Under the pieces are notes generated by a model. That model saw only the letters and a program-made list of their open reading frames with translations, had not been told where the DNA came from and made no database searches. Below, one piece after another: positions 1 through 64,000 of a DNA stretch of 64,000 bases. How positions within the stretch are numbered: position 1 is the first letter of the stretch; every line of letters starts with the position of its first letter. The translations under genes were made by a program, and so were the position numbers. The stretch covers positions 248,001 through 312,000 of the forward strand of contig SHZU01000002.1 of the NCBI GenBank assembly GCA_009692115.1, written 5' to 3'. This DNA comes from Gemmatimonadota bacterium (GTDB lineage Bacteria > Gemmatimonadota > Gemmatimonadetes > Gemmatimonadales > GWC2-71-9).

Positions 1-443
1 TCGGCATAGTAGAACTGGTAGTGGAGCGGGAGGCCGGCGGTATGGCCCATCACTCGGCGCACGGTGGCCCGCGACGCGTCGCCGGCCAACCCGGTCAGCT
101 TGCCCAATCCGAGGTAATCGTTAGCCGGCTGATCGAGCGCGACCCGGCCGCGGTCGACGAGGATCATGAGACCGGTCGCGGTGACCGGTTTTGAGATCGA
201 GGCCAACGAGTACATCGTGTGGTGGGTGGCGCCGATCATCTTCTCGCGGTTGGCCCAGCCGAATCCCTCTTCCCACAAGATCTTGCCGTCCTTGGCCACC
301 GCGACGGCGACCGACGCCGTGTTGGTGGAATCAAGGAATCGTTTGATCGACGCGCGGATCGGGGCGAAGCGGTCGGCGGTTTGAGCGGGCAGGGCGGTGC
401 TGCCGGCCAGGAGGAACAGGAGCAGGAGGACGGACCGGGTCAT
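1..443 (-). CDS. Serine hydrolase, class C beta-lactamase family (partial, runs off left edge)
   Basis: The reading frame begins with ATG at 443 on the minus strand and is still open at base 1, so only about 147 N-terminal residues are visible. It has a hydrophobic signal peptide ending in 'ALPAQ', then the beta-lactamase/transpeptidase fold with the catalytic S-I-S-K tetrad at residues 82-85. The Tyr and HGG motifs would lie outside the window. Members of this family are secreted or periplasmic serine esterases, D-aminopeptidases or beta-lactamases, and the substrate cannot be read from sequence. It lies head to head with a second member of the same family, with 78 bp between the starts. Confidence 0.85.
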   Translation of the reverse strand, partial: MTRSVLLLLFLLAGSTALPAQTADRFAPIRASIKRFLDSTNTASVAVAVAKDGKILWEEGFGWANREKMIGATHHTMYSLASISKPVTATGLMILVDRGRVALDQPANDYLGLGKLTGLAGDASRATVRRVMGHTAGLPLHYQFYYA

Positions 444-521
444 TGGGTGGCCTGTGGGGGTCGCTTGAAGTTACCTTTTGCCCACGATATTGGATACATC
501 CCCTTTTCTCCCCGGATCGCC

Positions 522-2177
522 ATGACCCGTTCCACTTGGCTCAGTTCCCTCGGTCTCGTTCTCATCGGCGGGGCACCGGGGCGCTCCGCGGCTGATCCCG
601 ACCCCAAGGCGATCGACGCGATCTTCGCCAAGTACGACCACACCACGGCGCCGGGTTGCGCGGTGGGCGTCTTTCGGAACGGGCAGACGATCTTCGGCCG
701 GGGCTATGGGATGGCCGACCTCAACCAAGGCGTCCCGATCACGACCAACACGGTCTTCTACATCGCCTCAACCTCGAAACAGTTCACCGCGATGAGTACG
801 GCGCTCTTGGCCGAGCAAGGGAAGATTTCGCTCGACGATCCGGTCCGAAAATGGGTGCCGGAGCTTCCGGCCGGGGCCGACCGGGTGACGATTCGGCATC
901 TGGTGCACCATACCAGCGGCCTGCGGGACTACCTCGGTCTTTGGGGTACCTCGGGGCGGGGCTTTGCCGACGAGATCCCCGAGGAAGTGGGACTCGATTT
1001 GATCGTCCGGCAGAAAGCGCTCGATTTCGAACCGGGGAGCCGCTACTCATACTCGAATTCAGGCTACTTCCTGTTGTCGGTGATCGTACACCGGGCCAGT
1101 GGCAAGACCCTCCGTCAGTTCGCCGAAGCCAACATCTTTGGTCCTCTCGGGATGACGGCCACCCATTTCCACGACAACAATGCCGAAATCGTCGGGCGGC
1201 GCGCCGAAGGGTATCAGCCATTGCCGGGCGGCGGGTTCGAGATCGTCCGGACCAGCTTTGCCCTGGTCGGCGACGGCGGATTGCTGACGACGATTCAGGA
1301 TCTGGCTCGATGGGACGAGAACTTCTACGCCAACCGGCTCGGAACCCGAGGCGCGGCGCTGGTCGACCAGGTCACCACGCCCGGGCGGCTCAACACCGGT
1401 GAGGCCCAGACGTACGCGTTCGGCCTGATGGCCGGGCAGTACCGCGGCCAGCCGGTCATCGAGCACGGCGGCTCCTTCATCGGCTACCGGGCCCAGTTGC
1501 TGCGGTTCCCGGCCCAGCATTTCTCGGTGGCCGTACTTTGCAACGACTACACCGCTCAGCCTGAGCGGATGGCCCACCAGGTGGCCGACCTGTATCTGGC
1601 CGACCGACTGGCCCCGGTGGCCGGACCGAAGACCAAAGCCGCCGGCGCGACCCTCGCAGCCGACCGGCTGGACCGGTGGGTGGGGAGTTACGAGCTGATG
1701 CCCGGGGCGGTAAGTCGGGTGACGAGGGACGGCGCGGCGCTCACGATGAGCGTCTTCGGGCAGGTGATTCCTCTCGCGGCGATCGACGATTCGACGTTCG
1801 ACGCCTCACCGATCGCCGACCAGGTCGCGTTCCGGATGACCGCCGCCGGACCCGCCATGACGGTAAAGGCCATTGGGATCGTGGACCCGGTCGTCAGGCT
1901 CAGCCCGCCGCCGGCGTACACGGCCGCGGAGCTCCAGGCTTTCGTCGGGCGCTACGCGAGCGATGAACTCGATACCTGGTCGGTCATCGAGGCTAAGGGG
2001 GACACCTTGCGGGCCCGGACCCGGTGGGCGGCCTGGGCAACGTTGCAGCCGATTGCCAAGGACCGCTTCGGCGTGGCGGGAGCCCGGGTCCAGTTTGAAC
2101 GCGACCGGGCCGGCAAGGTGACCGGGTATCGGGTCAGCGCCGGCCGGATGCAGAACGTGGGCTTCGTTAGGCGGTAG
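522..2177 (+). CDS. Serine hydrolase, class C beta-lactamase family
   Basis: A 551-residue protein starting at ATG 522, which gives a plausible signal peptide. The longer open frame upstream overlaps the divergent gene and is rejected. Catalytic motifs are S-T-S-K at 83-86, Y-S-N at 177-179 and H-G-G from 315. A C-terminal domain of about 190 residues follows the catalytic domain, as in many Gemmatimonadota and Acidobacteriota members. It is expected to hydrolyse esters or peptides in the periplasm; the exact substrate is unknown. A possible promoter (TTGAAG at 465, 17-bp spacer, TATTGG at 488) sits in the 78-bp gap but is weak. Confidence 0.88.
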   Translation: MTRSTWLSSLGLVLIGGAPGRSAADPDPKAIDAIFAKYDHTTAPGCAVGVFRNGQTIFGRGYGMADLNQGVPITTNTVFYIASTSKQFTAMSTALLAEQGKISLDDPVRKWVPELPAGADRVTIRHLVHHTSGLRDYLGLWGTSGRGFADEIPEEVGLDLIVRQKALDFEPGSRYSYSNSGYFLLSVIVHRASGKTLRQFAEANIFGPLGMTATHFHDNNAEIVGRRAEGYQPLPGGGFEIVRTSFALVGDGGLLTTIQDLARWDENFYANRLGTRGAALVDQVTTPGRLNTGEAQTYAFGLMAGQYRGQPVIEHGGSFIGYRAQLLRFPAQHFSVAVLCNDYTAQPERMAHQVADLYLADRLAPVAGPKTKAAGATLAADRLDRWVGSYELMPGAVSRVTRDGAALTMSVFGQVIPLAAIDDSTFDASPIADQVAFRMTAAGPAMTVKAIGIVDPVVRLSPPPAYTAAELQAFVGRYASDELDTWSVIEAKGDTLRARTRWAAWATLQPIAKDRFGVAGARVQFERDRAGKVTGYRVSAGRMQNVGFVRR

Positions 2178-3399
2178 CGGGCGGCGCGGTTCGCTCGACC
2201 CGAACGGCCATCCAAAGCAATGCGGCGACGACGGCAACTCCGGCCCAGACACCCAGGAGGCCGGTCCAGCCCAGCGGGTCGCGCATCCGGGGCACGGCCC
2301 AGATCGAGATGACGCCGCCTAGGTTGCCCATCAGGTTCAAGACCCCGCCCGCGGCGCCGGGGGCGTGGCGGCCCAGCGCGGTGGCAGTGGTCCAGAACGG
2401 GCCTTCGGCGGCACTGATGCAGGCCACCGACAGGGACAATGCCCCGATGGCCAGGAACGGGCTCGACAGGTTGGCGCCGATCACCACGAACGCCGCGGCC
2501 GCGAACAGGCATCCCATCGCGACGCGGCGGGCACCCCGGCCCTGACCAAACTTCCGGCCGAGCCGGTCGGCGGCCAACCCGCCGAGCGGGCCGAGGAGAA
2601 ACGCGGTAAACGGGGGGATGCTTCCCCAGACGCCGCTGGCCAGCAGGCTCATGCCTCGGCCGTCGGTCAGATAGCGGAAGAACCAGAAGATGAAGACGAA
2701 AAATACGGCGGAGTGAAGCAGATAGGCCGTCGAGAGCAGCATCAAATCCCGATGCTTGAGCAGTGACAAGGCCTGTTTGGCTTGCTCCCGGAGCGGGAGG
2801 GCAATCCCGAGGCCACGTTTGGGGAGGGGCGCAAACAGAAACCAGAGTCCGGCCGCGACGAGGCCAACCACGCCGCTCGCGATAAAGACCGCCCGCCAGC
2901 CGGCTTGGACCATCAGCGGCGCGAGGGTGAGCGGCGCCAGGGCCGAGCCGAGCAGGGCGGTGGAGATGAAGATGGCGTTGGCGGTGGATCGTCGTTCAAC
3001 CGGGACGGCCTGGCTGATGGCCATCGAGCCGGCGGGATAGGTGGCCGCCTGCGAGATGCCGAGCAGAACCCGAGCGGCAAAGAGCGACAGGAACACGCCG
3101 GCTCCGCCGCCGATCAGGCCAGTGGCGAACGACGCGACCGCCCAGCCCACCACCGCGAGCCCGAGTACTACTCGGGCGCCGAGGCGGTCGGCCAGGAAAC
3201 CGGCGGGGACTTGGAAGAGGGCGTAGGCCAGTTGGAATCCCCAGGCGCTGATGCTGCCCATGTCGGCCATGGTGAGGCCGAGTTCGGGCGCCATGAGTTC
3301 TTGGGCAATCGCAATGTTCGAGCGAAGGGCGTAGCCGACGAGACTCAGGAGCGATAGCAACACGATCAAGCGGGTTGGCTGCCGATTCGGATCGGTCAT
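2167..3399 (-). CDS. MFS transporter
   Basis: A 410-residue integral membrane protein starting at ATG 3399. It shows about twelve hydrophobic segments and the MFS motif A twice: 'GFLADRLGARVV' after the second helix and 'GGLAADRLGRKFG' in the second half, as expected from the duplicated six-helix fold. The family includes anion/sugar-acid permeases and drug exporters. The substrate cannot be assigned. Its 3' end overlaps the tail of the convergent serine hydrolase by 11 bp. It is transcribed divergently from the S9 peptidase, with 69 bp between starts, which may indicate shared use in peptide or amino-acid uptake; that link is inference. Confidence 0.88.
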   Translation of the reverse strand: MTDPNRQPTRLIVLLSLLSLVGYALRSNIAIAQELMAPELGLTMADMGSISAWGFQLAYALFQVPAGFLADRLGARVVLGLAVVGWAVASFATGLIGGGAGVFLSLFAARVLLGISQAATYPAGSMAISQAVPVERRSTANAIFISTALLGSALAPLTLAPLMVQAGWRAVFIASGVVGLVAAGLWFLFAPLPKRGLGIALPLREQAKQALSLLKHRDLMLLSTAYLLHSAVFFVFIFWFFRYLTDGRGMSLLASGVWGSIPPFTAFLLGPLGGLAADRLGRKFGQGRGARRVAMGCLFAAAAFVVIGANLSSPFLAIGALSLSVACISAAEGPFWTTATALGRHAPGAAGGVLNLMGNLGGVISIWAVPRMRDPLGWTGLLGVWAGVAVVAALLWMAVRVERTAPPATA

Positions 3400-3468
3400 G
3401 GGAGCTCGTTGAAGGGAATGGTCAGCAAAGGTGGTTCGGGTTTGACCGCAGTGCAACCGGGAGCGACG

Positions 3469-5538
3469 ATGAGGAATGGATCGATTGGTCTCATGGGGGT
3501 GGTGCTCGTGGCTGGCTCGTCCAGCGCGCAGTCCATCACGATCGAACAGATCACCGGGGCGCCGTTCGCGCAGGCCTTGGCGGTGGGGGGCGGAACCGTC
3601 GCCTGGGTTCACAACACCCGCGGAGTTCGGAACGTCTGGGTTGCGAGCGGGGCTGACCTCAAGGGTCGGCAGCTGACCAGCTACTCCCAAGACGACGGGC
3701 AAGAAATCGATGACGTCGTGGTGTCGCCGGATGGCAAGGCGATTTTCTACGTGCGGGGAGGCGATCCCAACCGGCGGGGGGAGATTCCGAACCCCACCAG
3801 CGATCCAGGCGGCCAAGAGCAGGCGATCTGGCGAGTAGCCCTGGCCGCCGGGCCGCCGGTGAAGGTCGGGAATGCCTCGGGCCCAGTGGTGTCGCCGAAG
3901 GGCGATTGGGTGGCGTATACCATGGCGGGCCAAGTTTGGGTTGCCCCGGTGACTGGGGCAGGCGAGGGCAAACAACTCTTCAAGGCCCGGGGGGCCGCCG
4001 GAGAGTTGGCGTGGTCGCCGGACGGGAGCAAGCTCGCGTTTACCAGCAATCGCGGCGACCATGCCTTCATCGGGGTCTTCGACCTGCCGGGGAAGATCAT
4101 CCGGTGGATCGCCCCGAGTGCCGATCGCGACGGGGCCCCGGCATGGTCGCCCGACGGGAACAAGATCGGGTTCATTCGAATTCCGGCTGGATTCGATCCG
4201 CCGCTCTTCGGGCCGATGCGGACCAACCGGCCGTGGTCGATCTGGGTCGGCGACGTGGCCTCCGGGCAGGCCAGCCAGGCGTGGCGGGCAGCCGAGGGCC
4301 GCGGCAGCGCGCCGCACCAGATCGAGGGGCCGAGTCTGCTGTGGGGCGCCGGTGACCGGCTCGTCTTCCCCTGGGAGCGGGATGGCTGGGCCCATCTGTA
4401 TTCGGTCGCCGCCTCGGGTGGTGACGCGGTGCTCTTGACGCCCGGCGCCGGCGAAGTGGAGTACCTCGCGATGACGCCCGACCGACAGTCGGTCATCTAC
4501 AACAGCAACATCGGGGACATCGACCGGCGCGATCTCTTCCGGGTGCCGGTGGCCGGCGGCGCCCCGGTGGCGCTGCTCCCGACGGACGGCATTGAATGGG
4601 CCCCCCGCCCGATGAGCGATGGGCGGATCGCCTTCCTTCGCTCGGACGCCAAGCACCCATCCCATGTCGCTGTTCTGGCTGGCGGCCAAGCTCGGGCGTT
4701 GGCGCCGGAGGCGATGCCGGCTAACTTTCCCGTCCAGCGCTTGGTTGAACCAAAACAGGTGGTGTTCTCCTCGGCCGACGGGCTGCTGATCCACGGACAG
4801 TTGTTTCTGCCGCCGGACCTGAAACCGGGGGAACGCCGGCCGGCGATTGCGTTCTTCCACGGCGGGTCCCGGCGCCAAATGCTGCTTGGCTTCCACTACA
4901 TGTTCTACTATCACGGTACCTACGCCATGAACCAGTGGTTGGCCAGTCAGGGCTACGTAGTGTTGTCGGTGAACTATCGGAGCGGTGTGGGGTACGGGAT
5001 GGAGTTTCGGGAGGCCTTGAACTTCGGCGCGACCGGTGCCTCGGAGTACTATGACGTGCTGGGGGCGGGCGGCTATCTTCGCGGTCGTCCGGACGTTGAC
5101 GGGGCCAAGATCGGCCTCTGGGGCGGTTCGTACGGGGGCTACTTGACCGCGATGGGTCTGGCCAAGTCTTCCGATCTGTTCGCCGCCGGTGTCGACATTC
5201 ACGGGGTGCACGACTGGAATTCCGGGACCCAGAATTTCGTGCCGAGCTACAACCCGCTCGAGCGGCCCGAATCCGCCCGGTTGGCATTCGAATCGTCACC
5301 GCTCCGATGGGTCGATACCTGGAAGTCCCCGGTGCTCCTGGTTCATGGCGACGACGACCGTAACGTCAACTTCAACGAGACGGTCCGGCTGGTCGAAGCG
5401 CTCCGGAAGCAGGGGGTTGAACCGGAGCAACTCGTCTTCCCGGACGACGTTCATGACTTTCTGACGTATGCCAATTGGAACCGCGTCTACCATGCCACGG
5501 CAGAGTTCTTTGCCCGCAAACTGATGGGCAATCGATGA
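3469..5538 (+). CDS. S9 family prolyl oligopeptidase-like peptidase, secreted
   Basis: A 689-residue protein. ATG 3469 is preferred over upstream codons because it is followed directly by a signal peptide ending 'GSSSAQ'. Residues up to about 420 contain repeated 'SPDG' blades of a beta-propeller (TolB/DPP-IV type). The alpha/beta-hydrolase domain follows, with nucleophile Ser554 in 'GGSYGGY', Asp630 in 'GDDDRNV' and His662 in 'DVHDF'. Expected role: cleavage of oligopeptides outside the cytoplasm. The stop overlaps the next start (ATGA), so it is translationally coupled to the FAD dehydrogenase, which fits peptide breakdown followed by amino-acid oxidation. Confidence 0.9.
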   Translation: MRNGSIGLMGVVLVAGSSSAQSITIEQITGAPFAQALAVGGGTVAWVHNTRGVRNVWVASGADLKGRQLTSYSQDDGQEIDDVVVSPDGKAIFYVRGGDPNRRGEIPNPTSDPGGQEQAIWRVALAAGPPVKVGNASGPVVSPKGDWVAYTMAGQVWVAPVTGAGEGKQLFKARGAAGELAWSPDGSKLAFTSNRGDHAFIGVFDLPGKIIRWIAPSADRDGAPAWSPDGNKIGFIRIPAGFDPPLFGPMRTNRPWSIWVGDVASGQASQAWRAAEGRGSAPHQIEGPSLLWGAGDRLVFPWERDGWAHLYSVAASGGDAVLLTPGAGEVEYLAMTPDRQSVIYNSNIGDIDRRDLFRVPVAGGAPVALLPTDGIEWAPRPMSDGRIAFLRSDAKHPSHVAVLAGGQARALAPEAMPANFPVQRLVEPKQVVFSSADGLLIHGQLFLPPDLKPGERRPAIAFFHGGSRRQMLLGFHYMFYYHGTYAMNQWLASQGYVVLSVNYRSGVGYGMEFREALNFGATGASEYYDVLGAGGYLRGRPDVDGAKIGLWGGSYGGYLTAMGLAKSSDLFAAGVDIHGVHDWNSGTQNFVPSYNPLERPESARLAFESSPLRWVDTWKSPVLLVHGDDDRNVNFNETVRLVEALRKQGVEPEQLVFPDDVHDFLTYANWNRVYHATAEFFARKLMGNR

Positions 5539-6776
5539 GTCGAACCATTGTCGTTGGGGCCGGCGTGATCGGGTTGGCCTGTGCCTACTCGCTCCGGCGT
5601 CGCGGGCGCGAGGTGGTGGTCGTCGATATGGGCCTCCCCGGTGAAGCCTGTACCAAGGGCAACGCCGGGTGGATTACGCCCTCCATCTCGGCGCCGATTC
5701 CGGCCCCGGGCCTGACGTTGACGTCGATCAAGTGGATGCTCAAGAGCGATAGCCCGCTCTATATCTCTCCGGTGGCTGCCCCGGGACTGGCCCGGTGGCT
5801 CTGGCGGTTCTGGCGGTACTGCAATCCCCGCGATTTCGTGGCCGGGCTCAATGCGGTGGCCTCGCTGAATCAATCGACCCACGCGGCCTTTGCCCAGCTG
5901 GAACGCGATGGGGTGGCCTTCGAACTCCATCGGGATGGATTGCTCTTCGTCTTCAAGGACGAGGGGTACATGGAGAACCTCCGCCGGGAGTTCGACTACT
6001 ACAAGAACTACGGCTACTCGGTGCCGGACCGGATGTCCGGTGACGACATCCGCCGGCTCGAGCCGGGCGTGTCAGCGGCCGTCACGACCGGATTCCTGGT
6101 CAAGGAGGAGGCCCACGTCCGCCCGGAGACCCTCGCCGCCGGATACCTGGCGAAGCTCCGGGAGCTCGGCGTCGAGGTCAAGAGCGGGGTGCGGGTCGTC
6201 CGGGCGGCGCGGACCGGCGGGCGGGTCACGGGGATCGAGACCGACAGCGGGTCGCTGTCGGGCGATGAGGTGTTGGTGGCCGCCGGGGCTTGGTCCGGCC
6301 AAGTCACCGAACTGTTCGGGGTGCCGCTCCCGGTCCAAGCCGGCAAGGGCTACAGCATCACCGTAAACGGCGGTGGCCCGAAGTTGACCCGGCCCGTTTA
6401 TCTGGGCGAGGCCCGGATTGGATGTTCGCCGTTCAACGGCTCGGTGCGGTTTGCCGGGACGATGGAGTTGTCCGGGATCAACACGGAGCTCGACCGGCGC
6501 CGGGTCCGCGGCATCCGGAAGGGCATCGGCGACTACCTGGCGGAGCCGCTTGGGGAAGCCGAGGGAACCGAATGGGTGGGGATGCGGCCGTTGACGCCGG
6601 ACGGCCTCCCGATGTTAGGCAAGGTACCTGGATTCGACAATCTGTTCCTGGCCACCGGGCACGCGATGCTTGGCGTCACCCTGGCCCCGGTCACCGGGGA
6701 AGTGATGGCCGATCTGATGACCGGCGAAGGAAGTCCGATCGCCAAGCCGTTCGACCCCGGCCGGTTTCGGTGGTAG
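5535..6776 (+). CDS. FAD-dependent D-amino-acid dehydrogenase-like oxidoreductase (DadA family)
   Basis: A 413-residue DAO-fold flavoenzyme. The FAD-binding 'GAGVIG' is at residues 8-13 and the C-terminal DAO motif 'TPDGLPMLGKVPGF...ATGHAMLGVTLAP' is intact. Start ATG 5535 overlaps the stop of the S9 peptidase by 4 bp. Family members oxidatively deaminate D-amino acids or D-hydroxyproline and pass electrons to the respiratory chain. Coupling to a prolyl-type peptidase makes proline or hydroxyproline derivatives possible substrates, but nothing in the sequence proves that. Confidence 0.85.
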   Translation: MSRTIVVGAGVIGLACAYSLRRRGREVVVVDMGLPGEACTKGNAGWITPSISAPIPAPGLTLTSIKWMLKSDSPLYISPVAAPGLARWLWRFWRYCNPRDFVAGLNAVASLNQSTHAAFAQLERDGVAFELHRDGLLFVFKDEGYMENLRREFDYYKNYGYSVPDRMSGDDIRRLEPGVSAAVTTGFLVKEEAHVRPETLAAGYLAKLRELGVEVKSGVRVVRAARTGGRVTGIETDSGSLSGDEVLVAAGAWSGQVTELFGVPLPVQAGKGYSITVNGGGPKLTRPVYLGEARIGCSPFNGSVRFAGTMELSGINTELDRRRVRGIRKGIGDYLAEPLGEAEGTEWVGMRPLTPDGLPMLGKVPGFDNLFLATGHAMLGVTLAPVTGEVMADLMTGEGSPIAKPFDPGRFRW

Positions 6777-6779
6777 ATG

Positions 6780-7637
6780 TCAAATCGTCGGCAAAACCAT
6801 TCGAACATGGTCGGCAAACGCGCTGACGAGTGCCGCCGGCTGGTCGCTCTCGAATTTCAACGCAATGCTCACACTGGGCAACGAGGGTAGGCCGCTATCC
6901 AGGGGCAGAATGTGCAGATCGGCTGGCACCGCCGTCTGGGTCAGCACCGCAATCGCTTGGCCGGATCTCACCACCGCCGTCAGGCCGGCCACACTGCCGC
7001 TGGCGAAGGCGACCCGGTAGGCTATTCCCGCCCGCTCGAGGCACTTCCGGGCGGCCTGATGGTCGATCGCGTCGCGGTCTCCCAGGGCCAGTTGCAGCGG
7101 CTTCTGGCTCACGGCATTGGATCCGATGGAGCCCACCCACACCAACGGTTCGCGGCGAATGATGGCTTCGCCTTTCTCGTCTTCCGGAAAGGACGTCAGG
7201 GCCAGATCCAATGCATGGGTCTTCAGTCGTTCGAGGAGCCGCGGCGTGGAGGCGCAAAACACCTCCACCATGACCTGCGGGTGCCGCCGCGCAAAACCGC
7301 GGAGCAAGTGGGGCAGGAACACCGCCGCATAGTCGTCCGGACACCCGAAACGGATCGTCCCGGACAAACCCTTGCCGGATAGTTCTGCCATGGCTTCGTC
7401 GTGGTAGCGCAGGATTCGCTGGGCGTGAACTAGGAGTCGCTCGCCCTGGGTGGTCAGGATGACGCCGCGTCCGGTTCGGTTCAGTAAGGACTGACCGACG
7501 ATCTGTTCCAACCGTTTCACCTGCATGCTGATGGCGGCTTGGGTCCGTCCCACCCGGGGAGCGGCCCGGCTGAGTGCCCGGGTCTCCGCGATCACGGTGA
7601 AGGTCCTGAGCAGCTCAATTTCCAGATGAGCCGTCAC
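6780..7637 (-). CDS. LysR-type transcriptional regulator
   Basis: A 285-residue protein with an N-terminal winged helix-turn-helix (residues about 5-65; 'ALSRAAPRVGRTQAAISMQV' is the recognition region) and a periplasmic-binding-protein-like effector domain. The start overlaps the stop of the enoyl-CoA hydratase gene by 4 bp, making it the last gene of the leftward mutase operon. LysR regulators are more often divergent from their targets; a distal position implies autoregulation within the operon. The candidate targets are the paired dyads at 15409-15434 and 15480-15505, eight kilobases upstream at the operon promoter. The ligand is presumably an acid or acyl-CoA of this pathway (inference). 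Confidence 0.9.
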   Translation of the reverse strand: MTAHLEIELLRTFTVIAETRALSRAAPRVGRTQAAISMQVKRLEQIVGQSLLNRTGRGVILTTQGERLLVHAQRILRYHDEAMAELSGKGLSGTIRFGCPDDYAAVFLPHLLRGFARRHPQVMVEVFCASTPRLLERLKTHALDLALTSFPEDEKGEAIIRREPLVWVGSIGSNAVSQKPLQLALGDRDAIDHQAARKCLERAGIAYRVAFASGSVAGLTAVVRSGQAIAVLTQTAVPADLHILPLDSGLPSLPSVSIALKFESDQPAALVSAFADHVRMVLPTI

Positions 7638-8410
7638 GGTGCCAGTCTTTCCGCCACCCGCCGAGCGCTCTCCGGATCCAGGAAACCCTGAACCGTTGCG
7701 GATGCCTCGGCAGCCATGACCTCTTCCAGGCTGGACGACGGCGCCAGCGCCAGGATCCGCTTCAGGTCCGCGACGCGCTGCGCGGGTAACTCTGCAAGGC
7801 GCCGGGCCAAGGTGATCGCCTCAGATCGCAACTGGGCTTCCGGGACGACCTTCCAGAGCAGTCCCCATTCCAGCGCTTGGGCGGCGTCGAATCGTTCGCC
7901 AAAGTAGATCAGTTCACGGGTCTTCTGGGGGCCGATCAACCGTGGAAGCAACGCGGTAACGGCGCCGGTGACGAACAGGCCCAGCTTCACTTCCGGGAAG
8001 AAAAAGCGAGTGCCTTCGGCCGCGATCGCAAAGTCGCAGTTGATGACCCACTCCAATCCGGCCCCGACCGCCCAGCCGTGAATCGCACCGATGACCGGCT
8101 TCTGGCCAAGGACGATGGCGCGGGTGACGTCCTGAATCCGGTCGACGAAGCCGGGGAGCGCCGTATCGCCGGCCAACTGCGACTCGAACTCCTTCAGGTC
8201 GTCACCGGAGCAGAACGCCCGGCCAGCCCCAGTCAGGACGATGGCACGGATCTGGTCATCCTGGTTGGCCCGATTGAGCTCCCGGGTGAGGTCTAGGACC
8301 AACTCCGGCGTGACGGCGTTGAGCCGAGCGGGGCGATTCAGGGTGACGACGCGAACGCCGTCGAACGGGTCGTCGGTGAGTACGGTACTGCCAGTGCGGT
8401 GAACCACCAT
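7634..8410 (-). CDS. Enoyl-CoA hydratase/isomerase family protein
   Basis: A 258-residue crotonase-fold enzyme. ATG 8410 is chosen because it follows an excellent Shine-Dalgarno (GAGGAGG); the longer open frame would overlap the upstream CocE gene. Family features: oxyanion-hole segments 'GAGRAFCSGDDLK' and 'GWAVGAGLEW', and the later 'FPEVKLGLF' with a conserved Glu. Crotonases hydrate enoyl-CoA or isomerise double bonds. In this operon it could interconvert crotonyl-CoA and 3-hydroxybutyryl-CoA made by the mutase, which is inference. It is 10 bp from the CocE gene and overlaps the LysR gene by 4 bp. Confidence 0.88.
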   Translation of the reverse strand: MVVHRTGSTVLTDDPFDGVRVVTLNRPARLNAVTPELVLDLTRELNRANQDDQIRAIVLTGAGRAFCSGDDLKEFESQLAGDTALPGFVDRIQDVTRAIVLGQKPVIGAIHGWAVGAGLEWVINCDFAIAAEGTRFFFPEVKLGLFVTGAVTALLPRLIGPQKTRELIYFGERFDAAQALEWGLLWKVVPEAQLRSEAITLARRLAELPAQRVADLKRILALAPSSSLEEVMAAEASATVQGFLDPESARRVAERLAP

Positions 8411-8420
8411 CCGACCTCCT

Positions 8421-10331
8421 CTAGTGCACGACGGGTAACCACACGGCGGTCGGCTGGGCCTTGGAGCGGAGAATCGTGATTTCCGCCTTCCGGTAGTCCG
8501 CCGGCTTGGCAAAGAAGATGTTCGGCACGAAAGTCTGCGGATTGCGGTCATACAACGGGAACAGGGTCGACTGGATCTGCACCATGATCCGATGCCCGGG
8601 CTTGAAGACGTGGTTCACGTTGGGCAAGTCGAATCGATAGCGCTGCGCCGTATTGGCCGGGATGGCGGTCGGATTCGAAAAGCTTTCCCGGTACCGGCCC
8701 CGGAAAATGTCCATGGAAATTGGCAGCTGATATCCGCCCAGCTGAGGTTGGGCGGGCATTTGGGCCGGGTAGACATCGATCAGCTTGACGACGAAGTCGC
8801 CGTCGCTGCCCGTGGTCATCGCGCGGATATCGGCCACCGGAATGCCTTGGACCCGGACCGGCTCGGTCAGCACCGCCGTCTCATACGCCAGCACATCGGG
8901 ACGGCCGTCCACGAAGCGCTGGTCTTGCACCAGCCATTTGCTCCAGGGGTCATAGGAGGAGCCCAGCGTTTCCGATGTCATGCTGCCAAAGGGATCGCGC
9001 ACCGGCCGGGGCATGAAGGGGACGGGTTTCGCGGGATCGCTGATGTACGGATCGCCGCCGTCCGAGACGGTGGGCTGCTCGAAGGACAAACTGAAGCCGG
9101 TAGTGGTGTATAACGGCGTCATCCCGCCGGCGCAGCCGCGCTCACACACGGTGGGCCAACTCTCAAACCGTTCCCACCGGTCCTCCCCCGTGTTGAACAC
9201 CGTCACCGGCGCCAGCTTGGCCGGAGGCCCGCCGCGGAGGTGCTCGTCGAAGAAGGGCATCAGGATGTCGCGGCGATATTGGATTGCGGTGTTGCCGTTC
9301 CAGCGGAACGGGCCGAGGGCCCAACCGTCGCCGTGGACCTGGATGTGATTCCACGGGCCCAGCACCAGCCAATTGTTGGCCTGGCGACCGGCCGCCTTCA
9401 GGGCCAGCCATGCGTGATTGGCGCCCCACATGTCTTCTTGATCCCAGAGACCCTGCGTCCAGAGCGTGGCGACTGCTCTCGGCGCTCGGGCAACGAGCAG
9501 CTTGTCGAGCGCCTGACTCTCCCAGTACTCGTCGTAGGCCGGATGGGCCATGGTGCGGACCACCCAGGGTAGCTGCTCGAGGCCGTGGACCCGCGCATAG
9601 TCACCGGTCGAGCCCACCCGCAACAGTTCATCATACTTGTCGTAACTGTCGCTCAGCGTCACCGCGCCCGCGCCGCGCTGCCCGGTCTGCATCTGGATAT
9701 AGCCGAGCATGAGGTTACGAAAGGCCCCGTAGTGAAACCAATCATCCCCCATCCACGCATCGACCACCGGACCCTGCGGTACCACGGCCTTGAGCGCCGG
9801 ATGCGGCTCGAGAAGGGCCATAACGGCCGTAAACCCGTCGTAGGACCCGCCGATCATACCCACGTGGCCATTCGTTTCCGGGGTGTTCTTCACCAACCAG
9901 TCAATGGTGTCCCAAGCGTCGGTCGCGTGGTCCACGGACGTGGGATTCGACGGCCCGCGCGGGGGACGGGTCATCACGTAGTCGCCTTCGGATCCGTATT
10001 TGCCGCGGACATCTTGGTGGACCCGGATGTAGCCCGCCTGCACGAGGTAGTCAGGGGTGGCCGAGGCCTCGTAGGGCGTCCGCTCCAATACGATGGCGGC
10101 ATTCTTGGCGCCCTTGGGGATCATGATGATCGTGTGGAGCTTCACCCCGTCGCGCATCGGAATCAAGACGATCCGCTTGGCGTAGGCCAGATCGGGAACC
10201 TTGTTCTTGAAGGCCTTGGGGACATCGTTGAAGGTCTGGCTCACTGCCGCGCGCGCCGGTGTCGCCACCGCGCTGAGGCCGGCGGCCGCGACGAGGCCCA
10301 GGGCGAAGGATCGGATGTGCTGCGGGCTCAT
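8421..10331 (-). CDS. CocE/NonD family hydrolase, secreted
   Basis: A 636-residue protein with a signal peptide ending near 'ATPARA'. It has an Xaa-Pro dipeptidyl-peptidase-type alpha/beta-hydrolase domain with nucleophile Ser163 in 'GGSYDGF', followed by the C-terminal jelly-roll typical of CocE/X-Pro peptidases. Known members cleave cocaine esters, glutaryl amides or acyl-amino bonds. It lies 16 bp after meaB and 10 bp before the enoyl-CoA hydratase gene, inside the CoA operon. It may therefore release the acid substrate of the pathway from an ester or amide outside the cytoplasm. The two other CocE genes in this window (28981 and 30714) are paralogues in a different operon. Confidence 0.88.
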   Translation of the reverse strand: MSPQHIRSFALGLVAAAGLSAVATPARAAVSQTFNDVPKAFKNKVPDLAYAKRIVLIPMRDGVKLHTIIMIPKGAKNAAIVLERTPYEASATPDYLVQAGYIRVHQDVRGKYGSEGDYVMTRPPRGPSNPTSVDHATDAWDTIDWLVKNTPETNGHVGMIGGSYDGFTAVMALLEPHPALKAVVPQGPVVDAWMGDDWFHYGAFRNLMLGYIQMQTGQRGAGAVTLSDSYDKYDELLRVGSTGDYARVHGLEQLPWVVRTMAHPAYDEYWESQALDKLLVARAPRAVATLWTQGLWDQEDMWGANHAWLALKAAGRQANNWLVLGPWNHIQVHGDGWALGPFRWNGNTAIQYRRDILMPFFDEHLRGGPPAKLAPVTVFNTGEDRWERFESWPTVCERGCAGGMTPLYTTTGFSLSFEQPTVSDGGDPYISDPAKPVPFMPRPVRDPFGSMTSETLGSSYDPWSKWLVQDQRFVDGRPDVLAYETAVLTEPVRVQGIPVADIRAMTTGSDGDFVVKLIDVYPAQMPAQPQLGGYQLPISMDIFRGRYRESFSNPTAIPANTAQRYRFDLPNVNHVFKPGHRIMVQIQSTLFPLYDRNPQTFVPNIFFAKPADYRKAEITILRSKAQPTAVWLPVVH

Positions 10332-10347
10332 GGGGTGGTCCTTTTGG

Positions 10348-11289
10348 TCAGGTGACCTTCAGTAGTGCCTCGACCGCTTCGTATGGATCACAGGTCTTGT
10401 CCACGACTTGCAGCACCGCGTCGTCCAGCTGCTGCGTGCCCAACCGAAGCGCCAAATCCCGGAGGACCCGCTCCTGGAGGAGGATCTGGATTTCATTCCG
10501 CATCGCGTCCGCATGGCGCCGGCGCGCCTCGCCACTCTCCGCGGCCCAGGCCCGATGCTTGTCGATCGCGGCCATCAGGTCCTCGATGCCGGTTCCGTCC
10601 TTCGCCGAGGTCTTGACCACGGGTGGCTTCCACGCGAGCCGTGAGGCACCGAGGGTCAGCATCTGCGTCAGGTCCCTGACGGTCTCGTCCGCGCCGGGCC
10701 GATCGGCTTTGTTGACCACCAAGACATCGGCAATTTCCATGATGCCGGCTTTGATCGCCTGGATGTCGTCGCCCGCGCCTGGAATCGTCAGCAGGCAGAC
10801 GGTATCAACGACCCGTGACACCTCGATCTCCTGCTGTCCAACCCCGACGGTCTCGACCAAGACGACATCGAAACCCAGCGCATCGAGCAGGCCGACGACT
10901 CGCTTCGTTGCCCGCGCCAGGCCTCCGGATGTGCCCCGGTTCGCCATGCTCCGAATGAACACACCCGCATCCAGGTAGCGATCCCGCATCCGGATCCGAT
11001 CGCCGAGAATGGCGCCGCCGGTGTACGGGCTCGACGGATCCACGGCCACGACCGCGACGCGCTCAGCCGTTTGTCGGTACCCCGCCGTCATCGCCGAGAC
11101 GAGGGTACTCTTTCCGGTCCCAGGAGGCCCGGTGAACCCGACCACGATGGCGCGGCCCGTTTGCGCGTAGGTCGCCCGGATGATGTCGGCCGCTTCGGGC
11201 TCCTCGTTCTCGACGATGGACAGGAGCCTCGCGATATACGCGATCCGGCCCTGCCGGGCGCCCTCGAGCAGCTGCCCGACGTCGTTCAT
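10348..11289 (-). CDS. meaB: MeaB-like GTPase chaperone of the B12 acyl-CoA mutase
   Basis: A 313-residue SIMIBI-class GTPase with Walker A 'GPPGTGKS' at residues 54-61, 'VDPSSP', 'ETVGVGQ' and the base-specificity motif 'NKAD'. MeaB/ArgK/MMAA proteins gate adenosylcobalamin loading and protect the mutase from inactivation. Its presence in the same operon as the split mutase supports adenosylcobalamin dependence. The start overlaps the end of the hotdog gene by 4 bp (ATGA), so the two are likely translationally coupled. The family assignment is firm; which mutase it serves is inferred from position. Confidence 0.94.
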   Translation of the reverse strand: MNDVGQLLEGARQGRIAYIARLLSIVENEEPEAADIIRATYAQTGRAIVVGFTGPPGTGKSTLVSAMTAGYRQTAERVAVVAVDPSSPYTGGAILGDRIRMRDRYLDAGVFIRSMANRGTSGGLARATKRVVGLLDALGFDVVLVETVGVGQQEIEVSRVVDTVCLLTIPGAGDDIQAIKAGIMEIADVLVVNKADRPGADETVRDLTQMLTLGASRLAWKPPVVKTSAKDGTGIEDLMAAIDKHRAWAAESGEARRRHADAMRNEIQILLQERVLRDLALRLGTQQLDDAVLQVVDKTCDPYEAVEALLKVT

Positions 11290-11681
11290 CGCCTAACCAC
11301 GCGCTGCCTGCCAGCGGGCACCACGGCGATGGCGGTGGCCTTGACCACCAGCGCCGGCTCTGCCAGCACGTTGGCGGCTGAATCGGACGGGTCGGCCAAT
11401 TCGATGATCTTGTAGGCGGTGCACTCAAAGGTCCGCGAGGTGGTGCCGACCGCCCGAAGCGTGGCCCGGACTTCGAGGTAGTCCCCGCTCCGCACGGGGA
11501 CGAGAAACTCGCTCTGCATCGCGCGCATCAGCCCTTCGTCGCCATCGTGCCGAATGAGCACCTCCGTCACTGCGTCTCCGAACAGCTGAAGAATGCGCGC
11601 GCCATCCACCAAGCCACCGGCATAGTGACCGTCGGCCGTGGACATCCGGAGCCGAATCAGACTCTCCATTGGAGCACTCAT
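11286..11681 (-). CDS. Hotdog-fold protein resembling 3-aminobutyryl-CoA ammonia-lyase (Kal)
   Basis: A 131-residue single-hotdog protein starting at ATG 11681, one base after the ligase stop. It carries 'LIRLRMS...HYAGGLVDG', 'LFGD', 'IRHDGDEGL', 'VGTTSR' and 'SDSAANVL', which match my memory of Kal from lysine-fermenting clostridia and fusobacteria better than generic thioesterases. Kal removes ammonia from 3-aminobutyryl-CoA to give crotonyl-CoA. Between a ligase and meaB in a mutase operon it could act on 3-amino- or 3-hydroxybutyryl-CoA, or serve as a CoA thioesterase (for example for formyl-CoA). The precise reaction is not readable from sequence. Confidence 0.75.
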   Translation of the reverse strand: MSAPMESLIRLRMSTADGHYAGGLVDGARILQLFGDAVTEVLIRHDGDEGLMRAMQSEFLVPVRSGDYLEVRATLRAVGTTSRTFECTAYKIIELADPSDSAANVLAEPALVVKATAIAVVPAGRQRVVRR

Positions 11682-11682
11682 G

Positions 11683-13206
11683 TTAGGCCGACCTCGAAGC
11701 GAAGACCTGATCCCGGAGCTGGCGCCGGGCAATCTTGCCGATCCCCGTCCTCGGTAGGTCCGGCATGATATGAATCACTTTGGGGCGCTTGTAGCCGGCG
11801 AGTCGCTCGTGGCAAAACGACATCAACTCGACCGCGAGCGTGGTGGCGCCTGGCGACAGCGTCACGAACGCGTGAACCGCCTCGCCCCACCGGTCGTCGG
11901 GAACCCCGACCACGGCCGCCTCGCTCACGTGCGGATGGGTCAACAGCACGTTCTCGATCTCGGTCGGAATGACCGTGATGCCGCCAGTCTTGATCATCTC
12001 TTTGATCCGGCCCTCGAGGATCAGGAACCCCTCCTCGTCAAACCGACCGATATCACCGGTTCGCATCCCGCCCCCTCGCATGACCTGCGCCGTGGCCGAC
12101 TTGTCCTGCCAATAGCCGGCAAACAAGGTCGGGCTCTCGGCGACGATCTCGCCGGATTCCTGCGGCCCCGGCACGCCGCCATCCGGGGTGAGCAGATAGA
12201 GTCGAGCACCGGTCATGGGGCGGCCCACGGTGCCGATCTTTCGGATCTGATCGGACGGGCTCATGACCGTGAGGCAGAGGTGTTCCATCATGCCGTAGAA
12301 CTGAACGAATGCGACGCCGGGCATCCGCTCGATCAAGGCGGCAATCAGCGGTGCCGGCATCGTTTCCGACGCATAAGAAATCGTCCGCAGCGATGGCGGG
12401 ATGGCGGTTGGAGCGACCTCCAGGAGGCGGCGAAGGGTCGTCGGCACCGCGTCGAAGTGAGTGACCTCCCAGATCCGGGTGGCCTCCCATACGGCGGGTG
12501 CGTTGAACTCCGGTAGGATGATATGGGTCGCGCGCACCAGCGTCAGCGGAATCAGGTGCTCCATGCACGACGAGAACAGCGGGAGGAAATGGAGCGTGCG
12601 TTCGCCGTCCCGGAGGCTGAGCTCGAGGCCCATGGTCAGGGCCGCCGCCAGCAGGCTCCCGTGCGTATGCACCGCCCCTTTGGAGCGTCCGGTCGAGCCC
12701 GAGGTAAAGAAAACGACGGCGGGATCAGCTGGAACGACCGGCGTCAGCGAATCGAGCGGCGTCGCCCGGGCCAAGTGGGTCGGGTAGGTATCTTCGAGAG
12801 AAAGCACGCAGTTAACGCCGGCGGCCTCGAGTGCGGTCCCGCACCCCTTGATCGCGGCGGCCTGGGATGGCCCGACGATCAGGACCTTCGGACGAATCTG
12901 CTCGAGCGCGACCAACGCGTCATTCCAGGTCCACCAGTGATCCAGCGGCGAGGTGATCGCGCCTAACATCGGAACCCCGAATAGCACCTCCACGAACTCC
13001 GGCCGGTTCGGGGCCCAATAGGCGACCCGGTCGCCCTTCTCGACGCCGAGCGTCGTCAGCGCCCCCGCCAGGCGGCGGGCCCGATCGTAGACCTCGGCGT
13101 AGCTCCACGCGGTACCGCCGTAGATTACCGCGTCGCGGCTCGGTTCGGACAGCGCCGCGCGCGCCAGCAGGGCATCCAGCCGCGGCGCGCTACCGCGTTC
13201 CGCCAT
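11683..13206 (-). CDS. Acyl-CoA synthetase (AMP-dependent ligase, ANL superfamily)
   Basis: An adenylate-forming ligase of 507 residues from ATG 13206; an alternative ATG at 13227 would overlap the upstream gene by 19 bp. Motifs: 'FFTSGSTGRSKG' P-loop, 'YGMMEHLC' A5 region, 'RTGDIG' with 'LEGRIKEMIKTGG' A8 hinge, and C-terminal catalytic Lys in 'RTGIGKI'. It should activate a carboxylic acid with ATP and CoA. In the known 2-hydroxyisobutyrate pathway a ligase of this class sits beside the mutase and makes 2-hydroxyisobutyryl-CoA. That substrate is my inference here. Gaps to neighbours are 2 and 1 bp. Confidence 0.88.
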   Translation of the reverse strand: MAERGSAPRLDALLARAALSEPSRDAVIYGGTAWSYAEVYDRARRLAGALTTLGVEKGDRVAYWAPNRPEFVEVLFGVPMLGAITSPLDHWWTWNDALVALEQIRPKVLIVGPSQAAAIKGCGTALEAAGVNCVLSLEDTYPTHLARATPLDSLTPVVPADPAVVFFTSGSTGRSKGAVHTHGSLLAAALTMGLELSLRDGERTLHFLPLFSSCMEHLIPLTLVRATHIILPEFNAPAVWEATRIWEVTHFDAVPTTLRRLLEVAPTAIPPSLRTISYASETMPAPLIAALIERMPGVAFVQFYGMMEHLCLTVMSPSDQIRKIGTVGRPMTGARLYLLTPDGGVPGPQESGEIVAESPTLFAGYWQDKSATAQVMRGGGMRTGDIGRFDEEGFLILEGRIKEMIKTGGITVIPTEIENVLLTHPHVSEAAVVGVPDDRWGEAVHAFVTLSPGATTLAVELMSFCHERLAGYKRPKVIHIMPDLPRTGIGKIARRQLRDQVFASRSA

Positions 13207-13208
13207 CC

Positions 13209-13610
13209 TCACCGGCTGGCCTGCCACTGCCGAACGTATTCGACGATCTTGGCCGTCGGGGTGCCCGGGCCGAACACCTCGGCCACGCCAAACGCCTTGA
13301 CCTTCGGAATGTCGGGTGGCGGAAGGATCCCGCCCATCACGACCAGCACGTCCTTGACCGCCTGGGCGCGAATGGCGCGACAGATCTCGTCGGCGAAGTG
13401 CAAGTGGGCTCCCGACAGGATGCTTAAGCCCAGCACGTCAGCGTCCTCTTCCACCACCGTGCGGGTGATCATCTCGGCGGTCTGGAAGATTCCGGTATAG
13501 ATCACTTCCATGCCGGCGTCACGGAAGGCTCGGGCAATGATCTTCGCGCCCCGGTCATGCCCATCGAGTCCCGGCTTTGCCACCACGACACGTAACGGCT
13601 GTTGCTTCAT
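13209..13610 (-). CDS. B12-dependent acyl-CoA mutase, small (cobalamin-binding) subunit
   Basis: A 133-residue stand-alone cobalamin-binding domain. The lower-axial-ligand motif D-x-H-x-x-G is at residues 16-21 ('DGHDRG'), followed by 'SILSG' and 'VMGG', the other two B12-loop motifs. Single-chain methylmalonyl-CoA mutases carry this domain at their C-terminus. A separate small subunit with a ~560-residue large subunit is the architecture of isobutyryl-CoA and 2-hydroxyisobutyryl-CoA mutases. It is 24 bp downstream of the large-subunit gene and 2 bp before the ligase gene, so all three should be co-expressed. Confidence 0.94.
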   Translation of the reverse strand: MKQQPLRVVVAKPGLDGHDRGAKIIARAFRDAGMEVIYTGIFQTAEMITRTVVEEDADVLGLSILSGAHLHFADEICRAIRAQAVKDVLVVMGGILPPPDIPKVKAFGVAEVFGPGTPTAKIVEYVRQWQASR

Positions 13611-13634
13611 GGGTCCTTGCCCCTCTCAGCGCGA

Positions 13635-15326
13635 TTAGTAGACGATGGGCCCGCGATAGGTACCGAACACCTCGCGGAGTACATCGCACATCTCTCCCAC
13701 GGTGGCTTGCGCTTTCACGGCCCGCGCCACGGCCGGCATCACGTTGTCGCCGGACGTGGCGGCCTGCTTGATGTCCTTAAGCGCGCTCGTCGTTTCGGCT
13801 TGGCCGCGCGAGCGCCGGATGCCCTGGGTCCGCTTGATCTGCCGTTCGCCGAGCCCCGGGTCGAGTTCGAACGGGTCGAACGGCAGCGCCTCCTCGGGGT
13901 CAATATGGACGTTCATCCCGACCATGAACTCCTTCTGGGTCTCCAAATCGTGCTGGAAAGCCGCCGCGGAGTCGGCAATGTGCCGTTGGATGAAGCCGTC
14001 CTCGATCGACTGGACCATGCCGCCGCGATCCAGGACCTGCCGAATCAACGCCTCGGCCTCTTCCTCGAGGCGGTTCGTCAGGTTCTCGACGTAGTAGGAG
14101 CCACCCAGCGGATCGACGACGTCGGCCACCCGGGTCTCGAGCGCCAGGATCTGTTGGGTGCGCACCGCGATCTTGATCGCGCCCTCGGAGGGAATCTGAA
14201 ACGCCTCGTCCTTCGAGTTGGTGTGGAGCGACTGCGTCCCGCCGAGGATCGCCGCGAGCGCTTGGATCGCGGTCCGCGCGATGTTGTTGTCCGGCTGCTG
14301 CGCGGTCAGGCTGACCCCAGAGGTCTGACAATGGGCCCGCATCATCCAGGATCTCGGATCCTTGGTGCCGACCCAGTCCCGCATGATCCGCGCCCACAGC
14401 CGGCGCGATGCCCGGAGCTTGCAGATCTCCTCGAAGAAATCGTTCTGGATGTTCCAGAAAAACGAAATCCGCGGCGCCACCGCATCCGCCGATAGGCCGC
14501 GTGTCACGGCCTCGGTCACGTAGCAATGCCCCGCGGCGAGCGTGAAGGCGAGCTCCTGTACCGCGTTGGCGCCCGCATCGCGGATGTGATAGCCCGAGAC
14601 GCTCACCGGGTTGTAGCGCGGCATCGTCTTGGCCGCATACTCCATCGTGTCGACGACCAGGCGCACCGCCTGGGCCGGCGGGTAGATGTACTCGTTTTGG
14701 GCGGTGTACTCCTTCAGAATATCGTTCTGACAGGTGCCGGTGATCTTCTCCTTCGCCACGCCTTGCTCTTGGCAGACCTGCTGATACATGCCGATCAGGA
14801 CGAACGCCGAGGCATTGACTGTGTACGAGGTCGACACCTCGTCCAGCGGAATGTCCGCCATCAGCAACCGAACATCGTCGATCGTGTCCACGGCCACGCC
14901 GATCTTGCCGATTTCAGGCACCGCAATCGGATGATCGGAGTCGTAGCCCAGTAGCGTCGGCAGATCGAAGTCGGTCGACAATCCCGTCTCGCCGTGGGCG
15001 AGCAGGTACTTGTATCGCCCGTTGGTGTCTTCCGCGGTCCCGAACCCCGCCACTTGGCGGAGCGTCCACGGGCGGGCGCGGTGCATCGTGGCGTGCACGC
15101 CGCGGGTAAACGGGTACTCACCGGGAAGACCGATCACCTTGGCGGCATCGCCGCTCGGGACATCGGCGGCCGTGTAGACATCGTCAATCGGAAGGCCCGA
15201 AAGCGTCGTGAACGCTTCCTTCCGCTTCGGCAGCCGGTCGAGACTCGCGGCGAGGGTGGTGCGCTTCCAGGTCGCGGCATCGGTCGATGCCTCACCGTGC
15301 GACTTCGGCTCGGGCGGTTGGCTCAT
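13635..15326 (-). CDS. B12-dependent acyl-CoA mutase, large subunit; 2-hydroxyisobutyryl-CoA mutase-like
   Basis: A 563-residue TIM-barrel subunit lacking the B12 domain. ATG 15326 follows a GAGGAG ribosome site. Aligned by eye to Propionibacterium methylmalonyl-CoA mutase, Tyr89 is replaced by Val92 ('RQVAGF'), Ala116 by Asp119 ('GLSTDFDLP') and Arg207 by Gln210 ('AQNEYIYPP'), while His244 is kept as His247. Methylmalonyl-CoA mutase needs the Tyr/Arg pair; isobutyryl-CoA mutase has Phe/Gln; 2-hydroxyisobutyryl-CoA mutase of Aquincola has Ile/Asp/Gln. Val/Asp/Gln therefore points to a 2-hydroxyacyl-CoA mutase. It is the first gene of the operon, downstream of a mirrored promoter and dyad. Simple automated annotation would probably call it methylmalonyl-CoA mutase. 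Confidence 0.88.
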   Translation of the reverse strand: MSQPPEPKSHGEASTDAATWKRTTLAASLDRLPKRKEAFTTLSGLPIDDVYTAADVPSGDAAKVIGLPGEYPFTRGVHATMHRARPWTLRQVAGFGTAEDTNGRYKYLLAHGETGLSTDFDLPTLLGYDSDHPIAVPEIGKIGVAVDTIDDVRLLMADIPLDEVSTSYTVNASAFVLIGMYQQVCQEQGVAKEKITGTCQNDILKEYTAQNEYIYPPAQAVRLVVDTMEYAAKTMPRYNPVSVSGYHIRDAGANAVQELAFTLAAGHCYVTEAVTRGLSADAVAPRISFFWNIQNDFFEEICKLRASRRLWARIMRDWVGTKDPRSWMMRAHCQTSGVSLTAQQPDNNIARTAIQALAAILGGTQSLHTNSKDEAFQIPSEGAIKIAVRTQQILALETRVADVVDPLGGSYYVENLTNRLEEEAEALIRQVLDRGGMVQSIEDGFIQRHIADSAAAFQHDLETQKEFMVGMNVHIDPEEALPFDPFELDPGLGERQIKRTQGIRRSRGQAETTSALKDIKQAATSGDNVMPAVARAVKAQATVGEMCDVLREVFGTYRGPIVY

Positions 15327-15373
15327 GTCACGCTCCTCTTCTCCCAAAACGGGGGTCGGACGGCAACTCGGGT

Positions 15374-15402
15374 AAGGTAGCGAAAGGGGTCGACAGGATC
15401 AA
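15374..15402 (-). promoter_or_regulatory. Promoter of the mutase operon
   Basis: Read leftward: -35 TTGATC (15402-15397), a 17-bp spacer and -10 TACCTT (15379-15374). The -10 is 47 bp upstream of the mutase start. Its mirror-image partner has identical -35 and spacing, which supports function despite the weak -10. Confidence 0.65.
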
Positions 15403-15408
15403 ATGCTA

Positions 15409-15434
15409 CTAATACCTCTTATGAGAGGCATTAG
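15409..15434. promoter_or_regulatory. Operator dyad 1 (mutase-operon side)
   Basis: A 26-bp near-perfect palindrome of form CTAAT-N16-ATTAG with inner CCTCT...AGAGG, centred between 15421 and 15422. It lies 6 bp upstream of the leftward -35 element, a position suited to an activator. The binding protein is unknown; the LysR at 6780 is the only regulator in the linked operon. Confidence 0.8.
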
Positions 15435-15479
15435 AAAGTGTTGTACGTCGGTTCTCAGGGTGAGCGGATGTCAGCGCGT

Positions 15480-15505
15480 CTAATGCTTCACATAAGAGCT
15501 ATTAG
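15480..15505. promoter_or_regulatory. Operator dyad 2 (lyase side)
   Basis: A second 26-bp CTAAT-N16-ATTAG dyad, less symmetric inside than dyad 1, centred between 15492 and 15493. It lies 6 bp upstream of the rightward -35 element, mirroring dyad 1. Confidence 0.8.
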
Positions 15506-15511
15506 TAGCAT

Positions 15512-15540
15512 TTGATCCTACCGCCTGGTTTCGCTAGCTT
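15512..15540 (+). promoter_or_regulatory. Promoter of the ThDP lyase gene
   Basis: Read rightward: -35 TTGATC (15512-15517), a 17-bp spacer and -10 TAGCTT (15535-15540), 41 bp before the start codon. Exact mirror position of the leftward promoter. The poor -10 suggests dependence on an activator. Confidence 0.65.
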
Positions 15541-15581
15541 GTCCGCGGTGCCGCTCAGACCCACCGCTGTCGGAGGTTCTC

Positions 15582-17309
15582 ATGTCTGCTCGACCTGCGA
15601 CGGTCGCTGCGACGATAGCCCGCTTCATCGCAGGACAAGGCGTCGGCCGGGTCTACACGTTGCCCGGCTCGCATGTGAAGCCGATCTGCAGTGAGTTGGC
15701 CCGGCTTGGAATTCGCATCGTCTCGGCGCGACACGAATGCGCCGCGGTCCACATGGCGCACGCTGAAGCAGACCTCACCGGACGAATCGGGATCGCTTTG
15801 GTGACGGCCGGACCGGGCCTTACCAATGCCGTCACGGGAATCGCGAGCGCCTATCTGTCGCGGACGCCGCTCCTGGTCATGTCGGCGCGGGTACCCGATC
15901 CGCAGGCGGGCATGGGAGCCCTCGAGGAGGTTCCGCAGGCTGACCTCGTACGTCCGGTGTGCCGTTACGTTCGGGAAATCTCCGAGGCGCGTCACGTACT
16001 GCCCGGCCTGCACATGGCCGCGACGATCGCGTTGGGCAGCGACGGACCACCGGGACCCGGGTACGTCGACTTCGCCCCGAACCTCCTCGCGCAGGAGATG
16101 CCGGACTGGTATCTCGACCGGCATTGGTTCATGCCGGTGGTCCGCCCTGCCCGCTTGCCTCACCATGATAGCATCGCGCTTGCCGCGCAACTTCTTCGCA
16201 GTAGTCGGCGGCCGCTCGCAATCGGCGGCCGGGGAGCGCTGGGAGCTGGAGCGGTGTTAGAGAGGTTCCTGCAGGCCTCCGGGTGCCTGTATTTGGACAC
16301 CAGAGAGAGCCGCGGTGTGGTCCCTCCGGACAACCCTCACGCCGTACCCGCGCTGCGGGCCCGCGCGATGGCCGAAGCGGACTTGGTGATTACCCTTGGC
16401 AGACGCCTGGATTTCGAGCTCGCCTACGGCTCGGGTGCTGTCTTCTCCGAATCCGCGCGCTTCATTCGAATCGGTCGCAGTGCGGAGGAGCTGTCTGAGA
16501 ACCGATGTGGCGACGTCGCCGTCTGCGCCGACGTGGACCGAGCCCTGGAGGCTCTCGCGAATTCCGGCGCTAGACCGGCGGAGGCCGATACGGCCTGGAA
16601 GGATGAGCTTATCGCTGCGAACGTCGAGAAGACGCGCATCAAGACGCCGAGCCTGACCACGCGGCCGCCGGGCGCCGACGGGCGGATGCATCCGCTGACG
16701 CTCATCGAGGCGATCAACCGAATCATTGACAGCGACACGATCTGCATCGTGGACGGCGGAGACATCCTGTCGTTCGCTCGGATTGGGCTTCGGACGTGGA
16801 CCTATCTTGACCTGGGGCCGTTTGGATGTCTGGGGTCAGGGGTACCGTACGCCGTGGCTTCCGCTCTGGCGTTCCCTTCTCGGAGGACCATTGCCCTGAT
16901 CGGCGACGGGGCATTCGGGTTTGGCGCGATGGAAGTCGAAACCGCAGTACGCACGAGCGCTCGGGCGCTCTTCGTGGTCGCGAACAACGACGCCTGGAAC
17001 ATCGAACGCCAAGATCAACTGATGAAGTATCCGGACCAGGATCTCGGGACTGAGCTATCGCCGTGCCGCTACGATCTGCTCGCCAGGTCGCTGGGGGCCC
17101 ACGGGGAGCGCGTGGAGCGGGCCGTGGACCTGGCGGACGCGCTCGAGCGAGGCCTTGCCAACCTGCCGGCGGTCATCGATGTCGCGGTGACCCGCGATGC
17201 CGTGTCACCCGATACGAGGAGTGGACTGGCAAACGTCCCGCCGCTTCACGCAACCCAGTCCTGGGACGACGCGGAGCGACGGATGTTGGAGCGGCCTCCG
17301 CTCGGATGA
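15582..17309 (+). CDS. ThDP-dependent enzyme, probable 2-hydroxyacyl-CoA lyase
   Basis: A 575-residue protein of the acetolactate synthase/oxalyl-CoA decarboxylase/HACL superfamily, starting at ATG 15582 after GGAGG. Glu52 ('HE') is the cofactor-activating glutamate. The ThDP motif begins 'GDGAFGFG' and ends 'NND'. Ile474-Glu475 in 'AWNIERQDQ' corresponds in position and context to Ile492-Glu493 of the Actinomycetospora lyase, where Glu493 is the catalytic acid/base. A C-terminal extension of about 35 residues recalls that enzyme's lid. The known lyase cleaves 2-hydroxyisobutyryl-CoA to acetone and formyl-CoA. Mirrored promoters tie it to the mutase operon. Alternatives are a glyoxylate carboligase or acetolactate synthase-like enzyme; no regulatory-subunit gene is adjacent. 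Confidence 0.72.
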   Translation: MSARPATVAATIARFIAGQGVGRVYTLPGSHVKPICSELARLGIRIVSARHECAAVHMAHAEADLTGRIGIALVTAGPGLTNAVTGIASAYLSRTPLLVMSARVPDPQAGMGALEEVPQADLVRPVCRYVREISEARHVLPGLHMAATIALGSDGPPGPGYVDFAPNLLAQEMPDWYLDRHWFMPVVRPARLPHHDSIALAAQLLRSSRRPLAIGGRGALGAGAVLERFLQASGCLYLDTRESRGVVPPDNPHAVPALRARAMAEADLVITLGRRLDFELAYGSGAVFSESARFIRIGRSAEELSENRCGDVAVCADVDRALEALANSGARPAEADTAWKDELIAANVEKTRIKTPSLTTRPPGADGRMHPLTLIEAINRIIDSDTICIVDGGDILSFARIGLRTWTYLDLGPFGCLGSGVPYAVASALAFPSRRTIALIGDGAFGFGAMEVETAVRTSARALFVVANNDAWNIERQDQLMKYPDQDLGTELSPCRYDLLARSLGAHGERVERAVDLADALERGLANLPAVIDVAVTRDAVSPDTRSGLANVPPLHATQSWDDAERRMLERPPLG

Positions 17310-17352
17310 AAAGCCCGGTCGCTCTGCGCTACCCACTATTGCGAGGACTCCA

Positions 17353-18231
17353 ATGCTCCAGATCGACAAGCTCACCCACGTCTATCCGAACGGCACCCGT
17401 GCGCTCGACTCGGTGTCGATCGATGTCCCGCGCGGCATGTTCGGGCTCCTCGGCCCAAATGGCGCCGGCAAGTCGACGCTGATGCGCTGCATCGCCAGCT
17501 TGCAGGTGCCCACGTCGGGGGCGATCCGCTTCGACTCGATCGATGTCCTCGCGACACCCGACCTGCTGCGGCGCACCCTCGGCTACTTGCCCCAGGACTT
17601 TGGCGTCTACCCACGGGTCTCGGCCTACGAGATGCTCGATCATCTGGCCGTGCTCAAAGGCTATGGAGCCCGGGGGGAGCGGCGCGAGGTCGTTGAAGCG
17701 CTGCTGCACCAGGTCAACCTGTTCGATGTGCGGCAGAAGGCGCTGGCCGGCTTTTCCGGCGGCATGCGGCAGCGCTTTGGCATCGCCCAGGCCCTGATCG
17801 GCCAGCCGCAGCTCCTCATCGTCGATGAGCCGACGGCGGGTCTCGATCCGGAAGAAAGCAACCGGTTCTTGAACCTGCTCGCCGAGACCGCCGAAAACAT
17901 CGTGGTGATCCTCTCGACCCACATCGTGCAGGACGTGACGGACCTGTGCCAGCGGCTCGCGATCATCGCCGGCGGTCGCATCGTGCGCGCAGGCGCACCT
18001 CTCGATCTCATCGCGGAGCTCCGGGGCCGGGTCTGGCGCAAGGCGATCGGGAAGTCCGAGCTCGAATCGCACCGGGCGGCCCACGAGGTCATCGCCACCC
18101 GGCTGTTTGGCGGCCGCACCCTGATCCACGTGCTGGCGGACGAGCATCCCGGCGAGGGCTTCGAGCCCGCTGAAGGCGGGCTCGAGGACGTGTACTTCTC
18201 GACGCTGTCGCCCAAGCGCCGCGCGGCTTGA
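17353..18231 (+). CDS. ABC transporter ATP-binding protein
   Basis: A 292-residue ABC-2-type ATPase. Walker A 'GPNGAGKST' at 34-42, signature 'FSGGMRQR', Walker B 'LLIVDEPTAGLDP', and an H-loop His in 'STHIV'. The start at ATG 17353 follows GCGAGG. It pairs with the downstream permease/M1 fusion, 9 bp away, as the energising subunit. The 43-bp gap after the ThDP gene leaves open whether they share a transcript. Confidence 0.92.
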   Translation: MLQIDKLTHVYPNGTRALDSVSIDVPRGMFGLLGPNGAGKSTLMRCIASLQVPTSGAIRFDSIDVLATPDLLRRTLGYLPQDFGVYPRVSAYEMLDHLAVLKGYGARGERREVVEALLHQVNLFDVRQKALAGFSGGMRQRFGIAQALIGQPQLLIVDEPTAGLDPEESNRFLNLLAETAENIVVILSTHIVQDVTDLCQRLAIIAGGRIVRAGAPLDLIAELRGRVWRKAIGKSELESHRAAHEVIATRLFGGRTLIHVLADEHPGEGFEPAEGGLEDVYFSTLSPKRRAA

Positions 18232-18240
18232 GGCCCTGAC

Positions 18241-21200
18241 ATGCTACGTCACGTTGCGGGCTTCGAGCTGCGCTACCAGCTCAAGTCGCCGGCATTCTGG
18301 ATCACTAGCCTGATCTTCTTCCTGCTGACCTTCTCGCTTGTCGGGGCCGACAATCTCCAGATCGGGTGGGGCGGCCAAGTGGTCCGAAACTCGCCCTATA
18401 CGGTCGCGCTGGTCTCCTTCGTCATGGTGCTGTGGGCGATCTTCATCGTGACGGCCTTCGTGGCGAATGTCGTGGTGCGCGACGACGAGACCCAGTTCGG
18501 TCCGATCATCTACGCGACCCCGCTCTCGCGGTTCGACTACTTGTTCGGGCGCTTTACCGGTGCCTTCGGGGCCGGGTGCCTCGCGTTCCTGAGCGTGCCG
18601 CTCGGCATCATGATCAGCGCCGCGATGCCGTGGCTCGATCCCGAGACGGTCGGTCCCTTCCGGCTCGGCGACTACCTGTACGTGTACTTCGTCCTCTGCG
18701 TGCCGACGCTATTCATCATGAGCGCGGGTCTCTTTGCTTTGGCAACGGCGGCGCGTTCGATGTTCGCCACCTACATCGGGGCGCTCGTCGTCATCATGCT
18801 CTACCTCGTGACGGTGATTTACTTCCGGCGAGCTGAGTATGCTTCCACGGCCGCGTTGCTCGATCCGTTCGGTCTGTCGGCCCTGCGCGCGGTGACCCGG
18901 AACTGGACCCCGAGCGAGCGGAACGTGCTGTTGCCGCCGATGCAGGGGGCGATGCTCCAGAACCGCGCGTTCTGGCTCGCCGTGAGTTTTGCCCTGCTCG
19001 GGTTCGCGTGGCGGGTGTTTCGCCCGGAGCGCCGATGGCTGGCCAAGGGGCGCAAGGTGGACCGCGGGGCGCAGGGCGTCGGGCCGGCGGTTGCGCCGGC
19101 GCGCCGGCTTCCCGCCGGACCGTCTTCGCATCGCGACTTGGGTTGGGGGCCCCTCGCCGCGTTGACCCGATTCGACATGCTGACCGCACTTCGGAGCCCC
19201 GCCTACGTGATCATGCTCGGCATCGCGTTCATCAACGCGATCGTCGGGTTGTGGCTGGCCGGCGATGACTCGGTGAGCACGATCTTCCCGGTCACCCGCG
19301 TCATGATTCAGACCCTCATCGAGCAGTTTACGGTCATCCCGCTGGTTATCGCCGCCTACTACGCTGGTGAACTCGTCTGGCGCGACCGTGAGCTACGGGT
19401 GCACGAGATCGTCGACGCGACGCCGGCGTCGGATGTGGCGTTCTTCGTGCCGAAGATCCTCGCAATCGCGATCGTGCTGTTCTCGACGGCGCTCATCAGC
19501 GTCGCCGCCGCGGTCTCGGTCCAGGCGCTCAAGGGCTACACCACGTTCGAATTCAGCCACTACCTCATGTGGTATGTGCTGCCGTGGCTCGTCAACATGG
19601 TGCTCTACGCCGTGCTCGCGGTGTTCGTCCAGACCCTCGTGCCGCACAAGTTCGTGGGTCTCTTGGTCATGCTGCTCTTCATCGTCGCGCAGCTGACGCT
19701 CGCGGGGCTCGGTTTCGAGCATAACCTCTACCGTTATGGCTCGACCCCGCCGGTGCCGCTCTCGGACATGAACGGCCAGGGCCCGTTCGCCGGGTATGCC
19801 GCCTGGTTCCACGCGTACTGGACGGCGGGCGCCACGGTCCTCGCCGTACTCGCCTACGCGCTGTGGCGACGGGGCGTGTCTGCGCCACTGCTCGTCCGCC
19901 TGAAGGGTGTCCCGGCCCGGCTGGCCGGGCCGGCGGGGTGGATCATGACCACCGCCGCCGTCGTCATGGCGGCCCTCGGCGGGTTCATTTACTACAACAC
20001 CAACATCGTCAACGAGTATCGGACCTTCCTCGACAGTGAGCGGTGGCTCGCGGCGCACGAGAAGGCGCGAGCCGCCTTTGCATCCGCACCGCAGCCGCGG
20101 ATCACGGACGTGACCCTCGCGATCGACATCTTTCCAGAGGAGCCCAGGGTCGTCACCCGCGGCACCTACGTCATCGAGAACCGCACGGACTCGGCATTGA
20201 GCCAGGTGCACGTGTCATGGCCGCACGCGCTCGAGGTGAAGTCATTCATCGGCCCGATCGACGTGGGCGCGCTCCAGATGCGCTCGCTCGAGGTCACCGG
20301 CGCCCGCCTGACGCGCGAGCTGCCGGATATGAACTACCGGATCTATACGTTCGACGTACCCCTCGCACCCGGCAAGCGGCGCGAGATCCGCTTTGAGACC
20401 GTCCGCGAGCAGCACGGGTTCCGCAACTCGAACAACGAGACCCGGGTCGTCGCGAACGGGACCTTCCTCGATAACCTGCAGATCACGCCCTCGCTCGGGG
20501 TGGACCGCCAGTATCGGATCAGCGGTCGCTCCAAGCGCCGCAAGTACGGGCTGCCGGATGATCTCGGACCGGCGAAGCTCGAGGATGAAGGCGCCCGGGG
20601 ATTCCATTACCTCAGGCGCGACAGCGACTGGGTCAACGCCGACCTGACAGTGTCCACGGTCGCGGATCAAACGATCCTGGCGCCCGGCTACTTGGTCGAC
20701 ACCAAGGTCGCTGACGGCCGGCGGGTCGCGCACTTTCGCACCGAGGCGCCGATCCACAACTTTTTCTCGATCCAGTCGGCCGCGTACGCGGTCCGCGAGG
20801 ATCGCTGGAAGGACGTGGCGCTCGCGGTCTACCATCATCCTGCGCACGCCTACAACGTCGAGGGCATGATCGCCCTCATGAAGGAATCGCTGGACTACTT
20901 CTCGGAGAATTTCAGCCCGTTCCAGTTCCGGCAGCTCCGGGTCGTCGAGTTCCCAGCCTACCGCAATTTCGCCCAGTCGTTCCCGGGTACCATCGCGCAC
21001 TCGGAGGCCGCCGGCTTCATCTTCGACACGTCGAGACCGGAGAACGCGGACTTGGTCACCTACATCACCGCGCATGAAACCGCCCACCAGTGGTGGTTTC
21101 ACCAGGTCGTGAGCGCCGATATGCAGGGCATGACGGTGCTCTCGGAGACACTCGCGCAGTACTCGGCGCTCATGATCATGGAGCGGCTCTATGGGCCGGA

Positions 21201-21879
21201 GAACATCCGCAGATTTCTCAAACGGTCGCTCGACGGCTATTTGAACGGCCGGGGTAGCGAGGCGGTCGAGGAGTTGCCGCTCCAGCGCGTCAACGGCCAG
21301 AGCCAGGCGTACATCGGGTACCAGAAGGGGGCGCTGGTCATGTACCTGCTCAAGGACCAGATCGGCGAGGCGGCGGTCAACCGCGCGCTGCAGGCTCTGC
21401 TCCGTGACTTTGCGTTCAAGGGCCCGCCGTATCCACGGTCGCTCGAACTGGTGAGTCGCCTGCGGGCCGAGGCGGGGCCCGAGCATCAGCAGCTCATCAC
21501 GGACCTGTTTGAGAAGATCACGCTCTACGATCTCAAGGTCGCCAGCGCGCGTTCCAGCCAGCGGCCGGATGGCAAGTGGAACGTGGAGATTGAGGTCGAG
21601 GCCCGGAAGCTCTACGCGGACGGCAAGGGCGTCGAGACCGAGGCCGTTCTCGACGAAGCCTTCGACATTGGAGTATTCGCGGCCGAGCCGGGCACGACGG
21701 GCTACACCAAGGCGAGCGTCTTGTCGGTGGAACGAGGGCGCGTGCGCAGCGGTCGGCAGACGCTCACCGTCGTCGTCGATCAGGAGCCCAAGTTCGCGGG
21801 GGTCGACCCCTACAACAAGTACGTGGACCGCCATCCCAGCGACAACGTGGCGAGGGTGGAGAGTGCCGTGGTGCCTTAG
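18241..21879 (+). CDS. ABC transporter permease fused to M1-family metallopeptidase
   Basis: A 1212-residue two-part protein. Roughly residues 1-590 contain two sets of transmembrane helices of the ABC-2 permease type. The remainder is periplasmic and ends in an M1 aminopeptidase-like domain with zinc motif H945-E-T-A-H949 and a third ligand Glu969. The gap between HExxH and this Glu is 19 residues rather than the usual 18, because of an extra Trp in 'HQWWF'. The fusion is a known but poorly characterised architecture in several phyla. Role is unknown; the peptidase may process peptides exported or sensed by the permease. It is co-oriented with its ATPase (9-bp gap). Confidence 0.9.
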   Translation: MLRHVAGFELRYQLKSPAFWITSLIFFLLTFSLVGADNLQIGWGGQVVRNSPYTVALVSFVMVLWAIFIVTAFVANVVVRDDETQFGPIIYATPLSRFDYLFGRFTGAFGAGCLAFLSVPLGIMISAAMPWLDPETVGPFRLGDYLYVYFVLCVPTLFIMSAGLFALATAARSMFATYIGALVVIMLYLVTVIYFRRAEYASTAALLDPFGLSALRAVTRNWTPSERNVLLPPMQGAMLQNRAFWLAVSFALLGFAWRVFRPERRWLAKGRKVDRGAQGVGPAVAPARRLPAGPSSHRDLGWGPLAALTRFDMLTALRSPAYVIMLGIAFINAIVGLWLAGDDSVSTIFPVTRVMIQTLIEQFTVIPLVIAAYYAGELVWRDRELRVHEIVDATPASDVAFFVPKILAIAIVLFSTALISVAAAVSVQALKGYTTFEFSHYLMWYVLPWLVNMVLYAVLAVFVQTLVPHKFVGLLVMLLFIVAQLTLAGLGFEHNLYRYGSTPPVPLSDMNGQGPFAGYAAWFHAYWTAGATVLAVLAYALWRRGVSAPLLVRLKGVPARLAGPAGWIMTTAAVVMAALGGFIYYNTNIVNEYRTFLDSERWLAAHEKARAAFASAPQPRITDVTLAIDIFPEEPRVVTRGTYVIENRTDSALSQVHVSWPHALEVKSFIGPIDVGALQMRSLEVTGARLTRELPDMNYRIYTFDVPLAPGKRREIRFETVREQHGFRNSNNETRVVANGTFLDNLQITPSLGVDRQYRISGRSKRRKYGLPDDLGPAKLEDEGARGFHYLRRDSDWVNADLTVSTVADQTILAPGYLVDTKVADGRRVAHFRTEAPIHNFFSIQSAAYAVREDRWKDVALAVYHHPAHAYNVEGMIALMKESLDYFSENFSPFQFRQLRVVEFPAYRNFAQSFPGTIAHSEAAGFIFDTSRPENADLVTYITAHETAHQWWFHQVVSADMQGMTVLSETLAQYSALMIMERLYGPENIRRFLKRSLDGYLNGRGSEAVEELPLQRVNGQSQAYIGYQKGALVMYLLKDQIGEAAVNRALQALLRDFAFKGPPYPRSLELVSRLRAEAGPEHQQLITDLFEKITLYDLKVASARSSQRPDGKWNVEIEVEARKLYADGKGVETEAVLDEAFDIGVFAAEPGTTGYTKASVLSVERGRVRSGRQTLTVVVDQEPKFAGVDPYNKYVDRHPSDNVARVESAVVP

Positions 21880-23120
21880 GGCATCCGGCCGTACTTCTTG
21901 AGCGCCGCCACCACCCGGTCCCCCGGCAGTCCGTAGAGCCGGATCCCGTCCGCCCCCGTCATCGTCTCCGATGCGAGCATCGCGTTCACGACCGCCTCTT
22001 CAGTTGCGTCGATCGTGGATTGGAAGAATCCGTCGATCCGATCGTTCTCGAGCATCTTGATCGTCGCGATCGGGGCGATCCCGCCGGCGTAGCCCGCGGC
22101 CCTTGCGTCCTCCCGATTGGCGGTCGAGAACGCGAGAAATAAGTCGCCCGACCCGTTGGCGGCCCAACTCCCCAACCGGCCCAGCCCCATGCCCACCCGC
22201 CGAGCGACCCGCTCCAGCTGATGCGGCAGGAGCGGCGCGTCGGTCGCCACCACGACGATGATCGAGCCTCGGCCTAACGGTCCGTCGGCGGGCTCGTCAC
22301 CGGCCCCACGCCCATCGCCACCCCCACCCCCGTCGCACCGGCGGATGCCCCGGGTCCACGGCCGGCTCAACGGTCCGTCCAGCACCGTGCAGATCCGGAG
22401 GTCGGTGATCTCCCGGCCTACCGGCGCCCCGAGGATGTGGAGGTCGCCGGCGAAGTTGCACTGGACCAGGACGCCTAGCGTGAAACTCGTGGCCGAATCG
22501 ACCTGGACCACCCGGGACGAGGTCCCGATGCCGCCCTTGAAGCCGTTGCACCCCATCCCGGTCCCGCCCCCTACCGCCCCTTCGACCACCCGACCGGTCC
22601 GGGCGCTGTCGAGGGCCGCCCACGCGTGCTCAGGCTTGACGTGCTCGCCGTTGGCGTCGTTGAGGAAATCGAAGGTCTCCGCCACCAGCGGATAGGTGAA
22701 CAGGAGCTCGCGGCCCCGGGCCAGTTGCCATTGAATCGCGGCGTCCCGGACGGTGCCGACACTGTGGGTCCCGGTGATCAGGATCGGGCCCTCGAGGAAG
22801 CCCGATTCCTTGACCCAATTGGTCCCGGTCATGTCGCCGTTGCCGTTCTGGTTGAAGGTCGCCGCCATCACGAAGTCCCAGTCGCCGCGGGGCCGAGGAA
22901 GGATCGCGGTCACCCCGGTGCGGACCGGCCCTTGGTGGGGGATCAACTTGCCCGAGCCCCGAATGATGGTGGCGTGTCCGACCGCGACGCCGGGTACGTC
23001 GGTGATCGCGTTGGCGGGACCAGGGCGCCCGGGGAAGGGAATGCCGAGGTCGCGACCACGAGGCCGGGACTGGGCGGCGAGGGGAGCGACAAGCACCGTG
23101 AGCAGGAGGAGGAATCTCAT
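21876..23120 (-). CDS. P1 family peptidase (DmpA/S58-type), secreted
   Basis: A 414-residue protein starting at ATG 23120 with signal peptide ending 'APLAAQ'; the longer open frame upstream is out of register with the MBL gene and rejected. The DmpA-type autoprocessing site 'KGGIGTSSR' places the nucleophile at about Ser201. Such enzymes self-cleave into two chains and act as L-aminopeptidase/D-esterases or beta-peptidyl aminopeptidases. A glycine/asparate-rich insert (around residues 265-285) precedes the second half and is unusual. It converges with the permease/M1 fusion, overlapping its stop by 4 bp. Confidence 0.88.
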   Translation of the reverse strand: MRFLLLLTVLVAPLAAQSRPRGRDLGIPFPGRPGPANAITDVPGVAVGHATIIRGSGKLIPHQGPVRTGVTAILPRPRGDWDFVMAATFNQNGNGDMTGTNWVKESGFLEGPILITGTHSVGTVRDAAIQWQLARGRELLFTYPLVAETFDFLNDANGEHVKPEHAWAALDSARTGRVVEGAVGGGTGMGCNGFKGGIGTSSRVVQVDSATSFTLGVLVQCNFAGDLHILGAPVGREITDLRICTVLDGPLSRPWTRGIRRCDGGGGGDGRGAGDEPADGPLGRGSIIVVVATDAPLLPHQLERVARRVGMGLGRLGSWAANGSGDLFLAFSTANREDARAAGYAGGIAPIATIKMLENDRIDGFFQSTIDATEEAVVNAMLASETMTGADGIRLYGLPGDRVVAALKKYGRMP

Positions 23121-23136
23121 GGGGGTCCTTTCGGCG

Positions 23137-24045
23137 TTACAATTCGAGCTTCTTCTTCCAGTACCAGGCCAGGCCGTGGTAGCTGGCTCGAAACCCGGAG
23201 AACTCCCGGGCGGCCTGGACGGCCGCTGGGTCGGCCTTGCCGGCCAGCCAGTGGGTGACGTGTTCATCGAACCGGTCAGCCCGGACCTCGTCGGGTAGAT
23301 CTTCCATGAGCAGACGGCGGGCTGCTTCAGTCCACTCATGGAGGCCTCGCCGGAGGTCGGCGAACTGGGTCGGGGGATCTTCGTGAAAGCCGTAGTGGGT
23401 GCTGAAGAGCCGACGAGGTGCCCAGGCCTCAATCCGGTCGATGCTCGCGAGCCAGTCATCGAGGTGAAAGTCGGGTGGCGGGGTGACCGGCATGGTGGCC
23501 GGCAGCTGCGGTAATCGGATCCCGCCACAGTCGCCGACATAGGCTGTGCGGTCGGCCACATCGTAGTACGCCACGTGATGCACGGCATGCCCCGGGGTAT
23601 GGAGGACATCGAACCGCCGGTTCCCCACTCGAATGGTCTCGCCGCCCACCAGGGGGCGGACTTGAGCCGCCGGCACCGGTAAGAACGGGCCCCACAACCG
23701 GTCCATGTCGGCGCCAAAGACGCGGGTGGCGCTGGCCACCAATTTGGCCGGACTGATGAGGTGTTTGGCCCCGAGTTCGTGGACATAGACCACGAGGTTG
23801 GGGTTTTGGTCCACCAGGAGCCCGGTGGCGCCGGCGTGATCGAAGTGAATGTGCGTGAGCAGAATGGCGTGGAGATCTTGGATTCGGACGCCGAGGCGGC
23901 CGAGTTCCGCGGTCAGGGTCTCGAGGGTTGATCCGGGCCCGGTATCGAGAAGAACGGGGCCGGCGTCGGTGGCCAAGAGCTGGGAGGCGACGTACGTTTC
24001 TCGCCCAAGGTGGCGGACGTCGATCGTGGTGTCAGTGAGGGTCAT
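23137..24045 (-). CDS. MBL-fold metallo-hydrolase
   Basis: A 302-residue metallo-beta-lactamase-fold protein with the metal motif 'THIHFDHAG', a later 'HTPGHAVHHV', Asp in 'GDCGG' and His in 'STHYG'. No signal peptide, so probably cytoplasmic. Typical activities include thioester (glyoxalase II-like) and lactone hydrolysis; the substrate is not assignable. It is 16 bp upstream of the P1 peptidase gene in the same direction and 26 bp from the divergent SDR gene. Confidence 0.9.
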   Translation of the reverse strand: MTLTDTTIDVRHLGRETYVASQLLATDAGPVLLDTGPGSTLETLTAELGRLGVRIQDLHAILLTHIHFDHAGATGLLVDQNPNLVVYVHELGAKHLISPAKLVASATRVFGADMDRLWGPFLPVPAAQVRPLVGGETIRVGNRRFDVLHTPGHAVHHVAYYDVADRTAYVGDCGGIRLPQLPATMPVTPPPDFHLDDWLASIDRIEAWAPRRLFSTHYGFHEDPPTQFADLRRGLHEWTEAARRLLMEDLPDEVRADRFDEHVTHWLAGKADPAAVQAAREFSGFRASYHGLAWYWKKKLEL

Positions 24046-24071
24046 CGAAGAAATCTAAGGAGTCGGCAATC

Positions 24072-24833
24072 ATGGCGCAGCGGATTCTGATTACGGCGGC
24101 AGCCTCAGGCATTGGACTGGCGATTGCCCGGCGGTTCGTCGCCGATGGCCACCAGGTCCATATCTGCGATGTCAATCCGCAAGCGGTGGAAGCCGCCAGG
24201 GCTACGTTGCCGGGGGCCAGGGGCAGCGTGGCCGATGTCGGCCAGCCGAAGCAGGTCGAGGCGCTGTTCGCCGAAGCCCTCGGCTGGATGGGCGGCATCG
24301 ACGTCCTGATCAACAACCACGGCATTGCCGGCCCAAGGGGGTTCATCGAGGACCTCGACTACGACGAGTGGGACCACTGCATTCGAGTCAATCTGGGCGG
24401 GATGTTCTACACCATCAAGAACGCCGTGCCCCACATGAAAAAGCAGCGGAGCGGTTGCATTATCAACCTGTCGACGAGTTCGGCGCGGACGATGCTCCCG
24501 AAGCGTGCCGCCTACGTGGCCGGCAAGGTCGGGGTGCTGGGCCTGACCAAGAACTGCGCTCGTGAACTGGGTCCCTGGAACATTCGCTGCAACACGGTGT
24601 TGCCGGGGTTCATGAACAACGCCCGGGGCCGGGGGGTGTTGGCCAAGGTGGCGGCCGACAAGGGCATTCCGGCGGCGCAATTGGAACAGGAAGCCCTCCA
24701 ATACGTTTCGATGCGGACCTGGATTGAGATGGACGAAATCGCCGATCTCTGCGCGTTTCTGGCCAGCGATCAGGCCAAGCACATCTCCGGCCAGGAAATC
24801 GCCGTCGATGGGAACGCGGAGTGGGAAGAATGA
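24072..24833 (+). CDS. SDR family NAD(P)-dependent oxidoreductase
   Basis: A 253-residue classical short-chain dehydrogenase. Cofactor motif is 'TAAASGIG' (residues 8-15, with Ala replacing the usual first Gly), then 'NNHG' at 81-84, Ser137, Tyr148 and Lys152 as the catalytic triad. Its substrate is unknown. The stop overlaps the amidohydrolase start (ATGA), so the two are coupled and probably act in one catabolic route. Confidence 0.9.
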   Translation: MAQRILITAAASGIGLAIARRFVADGHQVHICDVNPQAVEAARATLPGARGSVADVGQPKQVEALFAEALGWMGGIDVLINNHGIAGPRGFIEDLDYDEWDHCIRVNLGGMFYTIKNAVPHMKKQRSGCIINLSTSSARTMLPKRAAYVAGKVGVLGLTKNCARELGPWNIRCNTVLPGFMNNARGRGVLAKVAADKGIPAAQLEQEALQYVSMRTWIEMDEIADLCAFLASDQAKHISGQEIAVDGNAEWEE

Positions 24834-26149
24834 TGAGCCGGACCGCGCTGGTTACGGGCTGGCTCCTGACGGCAGCGGTGGCCGGGGCGGCGGCCCAAAC
24901 GCCGATCGACTCGGCGCTCTTCGCCTATGTTCGCGGTCTCAGGGCCATCGACAATCATGCCCATCCGGTGTCGACCGCGCCGGGCGACCGGGATTTCGAT
25001 GCTTTGCCGATCGACGGCTTTCCGCCGTTTGCGTTTCCACTCCGCTTGTCGGCGGACAATCCGGAGTTGGTCGAGGCCTGGCGGGACCTCTACGGGTACC
25101 GCTATACCGACCGATCGGAGTCCCATCTGACCGAGCTCAAGGCCCTGAAGAGCAAGGCCAAGGCGGAGCAGGGCGACAACTACCCGGCTTGGGTGCTCGA
25201 CCGGCTCGGGATCGGGGTCCAATTGGCTAACCGCATGGCGCTCGACCGGGGCGTGACGTCGCGCCGATTCCGGTGGGTGTCGTTTGTCGACCCGTTGCTG
25301 TTCCCGCTCGATACCAAGGCCCTTCAGACCACGCCGGACCGAGCCGACCTGTTTCCGAAAACCGAGAAGAACCTTCGGCGCTACCTCGGGGATCTCGGCG
25401 TCAAGTCGTTGCCGGCCACGTTCGGGGCGTATCTCAGCCGAGTGGTGACCCCGACGCTTGAACGGATGGCGGCGGGCGGCGCGGTGGCAGTGAAGTTCGA
25501 GGCGGCCTATCTCCGGAAACTCGATTTTGGCGCAGCGTCCGCCACGGACGCGGGGGCAGTGTATGACCGCTACCGGACCGGCGGGGCTCCCTCGCCGGCG
25601 CGGTACCGGCCGCTGCAGGACTACCTGTTCCGGTACATCGGCCGCGAGGCCGGGCGGCTCGGGATGGCGGTGCATATCCACTCCGCGGACGGCGCGGGTG
25701 GATACTTCGAGGCCGCCGGCAGCGATCCGCTGTTGCTCGAGCCGGCGCTCAACGACTCCTCTCTTCGGCGGACGAACTTCGTGATCGTCCACGGCGGCTG
25801 GCCGAATACCCGGAACACGATGTCGCTGTTTGCCAGACCTAACGTGTATGCGGATTTCTCGTTTCTGAGCAACATGCTGACCGCGCATACCTTGGCGGGC
25901 GTGCTCCGCGAATGGCTGAGTGCCTATCCCGACCGGATCCTGTTTGGGTCCGATGCGTATCCGAACGACGAGGTGGTCGGGTGGGAGGAGTGGGGCTGGC
26001 TCGGGAGTGTGGCCGGACGGAAGGGCCTCGCCATGGCCCTTTCCGGCATGATGGCCGACGGGGAGATTTCCCGCGACCGCGCCTACGACATCGCCCGCCT
26101 GGTCATGCGGGACAACGCGGCGCGGCTCTATCGAATCACCCTCGAATAG
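24830..26149 (+). CDS. Amidohydrolase family protein, secreted
   Basis: A 439-residue amidohydrolase_2-type TIM-barrel enzyme with signal peptide ending 'AAAQ'. Metal-binding 'DNHAHP' lies just after the signal, with 'VHGGWP' and 'LFGSDAYPND' supplying the later His and Asp. Start ATG 24830 overlaps the SDR stop. Family members hydrolyse or decarboxylate cyclic or aromatic acids and hydrolyse dipeptides. A secreted member is less usual than a cytoplasmic one. Confidence 0.85.
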   Translation: MMSRTALVTGWLLTAAVAGAAAQTPIDSALFAYVRGLRAIDNHAHPVSTAPGDRDFDALPIDGFPPFAFPLRLSADNPELVEAWRDLYGYRYTDRSESHLTELKALKSKAKAEQGDNYPAWVLDRLGIGVQLANRMALDRGVTSRRFRWVSFVDPLLFPLDTKALQTTPDRADLFPKTEKNLRRYLGDLGVKSLPATFGAYLSRVVTPTLERMAAGGAVAVKFEAAYLRKLDFGAASATDAGAVYDRYRTGGAPSPARYRPLQDYLFRYIGREAGRLGMAVHIHSADGAGGYFEAAGSDPLLLEPALNDSSLRRTNFVIVHGGWPNTRNTMSLFARPNVYADFSFLSNMLTAHTLAGVLREWLSAYPDRILFGSDAYPNDEVVGWEEWGWLGSVAGRKGLAMALSGMMADGEISRDRAYDIARLVMRDNAARLYRITLE

Positions 26150-26325
26150 CCCCGGGTCGAATCTGCCTAACGGCGAGCCGGGTCGTCGGGAGGCGGGGTC
26201 CGAGAATGGCCCGGGGTGGGAGCCGGGCCCCGACGGGGTTAGATTATCCCCGTGGCTTTGATGTGGATGGACCGACGCCGGCTTTTCCGGGGCTGGTCGC
26301 CGCAGGACTCCCACCGAGATCGCCG
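26150..26325. other. Intergenic, 176 bp, no gene found
   Basis: G+C-rich spacer with short inverted repeats around 26205-26235. I see no convincing promoter or coding frame with its own start. Confidence 0.5.
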
Positions 26326-26655
26326 ATGTCCCAATTCAAATCCGAACAGCGCCGAATCCGGCACCATGGTCGAGATTTCCATTTCGTGGCCTATGAGGGC
26401 CGGCTCGCCAACGATCGCCGGGGCGAAACCGAGCTTCCCGCCATGTGGTTTTTGATGAACGAGGGCAAACGGACGGCGGTGTTGCCGCACGAGCTCGGGC
26501 AGCTCCCGGAGTCGATCGACGCCCAACTGGTCGGATGGCTCGATGACAACGTGTTCACGGCGGGGGCCACGCAGGTGGTGGGGCCGTCGCTCCCGACGGC
26601 GGAGAAGCCTCATTCCTGGCGCCGGAGCCGGGTCAGAGGCGGCTCCGAGGAGTAG
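26326..26655 (+). CDS. Hypothetical protein, 109 residues
   Basis: I do not recognise this protein. It starts at ATG 26326 and has a plausible soluble composition: an N-terminal basic helix, a 'FHFVAYEGRLANDRR' strand-like stretch, a Trp-rich 'MWFLMNEGKR' and a charged tail. No signal peptide or membrane segment. A strong terminator lies 26 bp after the stop, which supports it being a genuine transcribed gene. It may be a small Gemmatimonadota-specific family; that is a guess. Confidence 0.6.
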   Translation: MSQFKSEQRRIRHHGRDFHFVAYEGRLANDRRGETELPAMWFLMNEGKRTAVLPHELGQLPESIDAQLVGWLDDNVFTAGATQVVGPSLPTAEKPHSWRRSRVRGGSEE

Positions 26656-26680
26656 TCCCCCGCCGGTCATTGCCCAGCGA

Positions 26681-26704
26681 CCCCGCCTCAATGGCGGGGT
26701 TTTT
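26681..26704 (+). terminator. Rho-independent terminator
   Basis: A 7-bp perfect G+C stem (CCCCGCC/GGCGGGG) with a TCAAT loop, followed by five Ts. It separates the preceding small gene from the secreted-hydrolase operon. Confidence 0.9.
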
Positions 26705-26807
26705 CCACCCCACCCCCAGGCCCGTTAATCTCCAGACTGCCCACCCCGTTGCCAACTCGCGAAGGGGCACACGCTCGGGGCTCGCGCCAATCCGTTCGGG
26801 AGGGAAC

Positions 26808-29000
26808 ATGAAGGCAAGAACGTGGGTAATTGGTGCAGTGCTCCTTGGCACCCAACCGGGAGGCCTCTCGGGGCAGGAGTCGAAGGTGGCCCTGTTCGGG
26901 TCGATGCTCAAGGGGGAAGTGCTCGGGACCACCGGGGTGCAGGCGGTGCGCTGGCTACCGGGGTCTCTGGGTTACCTCGATGAGGCGTCCGGCCAGGGCG
27001 GTTTCGTTGCGATAACCCCCCGGACTGGGGCCCGGGCACCGGTGTTCACGGCCGCGGTCGTGGCCAAGCTCCGGGCGGAGTTTCCGGGCCCCGACTTGCC
27101 GTTCACCCGGTTTGACCTCGAACGAAACGGTACGGCGATCCGCTTCGAATCCGGCGGCCGGCCGTACCTGTTTGCCACCGACTCCCTGCGGCTTCACCGC
27201 CTGGCCGTGCCCGCGAAAGTCGGTCCGCTCGATTTGGCCACCGCCGAGCCCGGCAAGTATTCGCCGACCTGGCGACACTACGCCTTCATCCGCGACTACG
27301 ACAATCTCTTTCTGCTCGACACCGAGACCGGGGCCGAGGAACAGATCGCCCGAGGGACCTCGGAGGACAACCTGATCGGGTTCCTGGGGGCGGGGCCGTG
27401 GTTCGTGTGGTCGCCCGACGGACGGCGGATCGCCTACCTCAAGGCCGACCAACGGGGCTTCCACCAGTATCCGATCCTCCGCGACCTCGATCGGAAGGCC
27501 ACGGTCGAACGGTTTCGGTATCCGTTTACGGTGGACCCCGACCCCCCGCTGGAGCTTCACGTCTACGACGTCGGAACGAAACGAGATGTCGTCGTAGCCC
27601 AGGGGAATCCGGCCATGCCGTTCCTTCGCGATCTCGAGTGGGTGCCGGACGGATCCGAGTTGACCTACCAGGTGGTCAGCCGGTTCGAGAACCGGCTCGA
27701 GCTCACCGGTTTCGATCCTCGGACCGGGGTGACCCGCACCTGGCTGGTCGACACCAGCGCGACCTATCTCGATCCGCCCAATAATTTTCGAGTCCTCGCC
27801 GACGGACGATTTCTCTGGAGCTCTGAAGGTTCCGGATGGCGTCACCTCGCGCTCTACGACCGGCAGGGCCGGAAGCTCCGGCAGTTGACCTCGGGCGAAT
27901 GGGTCGTAAACGAGGTCGTGGGCATCGATGAAAAAGCCGGGATCGTCTTTTTCACGGGCGTTACCAACCTCGGACTCGAGCAGCACCTGTTCCGGGTTCG
28001 ACTTGATGGGACCGGCCTCACCCAAGTGACCCGGGACTCGGGCTGGCACGAGGTGTCGCTCAGTCCCGATCAGACCGCGTTCGTCGACCGGCACTCCTCG
28101 CTCCGCACCCCTCCTTCGGTCACGATGCGGGCCATTGACGGCACGGCGCTCCGCTCGATGGCGACATCGGATCCGGCCCGGCTCACGGCACTCGGACTCA
28201 CGCCCCCGGAACTCCTGACCCTCCGCGGGGCCGACGGCGTGACCCCGATCCAGGGGATGCTCTTTCGCCCGGCCGACTTCGATCCGGCCAAGCGCTACCC
28301 GGTCATCGTGTCGGTTTACGGCGGCCCCCATACCAAGGCCATTCGCGATCGGTTCGAGACCACCGATTTCCGGGCGGCACTCGCGCAGCTTGGCTTTCTG
28401 GTCTTCGAGGTCGACGCCCGGGGCACCCTCGGCCGGGGCAAGGCGTTCCAGTCGGGCAACTACCTTCGGATGGGACAGGTCGATGTCGATGACCAAGCGG
28501 CCGCCGTCCGCCAGTTGGGGCGGCGCCCGTACGTCGACTCGACGCGGATTGGCGTGACCGGGATTTCGCACGGCGGGTATTTGACCCTGATGATGGTGCT
28601 TCGGTATCCCGACGTGTTCCAGGTGGGCGTGACCGGGGCGCCGATTACCGATCTTCGGAACGGACCCCGACAGTATATCGGCCGGATCATGCGGACGCCG
28701 GACGCCAACGCCGACGGCTACGAGAAGGGTGATGTGTTGGGCCTGGCTGCAACCCTCCGGAGCCGGCTCCTGATCTTCTATGGCACCAACGATCACAATG
28801 CCGTGGTCGCCAATACCATGCAACTGGCGCGAAAACTGATTGACGCCGGGCGGCCGTTTGACATGGCGGTCTATCCGAACGGCGACCACGTGCTCGGCGG
28901 TGCGGACGGGATCCACGGGCTCAAGACGACGGTCAGTTATTTCCTGGAACACTTGCGGCCGGAAGGCTGGGAGGCGAGTCGTGCGGCACTGTGGCAATAG
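26808..29000 (+). CDS. S9 family dipeptidyl-peptidase IV-like peptidase, secreted
   Basis: A 730-residue protein starting at ATG 26808 after GGGAGGG, with a signal peptide ending near 'GGLSGQ'. The N-terminal two thirds form a DPP-IV-type propeller ('WSPDGRRIAYLKAD', 'SLSPDQTAF'). The catalytic domain has nucleophile Ser587 in 'GISHGGY', Asp in 'GTNDHNAV' and His in 'NGDHVLGG'. It is predicted to remove dipeptides from peptide N-termini. It opens a five-gene operon; its last 20 bp overlap the start of the following CocE gene. Confidence 0.9.
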   Translation: MKARTWVIGAVLLGTQPGGLSGQESKVALFGSMLKGEVLGTTGVQAVRWLPGSLGYLDEASGQGGFVAITPRTGARAPVFTAAVVAKLRAEFPGPDLPFTRFDLERNGTAIRFESGGRPYLFATDSLRLHRLAVPAKVGPLDLATAEPGKYSPTWRHYAFIRDYDNLFLLDTETGAEEQIARGTSEDNLIGFLGAGPWFVWSPDGRRIAYLKADQRGFHQYPILRDLDRKATVERFRYPFTVDPDPPLELHVYDVGTKRDVVVAQGNPAMPFLRDLEWVPDGSELTYQVVSRFENRLELTGFDPRTGVTRTWLVDTSATYLDPPNNFRVLADGRFLWSSEGSGWRHLALYDRQGRKLRQLTSGEWVVNEVVGIDEKAGIVFFTGVTNLGLEQHLFRVRLDGTGLTQVTRDSGWHEVSLSPDQTAFVDRHSSLRTPPSVTMRAIDGTALRSMATSDPARLTALGLTPPELLTLRGADGVTPIQGMLFRPADFDPAKRYPVIVSVYGGPHTKAIRDRFETTDFRAALAQLGFLVFEVDARGTLGRGKAFQSGNYLRMGQVDVDDQAAAVRQLGRRPYVDSTRIGVTGISHGGYLTLMMVLRYPDVFQVGVTGAPITDLRNGPRQYIGRIMRTPDANADGYEKGDVLGLAATLRSRLLIFYGTNDHNAVVANTMQLARKLIDAGRPFDMAVYPNGDHVLGGADGIHGLKTTVSYFLEHLRPEGWEASRAALWQ

Positions 29001-30711
29001 CATCTGGGGTGGGATTCTTGTCGCGGCGAGTCTCGGCCTTGGCGCCGAACCAGCCGCGACGCAAACGATCAATCGATTTGGGGTCCCGATTCCGATGCGG
29101 GACGGCGTTCGATTGGTGGCCAATGTGTGGGTCCCGGATGGTCGCGGCCGGTTTCCGACCGTCCTGCTCCGAACGCCTTACGACAAGACGTCTCAGTTCA
29201 CCCGGTATCGGCTGACCAACTACGTCAAGGCGGGTTACGCCGTTGTCGTCCAGGATACCAGGGGGCGCGGCGACTCCGAGGGCCAGTTCGATTTCTATTT
29301 CCCGGAGGGGCGAGACGGATTCGATACCATTGAGTGGATCGCGGCCCAGGCTTGGTCCAACGGCCGAGTCGGCACCGACGGCGGGTCGTACCTGGGCACC
29401 GTTCAGTGGCTGGCCGCTCGGGAACGGCCGCCGCATTTGTCCTGCATGATTCCCTCGGTGTCCTCGGGGCGCCTCTTCGATGAAATCCCCTATCAGGGCG
29501 GCGCCTTCCGATTGGATTGGGCCCTTTCGTGGCTCAATATGACGTCGGGCCGGGTTGAACAGGGCGCCCTGAACGGCCTGATCCAATGGGACTCTCTCCT
29601 CGTCCAGCGGCCGCTGGTACGTCTCGACACGTTGATGGGCCGACCGATGCGGCTCTATCAACAATTCCTGGCCCACGGAACCCTCGATGCGTATTGGAAG
29701 CGAATCCATTTCACCGATCAAGACTTTGCGAGAATCACGATTCCAACCCTCACCTTCACCGGCTGGTTCGACGGCGATCAGAGCGGCGCGCTGTCGTATT
29801 GGGATGGGATGTCTCGACGTCCCGGCGGGGCGGGGGACAACTTCCTCGTCATCGGCCCCTGGACCCATGTCGGGAGTTACTTGGGCGGCGGACTTAGCGT
29901 GGGCGCGTTCCGGTTTGACTCCGCCGCGATCATCAAGACTCAAGAGCTCCGGATCAAGTTCTTCGATTGGTGCCTCAAGCAGACGCGCCCGCGGTTCGAT
30001 GAGCCCCGAGTTCGGGTCTATGTCATGGGTAGCAACCAGTGGGTCGAGAGCGACCGCTACCCGCTGGAGCGGACCGAAACGCGGTCGTACTATTTCCGGA
30101 GCGGCGGGCGGGCCAACAGTCTCGAGGGCGACGGGGCCCTGTCGATCGAGGCGCCGAGCGATGACCCGCCCGACCGGTTCGAGTACGATCCGAGACGCCC
30201 GGTGCCGAGTAGCGAGCCGGCCACCGATCAACGGGAGATCGAGCGGCGTTCCGATGTCTTGGTGTATACCACTCCGGCCCTTGACCATCCCGTGCACGTG
30301 CTCGGGCGCGTGTTCGTCGAACTTACGATTGCGTCCGACGCGCTCGATACGGACTTCACGGCCAAACTGGTGGACGTGGCTCCCGACGGGCAGGCGGTGC
30401 TCTTGGGCCCAGTAGCCACCGGGGTGATCCGGACCCGGTACCGGAACGGCCCCGAGCGGCAGGATCTGTTGGTACCCGGCAAAGCCACGCCGGTGCGGAT
30501 CGAGTTGGCCGATGTCGGGCACAGTTTCCTTGCCGGACATCGGATTCGGGTCGAGATCTCGAGTAGCGCCTTCCCCTACATCGATGCCAATCCCAATACC
30601 GGCCGACCGATCGCGACGGACACGACTTGGCGGGTTGCTACGCAATCCGTCTACCACGACCGGGCTCGGCCGTCACGGCTCTTGCTCCCGGTAGTCTCTT
30701 TGACGAGGTAG
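28981..30711 (+). CDS. CocE/NonD family hydrolase, secreted (paralogue 1)
   Basis: A 576-residue protein. GTG 28981 is chosen because it has a strong ribosome site (GGGAGG at 28969-28974) and yields a signal peptide ending 'EPAATQ'. The X-Pro-peptidase-type domain carries nucleophile Ser136 in 'GGSYLG', followed by 'TGWFDGDQ' and the C-terminal jelly roll. Likely cleaves acyl esters, amides or X-Pro peptides. It overlaps the S9 gene by 20 bp and is followed 2 bp later by a close paralogue, evidence of tandem duplication. Confidence 0.9.
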   Translation: MRHCGNSIWGGILVAASLGLGAEPAATQTINRFGVPIPMRDGVRLVANVWVPDGRGRFPTVLLRTPYDKTSQFTRYRLTNYVKAGYAVVVQDTRGRGDSEGQFDFYFPEGRDGFDTIEWIAAQAWSNGRVGTDGGSYLGTVQWLAARERPPHLSCMIPSVSSGRLFDEIPYQGGAFRLDWALSWLNMTSGRVEQGALNGLIQWDSLLVQRPLVRLDTLMGRPMRLYQQFLAHGTLDAYWKRIHFTDQDFARITIPTLTFTGWFDGDQSGALSYWDGMSRRPGGAGDNFLVIGPWTHVGSYLGGGLSVGAFRFDSAAIIKTQELRIKFFDWCLKQTRPRFDEPRVRVYVMGSNQWVESDRYPLERTETRSYYFRSGGRANSLEGDGALSIEAPSDDPPDRFEYDPRRPVPSSEPATDQREIERRSDVLVYTTPALDHPVHVLGRVFVELTIASDALDTDFTAKLVDVAPDGQAVLLGPVATGVIRTRYRNGPERQDLLVPGKATPVRIELADVGHSFLAGHRIRVEISSSAFPYIDANPNTGRPIATDTTWRVATQSVYHDRARPSRLLLPVVSLTR

Positions 30712-30713
30712 GC

Positions 30714-32474
30714 ATGAAAGGCCGCGATCCAGGACGGGCCGCCTTGGCGGCTTGGTTGCTCGGTTCGATCCTCGCGCTGGTGCCGGGCGCGCTCGACGCC
30801 CAGGCCCCGATCCGGCGGCGCGATGCCGTCGGAGTTCCGATGCGCGACGGAACCAAGCTGATCGCCGATCTGTGGTTGCCGGCTGCCCCCGGCCGGTACC
30901 CGGTCATTACCATCAGGACGCCGTACTCCCGCCGGGCCGACTGGCTGGATGCCAAGGGGCTCGGCGAGTATTTCGCCGGTCGGGGGTATGCGGTGCTGGT
31001 CCAAGATGTCCGGGGTACCAGCGACTCGGAGGGTACCTTCGGGTTCCTGTTCCAGGAAATCAACGACGGCTACGACACCATTGAATGGAGCGCCGCGCAA
31101 CCGTGGGCCAATGGCAAGGTGGCGAGCATGGGGCTCTCGTACTCGGGCGCAGCGCAATGGGTAACCGCCCGGACCAAGCCGCCCCATTTGGTGTGTATGG
31201 CGCCGACCGCCGCGGGCGGACTCTACTTCAACGAGCTCCCCTATGTCGGCGGGGCGTTCAGTGTCGACTGGGTCTTGAGTTGGCTCAACCGGTTCGGCAA
31301 GGAGCGAATCGATCCGGCCTCGATTGATTGGGCCAAGCTCGCCAAGCACCGGCCCTTGCGAACCCTCGATTCCGTGATGGGCCGGAGCTTGCCGATTTAT
31401 CGGGATTTCCTGGACCATTCCACGCTCGACGCCTACTGGCAGAGACTCCAGTATTTCGACCTCGATTTTGCGGCTGCGACCGTGCCGACGCTCACGATTA
31501 CCGGATGGTTCGACGCGAACCAGCCCGGGGCGCTGTTCTACTGGCGGGGGATGCGAACCAAGTCGGGCGTCAAAGACCAGCAGTACCTCCTGGTCGGGCC
31601 GTGGAACCATGAGCAGACCTGGACCGGCGGCGCCGAGAAGATCGGAGCGTTGGAGTGGGGCCCGGCGGGCGTGGTGGACTACCGGCCAATTCAGTTGGCA
31701 TGGTTTGAGTATTGCCTGAAGGGCGCCACCCCAACCTTCGACTATCCGAGGGCCAGGGTTTTCATCACCGGCTCCAATCAGTGGGCGGATTTTTCTGAAT
31801 ACCCGCCGACCCGGCCCCGGCCGCGCGCGATGTACCTCCGGAGCGGCGGCAACGCCAACTCCGGCCGAGGTGATGGACGGCTCGACTGGCGGCCGCCTGG
31901 GCTCGAACCACCGGATCGCTATAGCTACGACCCTCGGAACCCGACCCCCGGATCCACTCAGCAGGCCGGGTTTGACCAGAGGGCCACCCATGGCCGGAAC
32001 GATGTGTTGGTGTATACGTCGGAGGTGTTGGACCGGCCTTTAAACGTCCTGGGCCGGGTGAAACTCGAGCTCTACATGGCGACGGACGCCCTGGATACCG
32101 ATTTCACCGCCAAACTGATCGACGTGTTTCCGGATGGTCGCTCCATCATGATCGGACCCAGAACCGCGATCTTCCGGGCTCGGTACCGCTATGGGTTCGA
32201 CCGCGAGGTGCCGCTGATTCCGGGCAAACCAACCAAGCTCGAACTCGACCTCTATGACATCGGGCATACCTTTCTGCCCGGTCACCGGGTGCAACTCGAG
32301 GTGGCGAGCGCCGCCGTTCCGGAGTTCAATCCCAATCAAAACACCGGTAACCCGGTCGCAACCGATACCGGGTTTCGAGTCGCCCGCCAACTGGTCCTGC
32401 ATGAGGGCCAGCGGGCGTCCCGGCTGCTGCTCCCGGTGGTCGGCCCGGACATTCTCCGATCGAGGCGCCCATGA
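30714..32474 (+). CDS. CocE/NonD family hydrolase, secreted (paralogue 2)
   Basis: A 586-residue protein from ATG 30714, with signal peptide ending 'ALDAQ'. Nucleophile Ser142 lies in 'GLSYSG', whereas paralogue 1 has 'GGSYLG'. The 'TGWFDANQPG' and 'DALDTDFTAKLIDVFPDG' segments match the neighbour closely, so the pair arose by duplication with divergence around the nucleophile. The stop overlaps the penicillin-acylase start by 4 bp. Confidence 0.9.
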   Translation: MKGRDPGRAALAAWLLGSILALVPGALDAQAPIRRRDAVGVPMRDGTKLIADLWLPAAPGRYPVITIRTPYSRRADWLDAKGLGEYFAGRGYAVLVQDVRGTSDSEGTFGFLFQEINDGYDTIEWSAAQPWANGKVASMGLSYSGAAQWVTARTKPPHLVCMAPTAAGGLYFNELPYVGGAFSVDWVLSWLNRFGKERIDPASIDWAKLAKHRPLRTLDSVMGRSLPIYRDFLDHSTLDAYWQRLQYFDLDFAAATVPTLTITGWFDANQPGALFYWRGMRTKSGVKDQQYLLVGPWNHEQTWTGGAEKIGALEWGPAGVVDYRPIQLAWFEYCLKGATPTFDYPRARVFITGSNQWADFSEYPPTRPRPRAMYLRSGGNANSGRGDGRLDWRPPGLEPPDRYSYDPRNPTPGSTQQAGFDQRATHGRNDVLVYTSEVLDRPLNVLGRVKLELYMATDALDTDFTAKLIDVFPDGRSIMIGPRTAIFRARYRYGFDREVPLIPGKPTKLELDLYDIGHTFLPGHRVQLEVASAAVPEFNPNQNTGNPVATDTGFRVARQLVLHEGQRASRLLLPVVGPDILRSRRP

Positions 32475-34603
32475 AGCCGCTGCTTCTGCTCGTGCTCCTC
32501 TGGTGGACGCTGCCTTTGGCGGCCCAATCAACCCAGCCGACTGCGGCCGACCGGGGCCGGTGGCGCCAGCGGGTCAGTCGGGTCACCATCTATCGCGATA
32601 CCTACGGCGTCCCGCACGTCCAAGGCAAGACCGACGCGGAGGTAATGTTCGGGATGGCCTACGCCCGGTCGGAGGATCGGTTCCAGGAGACCGAAGCCGC
32701 CTACATCCAGTCGCTCGGCCGCCAGGCTGAACAGAGCGGTGAGGATGGGGTCGGGTGGGACGTGTTCTTCCGGGCGTTCGAGTTTGAACGGCTGGGCCAG
32801 GAGGAATACGCGGCGGCCACCCCGGCCATCCGGGCGCTGGCTGACGCCTGGGCCGACGGCACCAATTATTTTCTGTTCAAGCACCCTGAGATCACGCCGA
32901 AGGTCTCGATCCGCTATCAGGGTTGGATGCTGTTCACCATGTATCGGTCCTTCGCGATTTCGCCGGAGGCAGCCGATGTTGACCTCCGATCGCTGGCCAA
33001 GATCGTCCTGCCGGCCGCCCGACCCGAGGGGGAGGGCTCCAACATGTGGGCGGTCAGCGCCGCCAAGAGCGCCTCGGGGTATCCGATGCTGTTCGTGAAC
33101 CCCCATACGCCATTGCTGCCCGTGTACGAGAGCCACTGGATCAGCGACGAAGGCTGGAACCTGAGCGGCTTGACCGCCTACGCCCAGACTGCGATTCCGG
33201 TGAAGGGCCACAACGAGCATCTGGGCTGGGCCCTCACAGTCAACAGCTCGGACATGGCCGACATCTGGGAGGAGGTCTTCGATGACCCGGCCCGTCCCCT
33301 GGCGTACCGGCATGGGAGCGGACACCGCTTGGCCATCGAGTGGCGCGACTCCCTCCGGGTCAAGACCGCAGCCGGCTTCGAAACCCGAGCGGTTACCCTC
33401 CGGAAGACCCACCACGGGCCGATCCTCGGCGAGCGGAGCGGCAAACAGTTGGCGGTCAATTTCGGGAACGTCGACCACGGCGGCTTGTTCCAGCAATGGT
33501 ATGCCATGGGAAAGGCCCGGAACCTCACCGAGTTCAAGCAGGCCCTCGACATCAACGGGCTGACCTACCACAACGTGATGTACGCCGATACGGCAGGCAA
33601 CATTTTCTTCATTCATGCCGGGACCGTGCCGAAGCGGGACCCGACCTTCGATTGGTCGAAACCGGTCGATGGCACCGATCCCCGGACCGACTGGCAGGGA
33701 TACCACACGCCGGCCGACATGCCGCAAGTACTGAACCCGCCCTCCGGGTGGATGCAGAACACCAACTCGACACCCTTCCTTACGACCACCGAGGACGCCA
33801 ACCCGAAACGGACCGACTACCCCCGCTACATCGCCATGCATCCGGACAACTGGCGAGCCCGGGCCTCCCGGCGCCTGCTGACGCAACCGGGGCGATTTAC
33901 GTTCGACCAGTGGGCAGCCATGGCGTTTGATACCTATTTCTACGCGGCGGAACGTGAGGTGCCGCTGCTGGTCCACGAGTGGCAGCAGCTGGTTGCGGTC
34001 GACCCCGCCCGGGCCGCGGTGATCCAGTCGATGGTGACAGGACTCGGCGGGTGGGACCGGTACGGGCGGGTCGAGTCGGTCCCCGCGCTGTGGTTTACGC
34101 TCTACCAGCGAGTGGCTGCTCCTCGCTCGGCCCGAGCCGACACGACCACGTGGTTTCGGATCGCCGCGCTCGAGGCCGTCCGGGCGGGCTTGGTCCGTGA
34201 CTTTGGCACGGCCGAGGTCCCGATGGGCGACGTCCAGCGTCTCCAACGTCCTCGGGAGCGGGACGGCGAATCGTACCGCGACGACCGGCCGAGTCTGGGG
34301 TTGCCCTCAGCCGACGGCGGGCTGGTCGGGACAATTTTCGCGATCGGCACCCAGCAGCCGGCCGGCATGAAGCGGCGCTATGCCGTCAATGGCTCGGCCT
34401 ATGTTTCCGTGGTCGAGTTTGGGCCGAAGGTCCGGTCCCGGTCGATCACCCCGTTTGGGCAAAGCGGCGACGCTCGATCGAAGCACTTTTTTGACCAGGC
34501 CCCGCTCTTTGCCAAGGGCCAGTTCAAACCCGCATGGTTGTCAATGAAAGACATTCAAACCAATCTGGAACAGGCCTACCGGCCCGGCGAGGAGAAACGA
34601 TGA
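32471..34603 (+). CDS. Penicillin acylase family Ntn hydrolase, secreted
   Basis: A 710-residue precursor with signal peptide ending 'PLAAQ'. The family matures by self-cleavage before a Ser, here Ser190 in 'GEGSNMWAV', leaving an alpha chain of about 170 residues and a beta chain of about 520. Later conserved features include 'NPHTPL' and 'HNEHLGWALTVN'. Known substrates are beta-lactam side chains, acyl-homoserine lactones, and N-acyl amino acids. The choice here is unknown, but position between CocE enzymes and an esterase favours amide-bond scavenging. Couples by ATGA overlap to both neighbours. Confidence 0.9.
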   Translation: MKPLLLLVLLWWTLPLAAQSTQPTAADRGRWRQRVSRVTIYRDTYGVPHVQGKTDAEVMFGMAYARSEDRFQETEAAYIQSLGRQAEQSGEDGVGWDVFFRAFEFERLGQEEYAAATPAIRALADAWADGTNYFLFKHPEITPKVSIRYQGWMLFTMYRSFAISPEAADVDLRSLAKIVLPAARPEGEGSNMWAVSAAKSASGYPMLFVNPHTPLLPVYESHWISDEGWNLSGLTAYAQTAIPVKGHNEHLGWALTVNSSDMADIWEEVFDDPARPLAYRHGSGHRLAIEWRDSLRVKTAAGFETRAVTLRKTHHGPILGERSGKQLAVNFGNVDHGGLFQQWYAMGKARNLTEFKQALDINGLTYHNVMYADTAGNIFFIHAGTVPKRDPTFDWSKPVDGTDPRTDWQGYHTPADMPQVLNPPSGWMQNTNSTPFLTTTEDANPKRTDYPRYIAMHPDNWRARASRRLLTQPGRFTFDQWAAMAFDTYFYAAEREVPLLVHEWQQLVAVDPARAAVIQSMVTGLGGWDRYGRVESVPALWFTLYQRVAAPRSARADTTTWFRIAALEAVRAGLVRDFGTAEVPMGDVQRLQRPRERDGESYRDDRPSLGLPSADGGLVGTIFAIGTQQPAGMKRRYAVNGSAYVSVVEFGPKVRSRSITPFGQSGDARSKHFFDQAPLFAKGQFKPAWLSMKDIQTNLEQAYRPGEEKR

Positions 34604-36309
34604 TGCGTCACCGGACAGCATGGGCCCTGATTGGCGGGTTGGTCACCATGACGGCCGGACCCGGCGCAGCGCAGGGCGGGCTCCGATTCGAAGTGTCGGT
34701 ACCTGCCGGGGTTCGCAGCGAACCGCTGACCGGGCGGCTCTTCATCGGGCTCGCCGCGAGTGCAGACCCCGAGCCCCGGATCGCCGCCTACAACTCGGCC
34801 CGGCAGCGGGACGGGCGGGTGCCGTTCTTCGCAATCGACCTCGAACAACTCGCCCCGGGGCGGGCCGCTGTCGTCGATGCCCGCGCCATTGGCTTTCCCT
34901 ACCAGCGCCTGAAGCAGCTGCCGGCCGGCGAGTACTGGGTCCAGGCCATCGTGAACGTCTACACCAAATTTGCCCGGGCAGATGGCCACACCATCTGGGC
35001 CCATATGGATCAATGGGAAGGCCAACGCTGGGCGTTCTCGCCGGGAAACCTCTACAGCGAAGCGATCCGGATCCGGGTCGACCCCAAGAGCCCTCGGCCG
35101 ATTCGGCTCAGCTTGACCAAGATCGTAAGTCCGATCGCCGAGCCGCTGGATAACGAATGGGTCAAGCATATCAAGATCAAGAGCGAGATCCTGTCTCGGT
35201 GGTGGGGACACCCGATGTACCTCGGTGCTACCGTACTGCTCCCGCGCGGGTATGACCGGAACCCCAGCGCCAGGTACCCGGTCGTGTTTCACCAGGACCA
35301 CTTCAGCCTGGACGCTCCGTTTGGATTTACGACCGAGCCGCCCAACCCCGGACCCCAGTTGTTTGCCCAGATGGGCCGGGAAGCCGGCGGCAAGCGGGAA
35401 AGCGGCTACGACTTCGGCCGAGCGTGGCGGACCGACAGCTTTCCGCGGCTGATTGCGGTCAAACTCAATCATCCCACCCCGTTCTTCGATGACTCCTATG
35501 GCGTCAACTCGGCGAACAACGGTCCCTACGGTGATGCGATCCACCAGGAGTTGATTCCGTACTTGGAGCGGAGCTTCCGGATGATCGGCCAACCGTTTGC
35601 CCGCGTGATGACCGGGGGATCGACCGGCGGTTGGATCTCGTTGGCGCTTCAAGTGCACTATCCCGAGTTTTATGGCGGGACCTGGACGTTCTATCCCGAT
35701 CCGGTCGATTTCCGGCGGTATCAGCTGGCCAATATCTATGAGGACACCAGCGCGTTCCGGGTCCCCAACACGCCGTATGGTTTGCCCGAACGCCCGTTTC
35801 AGATGAATCCGCTCGGGCAGCCAATGGGCAACGTCCGCGAGCTCTCGCGGATGGAGCAGACCCAAGGCACCAAGGGCCGTTCCGCCGGGCAGATTGATGC
35901 CTGGAATGTGACCTACGGTCCGGTCGGAACGGACGGCTATCCGCGCCGGCTCTGGGACCTGTCGACCGGTGACCTCGACCGGGAGGTTGCTCATTACATG
36001 CGGGATAACGGGTACGACCTCGGCTACTACTTGAAGCAGAACTGGGGCAAGGTCGGACCGAGCTTGGTGGGCAAACTCCACGTCTACACCGGTGACATGG
36101 ACCACTTCTACCTGGCCCCGTCGGTCTATCTCTTGGAGGAGTTCCTCGAGAGTACCACGAACCCCTACTACGGCGGCGCGTTTGGGTATGGGCGGCCGAT
36201 GAAGGGGCATGGCTGGCAGCCCTGGAGCAATGCCGATCTGATGGGCATCATGGCCGAACACATCGCCAGCAGGGCACCGGCCGGGACCGATTTGTCGTGG
36301 CGGCGGTAG
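34600..36309 (+). CDS. Putative secreted esterase, alpha/beta-hydrolase fold
   Basis: A 569-residue protein from ATG 34600 with signal peptide ending 'GPGAAQ'. Residues to about 190 form an immunoglobulin-like N-terminal region. The rest looks like the enterochelin-esterase/feruloyl-esterase family ('ATVLLPRGYDRNP', then Ser341 in 'GGSTGGW'). A His near the end ('MDHFYL') may complete the triad. Substrate unknown. It is the last gene of the five-gene hydrolase operon. Confidence 0.8.
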   Translation: MMRHRTAWALIGGLVTMTAGPGAAQGGLRFEVSVPAGVRSEPLTGRLFIGLAASADPEPRIAAYNSARQRDGRVPFFAIDLEQLAPGRAAVVDARAIGFPYQRLKQLPAGEYWVQAIVNVYTKFARADGHTIWAHMDQWEGQRWAFSPGNLYSEAIRIRVDPKSPRPIRLSLTKIVSPIAEPLDNEWVKHIKIKSEILSRWWGHPMYLGATVLLPRGYDRNPSARYPVVFHQDHFSLDAPFGFTTEPPNPGPQLFAQMGREAGGKRESGYDFGRAWRTDSFPRLIAVKLNHPTPFFDDSYGVNSANNGPYGDAIHQELIPYLERSFRMIGQPFARVMTGGSTGGWISLALQVHYPEFYGGTWTFYPDPVDFRRYQLANIYEDTSAFRVPNTPYGLPERPFQMNPLGQPMGNVRELSRMEQTQGTKGRSAGQIDAWNVTYGPVGTDGYPRRLWDLSTGDLDREVAHYMRDNGYDLGYYLKQNWGKVGPSLVGKLHVYTGDMDHFYLAPSVYLLEEFLESTTNPYYGGAFGYGRPMKGHGWQPWSNADLMGIMAEHIASRAPAGTDLSWRR

Positions 36310-36386
36310 GCGGGGCGGGTCGCGCGAAGCCGAGTATTCGGATACATTCTCGTCTCCCGATTTCTGCCAGTGGGATCCGCCATCCA

Positions 36387-37358
36387 ATGAAGAAACTAAG
36401 CATCAAGACTGTCGCGGTCGTCGGCACCGGTGTCATCGGCCGGAGTTGGATCCAGGTGTTTGCCCGGGCCGGCTGCACGGTCCGGGTGTTCGATTCCAAC
36501 CCGGAGATGATCGCGTCGGCCATGGCCTGGTTCCGCCAGGATCTCAAGTCGCTCCGGGCGCGGGGGGCCATCAAAAAGAAGGAAGCCAAGGCCCGCTGGG
36601 ATCGGGTCACCGTGGCCGAGCACCTCGCGGCGGCGTTGAAAGGGGTTGGCTATGTCCAGGAGAGCGGCCCGGAGCGGCTCGATCTGAAGCAGGAGATGTA
36701 TCGCGAGTTGGACCGATATGCCCCGGCCAAGGCCATCCTGGGTAGCAGCACGTCAGCCATGGATATGACGGCCATTGCCGAGGGTGTACCGGGGGCCCGT
36801 CGCTGCATCGTGGCGCATCCGGTCAATCCTCCCCACGTGGTGCCGGCGGTGGAAATCCTGGGTGGTGCGGCCACTGAGAAGAAAGTGGTGACCCGGACCA
36901 TCAAGTTCATGGCTGAGGTGGGGCAGACCCCCATCCTGATGAAGAAGTTCGTCGGTGGCTTCGTTCTGAATCGGATGCAGGCGGCCCTGGTCCGCGAAGC
37001 CGTCGATTTGGTGGCCTCGGGCGTGTGTGATGTCCGGGCCGTCGATGATGCCATCCGTGATGGACTGGGGCTCCGCTGGGCGCTGATGGGCCCGTGCGGG
37101 GTGGCCAATACCAATGCGGATGAAGGCATCCGGCAGTACTTCACCAAGTACGGGAGTGCCTACCAGGGCATTTGGGCTTCGCTCAATACCAACGTTCAGT
37201 TCGACGACGGGCTGATCGACCGGCTGGGTAGGGAAACGGACTCGGTGATGAACGCGACGCTCCCCGCCCAACGCGAGTGGCGGGATCGGCTCGTGCTCGG
37301 CATTCGGGAACTCAAAGCCGCGACGCCGCTTGCGGCCAAACGCAAGCAGCAACGGTAA
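36387..37358 (+). CDS. 3-hydroxyacyl-CoA dehydrogenase family protein (carnitine/L-gulonate dehydrogenase type)
   Basis: A 323-residue NAD-dependent enzyme. The Rossmann motif 'VVGTGVIGRSW' lies near the N-terminus and the signature 'VAHPVNPPHVVPAVEILGG' contains the catalytic His. 'FVGGFVLNRMQAALVREA' follows in the C-terminal domain. 'HPxNPPHxxPxVE' is typical of the stand-alone carnitine dehydrogenase/lambda-crystallin branch, which acts on free 3-hydroxy acids, not on CoA esters. It sits 26 bp upstream of a beta-keto-acid cleavage enzyme, the usual partner that consumes the resulting 3-keto acid. Confidence 0.88.
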   Translation: MKKLSIKTVAVVGTGVIGRSWIQVFARAGCTVRVFDSNPEMIASAMAWFRQDLKSLRARGAIKKKEAKARWDRVTVAEHLAAALKGVGYVQESGPERLDLKQEMYRELDRYAPAKAILGSSTSAMDMTAIAEGVPGARRCIVAHPVNPPHVVPAVEILGGAATEKKVVTRTIKFMAEVGQTPILMKKFVGGFVLNRMQAALVREAVDLVASGVCDVRAVDDAIRDGLGLRWALMGPCGVANTNADEGIRQYFTKYGSAYQGIWASLNTNVQFDDGLIDRLGRETDSVMNATLPAQREWRDRLVLGIRELKAATPLAAKRKQQR

Positions 37359-37384
37359 CTCCAACATTCACCTGGATCGTTCAC

Positions 37385-38350
37385 ATGGCAAACAAATTCG
37401 ACTACCTCTGGCGCTACGCCGACGCGTACGAATACATGGAGCGGGTCGGCAAGATGCCGCCGGTCATCATCGTCTGCGCCTGCAACGGGGGTGTTCAGGG
37501 CAAAGAAGCCAACGAGAACCTGCCCGAGACGGCCGACGAAATCGCCGACTCGGTCTTGGGGGCCTATCAAGCCGGCGCGACGATGGTTCATGTCCATGCC
37601 CGCGACCCAAAGAACCACACCCGGCCGGCCACCACGACCGAGACGTGGCATGACGTGAACCAGAAGATTCGGGAGCGGTGCCCCGACATCATCATCAACA
37701 ATACGACGGGCGGCGGGCCCAACATGACGATGGAGGAGCGGCTCCGGTGCCTGCCGGCGCGCCCGGAAGTGGCCTCGCTCAACCTGACGCCCGATATGAG
37801 CAAGTTCAAGATGGCGGCCCGGAAAGCCCCGTTGCCATTTCCGCGGGAGGAGCAAGAGTTCGACGAGTGTTTGCCGTTCACGTACGGGTTGGTCAATCGG
37901 TTTGCCGCCGAGATGAAGAAGTACGGCGTCAAGCCGGAGATGGAGACCTATCATACGGGCGGTGGCTGGGTCATGCGGGACCTGATCAAGAACGGCGTCG
38001 TCGAGGCGCCCTACTGGATCCAGACCGTCATGGGCTATCAGACCGCCAGTTGGCCCACGTTTGAGAATGTGGTCCACTTGGTCCGCGAGATGCCGGAGAA
38101 CACGCTATGGCTGACATCGGGGGTCGGGCCGAACCAACTCCCAATCACCACATTCGCGATGCTCCTGGGCGGGCACGTCCGGGTCGGACTCGAGGACAAT
38201 GTCTACTTCCGCCGCGGCGAGAAGGCGCGGAGCAACACCCAACTGGTCGAACGCGCCGCTCGGCTCGCCAACGAGCTCAACCGCGGGGTGGCAACTGCGG
38301 CGCAGGCCCGCCAGATGCTTGGTCTTTCGGCGACGCCGACCAAGTATTGA
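37385..38350 (+). CDS. Beta-keto acid cleavage enzyme (BKACE; Kce-like, DUF849)
   Basis: A 321-residue TIM-barrel enzyme starting at ATG 37385. Family marks are 'CNGGVQGKEANENLPETADE', 'VHVHARDP' with the metal-binding His pair, 'NNTTGGG' and 'LWLTSGVGPNQLP'. BKACEs condense a beta-keto acid with acetyl-CoA to give acetoacetate and a new acyl-CoA. With the upstream dehydrogenase this makes a two-step module (3-hydroxy acid to keto acid to acyl-CoA plus acetoacetate), as in carnitine catabolism. The real substrate here is unknown. Confidence 0.88.
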   Translation: MANKFDYLWRYADAYEYMERVGKMPPVIIVCACNGGVQGKEANENLPETADEIADSVLGAYQAGATMVHVHARDPKNHTRPATTTETWHDVNQKIRERCPDIIINNTTGGGPNMTMEERLRCLPARPEVASLNLTPDMSKFKMAARKAPLPFPREEQEFDECLPFTYGLVNRFAAEMKKYGVKPEMETYHTGGGWVMRDLIKNGVVEAPYWIQTVMGYQTASWPTFENVVHLVREMPENTLWLTSGVGPNQLPITTFAMLLGGHVRVGLEDNVYFRRGEKARSNTQLVERAARLANELNRGVATAAQARQMLGLSATPTKY

Positions 38351-38361
38351 CCGCGCCCGCG

Positions 38362-39498
38362 ATGGTAGTCGACCTCCTCAAACGGATGGTCGGGGTCGAT
38401 TCGCGACTTCCGGCGGAGGAGCGGCTCGCTCACCTCGTGGCCGACGAGATCCGGGGGCTCGGTCTTGAACCGGCATGGCAGGTGGTTGCGCCGGGCCGCC
38501 CCAACGTCTGGGTGGTCGCCAAGCTCGGGCCCCGGCCCGGCCTGGTAACCCTCACCGGGCACCTCGACACCGTGCACGCGGCGGAAGGGTGGGCCACCGA
38601 TCCGTTCGAGGCCACCGAGCGCGGGGGGCGGCTCTACGGACTCGGGGCGCTCGATATGAAGTCCGGGTTGGCTTGTGGGTTCGCGGCCTTCAAGCGTCTG
38701 CTCGAAGAACGGGTCCATCATGACGAACTCGGATCGGTCGGGTTCGCCGCCACGGTCGACGAAGAGGCGTTCGGGACCGGGGCCCGGGCCATCTTGGAAA
38801 CTGAGATTGGGCGGAGCGAACTGATCCTGCTGACGGAGCCGTTCCACGGCTCTGGTCCCGACGATCCCGTGCCGTTTGTGATGCCTGGGAAGATCCTCTA
38901 TCGGGTGGTCGTCACCGGCCGGACCTCCCATGCTTTGTGTCACCCCGAGCGCGGCATCAACGCCGTCGATGATGCGGCGAGAATCGTGTCGGCTCTCGAC
39001 CGCTTGCCCCTCGGCTCGCACCCGGTGCTCGGCCGGATGAATTACTCAACCCTCAAGATCGACGGCGGGTATCGCGAGTACTCAGTGGTGGTGCCGGAGC
39101 ATTGCGAGGTCGTCATCACCAGGCTCCTCGCGCCAGGAGAAACCCGGTCCGGCGCCGTGGCGGAGTTGGAGTCGCTGGTGGCGTCGCTGAATCTGGCATC
39201 GGCAGTGACGGTGGAGGCGGCGCCCCCTTCGTACGAACCGTTCTCGATTGACCCGGACCACCGCGGCATGAGCGCCTTCGAGGCGGCCTATCGGGTCCGG
39301 ATGGGGGGCGATCCCTCGGTCGGCGGGATGCTCGGCATCACCGATGCCAACATCTATCAAGGTGAAGGCGGGATCCCGACGATCATCTTCGGGCCCCGGG
39401 GCCGGGGCCTTCATGAAAAAAATGAATATGTCGAACTCGACACGCTCGGCCCGGTGGTGGACGTCCTGGTCGACACGACGCGCCGTTTCTTTCGCTGA
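38362..39498 (+). CDS. M20 family metallopeptidase/deacylase
   Basis: A 378-residue co-catalytic zinc enzyme. Metal ligands are seen in 'GHLDTVH' and 'GLGALDMKSG', the catalytic Glu pair in 'TVDEEAFG' and a terminal His in 'LHEKNEYV'. Start ATG 38362 is used; a TTG at 38347 would overlap the BKACE stop. Family members are amino-acid N-deacylases, desuccinylases or carboxypeptidases. Cytoplasmic. The 11-bp gap from BKACE suggests one transcript and that it may free the hydroxy acid or amino acid handled upstream. Confidence 0.88.
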   Translation: MVVDLLKRMVGVDSRLPAEERLAHLVADEIRGLGLEPAWQVVAPGRPNVWVVAKLGPRPGLVTLTGHLDTVHAAEGWATDPFEATERGGRLYGLGALDMKSGLACGFAAFKRLLEERVHHDELGSVGFAATVDEEAFGTGARAILETEIGRSELILLTEPFHGSGPDDPVPFVMPGKILYRVVVTGRTSHALCHPERGINAVDDAARIVSALDRLPLGSHPVLGRMNYSTLKIDGGYREYSVVVPEHCEVVITRLLAPGETRSGAVAELESLVASLNLASAVTVEAAPPSYEPFSIDPDHRGMSAFEAAYRVRMGGDPSVGGMLGITDANIYQGEGGIPTIIFGPRGRGLHEKNEYVELDTLGPVVDVLVDTTRRFFR

Positions 39499-39519
39499 CC
39501 TTCAAACGGAACAACCATA

Positions 39520-40416
39520 ATGCTCAATCGACTGATCGTGGGCCTTGGCCTGATGACGCTCGCCACCGCACCGCTCGCGGCCCAGCGGCCGATCAAGGTG
39601 TTCATCTCGGCCGATATGGAGGGCATTACCGGGGTCGTGACCGGTGAACAACTGAGCCCGGCCGGGTTCGAATACGCCCGGTTTCGGGAGTTCATGACGG
39701 CTGACGTGTTGGCGGCTATTCAAGGCGCCCGGGAGGCTGGGGCAACCCAGTTCGTGGTGGCCGATGCCCACGGCAACATGCAGAACTTGCTGATCGACCG
39801 GTTCTCGCCCGACGTGACGATCGTCCGCGGGAGCCCCCGGCCGCTCGAGATGATGGACGGAATCGATTCGACCTTCAGTGCAGTGATCTTCATCGGCTAC
39901 CACTCGGCAACGACCAATGCCCGAGGAGTGCGGGCCCACACCATTTCGAGCGCGACCTTTGCCGCCGTCGAAGTCAACGGGGTGCCGATGGCCGAGTCGG
40001 GGATCAACGCGGCCGTCGCCGGTTACTTCGGGGTGCCGGTGGTCCTGGTGAGCGGGGACGACCAAGCAGTGGCCGAGGTGACGCAACTGCTTGGCAATGT
40101 CGAGGGAGCGGTGGTCAAACAGTCGATTGGATTTCACGCGGCCGCCACGATGACCCCGGAGGCCGGGCAGGCGCTGATTCGGGCCCGGGCCAAAGCGGCG
40201 ATCACCCGGCTCAAGGACTTCAAGCCCCACATCCTCCGGGGACCGTTCGCGCTGGATCTCACCTACAAGAGCTACACACCCGCGGAAGCCATGGCGATGC
40301 TGCCAGGGATTGAACGACGGACTGCGCACACGGTTCGGTATCAAGCCAGAACCATCCCCGACCTCGTTCGTTTCCTGGTGTTTGCGACGACGTACCGGTC
40401 GGACTTGACGCCCTGA
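39520..40416 (+). CDS. M55 family metallopeptidase (DppA-like D-aminopeptidase), secreted
   Basis: A 298-residue protein with signal peptide ending 'PLAAQ'. The M55 signature 'SADMEGITGVV' supplies Asp and Glu zinc ligands and 'DAHGN' and 'GYHSA' supply the histidines. The family acts on D-amino-acid-containing peptides, often from peptidoglycan. Unlike Bacillus DppA this copy is exported. It follows the M20 gene by 21 bp. Confidence 0.9.
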   Translation: MLNRLIVGLGLMTLATAPLAAQRPIKVFISADMEGITGVVTGEQLSPAGFEYARFREFMTADVLAAIQGAREAGATQFVVADAHGNMQNLLIDRFSPDVTIVRGSPRPLEMMDGIDSTFSAVIFIGYHSATTNARGVRAHTISSATFAAVEVNGVPMAESGINAAVAGYFGVPVVLVSGDDQAVAEVTQLLGNVEGAVVKQSIGFHAAATMTPEAGQALIRARAKAAITRLKDFKPHILRGPFALDLTYKSYTPAEAMAMLPGIERRTAHTVRYQARTIPDLVRFLVFATTYRSDLTP

Positions 40417-40422
40417 CCGTCT

Positions 40423-40884
40423 CTAGGCAGGCGGCAGAGCGGTTCTGCTTGCGGCGGCCTTGACCACTGGGACTTCATCACGAAGTCCTGGGCTCCGAGT
40501 TGGATGGCTTCGAAGCCGACGGATTCGTCGGGAGAATCCGGTCGAGACGATCACCGGAAGGGATGGCGCCAGATGCGCCAGGCTCAAGTAGGTGCCGAGG
40601 CCGACACTGTCGGGCAGGCTGAGGTCGAGGAGGACCAGGTCGACTCCACTGCACGCCAATCGCTCCTCGGCCGTGTGGAGGCTTGCCACCGACTCGACGG
40701 CGAAGTGACTGGTGCGCGCCCTCGCCAAGAGTTGCCGCATTCGCATGGCGTCAATTGGATTATCTTCGACCAACAGGACCGTGAGCGAAGCCTTGGGCGT
40801 CAGTCCGGTTGCCGCGAGGCGGGGACTTCCGTTCAGCATCGGGCTCTGGCCCGTTAACGTCATCGCGATTGGTTGTCCCACCAT
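40423..40884 (-). pseudogene. Response-regulator receiver domain, frameshifted and truncated
   Basis: The minus-strand frame reads a normal receiver domain: 'VLLVEDNPIDAMRMRQLL', then 'DLVLLDLSLPDS' with the phospho-acceptor Asp and 'LPVIVSTGFS'. It then becomes nonsense. Adding one base shift at the GGG run 40530-40532 restores 'DESVGFEAIQLGAQDFVMK', the expected end of the domain with its conserved Lys. Even then no typical C-terminal helix follows before the M55 gene. So it is either a decayed fragment or a sequencing indel in a short gene. Confidence 0.8.
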
Positions 40885-41125
40885 TACACTCCCGTTCTAC
40901 CCCACAAGTTGACCGAGTCCTGGGCAATGGCTCCCCGACGCACGCCAGAAAAGCAGGCCCTGTGCCATTCTCCTCCACCGGATGCAAGTCGTTCTTGGAT
41001 AACGTGTTGCGGGTGCAGGTAAACGGCGGCGCCAAGGTCGCATCGACCCTAGTGCGGCAATTGTTGCCGGGAAGAAACCGTCGCTCGGATCCCCGGCCAT
41101 CGGTCGGAACGTCAGGGTGACGGCT
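40885..41125. other. Intergenic, 241 bp, no gene found
   Basis: No coding frame with a credible product is seen on either strand. It probably contains the promoter for the downstream fahA unit, but I could not identify a clear -10/-35 pair. Confidence 0.5.
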
Positions 41126-42028
41126 ATGTTTCCGCCCATGAATTCGTCCCGGTTTCCTCCTGCCTTGGCTCGGCTTCTCCATGGGGCTATCGACTACGCG
41201 GGGTTGTTTCCGCCCGCCGGCCTTTCCCTCGGTGAGACCATCGACCACTATGGCCGGTACCGCGCCAGCCCCGACTGCTGGGCACTCGGTCGTTTGATCG
41301 TGCCAGCAGCCCGGCTTGCCGAGTTCGTCGCGCTCCTCGACGCCACCGACCGCGACACGGCCGGCTGGCGGCTGTCCGCAACGTTAGGCGCGGCTGGAGC
41401 GGCTGAATGCGACCTGGTCGCCGAGGCGAATCGGCGGCTGACGGGGCGGGGTGCCGCCGTCGACGCGATCGAGGCCAGAGTGCCCGATGGTCCGGCCGTC
41501 GCGGTCCTGGCTCAGTCGGCGGAGCCGGCGCAGGCGTGGTATGGCGAAGTCGCGCTCGATACCGGGTTCGAGGCCGTGCTCGATGCGCTCGTCGCCCACC
41601 GGGGGTTCGCGAAGATCCGAATGGGGGGTGTCACCGCCGACCTCTTCCCCGATCCGGACCGGGTCGTCCGGTTCCTCCAGGCGGTGGCCGTCCGATCGTT
41701 GCCATTCAAGGCGACGGCCGGCCTCCACCATCCGCTCCGGGGGCCGTACCCGCTGACCTATCTGCCGGACAGTGCGACTGGCACCATGTACGGATATCTC
41801 AACGTGATGGTCGCAACGATCCTGGCGTGCCAGGGGTCCGAGGCGGCGGAAATCCGCGCCGCGCTCGTCGAGTCCGACGCCCGTCATCTTCGAATTCTGG
41901 ACGGAACGCTCGAGTGGCGGCACCGCCGTTTCGCCGACCCCGAGTCCTGTCGGGTATCCTTCCACGGATTTGGGTCCTGCTCCTTTCGTGAACCGATTGA
42001 CGAACTTCGAACCGTGTTGACCCCATGA
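41126..42028 (+). CDS. Hypothetical protein linked to fumarylacetoacetase
   Basis: A 300-residue soluble protein of unknown function. Start is ambiguous between ATG 41126 (AGGGTGA upstream) and ATG 41138. It begins 'LARLLHGAIDYAGLFPPAGL' and later has 'KATAGLHHPLRG' and 'YGYLNVMVATI', which look conserved but match no enzyme I know. The stop overlaps the fumarylacetoacetase start by 4 bp, so it is translationally coupled to the last step of homogentisate (tyrosine) breakdown. I recall similar hypotheticals beside fahA in other genomes, without a function. Confidence 0.72.
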   Translation: MFPPMNSSRFPPALARLLHGAIDYAGLFPPAGLSLGETIDHYGRYRASPDCWALGRLIVPAARLAEFVALLDATDRDTAGWRLSATLGAAGAAECDLVAEANRRLTGRGAAVDAIEARVPDGPAVAVLAQSAEPAQAWYGEVALDTGFEAVLDALVAHRGFAKIRMGGVTADLFPDPDRVVRFLQAVAVRSLPFKATAGLHHPLRGPYPLTYLPDSATGTMYGYLNVMVATILACQGSEAAEIRAALVESDARHLRILDGTLEWRHRRFADPESCRVSFHGFGSCSFREPIDELRTVLTP

Positions 42029-43341
42029 CCCGACACCTCGATCACACCCACGACCCGGCGACCAAATCCTGGCTCGACTCGGCTCGTCGCCCCGGCGCCG
42101 ATTTCCCGATTCAGAACCTGCCCCTCGGCGTGTTCCGGCGCCGGACGGATTCGGACTCGCCTCGCCTCGGTGCGGCCATCGGCGACCAGGTCGTCGATCT
42201 CAATCGTGCGGTCGGGCAGGGGCTCCTCGCTGGATGCGCACCGGAGCTCCAGGCCGCGGTCGCCGCGCGGACCCTCAATCCGTTGATGGCGCTCGGTCGC
42301 ACCGGTGCCACCGAACTGCGGCACCGGCTCTTCGCCCTCCTCAAAGAGGGGGCGCCGGATCGGCAGGCCGCCTCGCATTGCCTCGTCCCGGCCGAGACCG
42401 TGGAACTCCTCCTTCCGGCGGACATCGGCGACTATACCGACTTCTACGCGTCGATTTTCCATGCGACCAACGTCGGGAGCATGTTCCGGCCCGAGAACCC
42501 GCTCCTGCCGAACTACAAGTACCTGCCGATCGGATACCACGGGCGGGCCTCCTCGATCGTACCGAGCGGCACCCCGATCCGCCGACCGATGGGCCAGATC
42601 AAGGAGGGCCAGGCGCCGGACCCGGTGTTTGGCCCCAGCCGGTCGCTCGACTACGAATGTGAGATTGCGGCCTATCTCTGCGGGGCCAACCCGTTGGGCA
42701 CCGAGGTCCCGATGGCGGAGGCCGAATCAAGGCTGTTCGGGATTTGCCTGTTGAACGACTGGTCGGCTCGGGACGTCCAGAGTTGGGAATACCAGCCGCT
42801 CGGGCCGTTTCTGGCCAAGAACTTCGCGAGTACTCTGTCGCCCTGGATCGTGACCATGGACGCCCTGGCGCCGTTTCGGGTCCCATCGTTCGACCGGCCG
42901 GCCGGTGACCCCGACCCGCTCCCGTACCTCCACGCCGAGTCCGACCGGCGGAGTGGCGGCATCGATGTGACCGTGGAGGTGTCCCTCTCGAGCCAGAAGA
43001 TGCGGGCCGACGGCCTCCCGCCGGTTCGGCTGAGTGTGGGCCGGCTGGCCATGATGTACTGGACGTTCGCGCAACTGGTGGCCCATCACGCGAGCAACGG
43101 ATGCAACCTCCGCCCCGGTGACCTCCTCGGCAGCGGGACGATTTCCGGGCCGACGCGCGAGAGCCGGGGGTGCCTGTTGGAAATGACCTGGCGAGGCGCC
43201 GAGCCGATCACGCTGCCGTCCGGAGAACTCCGCCGGTTTCTCCAAGACGGTGACGAGGTCATCATGCGCGGGGCCTGCGAACGGGAAGGGGCCGCGCGGA
43301 TCGGGCTCGGGGAATGCCGGGGGACAGTGGTGGCCGCCTGA
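42025..43341 (+). CDS. fahA: Fumarylacetoacetase
   Basis: A 438-residue enzyme of normal length. It hydrolyses 4-fumarylacetoacetate to fumarate and acetoacetate in tyrosine/homogentisate catabolism. The signature 'DYTDFYAS' (metal Asp), 'HATNVGSMFRPENPL' (catalytic His), 'GYHGRASSIVPSGTPIRRP', 'DYECEIA' (two metal Glu) and 'NDWSARDVQSWEYQPLG' (Asp) are all intact. Coupled by ATGA to the upstream unknown gene; 22 bp before pdxH. No homogentisate dioxygenase or maleylacetoacetate isomerase is in the window. Confidence 0.95.
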   Translation: MTRHLDHTHDPATKSWLDSARRPGADFPIQNLPLGVFRRRTDSDSPRLGAAIGDQVVDLNRAVGQGLLAGCAPELQAAVAARTLNPLMALGRTGATELRHRLFALLKEGAPDRQAASHCLVPAETVELLLPADIGDYTDFYASIFHATNVGSMFRPENPLLPNYKYLPIGYHGRASSIVPSGTPIRRPMGQIKEGQAPDPVFGPSRSLDYECEIAAYLCGANPLGTEVPMAEAESRLFGICLLNDWSARDVQSWEYQPLGPFLAKNFASTLSPWIVTMDALAPFRVPSFDRPAGDPDPLPYLHAESDRRSGGIDVTVEVSLSSQKMRADGLPPVRLSVGRLAMMYWTFAQLVAHHASNGCNLRPGDLLGSGTISGPTRESRGCLLEMTWRGAEPITLPSGELRRFLQDGDEVIMRGACEREGAARIGLGECRGTVVAA

Positions 43342-43363
43342 CGCCGGCCCAGGAGATCAAAAC

Positions 43364-43996
43364 ATGACATTGGCCAACGAACGAATCGAATACCGGCAAG
43401 GAAGTCTCGATGAGTCGACCGTGGCGGTCGAGCCCTTTGCCCAGTTTCGGGATTGGTACCAGCAGGCGCTCACGGCCGCGGTGCCGGAGCCGAACGCGAT
43501 GACGCTGGCCACGGTGTCCGACGGCCAACCCTCCGCCCGGATCGTACTCCTGAAAGGGGTCGACGACCGCGGCTTTCTGTTCTTCTCCGACTATCGGAGC
43601 CAGAAGGGAACCGAACTGGAGCGGAATCCCCGAGCGGCGCTGGTGTTCTTCTGGCAACCACTCGAACGGCAGGTTCGAGTGACCGGCTCGGTCGAACGAG
43701 TCAGTCGGACGGAATCGGAGGCCTACTTCGATTCCCGGCCCGAGGGCAGCAAGCTCGGGGCGTGGACCTCGTGCCAAAGCCGGGTCATTGCCGACCGAAG
43801 CGTCCTCGAACGTTCCCTGGCCGAGGTGACCGCCCGGTTCCAAGGGCAGTCGGCCCCTTGTCCGCCGGATTGGGGCGGCTATCGGGTGATTCCCGACACG
43901 GTCGAGTTTTGGCAGGGCCGGCAGAGCCGCCTGCACGATCGATTTCGATTCCGGCACCTCGCCGGGCTTTGGCACCGTGACCGTCTCTCGCCCTAA
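43364..43996 (+). CDS. pdxH: Pyridoxamine 5'-phosphate oxidase
   Basis: A 210-residue FMN enzyme that oxidises pyridoxamine/pyridoxine 5'-phosphate to pyridoxal phosphate. ATG 43364 follows AGGAGA. Family motifs are present: 'SARIVLLKGVDDRGFLFFSDYRS' split across the FMN site, 'EAYFDSRPEGSKLGAW', 'PPDWGGYRVIP' and the C-terminal 'HDRFRF...WHRDRLSP', which carries the substrate-binding Arg and His. It supplies PLP to many enzymes and has no functional tie to fahA beyond position. Confidence 0.95.
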   Translation: MTLANERIEYRQGSLDESTVAVEPFAQFRDWYQQALTAAVPEPNAMTLATVSDGQPSARIVLLKGVDDRGFLFFSDYRSQKGTELERNPRAALVFFWQPLERQVRVTGSVERVSRTESEAYFDSRPEGSKLGAWTSCQSRVIADRSVLERSLAEVTARFQGQSAPCPPDWGGYRVIPDTVEFWQGRQSRLHDRFRFRHLAGLWHRDRLSP

Positions 43997-44015
43997 GGTC
44001 CGTTCTGAGGATGTC

Positions 44016-44591
44016 ATGCCACAGCCATTGATTCGCCTCGTGGGGGTGCTGATCGCGGCCCTACCGCTGCAAGTGCAGACGGCGGTTGCCCTCTTTACGG
44101 TGCCTTGGATCATGAGAGGCCCGGAGTTGGTCGGGCGGGAACCGGGCAACGTCCGGTGGCCGCCGGACGGTCAGTGGATCCATGTCAGTTGGCTTCCCCC
44201 GGGCGAGTCCTGGCGCGAGAATCCGCGGCCCTATCGAGTCCGGGCCGTCCCGGGCGCCGCCCCGGAACGCCTCACGGTACGGCCGGCCGACTCGGTGGCG
44301 CCGTTGCGGGCCGATGGGATTACCAGTCGCGATCGCCAATGGCGAGTGGTCTCGGTGCGGGGCGATCTGTTTCTCGCGGCCCTCCCGCAGGGCACCATCC
44401 GGCGCCTGACCGAGACCCCCGGCCCTCAGGAGGTCGACCCGTCGTTCGACGCCACTGGGACCCGGGTGTTTTTCCGCCGCGATCAGAATCTGTTCGCCTT
44501 CAAGGACTATGGCTTCGTTCGGCCCGACTCCTGGGCCGATGAGTATCGGCGGATTCTGGACCTCTTCGAAAAGACGTTGCCGCGACGATGA
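44016..44591 (+). pseudogene. S9 peptidase remnant with internal deletion of the catalytic domain
   Basis: A 191-residue open frame from ATG 44016 (GAGG upstream), with a signal-like N-terminus. Residues to about 160 look like the first blades of the S9 propeller ('WIMRGPELVGREPGNVRW', 'DPSFDATGTRVFFRRDQNLF'). The frame then jumps, near 44497-44512, to 'YGFVRPDSWADEYRRILDLF', which looks like the extreme C-terminus of a prolyl oligopeptidase just after its catalytic His. The Ser/Asp catalytic region is absent. The frame is kept, so a short protein could be made, but it cannot be a peptidase. It is coupled to tilS by ATGA overlap. Confidence 0.75.
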
Positions 44592-45934
44592 TCGGGGCTC
44601 TCGGGATGGGGACCGTCCGGGAACGGTTCGATCGGGCCCTGGCGCGGCTCGGGCCCGGGCCGGCAACGGCCCTGGTGGCGGTATCCGGGGGGCCCGACTC
44701 GATCGCGCTGCTCGACCTGGCGGCGACGGCCGGGCCCGGGTGTGGGTTCACCTGGGTGGTCGCCCACTTCGACCATGGCATCCATCCCGACAGCGCCGAC
44801 GTCGCCGCCCGCGTGGCCGCCGCAGCGGGGCGCTACGGACTCGAGTACCGGAGCCACCGGACCATCCTCGGCCCGGACGCCACCGAGACGACGGCCCGGC
44901 GGGCCCGACTTGCCTGGCTGCACACGGTCGCGGTCGAGACGGGGGCCAAGGGGATTCTGACTGGTCATCATCGAGATGATCAGGTCGAGACCATGGTCAT
45001 GCGGTTTCTCAACGGCTCAGGTCCTTCGGGGTTAGTCGGGATCCGCCCCCATTGGGGCCGTTGGCTGCGCCCCCTGCTCGAGGTCTCCCGCCAGGAAATT
45101 GAGGCCTATTTGGCCGAACGGGGTCTCGCCTCGTGGGTCGATCCCGGGAACGCCGATCAGCGGCACCTCCGAAGCTGGGTCCGCCATGAGCTGCTGCCGC
45201 GGATCGAACGGCGAGTGCCCAGGGTCCGAGAAAACCTGATGGCCGCCGCCGGCGTATTCGAGGTCAACCGGCGGGGCTGGGATGACCTGCTCGGGCAGCT
45301 TTCGGCCCTTGAATTCCAGACCGAAGTGGACGGCGTGTCCGTTGCTGCTGACCCTCTCAAGGGGTATTCTTCGGCCGTCGTTCGGTCGTTGCTGAAGGCC
45401 TTGGGTTTCCGGCTCGACGTCGGGCTCGGCAAGGGCCAGCTTGACCGGCTCCAACGCCTTGTGGTCAAAGGTCATACGGGGCAGATGGTGGATCTGGTTG
45501 GAGGGGGACGGGGCGAGTTGGCGTTTGGCCGACTCAAACTTTCTCGGGGGCTGGCGCATCGTCCCGAGTACCGCGCCACGATTTCAGGGCCAGACCAAAC
45601 CGCCGAAGCAGGCGATTGGCGGGTGACTTCCGGTCGGTCAACCCCGCCCGAGGTGATGCCGCGGGACGGGTTTACGACCTGGGTTCAACTGGGTGTCTGT
45701 CTCGTGGCTCGACCGTGGCGGGCCGGCGATCGGATCCGGCCGATTCGGGGGCGGGGCAGCCGGCTCGTGGTGCGATGTATGCAAGATCAGGAAGTTCCTC
45801 GGTCCCATCGGCTACAGTGGCCGGTGATCGAGCACGAAGGTGTAGTGGTTTGGGTTCCGGGGGTCTGCCGAAGTGACGGTCTGCTGCCGGATCCGAGCGC
45901 TCTGGCGATGAGGATTGATGTCAGTTCACGCTGA
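44588..45934 (+). CDS. tilS: tRNA(Ile)-lysidine synthase
   Basis: A 448-residue N-type ATP pyrophosphatase with 'SGGPDS' at 33-38. It converts C34 of tRNA-Ile(CAU) to lysidine so that AUA is read correctly. 'FDHGIHPDS', 'GHHRDDQVETMVMRF' and a C-terminal substrate-binding domain of the TilS type ('RPWRAGDRIRP') are present. Essential in nearly all bacteria. Overlaps hpt by 17 bp, the common tilS-hpt-ftsH order. Confidence 0.95.
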   Translation: MIGALGMGTVRERFDRALARLGPGPATALVAVSGGPDSIALLDLAATAGPGCGFTWVVAHFDHGIHPDSADVAARVAAAAGRYGLEYRSHRTILGPDATETTARRARLAWLHTVAVETGAKGILTGHHRDDQVETMVMRFLNGSGPSGLVGIRPHWGRWLRPLLEVSRQEIEAYLAERGLASWVDPGNADQRHLRSWVRHELLPRIERRVPRVRENLMAAAGVFEVNRRGWDDLLGQLSALEFQTEVDGVSVAADPLKGYSSAVVRSLLKALGFRLDVGLGKGQLDRLQRLVVKGHTGQMVDLVGGGRGELAFGRLKLSRGLAHRPEYRATISGPDQTAEAGDWRVTSGRSTPPEVMPRDGFTTWVQLGVCLVARPWRAGDRIRPIRGRGSRLVVRCMQDQEVPRSHRLQWPVIEHEGVVVWVPGVCRSDGLLPDPSALAMRIDVSSR

Positions 45935-46472
45935 GACATTGAGGCGGACCGGCGGTCGGGATGTTAAATCGATCGTGTTCAATGAAGCCGCGTTGGCGGC
46001 CCGAGCTCGCGAACTTGGGTCGGCCATCACGGCCGCCTATCCCGACGGTGATTTGCTGGTTCTTGGATTGCTCAAGGGCAGCTTCATCTTCTTGAGCGAT
46101 TTGGTCCGCTGCGTCGAACGGCCGTTGCAAATCGATTTTATCGTCGCCAGTTCCTATGGGCGGGGCACGATTTCAAGCGGGGAAGTCAAGTTGCTGTATG
46201 ACCCCGAAACCAAACTCGAGGGCAAACATATTGTCCTGGTCGAAGACATTGTTGATAGCGGCAATACCCTCCGCCGGTTGCTTGCCTTGTTGGCGGGCCG
46301 GCGTCCGAAGTCGCTCGCGATCTGCGCGTTGCTCGACAAGGTCGAGAAGCACGATCCATTCCCCGAGCTCCGATTTGTTGGCTTTGAAGCACCGCCCGCG
46401 TTCCTCGTGGGCTACGGGCTCGACCACGCCGAGGATTTTCGGCACCTCCCCTTCATTGCGGACTTGATGTAA
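45918..46472 (+). CDS. hpt: Hypoxanthine phosphoribosyltransferase
   Basis: A 184-residue purine salvage enzyme; ATG 45918 lies inside the end of tilS. The PRPP-binding motif 'VLVEDIVDSGNTL' places the acidic pair at Glu109-Asp110. 'LLKGSFIFLSDL' and 'PAFLVGYGLDHAEDFRHLPFI' complete the HPRT signature. It forms IMP or GMP from hypoxanthine or guanine. Immediately abuts ftsH (no gap). Confidence 0.94.
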   Translation: MSVHAETLRRTGGRDVKSIVFNEAALAARARELGSAITAAYPDGDLLVLGLLKGSFIFLSDLVRCVERPLQIDFIVASSYGRGTISSGEVKLLYDPETKLEGKHIVLVEDIVDSGNTLRRLLALLAGRRPKSLAICALLDKVEKHDPFPELRFVGFEAPPAFLVGYGLDHAEDFRHLPFIADLM

Positions 46473-48452
<1,980 letters not shown>

Positions 48453-48480
48453 TCGGTCACTCGGACACCACCTTCACGCA

Positions 48481-48504
48481 GAGGGGGCCGGCAACGGCCC
48501 CCTC
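48481..48504 (+). terminator. Stable hairpin between ftsH and DUF2723 gene
   Basis: A perfect 10-bp stem (GAGGGGGCCG/CGGCCCCCTC) with a GCAA tetraloop, 28 bp after the ftsH stop and 12 bp before the next start. No T-run follows, so it may be a Rho-aided terminator, an mRNA stabiliser for ftsH, or a translation modulator of the downstream gene. Confidence 0.5.
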
Positions 48505-48516
48505 GACGTATCGTCT

Positions 48517-50883
48517 ATGATCGAACGCCCTCCCTATCGCGCCGCCGTGGTGGCCGCCCTCGTCGTGCTGGCGGGCTACGTGTTCACGCTGGCCCCCTCC
48601 GTGACCTTCTGGGACGCGGGTGAGTTCATCGCGTCGATGAAGGTCCTCGGTATTCCCCATCCGCCGGGCACCCCGCTGTTCATCCTGCTTGGGCATGTGT
48701 GGGGCAACGCCGTTCCGGTGGGCGAGTTCGCGTGGCGCACCAACCTGATGAGCGCGGTCTTCAGCGCCGCGGCGGCCGGGTTCTGGTTCTTGATCGTTCA
48801 CCAGGTTCTGGTCCGGACGGTTCCAGGCGATGACGGGGGCATTCGCTGGCTCCGGTACGCCGGCGCCATGGCCGGATCGGTCATGGCCGCGTTTTCGTTC
48901 ACTAACTGGCAGAACTCGAACGAAACCGAGGTCTATGCGATTGCCGCGTTCGTCGTCGCGGCAATTGGATGGCTGTGTCTCCGCTGGCGGGCTAGCCGGG
49001 GCTCCGACCATTCGTCCCGCATGCTCCTCTTGATTGGCTATCTCCTCGGCGCGTCGATTGCCAACCATTTGCTGGCCCTTTTGGCCGGACCGGCGGTCTT
49101 GGCCTTCTTGAGTGCTCATCTGTTCGAGGCGCCGAGCGGCGATCGCAACGAGCGGAAGCGGGAGTGGGCCCAGGTTGCGGTCCTCGGGGCAGTGTGGATC
49201 CTGCTGCTCGGAGTCGGACTCGGCAAACCGACCCTCGCGGCCGCCGGGGCGGTCTTGTTCATTGCCTCGGCCGCGTTCGCCGCCTCGGCCCAGAGCCTCG
49301 GATTTGCGGTGGTCGCCGTAGCCGTCGCCCTGATCGGCGTCACCCCGTACTTGTTCTTGTATCTCCGCTCACCCCAGAACCCGTTCATCAACGAGGCGGC
49401 CCCCGGTACCTGGGACGCGCTCCTCGCGGTCATTCGGCGGGAGCAGTATCCCCCTCGAAGCCCGCTCGACGATCCGACCTTTGCACACGGACCCGACAAT
49501 CCCGGCCGAAATCTGACGATCATCGGCCTTCAAATGGTGAATTACCTCCAGTATTTCGACTGGCAGTGGGGACGGGGCCTGGTGGCCAAAATCGGGGCGC
49601 TTCCTCTTCGCTTGTTGCCGACGATGCTCTTCCTGTGGCTCGGACTGAAGGGGTCGTTGGCTCACCGGCGGGCCGATCGGAGCGGTTGGTGGTTTCTGCT
49701 TGCGCTCTGGGGCGCTACCGGCCTTGGGCTGATGGCCTACATGAACTTCAAGCCGGGCTTCTCGGTCGGATGGGAGCAATACCCCAGGGGTGATCAGCAT
49801 GAGGTTCGGGAGCGGGACTATTTCTTTGTCCTGAGTTTTGTGGTCTGGGCCTGTTGGTCGGCCATGGCGCTGACTGACCTGGCCCGCCAATGGGTGGGCC
49901 GTCTCGCGCCGGCTCGTCGTGGCTTGGCGTTCAGTGTGTTCGCGGTCGCGCTGATCCCGGTGATCGGCAACTTCAAGGACGCTGACCGCCGGCATGGCCC
50001 CGATGCCCGTTTGGCCGGCGACTTCGCCTACAACATGCTCAACTCGGCCCCGCCGTACGGGGTGCTGTTCACCTTTGGCGACAACGACACCTTTCCCCTG
50101 TGGTGGGCTCAGGAGGTCGAGGGGATCCGCCAGGATGTCCGGGTCGTGTGTCTCGCGCTCTCGCGCACCGATTGGTATATCCGGCAACTGCGGGACAATC
50201 CCGAGCGAGACTTCAATCCGGCCACTTCGATTCCGTATTGGCGCGATGCGCCGGCGGTCAAGCCGTCCTGGCCGCTCCACAACATGACCGACGCCGAGAT
50301 CACGGCCGCCGTTCCCCAATATCTTCCGAAGGCGGTTACGGTCAGCTTCGGCCCGTATCAGACCCGGCTCGACAGCAACACCGTGGTCTACACCGAGGAC
50401 TTCGTCTCGATCCGGATGATCCAGCGGAATTTCGGGAAACGCCCGATTGTCTGGGGGCTGACCTCCGGCGGCAAGTACTACGGTCTCGAGCCGCTCCTCC
50501 TTCAGCGGGGAATCGGGATTTCTCTGGAAGCCAAGGTCGCCGATCCGGCCGACCCGAATCTCGACTTCCGGCGGATGTTCGGCGCCCCGCTCGACCTCAA
50601 GGCCACCGAGGAGTTGCTCACGAAGAACTACCGGTTCGCCGACCTGATGGGCCGGGGGGCGACGGGGCTGGAAACGACGGCCGCGGGGATCGCCCAGACC
50701 CTCGGGATGCCGTTTACGCAGATGGCGTTTCATGCCGAGGAGAAGGGTGACTACGCCGCTGTGGTCCGCCACCTCGAGAAGGCCGCGCAGCTCTCCGCCA
50801 ATCCAGGGGTCAAGGACGCGCTGACGGAGGCTCGGCGGCGATTACAGACGAATCCTGATTCCACGCTTCCAATCCCTAGGTAA
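48517..50883 (+). CDS. DUF2723 family membrane protein (GT-C glycosyltransferase-like)
   Basis: A 788-residue integral membrane protein with about a dozen hydrophobic helices in the first 480 residues and a soluble C-terminal part. The family motif 'FWDAGEFIAS...GIPHPPGTPLF' near residue 30-55 resembles the first-loop acidic motif of GT-C protein O-mannosyltransferases. 'FTFGDNDTFPLWW' begins the soluble domain. Function is inferred from fold only: transfer of a lipid-linked sugar to protein or glycan outside the cytoplasm. TPR-like helices seem to end it. Confidence 0.88.
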   Translation: MIERPPYRAAVVAALVVLAGYVFTLAPSVTFWDAGEFIASMKVLGIPHPPGTPLFILLGHVWGNAVPVGEFAWRTNLMSAVFSAAAAGFWFLIVHQVLVRTVPGDDGGIRWLRYAGAMAGSVMAAFSFTNWQNSNETEVYAIAAFVVAAIGWLCLRWRASRGSDHSSRMLLLIGYLLGASIANHLLALLAGPAVLAFLSAHLFEAPSGDRNERKREWAQVAVLGAVWILLLGVGLGKPTLAAAGAVLFIASAAFAASAQSLGFAVVAVAVALIGVTPYLFLYLRSPQNPFINEAAPGTWDALLAVIRREQYPPRSPLDDPTFAHGPDNPGRNLTIIGLQMVNYLQYFDWQWGRGLVAKIGALPLRLLPTMLFLWLGLKGSLAHRRADRSGWWFLLALWGATGLGLMAYMNFKPGFSVGWEQYPRGDQHEVRERDYFFVLSFVVWACWSAMALTDLARQWVGRLAPARRGLAFSVFAVALIPVIGNFKDADRRHGPDARLAGDFAYNMLNSAPPYGVLFTFGDNDTFPLWWAQEVEGIRQDVRVVCLALSRTDWYIRQLRDNPERDFNPATSIPYWRDAPAVKPSWPLHNMTDAEITAAVPQYLPKAVTVSFGPYQTRLDSNTVVYTEDFVSIRMIQRNFGKRPIVWGLTSGGKYYGLEPLLLQRGIGISLEAKVADPADPNLDFRRMFGAPLDLKATEELLTKNYRFADLMGRGATGLETTAAGIAQTLGMPFTQMAFHAEEKGDYAAVVRHLEKAAQLSANPGVKDALTEARRRLQTNPDSTLPIPR

Positions 50884-50904
50884 GTCCTTTTATTTTGGAC
50901 GGTT

Positions 50905-51591
50905 ATGGGATACGAGGACCTGCCGGGGCGGCTGGCCGAGATTCGGGAGCAGATCGCCGGGGCCCAGGCCCGGGGCGGGTTCGCGCATCCGGTCACGATC
51001 ATCGCGGTGACGAAGAGCCACGGGCCAGAGGCGGTCCGGGCCGCGATGGCAGCCGGCCTCACTGACGTTGGCGAAAACCGGGTTCAGGAAGCGCTCGCGA
51101 AGCAGGACGAGATTGGCCTGGAGGCCGTCGGTTGGCATTTGATCGGATCGCTTCAGCGCAACAAGGCGCGCCAGGTCCTCGGCCGGTTTCGACTGATTCA
51201 TTCGGTCGACCGAGAGGAGTTGGCGGAGGCTCTCGATCGCCGGGCCGCGGCGGCGGGGCGGCAGCGGGTGCTCGTCGAGGTGAATTGCAGCGGTGAGGCC
51301 CAGAAGGGCGGAGTGGGGCCGGAATCCGCCCCCGCGTTGGTGGCCAGCATCATCGCCAAGCCAGGGCTCGAGTTTCGGGGTCTGATGACGATGGCGGCAC
51401 TCTCCGACGACGAACGGGTCCAGCGAGCGGCGTTTGGCAGGCTGCGGGGACTCAAGCAGGCATTGGAATCAGCGGGGACTCCGGTGGCCGAGCTCTCAAT
51501 GGGCATGTCGGGCGATTTTGAAGCGGCGGTCGAGGAAGGCGCCACCTTGGTGCGGCTCGGGACGATTCTGTTTGGAAGGCGGGAGCCATGA
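50905..51591 (+). CDS. yggS: YggS family PLP-binding protein (PLP homeostasis)
   Basis: A 228-residue alanine-racemase-N-fold protein. 'AVTKSHGPEAV' carries the PLP-binding Lys and 'DVGENRVQEA', 'WHLIGSLQRNKAR' and 'LSMGMSGDFEAAVEEGATLVRLGT' are the family signatures. It has no known enzymatic reaction and buffers pyridoxal phosphate and amino-acid pools. The stop overlaps the DivIVA-like gene by 4 bp, matching the yggS-divIVA order of many bacteria. Confidence 0.94.
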   Translation: MGYEDLPGRLAEIREQIAGAQARGGFAHPVTIIAVTKSHGPEAVRAAMAAGLTDVGENRVQEALAKQDEIGLEAVGWHLIGSLQRNKARQVLGRFRLIHSVDREELAEALDRRAAAAGRQRVLVEVNCSGEAQKGGVGPESAPALVASIIAKPGLEFRGLMTMAALSDDERVQRAAFGRLRGLKQALESAGTPVAELSMGMSGDFEAAVEEGATLVRLGTILFGRREP

Positions 51592-52121
51592 CGGAAGACG
51601 GGTTCCAACTCAGCGCGCATGATGTCCGACATCAGGAATGTGGCCGGGCGATGCGGGACTCCGACCCCTCACAGGTTGATGACTTCAAGGAACGGATTGC
51701 CCAGGAACTCGACCGGCTCTGGCGGGACCGGGGGCAGATCAACGATCGCCTCCAAGGCATGATGGAGCAGTTGAAGGTCTCCCGCGATCGCGAACGAGCC
51801 ATGAACGATGCCTTGATCGCCGCGCAACAGCTCCGGGCCGACGTTCAGTCCCAGGCGGACAAGGAGGCCGGCCCGATGCTTCAGCGGGCCCGAGGCCAAG
51901 CCGACCAGACGCTGCTCGAGGCCCGAAACGAGGCGGAGCGCCTCATGGAGCAAGCCCGGGTCAGCGAGGAGCGCCTTCACTATTCGAGTGAGACGGTGCG
52001 GCAGCAATTCTTGGCGTATGTGACCAGCGATCGCCGCCCGCTCGAACGGGAGCTCGACGAACTCGACGCCCTCGCGTCCGCGGACACTCGCGCCGACGCC
52101 TGGCTGCCGAGGCCCGCCTAG
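51588..52121 (+). CDS. DivIVA domain protein
   Basis: A 177-residue mostly helical protein. The N-terminus 'FQLSAHDVRHQECGRAMR' is the DivIVA membrane-anchoring domain with 'F..S.YDV..VD.FL' replaced in part, followed by a long coiled coil (about 35-150). DivIVA proteins recognise curved membrane and organise polar growth or division sites. The position between yggS and ileS, near lspA, is the classical one. The stop TAG abuts the ileS start. Confidence 0.85.
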   Translation: MTEDGFQLSAHDVRHQECGRAMRDSDPSQVDDFKERIAQELDRLWRDRGQINDRLQGMMEQLKVSRDRERAMNDALIAAQQLRADVQSQADKEAGPMLQRARGQADQTLLEARNEAERLMEQARVSEERLHYSSETVRQQFLAYVTSDRRPLERELDELDALASADTRADAWLPRPA

Positions 52122-55100
52122 ATGGGGCGTTTCCCGGTCTGGCCGGACGGTGGTGCCGATCGTCTCGAGCAGAGCGTGCTTGAGCGGTGGAGAGTCGACC
52201 GGCTGTTCCATCAGGTCGAGGCCCGCCGGAAGGGCGACCCACCCTTCGTCTTCTTCGAAGGGCCGCCGACGGCAAACGGGCGGCCCGGGATTCACCACGT
52301 CTTTTCGCGGACCATCAAGGATCTGTTCTGCCGGTTCCGCTCCATGCAGGGGCGGGCGGTGACCCGGATTGCCGGCTGGGACACCCACGGCCTCCCGGTC
52401 GAAATTGAAATCGAGAAGCGACTCCAGTTGAAAGGCAAGAAAGACATCGAGGCGTTCGGTGTCGAAGCCTTCAATCGACTCTGCCGCGAGAGCGTGTTCA
52501 CCTATCAGAATGAGTGGGTGGCGCTGTCCGACCGGATCGGGTATTGGCTCGACTACGACCGTCCCTATGTCACCTGTACGAAGGAGTATATCGAGTCGGT
52601 GTGGTGGCTGCTCCAACGACTCCATCAAAAGGGGTTGCTGGTCCGCGGCCACCGGGTGCTCCCGTACTGCCCACGATGCGGAACAACCTTGTCGAGTCAC
52701 GAGCTGTCGTTAGGCTACGCCGAAGTCCGGGATAAATCGATCTATGTAACCTTTCCGCTCGAGGACGGTACCGGCCGGGAACTGGTGGTGTGGACCACGA
52801 CACCCTGGACCGTGGCCTGCAATGTTGCCGCGGCGGTCCACCCTGACCTCGAGTATGGTACGTATCGAATGCCCGACGGGCGCCGGTTGGTTGTCACGAC
52901 CGCGAGGGCGTCGATCCTCCTGTCGGGCAAGGATGCCCCGCCGCCGGCACCGGACTCGGTGGAGTTGGGCGCCGCCTTGGTTGGGAAGCCGTACCGCCGG
53001 CCGATCGACGTGTTCCCGATGCCGCCTGGCGCCCACTCGATAGTGGTCGGGGCCGATTTTGTGACGGCCGCCGACGGCTCGGGTATCGTGGGGATGGCGC
53101 CGGCCTTCGGCGCTGAAGACTATGCCACCGGGCAGCAGCACGGGCTGGCCATGCTTCGGCCGGTGGCGCCCGACGGGACCTTTACCGGTTCGGCCTGGCT
53201 GGAGCTCGAGGGAGCGTTGGTCACGGCCGACAGCACCACGGAGCTGATCATCCGGCGGCTTAAGGCCGACGGCCACCACCTCAAGACGGAGCAGTACGTC
53301 CACAGCTATCCTCACTGCTGGCGGTGCAAGAGCAAGCTGATCTACTACGCCAAGGATTCCTGGTTCGTCCGGACCTCAGCGGTCAAAGAGCGGATGGTTG
53401 CCCTCAACCAGACGATCAACTGGCACCCGCCGGAGGTCGGCACGGGACGGTTTGGCGAGTGGCTGGCCAATAATGTCGATTGGGCCCTCTCCCGCGACCG
53501 GTACTGGGGTACGCCCCTCCCAATCTGGGTCTCGGATGCCGATCCCGATGTCATTGAGGTCGTCGGGAGTCTGGCCGATCTCGAACGGCATCTGGGCCGA
53601 AAACTGCCGGAGGATTTCGATCCCCATAAGCCGTTCATCGACGACCTGACGTGGCCGGCGCCGGCCGGTGGTACGATGCGGCGGGTCTCGGAGGTCATCG
53701 ACACCTGGTTTGATTCGGGCTCGATGCCCTATGCCCAATGGCACTATCCCTTCGAGCACCAGGCCGAGTTCAAGGGGCACTTTCCGGCCGATTTCATTTG
53801 TGAGGGCGTCGACCAGACCCGGGGCTGGTTCTACTCGCTGCTGGCGATTGGCACGGCGGTCTTCGATGAAATCCCGTACCGCAACGTCGTCGTCAATGAG
53901 CTGGTCCTCGACGCCGAGGGCCAAAAGATGTCGAAGAGCAAGGGCAACGTCGTCGATCCGTGGGCGGCGGTGGGCGAGTTCGGGGCCGACCAGGTCCGGC
54001 TCTACCTCCTTGCCTCAAGTCAGGTCTGGCTGCCAAAACCCTTCGACCGGGCGGCCATTCCCGACACGGCGGGTGGATTTCTGAACACCCTTCGGAATAC
54101 CTACAATTTCTTCGCCCTGTACGTCACCGAGGCCCCGGCGCCCGCTCTTTCCGACTCGCTCCTCGATCGATGGATCCGGAGCCGGTTGGCCTCGACGGTT
54201 CAGGCGGTCACGGCGGCCTGGGACGGGTACGATGCGACCACCGGGGTCCGGGCGGTCATGGACTTCGTCGACGAGCTGTCGAACTGGTATGTCCGGCAAA
54301 GCCGGGCTCGGTTCTGGGCGCCCGGACGCGATGCCGATCCGGCGGCGGCCGCCACTCTGGCCGAGTGCCTGGTCACCGTTACCCGGCTGATCGGGCCTGC
54401 CGCGCCGTTCGCGAGCGACTGGATGCATCAAGCACTGGTGGGCCAATCCGTCCACCTCGCCGATTTTCCGCGAACCGACTCCGGCGTGATCGATCCCGAC
54501 CTCGAACGTGCCATGGACGGGATCCGGCGACTGGCGTCGCTCGGCCGGAGCGCTCGTGAAGCGGGCAACCGTCGGGTCCGTCAAACCCTCGGGACGATGC
54601 GGGTCGCGGTTCCCAAGGAGGTCGACAATGCTCGGTTCCGGGACTTGCTGGAGCTCTTGGCGCAGGAAATGAATGTCAAAGCGGTCGAGGTCGTCAGTTC
54701 CGATCGGGATCTCGTTCGGCTCAAAGCCAAGGGTAACTTTCGGAACCTCGGCAAGCGGTTCGCCAAAGACACGCCGCGGGTGGCCGCGCTCGTCGCCACG
54801 CTGCCCGCCGGGCACCTGCATCGCCTCGACCACGGAGAGACGGTCACGACCGACTTCGAAGGGACCGCCATCGACCTGGGACCCGACGATGTTCTCATTG
54901 AACGGGAAGTGACCAGCGATTGGCTGGTCCAAAGCGCCGGCCCGTTTGTCGTTGCGCTCGATCCGGTAATCACACCCGACCTGGCGCGGGACGGTCTGGC
55001 CCGCGAGATCGTCAGCCGGGTTCAGCGGCTCCGGAAGGATGCCGGGTACGAGTATACCACCCGGATCGTGTTGTCGGTCGCGGGCGATGCTGCGGTGCTT

Positions 55101-55274
55101 GAAGCCGTTCGCGCCCACCACGATTTCGTCCAGGGAGAAACCTTGGCCGAGCGGTTGTTGATTGACGAAGTATTGGACCCACGTGACGCGCGGGACGACG
55201 CGCGTATCGACGATCACCAGGTGACGCTCGCGGTTGGCCGAGCGGCGTCCCACGCACCACTGAGGGTGTCATGA
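52122..55274 (+). CDS. ileS: Isoleucine-tRNA ligase, type 2 (mupirocin-resistant type)
   Basis: A 1050-residue class Ia synthetase. The ATP motif is 'PPTANGRPGIHHVFSR' rather than the 'PHxGH' wording of type 1, and 'KMSKS' is at 602-606. 'GWDTHGLPVEIEIEKRL', a full editing domain with 'TTPWTVACN', and 'DQTRGWFYSLL' are intact. Length and the 'GIHH' variant place it in the eukaryote-like IleS2 clade, known for mupirocin insensitivity. It appears to be the only ileS in the window. It starts directly at the upstream stop and overlaps the dksA-like gene by 4 bp. Confidence 0.94.
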   Translation: MGRFPVWPDGGADRLEQSVLERWRVDRLFHQVEARRKGDPPFVFFEGPPTANGRPGIHHVFSRTIKDLFCRFRSMQGRAVTRIAGWDTHGLPVEIEIEKRLQLKGKKDIEAFGVEAFNRLCRESVFTYQNEWVALSDRIGYWLDYDRPYVTCTKEYIESVWWLLQRLHQKGLLVRGHRVLPYCPRCGTTLSSHELSLGYAEVRDKSIYVTFPLEDGTGRELVVWTTTPWTVACNVAAAVHPDLEYGTYRMPDGRRLVVTTARASILLSGKDAPPPAPDSVELGAALVGKPYRRPIDVFPMPPGAHSIVVGADFVTAADGSGIVGMAPAFGAEDYATGQQHGLAMLRPVAPDGTFTGSAWLELEGALVTADSTTELIIRRLKADGHHLKTEQYVHSYPHCWRCKSKLIYYAKDSWFVRTSAVKERMVALNQTINWHPPEVGTGRFGEWLANNVDWALSRDRYWGTPLPIWVSDADPDVIEVVGSLADLERHLGRKLPEDFDPHKPFIDDLTWPAPAGGTMRRVSEVIDTWFDSGSMPYAQWHYPFEHQAEFKGHFPADFICEGVDQTRGWFYSLLAIGTAVFDEIPYRNVVVNELVLDAEGQKMSKSKGNVVDPWAAVGEFGADQVRLYLLASSQVWLPKPFDRAAIPDTAGGFLNTLRNTYNFFALYVTEAPAPALSDSLLDRWIRSRLASTVQAVTAAWDGYDATTGVRAVMDFVDELSNWYVRQSRARFWAPGRDADPAAAATLAECLVTVTRLIGPAAPFASDWMHQALVGQSVHLADFPRTDSGVIDPDLERAMDGIRRLASLGRSAREAGNRRVRQTLGTMRVAVPKEVDNARFRDLLELLAQEMNVKAVEVVSSDRDLVRLKAKGNFRNLGKRFAKDTPRVAALVATLPAGHLHRLDHGETVTTDFEGTAIDLGPDDVLIEREVTSDWLVQSAGPFVVALDPVITPDLARDGLAREIVSRVQRLRKDAGYEYTTRIVLSVAGDAAVLEAVRAHHDFVQGETLAERLLIDEVLDPRDARDDARIDDHQVTLAVGRAASHAPLRVS

Positions 55275-55654
55275 AGAAGGATCAACTGAAGCATTTGGAA
55301 CAGCGACTGCGCGACGAGCGAGCCCGGGTGATGAAGGAGTTGGGCTACTACGACGACGCGTTCAACTCGACCCAGCAGAACTCCGACGGCGATCTCTCGT
55401 CCTACTCGTTCCACATGGCCGATCAAGGCACCGATACGATGGAGCGGGAGAAGCAGTTTCTGTTCGCCTCCCAGGAGGGTCGCTACCTCTGGCATGTGAA
55501 CCAGGCCCTCCGGCGGCTGTACGCTGCTCCGGAGACGTTCGGGCGCTGCCATACCTGTGGCAAGGACATCAGCTTCGAGCGGCTCGACGCGTTGCCGCAC
55601 GCCCGGCTCTGCATCGGGTGCAAGGAAAAGGAAGAGGATGAAAAACGGCGGTAG
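55271..55654 (+). CDS. TraR/DksA family zinc-finger protein
   Basis: A 127-residue protein with an N-terminal coiled coil and a C-terminal four-Cys zinc finger ('CHTCGK...RLCIGCKEKEE'). The acidic 'DD' at the coiled-coil tip ('GYYDDAFNS') recalls the DksA tip that enters the RNA polymerase secondary channel, but spacing is atypical. It could be a transcription modulator or a YocK-type protein. It overlaps ileS by 4 bp and lspA by 17 bp. Confidence 0.88.
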   Translation: MKKDQLKHLEQRLRDERARVMKELGYYDDAFNSTQQNSDGDLSSYSFHMADQGTDTMEREKQFLFASQEGRYLWHVNQALRRLYAAPETFGRCHTCGKDISFERLDALPHARLCIGCKEKEEDEKRR

Positions 55655-56156
55655 CTGGCATCGCGCCTTCTGGCCCTTGGCCCTGGTGTGGGTTGTGGCT
55701 GATTATGCCACCAAGCGGTGGGCCGAGTCCACGCTGACCCCGTACGGACCGGTGAATGTCCTCGGCGAGTGGTTTCGCTGGCGGCTTGCCTACAACCCGG
55801 GTGCGGCGTTCAGTCTGTCCCTCGGTCCCTATTCGCGGTGGATCTTCATGGTCATCGCGGCCGTGGCGGTGGTCGGGATTGCCTGGAAGGCCCGCGATGC
55901 TGATTGGAATGACAGGCTTCGGCAGATTGCCGCGGCGCTCGTCGTTGGCGGGGCCGCCGGGAATCTGATCGATCGGATCCGCGGGGCGGCCGGCGTGGTC
56001 GATTTCATCGACGTCGGCATTGGGATGACCCGGTGGCCGACGTTCAACGTCGCCGATATGGGAGTCAGTTGCGGGGCCGTCGCGCTCGCGATCTCGTTTT
56101 GGCTCGAGGATGCTCGGAAAGCAAAAGAAGCCGCCGTCACACCGTCGTCTCTCTGA
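55638..56156 (+). CDS. lspA: Signal peptidase II (lipoprotein signal peptidase)
   Basis: A 172-residue four-helix membrane aspartyl protease that removes signal peptides from prolipoproteins. ATG 55638 has GGAAGAGG upstream, inside the end of the previous gene. Catalytic aspartates are in 'GNLIDRIRG' and 'TFNVADMGV'; 'LAYNPGAAFS' is also conserved. Adjacent to rluD, the widespread lspA-rluD order. Confidence 0.94.
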   Translation: MKNGGSWHRAFWPLALVWVVADYATKRWAESTLTPYGPVNVLGEWFRWRLAYNPGAAFSLSLGPYSRWIFMVIAAVAVVGIAWKARDADWNDRLRQIAAALVVGGAAGNLIDRIRGAAGVVDFIDVGIGMTRWPTFNVADMGVSCGAVALAISFWLEDARKAKEAAVTPSSL

Positions 56157-57168
56157 GGAGTACCCCCTGATCACGATCGCCTTCTCCGTCGCGGCCCCCG
56201 CCACCGAGCGCCTCGATCGTTTTCTTGCCGATCAGCTCAGTCTGTCCCGAACCCAGGCCGCCCGACTCGTGGCGGCCGGCGCCGTCACCGTCAACGGCCT
56301 GGTGGCTCGCGCCTCCCGACTCCTCAGCCGGACGGAAGCGGTTGAAGTGGCGTTCGACGACGACGAGCCGCCTCGGGTTATTACCCCCCATCCCATCACG
56401 CTGGTGGTGGTGTTCGAGGACGAGCATCTCGCCGTGATCGACAAGCCGGCCGGGTTGGTCGTCCACCCGGCGCCGGGCCATTGGGATGACACCCTGGTCA
56501 ACGCGCTGGTGGCCCGGGGCACTTCGCTCTCCGACGGCAGTGCCGGCCGGCCCGGCATCGTCCACCGGCTGGACCGGGACACCTCGGGGCTCATGGTCAT
56601 TGCCAAGAGCGATCTGGCCCATCGGCGCCTGGGGGCCGCCATCGCGGCCCGGCAGGTCAAACGGACGTACGCCGTCCTGGCCTGGGGCCACCTCGACAGC
56701 CCCTTGGTCGAGGTGTCGGCCCCGGTCGGGCGCCACTCGACCGACCGGAAGCGGATGATCGTCCGCCCCGATGGCCGGCCCGCCCGGACCGATTTCCATC
56801 GGATTGCCCGGTTCGACGTCGCCGAACTGCTTCGGGCCGAGCTCCACACCGGACGGACCCATCAGATCCGGGTCCACCTCCAAGAGATTGGACACCCAGT
56901 GGTAGGCGACCGAGTCTACGGGGGCGGCGGCCCTCGCCGAATGACCGGCGCGAGCCGAGTTTTCGCGGAACGCCTGAACGCCCTGGTGGGCCGGCAGGCC
57001 CTCCATGCGGCCAGGTTGGCCTTTAAACACCCGGTCACCGCCGAGCTGCTATCCTTCTCGGCCGACTGGCCGTCCGACCTCCGACCAGCTCTGCAACTCG
57101 TTGCAGGGCAAGTTGATCCGGCCGATTGGCTGGCCTGTCTTGGGTTCGATGGGAGTCCTGGTGCCTGA
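56110..57168 (+). CDS. rluD: 23S rRNA pseudouridine synthase, RluA/RluD family
   Basis: An RluA-family enzyme with an N-terminal S4 RNA-binding domain ('ERLDRFLADQLSLSRTQAARLV') and the catalytic Asp in 'HRLDRDTSGLMV'. 'KRTYAVLAWG' and 'HTGRTHQIRVHL' complete the signature. ATG 56110 gives 352 residues but overlaps lspA by 47 bp. A CTG at 56167, 6 bp after a perfect GAGGAG, gives 333 residues starting directly at the S4 domain and is my preferred biological start. It makes pseudouridines in helix 69 of 23S rRNA. Confidence 0.93.
   Translation: MLGKQKKPPSHRRLSEEYPLITIAFSVAAPATERLDRFLADQLSLSRTQAARLVAAGAVTVNGLVARASRLLSRTEAVEVAFDDDEPPRVITPHPITLVVVFEDEHLAVIDKPAGLVVHPAPGHWDDTLVNALVARGTSLSDGSAGRPGIVHRLDRDTSGLMVIAKSDLAHRRLGAAIAARQVKRTYAVLAWGHLDSPLVEVSAPVGRHSTDRKRMIVRPDGRPARTDFHRIARFDVAELLRAELHTGRTHQIRVHLQEIGHPVVGDRVYGGGGPRRMTGASRVFAERLNALVGRQALHAARLAFKHPVTAELLSFSADWPSDLRPALQLVAGQVDPADWLACLGFDGSPGA
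56155..56160 (+). promoter_or_regulatory. Shine-Dalgarno pointing to a CTG start for rluD
   Basis: GAGGAG, overlapping the lspA stop, with a 6-bp spacer before CTG at 56167. No other ATG, GTG or TTG lies at that distance in the rluD frame. Confidence 0.55.
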
Positions 57169-57529
57169 CGTGGCCGTCGGCAAGGTGGTGGCCTGTCGGA
57201 TCGGCGGGCGCCAGTTCGCCCTCCCCGTATCGAGTGTGCGCGAAGTTTGCACGGGATTCAGTCTAGTCCGGGTGCCGGGAGTTGCATCCCCGGTCGAAGG
57301 CGTCGTGAACATTCGCGGTACCCTCGTGACCGTGGCCCGGGGCGCGGAGCTGTTTGACCTGCCCGGCGATGGTCCTGGGGTGTCGAAGGGGCTCGCGGTG
57401 TTGGGGGCCGTCGGGGGACGGATCGGGCTTGGCGTGGACGAAGTGCTTGACCTCGATACCGGAACGACCGGAATCGATTCGGTAGACATTGCATCCGTGC
57501 TCGGATCGGTATTCGACCGGCTCGGGTAA
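57149..57529 (+). CDS. CheW-like domain protein
   Basis: A 126-residue single CheW domain ('ACRIGGRQFALPVSSVREV', 'VPGVASPVEGVVNIRGTLV', 'GLGVDEVLDL'), overlapping rluD by 20 bp. GTG 57161 is an alternative start. CheW scaffolds couple receptors to CheA kinases, yet no CheA or receptor is nearby. It precedes a broken cheY, so the pair is the remnant of a small signalling unit, or CheW serves a distant array. Confidence 0.85.
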   Translation: MGVLVPDVAVGKVVACRIGGRQFALPVSSVREVCTGFSLVRVPGVASPVEGVVNIRGTLVTVARGAELFDLPGDGPGVSKGLAVLGAVGGRIGLGVDEVLDLDTGTTGIDSVDIASVLGSVFDRLG

Positions 57530-57557
57530 GCTCTGACTCAGGTCGCTGGAGGGGCCT

Positions 57558-57740
57558 GTGGCGCAAACTGTTCTGGTCTGCGATGACGCGATGTTTATGA
57601 GAACCATGATCGCCGATATCCTGCGTCAAGCGGGATTCGAGGTGGTCGGCGAGGCGGAAACGGGTGACCAAGCGGTCAGCAAGTATCGCGGACTCCGTGT
57701 ACACGTTGTTCGCCTGGACCCAGGGCGGCTTCACGTTTGA
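57558..57740 (+). pseudogene. CheY-like response regulator, truncated by deletion
   Basis: GTG 57558 follows GGAGGGG and opens a typical CheY: 'VLVCDDAMFMRTMIADILRQ' with the acidic pair, then 'AVSKYRGLR'. Where the phospho-acceptor Asp should come ('PDLVTMDI') the sequence jumps to the middle of a DUF4388 protein in another frame and stops at 57740. The protein would lack its phosphorylation site and cannot function as CheY. Confidence 0.85.
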
Positions 57741-58249
57741 CGCCGGCGTGAAGCCCGAGTGGGAGGGCGAGCTCGATCGCATCAGCCCCGAAAATCTCCT
57801 TCTTGAAGGGGCCCGGCGGATCGACGAATGGACGTTGATCGAAAAGAAGATCCCGAGTTTCGACCTGGTGTTTGCCCTCGACCGCAACGCCTTGGCCAAT
57901 GAATCGCTGGCGTTTACCGAAGCGCAGCGGCGAGTGCTCCCGCTGATTGACGGGGTCCGTGATACTCGTGAGGTCATCGAGGCCTCCGCGTTAGCCGATT
58001 TCGACGCCGGCCAGGCCCTGTTCGGGCTGATCACCGCGGGTTTGGCCCAACGCGTCGGCACATCATCGAAGACGACGCCGGCCCGGCTCCTCGAGGTCCA
58101 GATCGAAGAGCATCGCAATCTGGGCATTGCGTTCCTCCGCACCGACATGCTCGATGAGGCGGCCCGGGAGTTTCGTCGCGTCGTCGAGCTTCGGCCCTCC
58201 GAAGGCTCGGATCCGTTCCTCCTCGGCGTCATTGCGGAAGCCAGGCCCT
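57684..58249 (+). pseudogene. DUF4388 (PATAN-type) domain protein fragment
   Basis: From about 57684 the third-register frame reads 'SVYTLFAWTQGGFTFDAGV', 'ESLLLEGARRIDEWTLIEKK'-type sequence and the start of a TPR ('EEHRNLGIAFLRTDMLDEAAREFRRV'). These are internal and C-terminal parts of the DUF4388 proteins that often follow cheY. The N-terminal DUF4388 domain and the later TPRs are missing. The TPR run breaks off near 58240, where a different gene begins. The frame stays open to 60024 by chance of high G+C, and the stretch 58250-59050 in it is not protein-like. Confidence 0.75.
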
Positions 58250-59116
58250 GTGACCGAGTCGGCCGATTCGCTGCGCCGGGAAGTGGCGCTCCTCGAAACC
58301 AGCCTCGAGTTGGCAACGGCGGTGGCCAACCAGGAGGAATTGAAGCGTCGAATCATTGCCGTCTTCAAGGCAACGGACGCCGCGATCGCCGAGCTCCAGA
58401 CCACCCGCGACAGGATCAAGGGTCTGGTCGACCGGTACAAACAGATTGGCGCCGAGGACGTCACCGGGCCGAAGTTGGCGGCAATCCGCCCGGAGACCCG
58501 AGCCGACCATTTGGGTGCGTCGACTTATATCGAGAAGGGCTGGTCGTTCATTGCTTTGGGCGATCACGCGGCCGCCACGCAGGCACTGACCCGGGCGTTG
58601 GAACTCGCCCCCGGAGATCTCCATGCCCAGACGTTGTTGGGGTGGGCCCAGATGCTCGACCTCAAATGCGACGAAGCGCTGGTCACCTTCTCCCGGGTGT
58701 CGGCCGAGGAGCCGGGCAACGCCCTCGCGCGCGTCAACGTGGGGTACATCTGCCTCCGAAAGCGAATCTTCGGCGAAGCGATCGAGCACCTCAGCCGGGT
58801 CGTCCGCCTCGGCAACGACCGGAAGGCCATTCGGTACGCCAATTACTACCTGGGACTCGGGTACCTCGAGCGCGAGATGGATCTCGACGCGGAGGCGTTC
58901 TTGAGCAAAGCGGTCTCGCTCGGCCCAAGTCTTGTCGAGGCGTATTACGACCTCGGGCGGGCTCAGTGGTTCGGCGGCAATCAATCCGGGGCCAAGGCCA
59001 CTTGGAGCAAGGGCGCCACCGCGAATGGATTTGCACCTTGGTCAGTCCGTTGCCGCGAACTTCTGGAATCGGTCGAGCGTGGCGGCACCGTGCCGCGCGC
59101 TTCGGCTTCGGCCTGA
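58250..59116 (+). CDS. TPR-repeat protein
   Basis: A 288-residue protein from GTG 58250. An N-terminal coiled coil (about 1-75, 'SLRREVALLETSLELATAVA') is followed by at least four tetratricopeptide repeats ('GWSFIALGDHAAATQALTRA', 'NYYLGLGYLEREMDLDAEAF'). No signal peptide. TPRs mediate protein contacts; partner unknown. Its 3' end overlaps the metallohydrolase gene by up to 67 bp, depending on that start. Confidence 0.8.
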   Translation: MTESADSLRREVALLETSLELATAVANQEELKRRIIAVFKATDAAIAELQTTRDRIKGLVDRYKQIGAEDVTGPKLAAIRPETRADHLGASTYIEKGWSFIALGDHAAATQALTRALELAPGDLHAQTLLGWAQMLDLKCDEALVTFSRVSAEEPGNALARVNVGYICLRKRIFGEAIEHLSRVVRLGNDRKAIRYANYYLGLGYLEREMDLDAEAFLSKAVSLGPSLVEAYYDLGRAQWFGGNQSGAKATWSKGATANGFAPWSVRCRELLESVERGGTVPRASASA

Positions 59117-60024
59117 TCCTCGGCGGCGCCCGTCTCGGGGCGGCCCAAGCTGCCGGCACCGACAGCCTGAAAACGGTTGAGGTTGGACAAATCCGGGCGG
59201 CTGCTCTGCCGCGGGATCTCGATCTCGCGGTCGCGTTGGCCGAACAGGCCGATCGGCCCGCCACCTGGTATCGCCTGGGCCAGCGGTCACTCGGGCCGCT
59301 GGTGTTGGTCGTCGTCCGCGGCCAGGAACGGTTCAACGCCATTTCGCGGGGCCGAGTCCCGGGCTGGGGTGCCGGACTCGCCCTGCCGGCGGCCCGGTTC
59401 GTCCTCGTCCGAGCCGACGGTGACGATCCCTTTCGGGTCCTCCGACACGAACTCGCCCACGTCGCGTTGCATCAGGCCATTCGAGGCCGAGTGCCGCTCT
59501 GGTTCGACGAAGGGTACGCGGTCATCGCCGCTGCCGAGTTTAGCCGGTTCGACCGGCTGGCCTTGAATCTCACGGTGGCCCGCGGGAAGGTCCCGAGTCT
59601 CGATGCCCTCGCGGCTGGATTGCGCGGCAACCAATCGACGGCGGAGGCCGCCTATGCGCTCGCCGGCACCGCGGTGACCTTTCTGGAACGACGAATTCCC
59701 ACCCGGTCGCTCGAACCGTTGATTGCCCGGCTGGCCGCCGGGGTGCCGTTCGACAGCGCCGTGATCCTCACGACCGGTCTTTCGACGGATCGGTTCGAGG
59801 AGGCCTGGCGCAAGGATGTCAAACGACGCTACGGCCTGGGCCTCTGGTTCTTGGGTGGCGGCGTCTGGGTTGTCGTCGCCCTGCTCCTCGGGGCGGGGTA
59901 CTGGCTCCGTCGGGGCCGCGATCGGTCGCGCCGGGCCGCGCTGGACCTTGGGTGGGATGTGCCAAACGGTGACGCCATGGAGCGACGGCCAGCCGATCAG
60001 CCCAAAACTGACGACGAAGCTTGA
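59050..60024 (+). CDS. Peptidase MA-like metallohydrolase, membrane anchored
   Basis: A gluzincin-like protein with zinc motif 'HELAH' and downstream Glu in 'LWFDEGYA', as in the peptidase MA family. A signal-like stretch ending 'GAAQA' begins it and a single transmembrane helix near the C-terminus ('WVVVALLLGAGYW') anchors it. The start is uncertain: TTG 59050 is the best candidate, but it lacks a clear ribosome site and lies within the TPR gene. The true start may have been altered by the nearby rearrangements. Substrate unknown. Confidence 0.72.
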   Translation: MPRTSGIGRAWRHRAARFGFGLILGGARLGAAQAAGTDSLKTVEVGQIRAAALPRDLDLAVALAEQADRPATWYRLGQRSLGPLVLVVVRGQERFNAISRGRVPGWGAGLALPAARFVLVRADGDDPFRVLRHELAHVALHQAIRGRVPLWFDEGYAVIAAAEFSRFDRLALNLTVARGKVPSLDALAAGLRGNQSTAEAAYALAGTAVTFLERRIPTRSLEPLIARLAAGVPFDSAVILTTGLSTDRFEEAWRKDVKRRYGLGLWFLGGGVWVVVALLLGAGYWLRRGRDRSRRAALDLGWDVPNGDAMERRPADQPKTDDEA

Positions 60025-60049
60025 CCAACTGACCCTCCTGTCATATTCT
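60021..60049 (+). promoter_or_regulatory. Strong sigma-70-type promoter, near-leaderless
   Basis: -35 TTGACC (60021-60026), 17-bp spacer, -10 TATTCT (60044-60049). Predicted transcription start is around 60056-60057, two or three bases before the ATG at 60059. The -35 overlaps the stop codon of the preceding gene. Confidence 0.65.
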
Positions 60050-60058
60050 CAAGCCCTT

Positions 60059-60250
60059 ATGCACCAAACGGATGCGCCCCCCAATACTCGTCGAGGCCTG
60101 CTCGGCCCGCGGAACCTCATCGTTTTGGCGATGGCGGTCGGGTGTCTGGTCGTCGGTTATATGGTATTGTCGGCAGGCAAGCCAAGCCTCGCGGCCGTCT
60201 TGCTCGTCATCGGGTATTGCGTACTGTTCCCCTTGGCTATCGCGTTGTAG
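60059..60250 (+). CDS. Small membrane protein, 63 residues
   Basis: A short protein with a polar N-terminus ('HQTDAPPNTRRGLLGPRN') and two hydrophobic helices. It resembles DUF3098-type small membrane proteins in size and layout. No ribosome site precedes the ATG, and the promoter predicts a leaderless message. Function unknown. Confidence 0.65.
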   Translation: MHQTDAPPNTRRGLLGPRNLIVLAMAVGCLVVGYMVLSAGKPSLAAVLLVIGYCVLFPLAIAL

Positions 60251-60342
60251 CAGTCCGGTGCGGGCCGTTCTCCCGTGCATGGATGGCGTGAAAACGCGTC
60301 TCCATGGATGCCGTAGTCACAGCAGATCTCTCGTGCCCGCTC

Positions 60343-60417
60343 GGGCGAATAGCTCAGCTGGTTCAGAGCGCCTGCCTTACACGCAGGATGTCGGGGGTTC
60401 GAATCCCTCTTCGCCCA
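60343..60417 (+). tRNA. tRNA-Val (anticodon UAC)
   Basis: Acceptor GGGCGAA pairs with TTCGCCC; D-arm GCTC...GAGC; anticodon stem CCTGC/GCAGG with loop CTTACAC giving UAC; T-arm GGGGG-TTCGAAT-CCCTC. Discriminator A; the CCA end is not encoded. Confidence 0.96.
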
Positions 60418-60488
60418 TGTTCCGTCGCCAACTCTGGCGGCGGATCCGCCACCCGGACCCGGGTGACCTCGTAGGGAGGTTGTCAAGA

Positions 60489-62222
60489 ATGCGTTTCCGT
60501 GTTTCTCCCCTCGTGCTTGGTCTTCTGACGGCCGCTGCCGTCGCGCCGACGCACGCCCAATTGCGGGCGAGCCGCCCGCCGACAGCGCCGAAAAACCTGC
60601 CGCGTCTGTTGATTGCGAATCCGCATTCGTTTCAGGCCGCGGACTCCGCGGCCGCGGTCCGGGTCGGCACCGGGATGCGGGAGAAGATCGAAGGCGTCGC
60701 GGACAAGTGGTACAACACGATTCAACGCACTCAGATGAACGATGCGTTGATTCAATACGGCTACCCGCCGGATGCCGTGCTGCCGCCGTTGGTCGCCCGC
60801 CAACTCGGCACCCAGCTCCAGGCCCGGGCCATCGTGGTCGGCACGTTGAGCCGCGGTGAGGGTGGGCGGGTCAGCATTGAGGTGCGACTGCTGGCCGGCA
60901 ATGACCAGACGGGGCACATGGCCTCGATGACTCAGGCCACGGGCCAGAGCTTCGAGGATTTTGGTGGTAAGCTCGGCGAGTCGCTTCGGGGCGCTTTCAA
61001 CGCGCTCCAAGAATCCAAAAATTGCGACGATTTGGCGGCCACCCAAGGGGACAAGGCAATCGGAGCGGCCACCAAGGCCCTTAAGGTCCAGCCGAATCAC
61101 GGCCCCGCCGAACTCTGCCTCGCGAAGATTGGAATCGCCAAGAAGGCGCCGGCCGATCAGATCATCGGCCACCTCAGAAATGCCTCGCTCGGCGACCGGT
61201 TGAGCGTCGAGGTGCTCGGCGGTTTGCTCGGACAGCATCAAGCCAGAGGCGACACCGTCAACGTCCTGGACTCGTACCGCCAACTGATCTTGGTGGCCCC
61301 GAACAACCAGAAGGTCGTCGAAGAGGCCATCCGATACTTCATTGCCGCCGGCAAGTCGGACCTCGGCGAGCAGATCGCTCAGGACGCCATTGGGCGGGAC
61401 CCGTCCAACCCCGATATGCACAACCTGCTGGCCACGGCGTGTCTGGTGCAGGACAAAGCGGAAAAGAACCTCTGCGCCATCAAGGCCATGGAAATGGTAT
61501 TCACGCTCGATACCGCCAAGGCCGACACGTTCAATCTGGCGAAGGTGCTGTACGTCGCCTCGCGTGACTCGTCGAACGGAGCGATCTACGTCAAGTGGGG
61601 CGAGTTCGCGGCGAAGAAGTTCCCGACCAATGCGTCGCTCCTCAATGAGCTCGTCAAGGGCTACGAACTGACCGGCCCGGTGGACAGCGCCGTCGCCGTG
61701 ACTCGGCGGCTGATCGTGGTCGACAAGGTCGACATGAGCCCGGTTATTCGGTCGGTCCGGGCCTTGCTCAAGGAGAAGCGGTTCCGAGAGGCCACTGAGC
61801 TCGGGGCGCTGGTCGAACAAAACGGCCAGGACAATGACAAGGCGAATCTCGGGAGCGTCCTGGCCCAAGAGGCCGGCCTTCCGATCCTCCAGACCCAGCC
61901 GATCGATTTCCCGCTGGCGGCCGAGATCGGGAAAAAGGCAGCCGGCCTGCTCCGGCCGGGTGGTCGGGCCCACCAACTGGCCAGCTACGTCCTGGGCTTC
62001 GGCCTGCTCGGCCAGGTGCCGACCAAAGACACTGATGTCGTCAACACCAAGAGTTGCGATGCTGTGAGTATTCTCGATGCCTGGATTGTCGAGACGAAGG
62101 CCGCGTTGACAGCCGGACAGCCGATTCAGCCCGAGGTGGTCGGGCAGCGGATCCAGGCCCTCGATGCCGGATACGGGCCGCGGATCGCGCAAATGAAGAA
62201 GGCCTATTGTAAGGGCAACTGA
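60489..62222 (+). CDS. Secreted TPR-type hypothetical protein
   Basis: A 577-residue protein from ATG 60489, with signal peptide ending 'APTHAQ'. An N-terminal domain (about 30-150) with 'ALIQYGYPPDAVLPPLVARQLGTQLQARAIVVGTL' split over a helix-strand unit resembles the TolB-N-like/'penicillin-binding activator' fold. It is followed by degenerate TPR or HEAT-like helices. Two Cys near 'SKNCDDL' and 'AELCLAK' and 'CLVQ...NLCAI' could form disulfides. It lies between two tRNA genes. Function not known. Confidence 0.82.
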   Translation: MRFRVSPLVLGLLTAAAVAPTHAQLRASRPPTAPKNLPRLLIANPHSFQAADSAAAVRVGTGMREKIEGVADKWYNTIQRTQMNDALIQYGYPPDAVLPPLVARQLGTQLQARAIVVGTLSRGEGGRVSIEVRLLAGNDQTGHMASMTQATGQSFEDFGGKLGESLRGAFNALQESKNCDDLAATQGDKAIGAATKALKVQPNHGPAELCLAKIGIAKKAPADQIIGHLRNASLGDRLSVEVLGGLLGQHQARGDTVNVLDSYRQLILVAPNNQKVVEEAIRYFIAAGKSDLGEQIAQDAIGRDPSNPDMHNLLATACLVQDKAEKNLCAIKAMEMVFTLDTAKADTFNLAKVLYVASRDSSNGAIYVKWGEFAAKKFPTNASLLNELVKGYELTGPVDSAVAVTRRLIVVDKVDMSPVIRSVRALLKEKRFREATELGALVEQNGQDNDKANLGSVLAQEAGLPILQTQPIDFPLAAEIGKKAAGLLRPGGRAHQLASYVLGFGLLGQVPTKDTDVVNTKSCDAVSILDAWIVETKAALTAGQPIQPEVVGQRIQALDAGYGPRIAQMKKAYCKGN

Positions 62223-62255
62223 GCGGTTCTATATTCCGCGGCTCGTAAGGACTTT

Positions 62256-62330
62256 GGGGCTGTAGCTCAGCTTGGTTAGAGCGCCGCACTGTCACTGCGG
62301 AGGTCGCGGGTTCGAGCCCCGTCAGCCCCG
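62256..62330 (+). tRNA. tRNA-Asp (anticodon GUC)
   Basis: Acceptor GGGGCTG pairs with CAGCCCC, discriminator G. Anticodon stem CCGCA/TGCGG with loop CTGTCAC giving GUC; T-arm GCGGG-TTCGAGC-CCCGT. CCA not encoded. Confidence 0.96.
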
Positions 62331-62343
62331 TTTCCCGGGTTCC

Positions 62344-62375
62344 AATCACCCCGTCTCGTCCGAGGCGGGGTGATT
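62344..62375 (+). terminator. Hairpin terminator after tRNA-Asp
   Basis: A 10-bp perfect stem (AATCACCCCG/CGGGGTGATT) with an inner CTCG/CGAG extension, followed by GCTTT. It separates the tRNA from the division cluster. Confidence 0.75.
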
Positions 62376-62389
62376 GCTTTGAGGCCACC

Positions 62390-63310
62390 GTGACCATTCC
62401 TTCGTTCCACGAGCCCGTCTTGGGCGCCGAATTGCTGGCCATGGTTGGCGGGGCCAGGCGTGTCGTCGACGGCACCTTGGGCGATGGCGGTCACGCCGGC
62501 TTGTTCTGGGCCCGGGGGGCCACCGTCCTGGGGATTGATCGCGATCCCGTGGCCTTGACCAGGGCCCGGCACCGCCTGGGAGACGAGCGAGTTACCTACC
62601 TGCTCGGGAGCGCGTTCGACTCCGAGACCTTGACCGAGATTGGCCGATTCGGCCCCGACCTGATTCTACTCGACCTGGGCGTCTCGTCCCGACAACTCGA
62701 CGATGATGGCCTCGGATTTACGTTCCGGCCCGGGGCCCCCCTCGACATGCGAATGGCCCGCGCCGGAACCACCGCCGCCGATCTGTTGGCCGAAGCGAGC
62801 CAAGCCGAGTTGACAACATGGTTGGCCGACTACGGAGACGAACCCCGGGCCCGTCGGCTGGCAACCGAGTTGGTCCGGCGGCGGGGCACCCGTCCGTTCC
62901 TCGTCAGCGATGACTTGGTCAACGCCATCCGGGCGGCGTTAGGTCCCCGAAGCGGCCCGGCCGACTTTGCCCGAATTTTCCAGGCGTTTCGCATCGCCGT
63001 CAACGACGAACTCGCCGGCCTCGCCGCCGCGCTGCCTCGGCTGCGAGACCTCTCGGCCGCCGGTGGGGCTGTGGCCGTGATTAGTTATCATTCCGGCGAA
63101 GATCGCCTGGTCAAGAACGCCTTTCGGGATTGGAGTCAAGCCTGCATTTGCCCACCCACCCATCCGCGCTGTGTCTGTCGGGGTCGGCCCCTTGGCCGCT
63201 TGGTCACCAGGCGTCCGGTCGGCGCCGGCGAGGACGAGATTCGGCTCAATCCGCGGGCCCGGAGCGCCAAGCTTCGGGTCTTCGAGCGGACTGATGGCGC
63301 GCCGAGCTAA
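62390..63310 (+). CDS. rsmH: 16S rRNA (cytosine(1402)-N(4))-methyltransferase
   Basis: A 306-residue SAM-dependent enzyme starting at GTG 62390. 'FHEPVLGAELL', 'DGTLGDGGHAG', 'LDLGVSSRQLD', 'PLDMRM', 'FQAFRIAVNDEL' and 'SYHSGEDRLVKN' are the RsmH signatures. It methylates C1402 in the ribosomal P site. It heads the mraW-ftsL-ftsI part of the division and cell-wall cluster; no mraZ is upstream, the tRNA and terminator being there. Confidence 0.96.
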   Translation: MTIPSFHEPVLGAELLAMVGGARRVVDGTLGDGGHAGLFWARGATVLGIDRDPVALTRARHRLGDERVTYLLGSAFDSETLTEIGRFGPDLILLDLGVSSRQLDDDGLGFTFRPGAPLDMRMARAGTTAADLLAEASQAELTTWLADYGDEPRARRLATELVRRRGTRPFLVSDDLVNAIRAALGPRSGPADFARIFQAFRIAVNDELAGLAAALPRLRDLSAAGGAVAVISYHSGEDRLVKNAFRDWSQACICPPTHPRCVCRGRPLGRLVTRRPVGAGEDEIRLNPRARSAKLRVFERTDGAPS

Positions 63311-63605
63311 GGCCCGCGGGCGCTACTGGCTGGCCTTCTGGTTGGTCGGGTTCTTCGCCGTCGCGGTCACCGTTCTGCTCCGCCAGACGGCCTCCTATGA
63401 TGTCGCCGCGCGGCTCCGCGAGCTCAAGAAAACCCGGGGCGGGCTCGAAGCCCTCCACGCCCAGACCGAACGGCGGATTCAAGTGGCCTCGACCGCGCAG
63501 GTCTTGCTCCCCAAGGTCGCCCGCCTCGGACTGGCCGTACCGCCCGATACTGCGATGACGATTCTGATGATGGGCGATTCGACCGTTGACGGGCGGAACC
63601 GGTAG
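63294..63605 (+). CDS. FtsL-like small bitopic division protein
   Basis: A 103-residue protein overlapping rsmH by 17 bp. A basic cytoplasmic N-terminus, one transmembrane helix (about 11-29) and a periplasmic coiled coil (about 35-70) match FtsL in size and topology. Sequence identity in FtsL is always low, so the call rests on layout and position between rsmH and ftsI. It would join FtsB/FtsQ to activate FtsWI. Confidence 0.8.
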   Translation: MARRAKARGRYWLAFWLVGFFAVAVTVLLRQTASYDVAARLRELKKTRGGLEALHAQTERRIQVASTAQVLLPKVARLGLAVPPDTAMTILMMGDSTVDGRNR

Positions 63606-63606
63606 T

Positions 63607-64000
63607 ATGGCCAAGCCGGAAACCCGCATTCAGGCGATTCAGGTCGGGCTCCTGATCGGGGCGTTGGCGCTGGCCGGGCGGGCTGGTTATCTCCAGCTGG
63701 TCCGGGGCGGGGACTACGCCAAGCGGGCGGCGCGCCAGCGCACGGAACACAAATATCTCGAGGCACCCCGCGGGGTTATCTACGATCGGGGGGGGACACC
63801 GCTGGCGACCTCGCTCGAACGGTATCATGTCACCATTGCGGCCGAACAAGTCAAAGATAAGCCCACCCTCCTCAGAGTTTTCCGGTCGGACATCGGCGGA
63901 AAGTCCGACCGATTGGCGGCGGCGTTGCGCTCGGACGAGCCGTTCTATGCTCACGGGCCGTACACCGCCGGCCAAGTCCGCCGGTTGCGAGAGATCCGGG
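63607..64000 (+). CDS. ftsI: Penicillin-binding protein FtsI (partial, runs off right edge)
   Basis: The first 131 residues are visible. They show one transmembrane helix, then 'RGVIYDRGGTPLATS', the N-terminal motif of class B penicillin-binding proteins. The transpeptidase SxxK motif would lie beyond the window. Starting one base after the ftsL-like stop and following rsmH, it is the septal transpeptidase FtsI. Confidence 0.9.
   Translation, partial: MAKPETRIQAIQVGLLIGALALAGRAGYLQLVRGGDYAKRAARQRTEHKYLEAPRGVIYDRGGTPLATSLERYHVTIAAEQVKDKPTLLRVFRSDIGGKSDRLAAALRSDEPFYAHGPYTAGQVRRLREIR

Follow-up and report, generated by a model that had tools for sequence, protein, structure and literature searches.

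Results

Two mirrored operator-promoter modules separate a mutase operon from a lyase gene

What controls the two gene sets that diverge from positions 15374–15540 of the window (the whole 64,000-nucleotide stretch of DNA analyzed here, from a bacterium of the phylum Gemmatimonadota), and through which regulator? Our reading, to which we give a probability of roughly 0.8, is that this stretch is a divergent control region composed of two complete, inverted operator-promoter modules of the DgdR-type LysR regulator encoded at 6780–7637.

The two modules face outward, with a mutase operon on one side and a TPP-lyase gene on the other. Outward from its dyad, each consists of a 6-bp linker, TTGATC, a 17-bp spacer, and TASCTT. 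Operator 1, the 26-bp dyad CTAATACCTCTTATGAGAGGCATTAG (15409–15434, minus strand), is assigned to the mutase operon and turns its conserved half (ATAAGAGGTATTAG on the minus strand) toward the −35 element; operator 2, the 26-bp dyad CTAATGCTTCACATAAGAGCTATTAG (15480–15505, plus strand), is assigned to the lyase gene and turns ATAAGAGCTATTAG in the same manner. A 45-bp inter-operator spacer (15435–15479, no strand assigned) places the dyad centres 71 bp apart. The leftward promoter comprises a −35-like TTGATC (15397–15402, minus strand; GATCAA on the plus strand), which is the same element in the same place in the related genome G069 and TTGATT in G092, and a −10-like TACCTT (15374–15379, minus strand) that aligns with TAGCTT in G069. 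The rightward promoter comprises a −35-like TTGATC (15512–15517, plus strand), recognized from sequence and comparison with relatives, and a −10-like TAGCTT (15535–15540, plus strand), recognized from sequence and alignment.

A sequence-only reading of this DNA had reported twin 26-bp dyads, each 6 bp from TTGATC-N17-TASCTT, in mirror arrangement, and all of these elements are present as described. Its count of 38 matches in 41 positions between the arms became 37/41 when we counted from the dyad edge, or 38/42 if the T at 15479 that flanks the dyad is counted too. In total, 15361–15435 and 15479–15553 form the arms of an inverted repeat that is 81% complementary over 75 nt. Through the end of the −10 element the arms agree at 51/61 positions (best of 60 dinucleotide shuffles of the region: 34/61), the matches by element being 23/26 (dyad), 6/6 (linker), 6/6 (−35), 11/17 (spacer), and 5/6 (−10). 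Symmetry differs between the dyads, and the left one is the better palindrome. Upon alignment of the sites from this genome and its relatives, we noted that they are directional: the better conserved half, ATAAGAGnTATTAG, always adjoins the −35. With up to three mismatches allowed, 0.03 occurrences of the dyad pattern are expected per window and two were found; the search elsewhere in the genome that the sequence-only reading had proposed returned no further copy in 3.12 Mb at this threshold.

Both dyads lie upstream of the inferred promoters, with centres at approximately −54 relative to inferred starts at ~15367 (minus strand) and ~15547 (plus strand). The promoter hexamers are weak (TTGATC 4/6, TASCTT 3/6), and a plain sigma-70 scan called no promoter at either module, as expected if an activator is needed; these elements are therefore putative promoters, called from geometry and conservation only. 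A terminator scan found nothing.

Gene content on the two sides

The leftward series consists of eight tightly packed genes on the minus strand, from the mutase to the LysR gene, with gaps of −19 to +24 nt. They encode a B12-dependent acyl-CoA mutase large subunit (13635–15326, the ATG at 15326 being the more likely start), the small, B12-binding mutase subunit (13209–13610), an AMP-forming acyl-CoA ligase (11683–13227), a hot-dog protein resembling beta-alanyl-CoA/3-aminobutyryl-CoA ammonia lyases (11286–11681, the ORF possibly starting at 11732), a MeaB-type GTPase as mutase chaperone (10348–11289), an S15/CocE-NonD family hydrolase (8421–10331), an enoyl-CoA hydratase of the crotonase type (7634–8411, start uncertain, the ORF opening at 8551), and lastly the LysR regulator (6780–7637), whose gene overlaps that of the hydratase by 4 nt. 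The rightward gene (15582–17309, plus strand) encodes a TPP enzyme whose closest solved relative is 7pt1, an actinobacterial lyase.

The best solved relative of the mutase large subunit is the 2-hydroxyisobutyryl-CoA mutase 4r3u (8.5e-172, compared to 1.5e-135 for the best methylmalonyl-CoA mutase), and the protein is thus closer to HcmA than to methylmalonyl-CoA mutase. At the positions of Ile90 and Asp117, which we take to be active-site residues of 2-hydroxyisobutyryl-CoA mutase, the Asp is present (STDFD) and the Ile is replaced by Val (RQVAGF).

The TPP enzyme passes the NCBIfam equivalog model for 2-hydroxyacyl-CoA lyases of the AcHACL type (672 bits, cut-off 600), AcHACL being the Actinomycetospora lyase (PMC7176365). 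It retains the catalytic Glu493 (NIER motif) but differs from AcHACL in having Glu for the active-site Gln128 and Pro for Gln41, hence its substrate is uncertain. Among 395 genomes of the phylum no close ortholog of this enzyme was found (best match 34%), so the second module is not common to the relatives seen. On this result we rejected the idea that the lyase is a partner throughout the family.

The hot-dog protein scores 140.7 bits against the curated 3-aminobutyryl-CoA ammonia lyase model NF052388 (cut-off 160) and is not a member by this measure; its only solved relative is the beta-alanyl-CoA:ammonia lyase 4mtu (6e-17). Orthologs occur in 3 of the 395 genomes, all three of which carry this LysR and have the gene inside the series mutase-ligase-ammonia lyase-MeaB. 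Separately, the 2-hydroxyisobutyrate cluster descriptions consulted contain no mention of such a gene (11286–11732 here, within a B12-mutase operon).

The operator accompanies one LysR subfamily in two phyla

The LysR subfamily is present in 7 of 288 genomes of the order, and the protein encoded here is 65–82% identical to LysR proteins beside dgdA or an S15 gene in Gemmatimonadota. In G089, G091, G093, and G141, the LysR ortholog is divergent from dgdA, the gene for 2,2-dialkylglycine decarboxylase (the G089 protein matches 1d7r at 3e-216), with the site in between; in G089 and G093 the dyad lies within ~20 bp of the LysR start codon. G069, from the same family as the genome studied here, has the module dyad-6-TTGATC-17-TAGCTT upstream of the orthologous mutase operon (mutase 88% identical) and a second module between an S15 gene and the LysR ortholog (82% identical). 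A degenerate module precedes the mutase ortholog of G089, the LysR ortholog of G090 is divergent from an S15 gene with a poorer site, and G092 has a dyad between dgdA and a LysR remnant. The strict operator plus −35 pattern was found in 3 of the 288 genomes, each with this LysR gene or its remnant. The sequence-only reading had made its proposal depend on dyads being kept at homologous loci; they are conserved there, and the idea survived.

Two further observations concern these relatives. Read by eye, the remnant in G092 (L004, 1500–1760) consists of N- and C-terminal LysR parts joined by an internal deletion, next to an intact dgdA and operator. In G069, the start of contig C161 (L173, 1–600) and the end of C101 (L175) match at 95% over 596 nt within the S15 gene, which reflects either a second copy or an effect of the assembly.

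A scan of named genomes returned 80 LysR relatives, mostly from Burkholderia, Paraburkholderia, Caballeronia, and Pseudomonas at 61–70% identity, and nearly all are divergent from dgdA. The regulator beside dgdA is named DgdR. A matrix built solely from nine Gemmatimonadota sites was applied to 75 held-out loci from outside this phylum. In 69 of the 75, the best 26-mer of the whole ~9-kb locus fell in the dgdR-dgdA intergenic region (taken as 140 bp in front of the LysR gene), on the strand that faces dgdA. The conserved operator half reads ATAAGA.CTATT.G; in three of the loci, which come from other betaproteobacteria, the outer dyad CTRAT-N16-ATYAG is kept around a different centre. In neither phylum does the dyad conserve the canonical LysR box, T-N11-A. 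We also noted that the proteobacterial dgdR-dgdA regions (L084–L160) have a −10-like TAGACT ~5 bp nearer the operator than in Gemmatimonadota, so that promoter geometry is not identical to that seen here, and that a −35-like TTG is missing from the equivalent position. A search of open literature for DgdR binding sites gave nothing relevant.

Collectively, these results are strong evidence, of a comparative kind, for binding of the 26-bp site by this LysR subfamily, and the twin sites very probably bind one DgdR-family regulator. The proposal of the sequence-only reading that the LysR at 6780 serves both sides gains support, since orthologs of this protein adjoin the same operator in other genomes. 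As in a DgdR-type regulon, the regulator is orthologous to the LysR beside dgdA, and the operator, upstream of the target promoter, agrees in sequence type and orientation; dgdA itself is not a target here, its place being taken by the mutase operon and the lyase gene. Nor is this a classical LysR control region, which would have a T-N11-A box near −65 and an adjacent, divergent regulator gene: the site is centred near −54, and the regulator gene is the last of the operon. The classical divergent layout is seen in G069, G089, G090, G091, G093, and G141.

Predicted mode of regulation and alternative explanations

We propose that LysR, as a tetramer or a pair of dimers, would occupy each 26-bp site centred near −54. 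Its ligand would be an alpha,alpha-disubstituted substrate or a derivative thereof, with 2-aminoisobutyrate and 2-hydroxyisobutyrate as candidates. Ligand-bound LysR might then contact RNA polymerase at the weak TTGATC/TASCTT promoters and activate the leftward operon (mutase subunits, CoA ligase, ammonia-lyase-like protein, MeaB, S15 hydrolase, crotonase, and LysR), and the same regulator would also turn on the rightward lyase gene. As the last gene of the left operon, LysR would be subject to positive feedback if it is an activator. The −10 elements, spacers, and leaders differ, so equal spacing need not mean equal output to the two sides.

The same operators and regulator could instead serve a LysR that mainly represses both sides until the substrate relieves it. 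Own-gene repression is common among LysR regulators, and a protein bound to the dyad near the LysR start in G089 and G093 (~20 bp) would block the LysR promoter. Against this, the operators lie upstream of the −35 elements with their centres at about −54, a position typical for activation, and both promoters are weak, which together suggest activation; we regard predominant repression as unlikely.

It is less probable still that a different regulator binds the dyads and that the LysR gene is a mere neighbour. The LysR gene does lie 8 kb from the operators instead of adjoining them, and T-N11-A is absent from the dyad; both points also count against the DgdR assignment, as do the poor −10 hexamers with no sigma-70 call and the differing promoter geometry in Proteobacteria. 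However, the site adjoins this LysR subfamily in two phyla even where the targets differ (dgdA, an S15 gene, or the mutase operon).

The mirror symmetry raises a last alternative, that of a recent inverted duplication without a function of its own, in which one side only would be a working module. The left and right arms are 80% identical to each other, and to the module of the G069 mutase operon they are 79% (left) and 81% (right) identical. Each arm is thus as far from the other as from an ortholog in another genus, and the second module shows no sign of postdating the split from the genus of G069. Mismatches between the arms number 3/38 in the dyad, linker, and −35 and 12/37 beyond (Fisher p = 0.0098), and with mismatches concentrated outside these elements, constraint fits better than recent duplication. 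The homology does reach beyond the motif, both within the spacer and past the −10, but arms that differ from each other by as much as from the other-genus ortholog, with mismatches that avoid dyad, linker, and −35, make a recent non-functional duplication very improbable. The sequence-only reading had called the arrangement recent or strongly selected; recency is unsupported by the pairwise identities, and the distribution of mismatches favors constraint. We also noted that the linker is common to the arms within one genome (TAGCAT here, TATCGT in G069), which may reflect exchange within genomes.

Comparison with known systems

The DgdR-type control region proposed here shares with the dgdA-dgdR region of Burkholderia and Pseudomonas the LysR subfamily (~61–70% identical) and a related 26-bp site upstream of the target promoter. 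Whereas that region has one operator and one decarboxylase gene, here there are two inverted modules, one facing a B12-mutase operon and the other a lyase gene; the regulator gene ends the operon, and dgdA is absent. A single LysR regulator that has separate sites at two neighbouring divergent promoters is known from ThnR, the activator of tetralin genes, whose sites at PB and PC cooperate (PMC4834489). The same source describes repression of the own gene as common among LysR regulators (PMC4834489). The ThnR sites, however, are arranged differently at its two promoters, whereas the modules here are near-identical mirror copies; the dyad here, moreover, lacks a conserved T-N11-A.

Published degraders of 2-hydroxyisobutyrate rely on one of the two enzymes, mutase or lyase, plus a ligase (PMC7176365). 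The locus resembles the HcmAB/RcmAB mutase clusters of Aquincola and Kyrpidia in its mutase large subunit closest to 4r3u, its ligase, and MeaB. Unlike in these clusters, the mutase and lyase alternatives stand under one control region, and the operon adds the beta-aminoacyl-CoA ammonia-lyase-like protein, a crotonase, and an S15 hydrolase.

A candidate B12-dependent route

The two gene sets that this regulator very probably controls would serve the breakdown of branched, hard-to-digest acids or amino acids. The genome keeps a DgdR-type regulator although dgdA is absent; no dgdA ortholog was found in it, the best aminotransferase being 37% identical. With an ammonia-lyase-like gene beside those for the mutase, the ligase, and the crotonase, all under a regulator of the dialkylglycine type, the locus suggests a route through 2-aminoisobutyryl-CoA. 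In this scheme, the ligase would convert 2-aminoisobutyrate to 2-aminoisobutyryl-CoA, the mutase would yield 3-aminobutyryl-CoA, the hot-dog ammonia lyase would form crotonyl-CoA, and the crotonase would produce 3-hydroxybutyryl-CoA; the TPP lyase, which the mirrored second module would place under the same signal, might cleave this CoA ester or a related one. 2-Hydroxyisobutyrate is also a possible substrate, mainly in view of the lyase and of the mutase's closest relative.

We tentatively suggest, at somewhat less than even odds, that control by the DgdR-type regulator has shifted from the 2-aminoisobutyrate decarboxylase to a B12-dependent route not described before, with a TPP lyase under the same signal. 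The switch itself is of a known type, and the genes that it would control hint at an undescribed vitamin-B12 route. The findings suggest that a DgdR-type regulator was transferred from one degradation gene to another pathway, with a full operator-promoter module on either side, and the operon points to a testable vitamin-B12 route for 2-aminoisobutyrate, the residue to which fungal peptaibol antibiotics owe their resistance to degradation. A predicted DgdR operator that spans two phyla also makes the regulon searchable.

Lastly, peptidase-family genes (S9, S15, M1-like, and S58) surround or lie within the operon, at 3409–5538, 8421–10331, 18241–21879, and 21876–23786, and in G069 an 804-aa ORF upstream of the hydratase gene appears penicillin-acylase-like by eye. 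These genes possibly release the substrate from peptides or amides.

Follow-up and report, generated by a model that had tools for sequence, protein, structure and literature searches.

An AcHACL-family lyase with glutamate in place of Gln128 in a bacterial gene island that may serve the breakdown of α,α-dialkyl amino acids

The closest described relative of the enzyme considered here is AcHACL, the ThDP-dependent 2-hydroxyacyl-CoA lyase of Actinomycetospora chiangmaiensis (PDB 7PT1-4). In the excerpts of PMC8760513 drawn on here, AcHACL is a reversible enzyme whose Gln128 touches the acyl oxygen and, together with His44 and Thr88, holds a water molecule on the tertiary hydroxyl; OfOXC carries E121 at the Gln128 position. 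According to the excerpt of PMC13327070, Q128 is conserved in all HACL, SAAT, AHAS and POX enzymes; in the table rows listed there, OXC has glutamate instead. Two kinds of gene cluster offer further points of comparison. In the mutase-HCL clusters (HcmAB/RcmAB, Aquincola tertiaricarbonis, Kyrpidia tusciae), large and small B12 subunits, a MeaB-type chaperone and a ligase share one operon. Desulfococcus biacutus and Desulfosarcina cetonica have an acetone cluster that combines a ThDP enzyme with a B12 acyl-CoA mutase; this ThDP enzyme has 685 aa and is 22% identical to AcHACL, and the excerpt of PMC7176365 mentions no homologue of 3-aminobutyryl-CoA ammonia lyase (KAL). For α,α-dialkyl amino acids, the excerpts of PMC10169451 and PMC7782822 describe dialkylglycine decarboxylase (DgdA) as acting on Aib (2-aminoisobutyrate), a main peptaibol residue, with isovaline also consumed; that decarboxylase and an iron monooxygenase are the only two Aib breakdown routes named in the excerpt of PMC7782822.

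Within the 64,000-nucleotide stretch of Gemmatimonadota DNA analysed here (the window), an earlier note had likened one open reading frame to the actinobacterial lyase, and family scores bear out this homology. The protein reaches 672.5 bits against NCBIfam NF058623 (actinobacterial-type 2-hydroxyacyl-CoA lyase; curated cut-off 600 bits, whole protein), the next family scoring 325. Its best PDB match is AcHACL (7pt1; 470 bits, E 1e-139; 45% identity), and since the next different enzyme scores 201 bits, this match lies far beyond chance. The window lyase belongs, with practical certainty, to the AcHACL sequence family. Acetolactate synthase was considered as an alternative identity and ruled out by family scores. 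Contamination was also rejected as the source of the gene: the contig that carries it is 379 kb long, the genome is 97% complete with 1.5% contamination, and genomes of the same family contain orthologues of the operon.

At E<=1e-90 this is the only lyase copy among the 395 genomes of the phylum sample. The genome collection holds 206 relatives, and only four of the best 80 come from Actinomycetota (L004, L051, L061 and L069); nearly all of the remaining 76 are from Pseudomonadota. Its distribution is not an actinobacterial one, and a lyase of this family outside Actinobacteria is ordinary, so that the significance which the earlier note attached to a non-actinobacterial host falls away, while its AcHACL homology, Ile-Glu pair and lid stand. 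A ligase of a different type adjoins the lyase at most of the 80 loci, and the Actinomycetospora and Pseudonocardia lyases adjoin HCL, in agreement with the description in the excerpt of PMC7176365. Comparison of the lyase genes of the window and Peristeroidobacter soli JW-3 over 568 codons gave 68, 49 and 271 differences at the three codon positions, which indicates that the protein is under purifying selection.

Residues were mapped onto AcHACL with the numbering fixed on E493. The motif AWNIERQDQ, in which the catalytic Ile-Glu pair had been recognised from the sequence, spans residues 471-479 and aligns exactly, with I474 at I492 and E475 at E493. Further matches are H31 (H44), T75 (T88), L114 (L127), R259 (R273), R400 (R417) and D544 (D561). 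W472, N473, I474, E475 and D478 are identical in all 81 compared relatives, a set comprising AcHACL together with the proteins encoded at the 80 retained loci and placed beside the window lyase. The window lyase differs from AcHACL in having Arg241 for Gln255, Ser547 for the CoA/lid residue K564 and Glu115 for Gln128. The last two substitutions had been missed before, as had the gene neighbourhood.

An AlphaFold2 model of the ligand-free lyase, based on 27 aligned sequences (pLDDT 85.4, pTM 0.86), is predicted to adopt the AcHACL fold: all 16 best Foldseek matches were AcHACL chains (TM 0.93), compared with 0.80-0.83 for the next enzymes. The structural comparison that the earlier note had proposed as a check did not contradict its reading; I474 and E475 are carried on a modelled helix (473-482). 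At the C-terminus, predicted helices 543-547 and 556-569 enclose residues 548-561 of pLDDT <50, a helix-loop-helix layout matching the AcHACL lid as described in the excerpt of PMC8760513, and the PDB alignment with AcHACL extends to residue 566. On this alignment and model (543-569), the AcHACL-like lid suggested earlier is present, its loop at low confidence.

The position of AcHACL Gln128 is occupied by glutamine in 79 of the 81 compared relatives and by glutamate in two, from P. soli JW-3 (L003) and a Streptosporangiaceae MAG (L004), whose NF058623 scores are 658 and 668 bits, respectively. The three Glu115-type lyases form one clade (SH-aLRT 100) with a long L004 branch, in a quick tree search that kept the Gln128/Glu115 column in. 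The protein is a confirmed AcHACL-family enzyme and, by virtue of Glu115, a new variant. Because Gln128 is described as conserved in all HACL, the activity name 2-hydroxyacyl-CoA lyase is not claimed for it. Glu115 and the gene neighbourhood together speak for an amino analogue rather than a plain 2-hydroxyisobutyryl-CoA lyase; what counts against the amino analogue is that glutamine to glutamate is a small change, also found in OXC.

Divergent from the lyase run genes for the two mutase subunits, a ligase, a KAL-like protein, MeaB, an S15/CocE hydrolase, a crotonase and a LysR regulator, in that order (Table 1). No consensus promoter was found in the gap between the divergent genes.

Table 1. 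Features of the lyase locus, in window coordinates (G119, genome of a sister genus; G367, another genome of the window's family)
Feature	Coordinates	Strand	Remarks
ThDP-dependent acyl-CoA lyase, AcHACL family, Glu115 variant	15582..17309	+	ATG start, 575 aa
Catalytic helix 473-482 with I474-E475; predicted C-terminal lid about 539-570	within lyase 15582..17309	+	
Intergenic gap, divergent lyase/mutase genes	15348..15581	.	
AdoCbl acyl-CoA mutase large subunit, HCM-like	13635..15347	-	start probably nearer 15326
B12-binding small subunit of mutase	13209..13610	-	
AMP-forming acyl-CoA ligase, FadD-like, PF13193 C-terminal domain, Glu-His in A4 motif	11683..13227	-	
Hotdog protein homologous to KAL	11286..11732	-	start probably near 11681
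MeaB-type G-protein chaperone for mutase	10348..11289	-	
S15/CocE-NonD family hydrolase	8421..10331	-	beside the operon also in P. soli and G119
Enoyl-CoA hydratase (crotonase)	7640..8413	-	79% identity to the crotonase directly upstream of the G119 mutase
LysR-type regulator	6783..7637	-	74% identity to the G367 LysR divergent from dialkylglycine decarboxylase
ABC transporter ATPase	17350..18231	+	listed ORF from 17197; homology from near 17340-17350
ABC permease fused to M1 peptidase domain (ABC-M1)	18241..21879	+	G119 orthologue directly before dialkylglycine decarboxylase

The mutase has its best PDB match in HCM (4r3u; 576 bits), with methylmalonyl-CoA mutase at 456, and is 47% identical to HcmA. 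In the 4r3u alignment it has valine at HcmA Ile90, aspartate at Asp117 and glutamine where methylmalonyl-CoA mutase has arginine, a comparison that left out the mutases near L031 and L050. Since HCM likewise has Asp117, the mutase taken by itself is compatible with a hydroxy substrate. Relative to the mutase-HCL clusters, the window shares the operon layout and Asp117 but differs by the valine for Ile90, by a FadD-like rather than PaaK-like ligase and by the added KAL homologue and crotonase. A further mutase-like gene (L097, G000:C2:346837-348504), 47% identical to the window mutase, contains one in-frame TGA and may represent either a broken copy or two genes side by side.

The ligase is not of the PaaK/HCL type, in contrast to the HCL-type ligase of L011 with its PF14535 domain. 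A Glu-His pair in the A4 motif, whose position depends on the alignment (two alignments lie one gap apart), is common to the ligases of the window, P. soli (two), G119, G367 and L004, and is absent from all 20 sampled ligases beside Gln-type lyases and from the five best PDB ligases.

With the KAL of Fusobacterium vincentii, whose gene is followed by that of a BKACE/Kce homologue, the KAL-like protein has 54% identity. It keeps the motifs HY-G-LVDGAR and DGDEGL, and it retains motifs in common with the beta-alanyl-CoA ammonia lyase 4mtu. Against NF052388 (3-aminobutyryl-CoA ammonia lyase; cut-off 160 bits) it scores 140.7 bits, compared with 196.7 for the F. vincentii protein, and is therefore not filed as KAL; it probably works like one. 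Unlike the KAL of lysine fermentation, it sits with a carbon-skeleton mutase and not directly with Kce. Relatives on Rhizobium and Streptomyces plasmids (L103, L104, L105) were rejected as a functional guide because they sit in ectoine-like assembly clusters. In these small ectoine-synthase/adenylation/carrier-protein clusters, some of the KAL-like hotdog domains lie inside longer proteins whose annotation is alanine racemase or holo-ACP synthase. The 2.1-Mb PLSDB entry NZ_CP084075.1 ("Fusobacterium vincentii plasmid"; L102), which carries the KAL-BKACE pair, looks like a mislabelled chromosome.

Farther out, the window encodes a beta-lactamase-family protein, S9, S15, S58/DmpA (21879-22970) and penicillin-amidase genes, an M55 D-aminopeptidase (39520-40416) and a DAO-family oxidase (5475-6773). 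The M55, S58/DmpA and DAO-family genes suggest the use of peptides with unusual residues; peptidase richness around the island may be usual for the lineage. A 3-hydroxyacyl-CoA dehydrogenase followed by a beta-keto acid cleavage enzyme (BKACE) occupies 36297-38347, an arrangement as in carnitine-type degradation; KAL has BKACE as its partner in lysine fermentation. The window genome has a formate-tetrahydrofolate ligase.

The island recurs in other genomes. In P. soli, likely of another phylum than the window genome, a 52-kb region holds orthologues of the lyase (83% identity), mutase (81%), small subunit (83%), MeaB (73%), two ligases (63 and 71%), two KAL-like proteins (63 and 67%), S15 hydrolase (63%), ABC ATPase (78%), ABC-M1 (64%) and LysR (60%). 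A second set of mutase genes lies in the same region, accompanied by a gene for 3-hydroxyacyl-CoA dehydrogenase. In G119, one 59.7-kb contig carries consecutively penicillin amidase, crotonase, mutase (86-88% identical to that of the window), small subunit, ligase, KAL-like protein, MeaB, ABC and ABC-M1; a search of the whole G119 genome found no lyase (best match 27%). A 3.7-kb contig of G367 spans the end of the mutase large subunit, small subunit, ligase, KAL-like protein and MeaB, and this genome (84% complete) had no lyase match at E<=1e-90. The KAL-like gene is present in three of the 102 genomes of the window's family (window, G119, G367), in two of 298 in the phylum sample and in one of 150 in the family of P. 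soli. Near the 80 lyase loci it occurs once, at the P. soli locus with its Glu115-type lyase.

A clue to the substrate comes from dialkylglycine decarboxylase, a CoA-independent PLP enzyme with the same presumed substrates. In G119 its gene lies in the same island, directly after ABC-M1; the protein scores 751 bits against 1d7r, the next different molecule reaching 222. G367 also has the gene, divergent from that of a LysR regulator, and its protein is 81% identical to the G119 one. At only one of the 80 lyase loci is it found, that of L004 with a Glu115-type lyase, 2.3 kb from the lyase gene (474 bits to 1d7r; 54% identity to the G119 protein). The surroundings there (glutamine-synthetase-like, C26-hydrolase, ALDH, decarboxylase and RNR-small-subunit-like genes, below NCBIfam equivalog cut-offs where scanned) are an amine context. 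In Actinomycetospora L051, which has a Gln-type lyase, a 60% decarboxylase is on a separate stretch and not beside the lyase. No decarboxylase orthologue was found in the window genome or in P. soli (best 37% in both). The four island genomes thus have either the lyase without the decarboxylase (window, P. soli) or the decarboxylase without the lyase (G119, G367), a pattern that comprises few genomes, one of them (G367) incomplete, while L004 and L051 have both.

From the homologies, residues, fold, synteny and gene presence or absence observed here we infer all substrates and the direction of what follows. The island probably serves α,α-dialkyl amino acids (Aib, isovaline). Our best explanation overall, which we hold at slightly less than even confidence, is a Glu-clade AcHACL-family lyase within an Aib/isovaline island, cleaving the same 2-aminoacyl-CoA as the mutase. 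Action of the lyase on a 2-aminoacyl-CoA is a fair-sized possibility that is still in some doubt, and a complete CoA-dependent pathway of ligase, B12 2-aminoisobutyryl-CoA mutase, 3-aminobutyryl-CoA ammonia lyase and ThDP 2-aminoacyl-CoA lyase, the last giving formyl-CoA and acetone imine, is proposed tentatively. In this pathway, the hydrolases encoded nearby would probably free Aib and isovaline from peptides of the peptaibol kind, and the ligase would convert Aib to 2-aminoisobutyryl-CoA. The B12 mutase, with MeaB, would turn this thioester into 3-aminobutyryl-CoA, from which the KAL-like protein would release crotonyl-CoA and ammonia, and crotonase and dehydrogenase would take crotonyl-CoA on to acetyl-CoA. 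In the lyase, ThDP C2 would attack the thioester of the same 2-amino-2-methylacyl-CoA and the C-C bond would be broken as in AcHACL, with Glu475 acting as proton shuttle like Glu493 and Glu115, directly or via water at the 2-substituent, favouring ammonium over hydroxyl. The products would be formyl-CoA and acetone imine, the latter yielding acetone and ammonia. A lyase that cleaves 2-aminoacyl-CoA to formyl-CoA and a ketone would do the job of dialkylglycine decarboxylase in a CoA-dependent way. We know of no enzyme that uses such chemistry on a 2-aminoacyl-CoA, and in the open-access literature we found no mention of 2-aminoisobutyryl-CoA or its enzymes, nor an Aib-CoA route in print. It also counts against the Aib reading that both mutase and lyase would act on one thioester, and that the second mutase of P. 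soli is 55-59% identical to HcmA types.

The island could instead house an ordinary HACL that splits 2-hydroxyisobutyryl-CoA (or a C5 analogue) into acetone and formyl-CoA beside an HCM making 3-hydroxybutyryl-CoA, with the KAL-like protein as a dehydratase or thioesterase and Glu115 near-neutral. The NCBIfam equivalog score above its cut-off, the retained I474, E475, L114, H31 and T75, and a mutase that is nearest to HCM and keeps Asp117 all agree with such an enzyme, and lyases beside HCL and a B12 mutase do occur, at L074 (HcmA type, 76%) and L011. Yet the window ligase is not HCL, the KAL-like gene accompanies only the P. soli lyase among the 80 loci, Glu115 is limited to three genomes among those compared, and in G119 the operon is found together with the decarboxylase and no lyase. 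We consider an ordinary HACL possible but rather doubtful.

The adjoining lyase and mutase genes and the reversibility of AcHACL (PMC8760513, excerpt) would also suit a synthase that joins acetone (or butanone) and formyl-CoA to a 2-hydroxyacyl-CoA, which the mutase would convert to a 3-hydroxyacyl-CoA, as proposed for D. biacutus and D. cetonica. Such a synthase would leave the ligase, the KAL homologue and the peptide hydrolases superfluous. Moreover, G119 and G367, which should make acetone by the decarboxylase, are without the lyase, and both lyase genomes are without the decarboxylase; a synthase that consumes acetone would predict the reverse, and we judge this reading unlikely. A third reading draws on the glutamate found at the Gln128 position in OXC and supposes that Glu115 makes the lyase decarboxylate a 2-oxoacyl-CoA. 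It is highly improbable: the score against TIGR03254 (oxalyl-CoA decarboxylase) is 208 bits with a cut-off of 739, Leu114 replaces the preceding OXC tyrosine, the Ile-Glu helix stands in place of OXC Tyr483, and no oxalate genes are among the identified neighbours.

Outside the Glu115 clade, too, AcHACL-type lyases occur beside a mutase. A Burkholderiales MAG (L074:3478-11704) unites the two known 2-hydroxyisobutyrate routes in a single stretch, which encodes the mutase small subunit, an HCL-type ligase, MeaB, HcmA (76% identical to that of A. tertiaricarbonis) and a Gln-type lyase. A Desulfohalobiaceae MAG, of an anaerobic lineage, has the lyase by mutase and HCL in two near-identical copies (L011:6180-11830 and L009), the lyases having an odd residue make-up in the tree. 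These loci suggest that lyase and mutase may cooperate on 2-hydroxyisobutyrate elsewhere.

If the Aib/isovaline pathway is correct, neither the mutase nor the lyase reaction would have a precedent in biochemistry: B12 carbon-skeleton mutases would gain an amino substrate and ThDP lyases an amine product. The Aib-CoA route would keep all Aib carbon as acetyl-CoA. Run in reverse, the joining of formyl-CoA and an imine by a ThDP enzyme would be a one-carbon route to α,α-dialkyl amino acids. The island itself would then be a bacterial tool, and a marker, for the consumption of fungal peptaibols, a counter-move to the antibiotics of Trichoderma.
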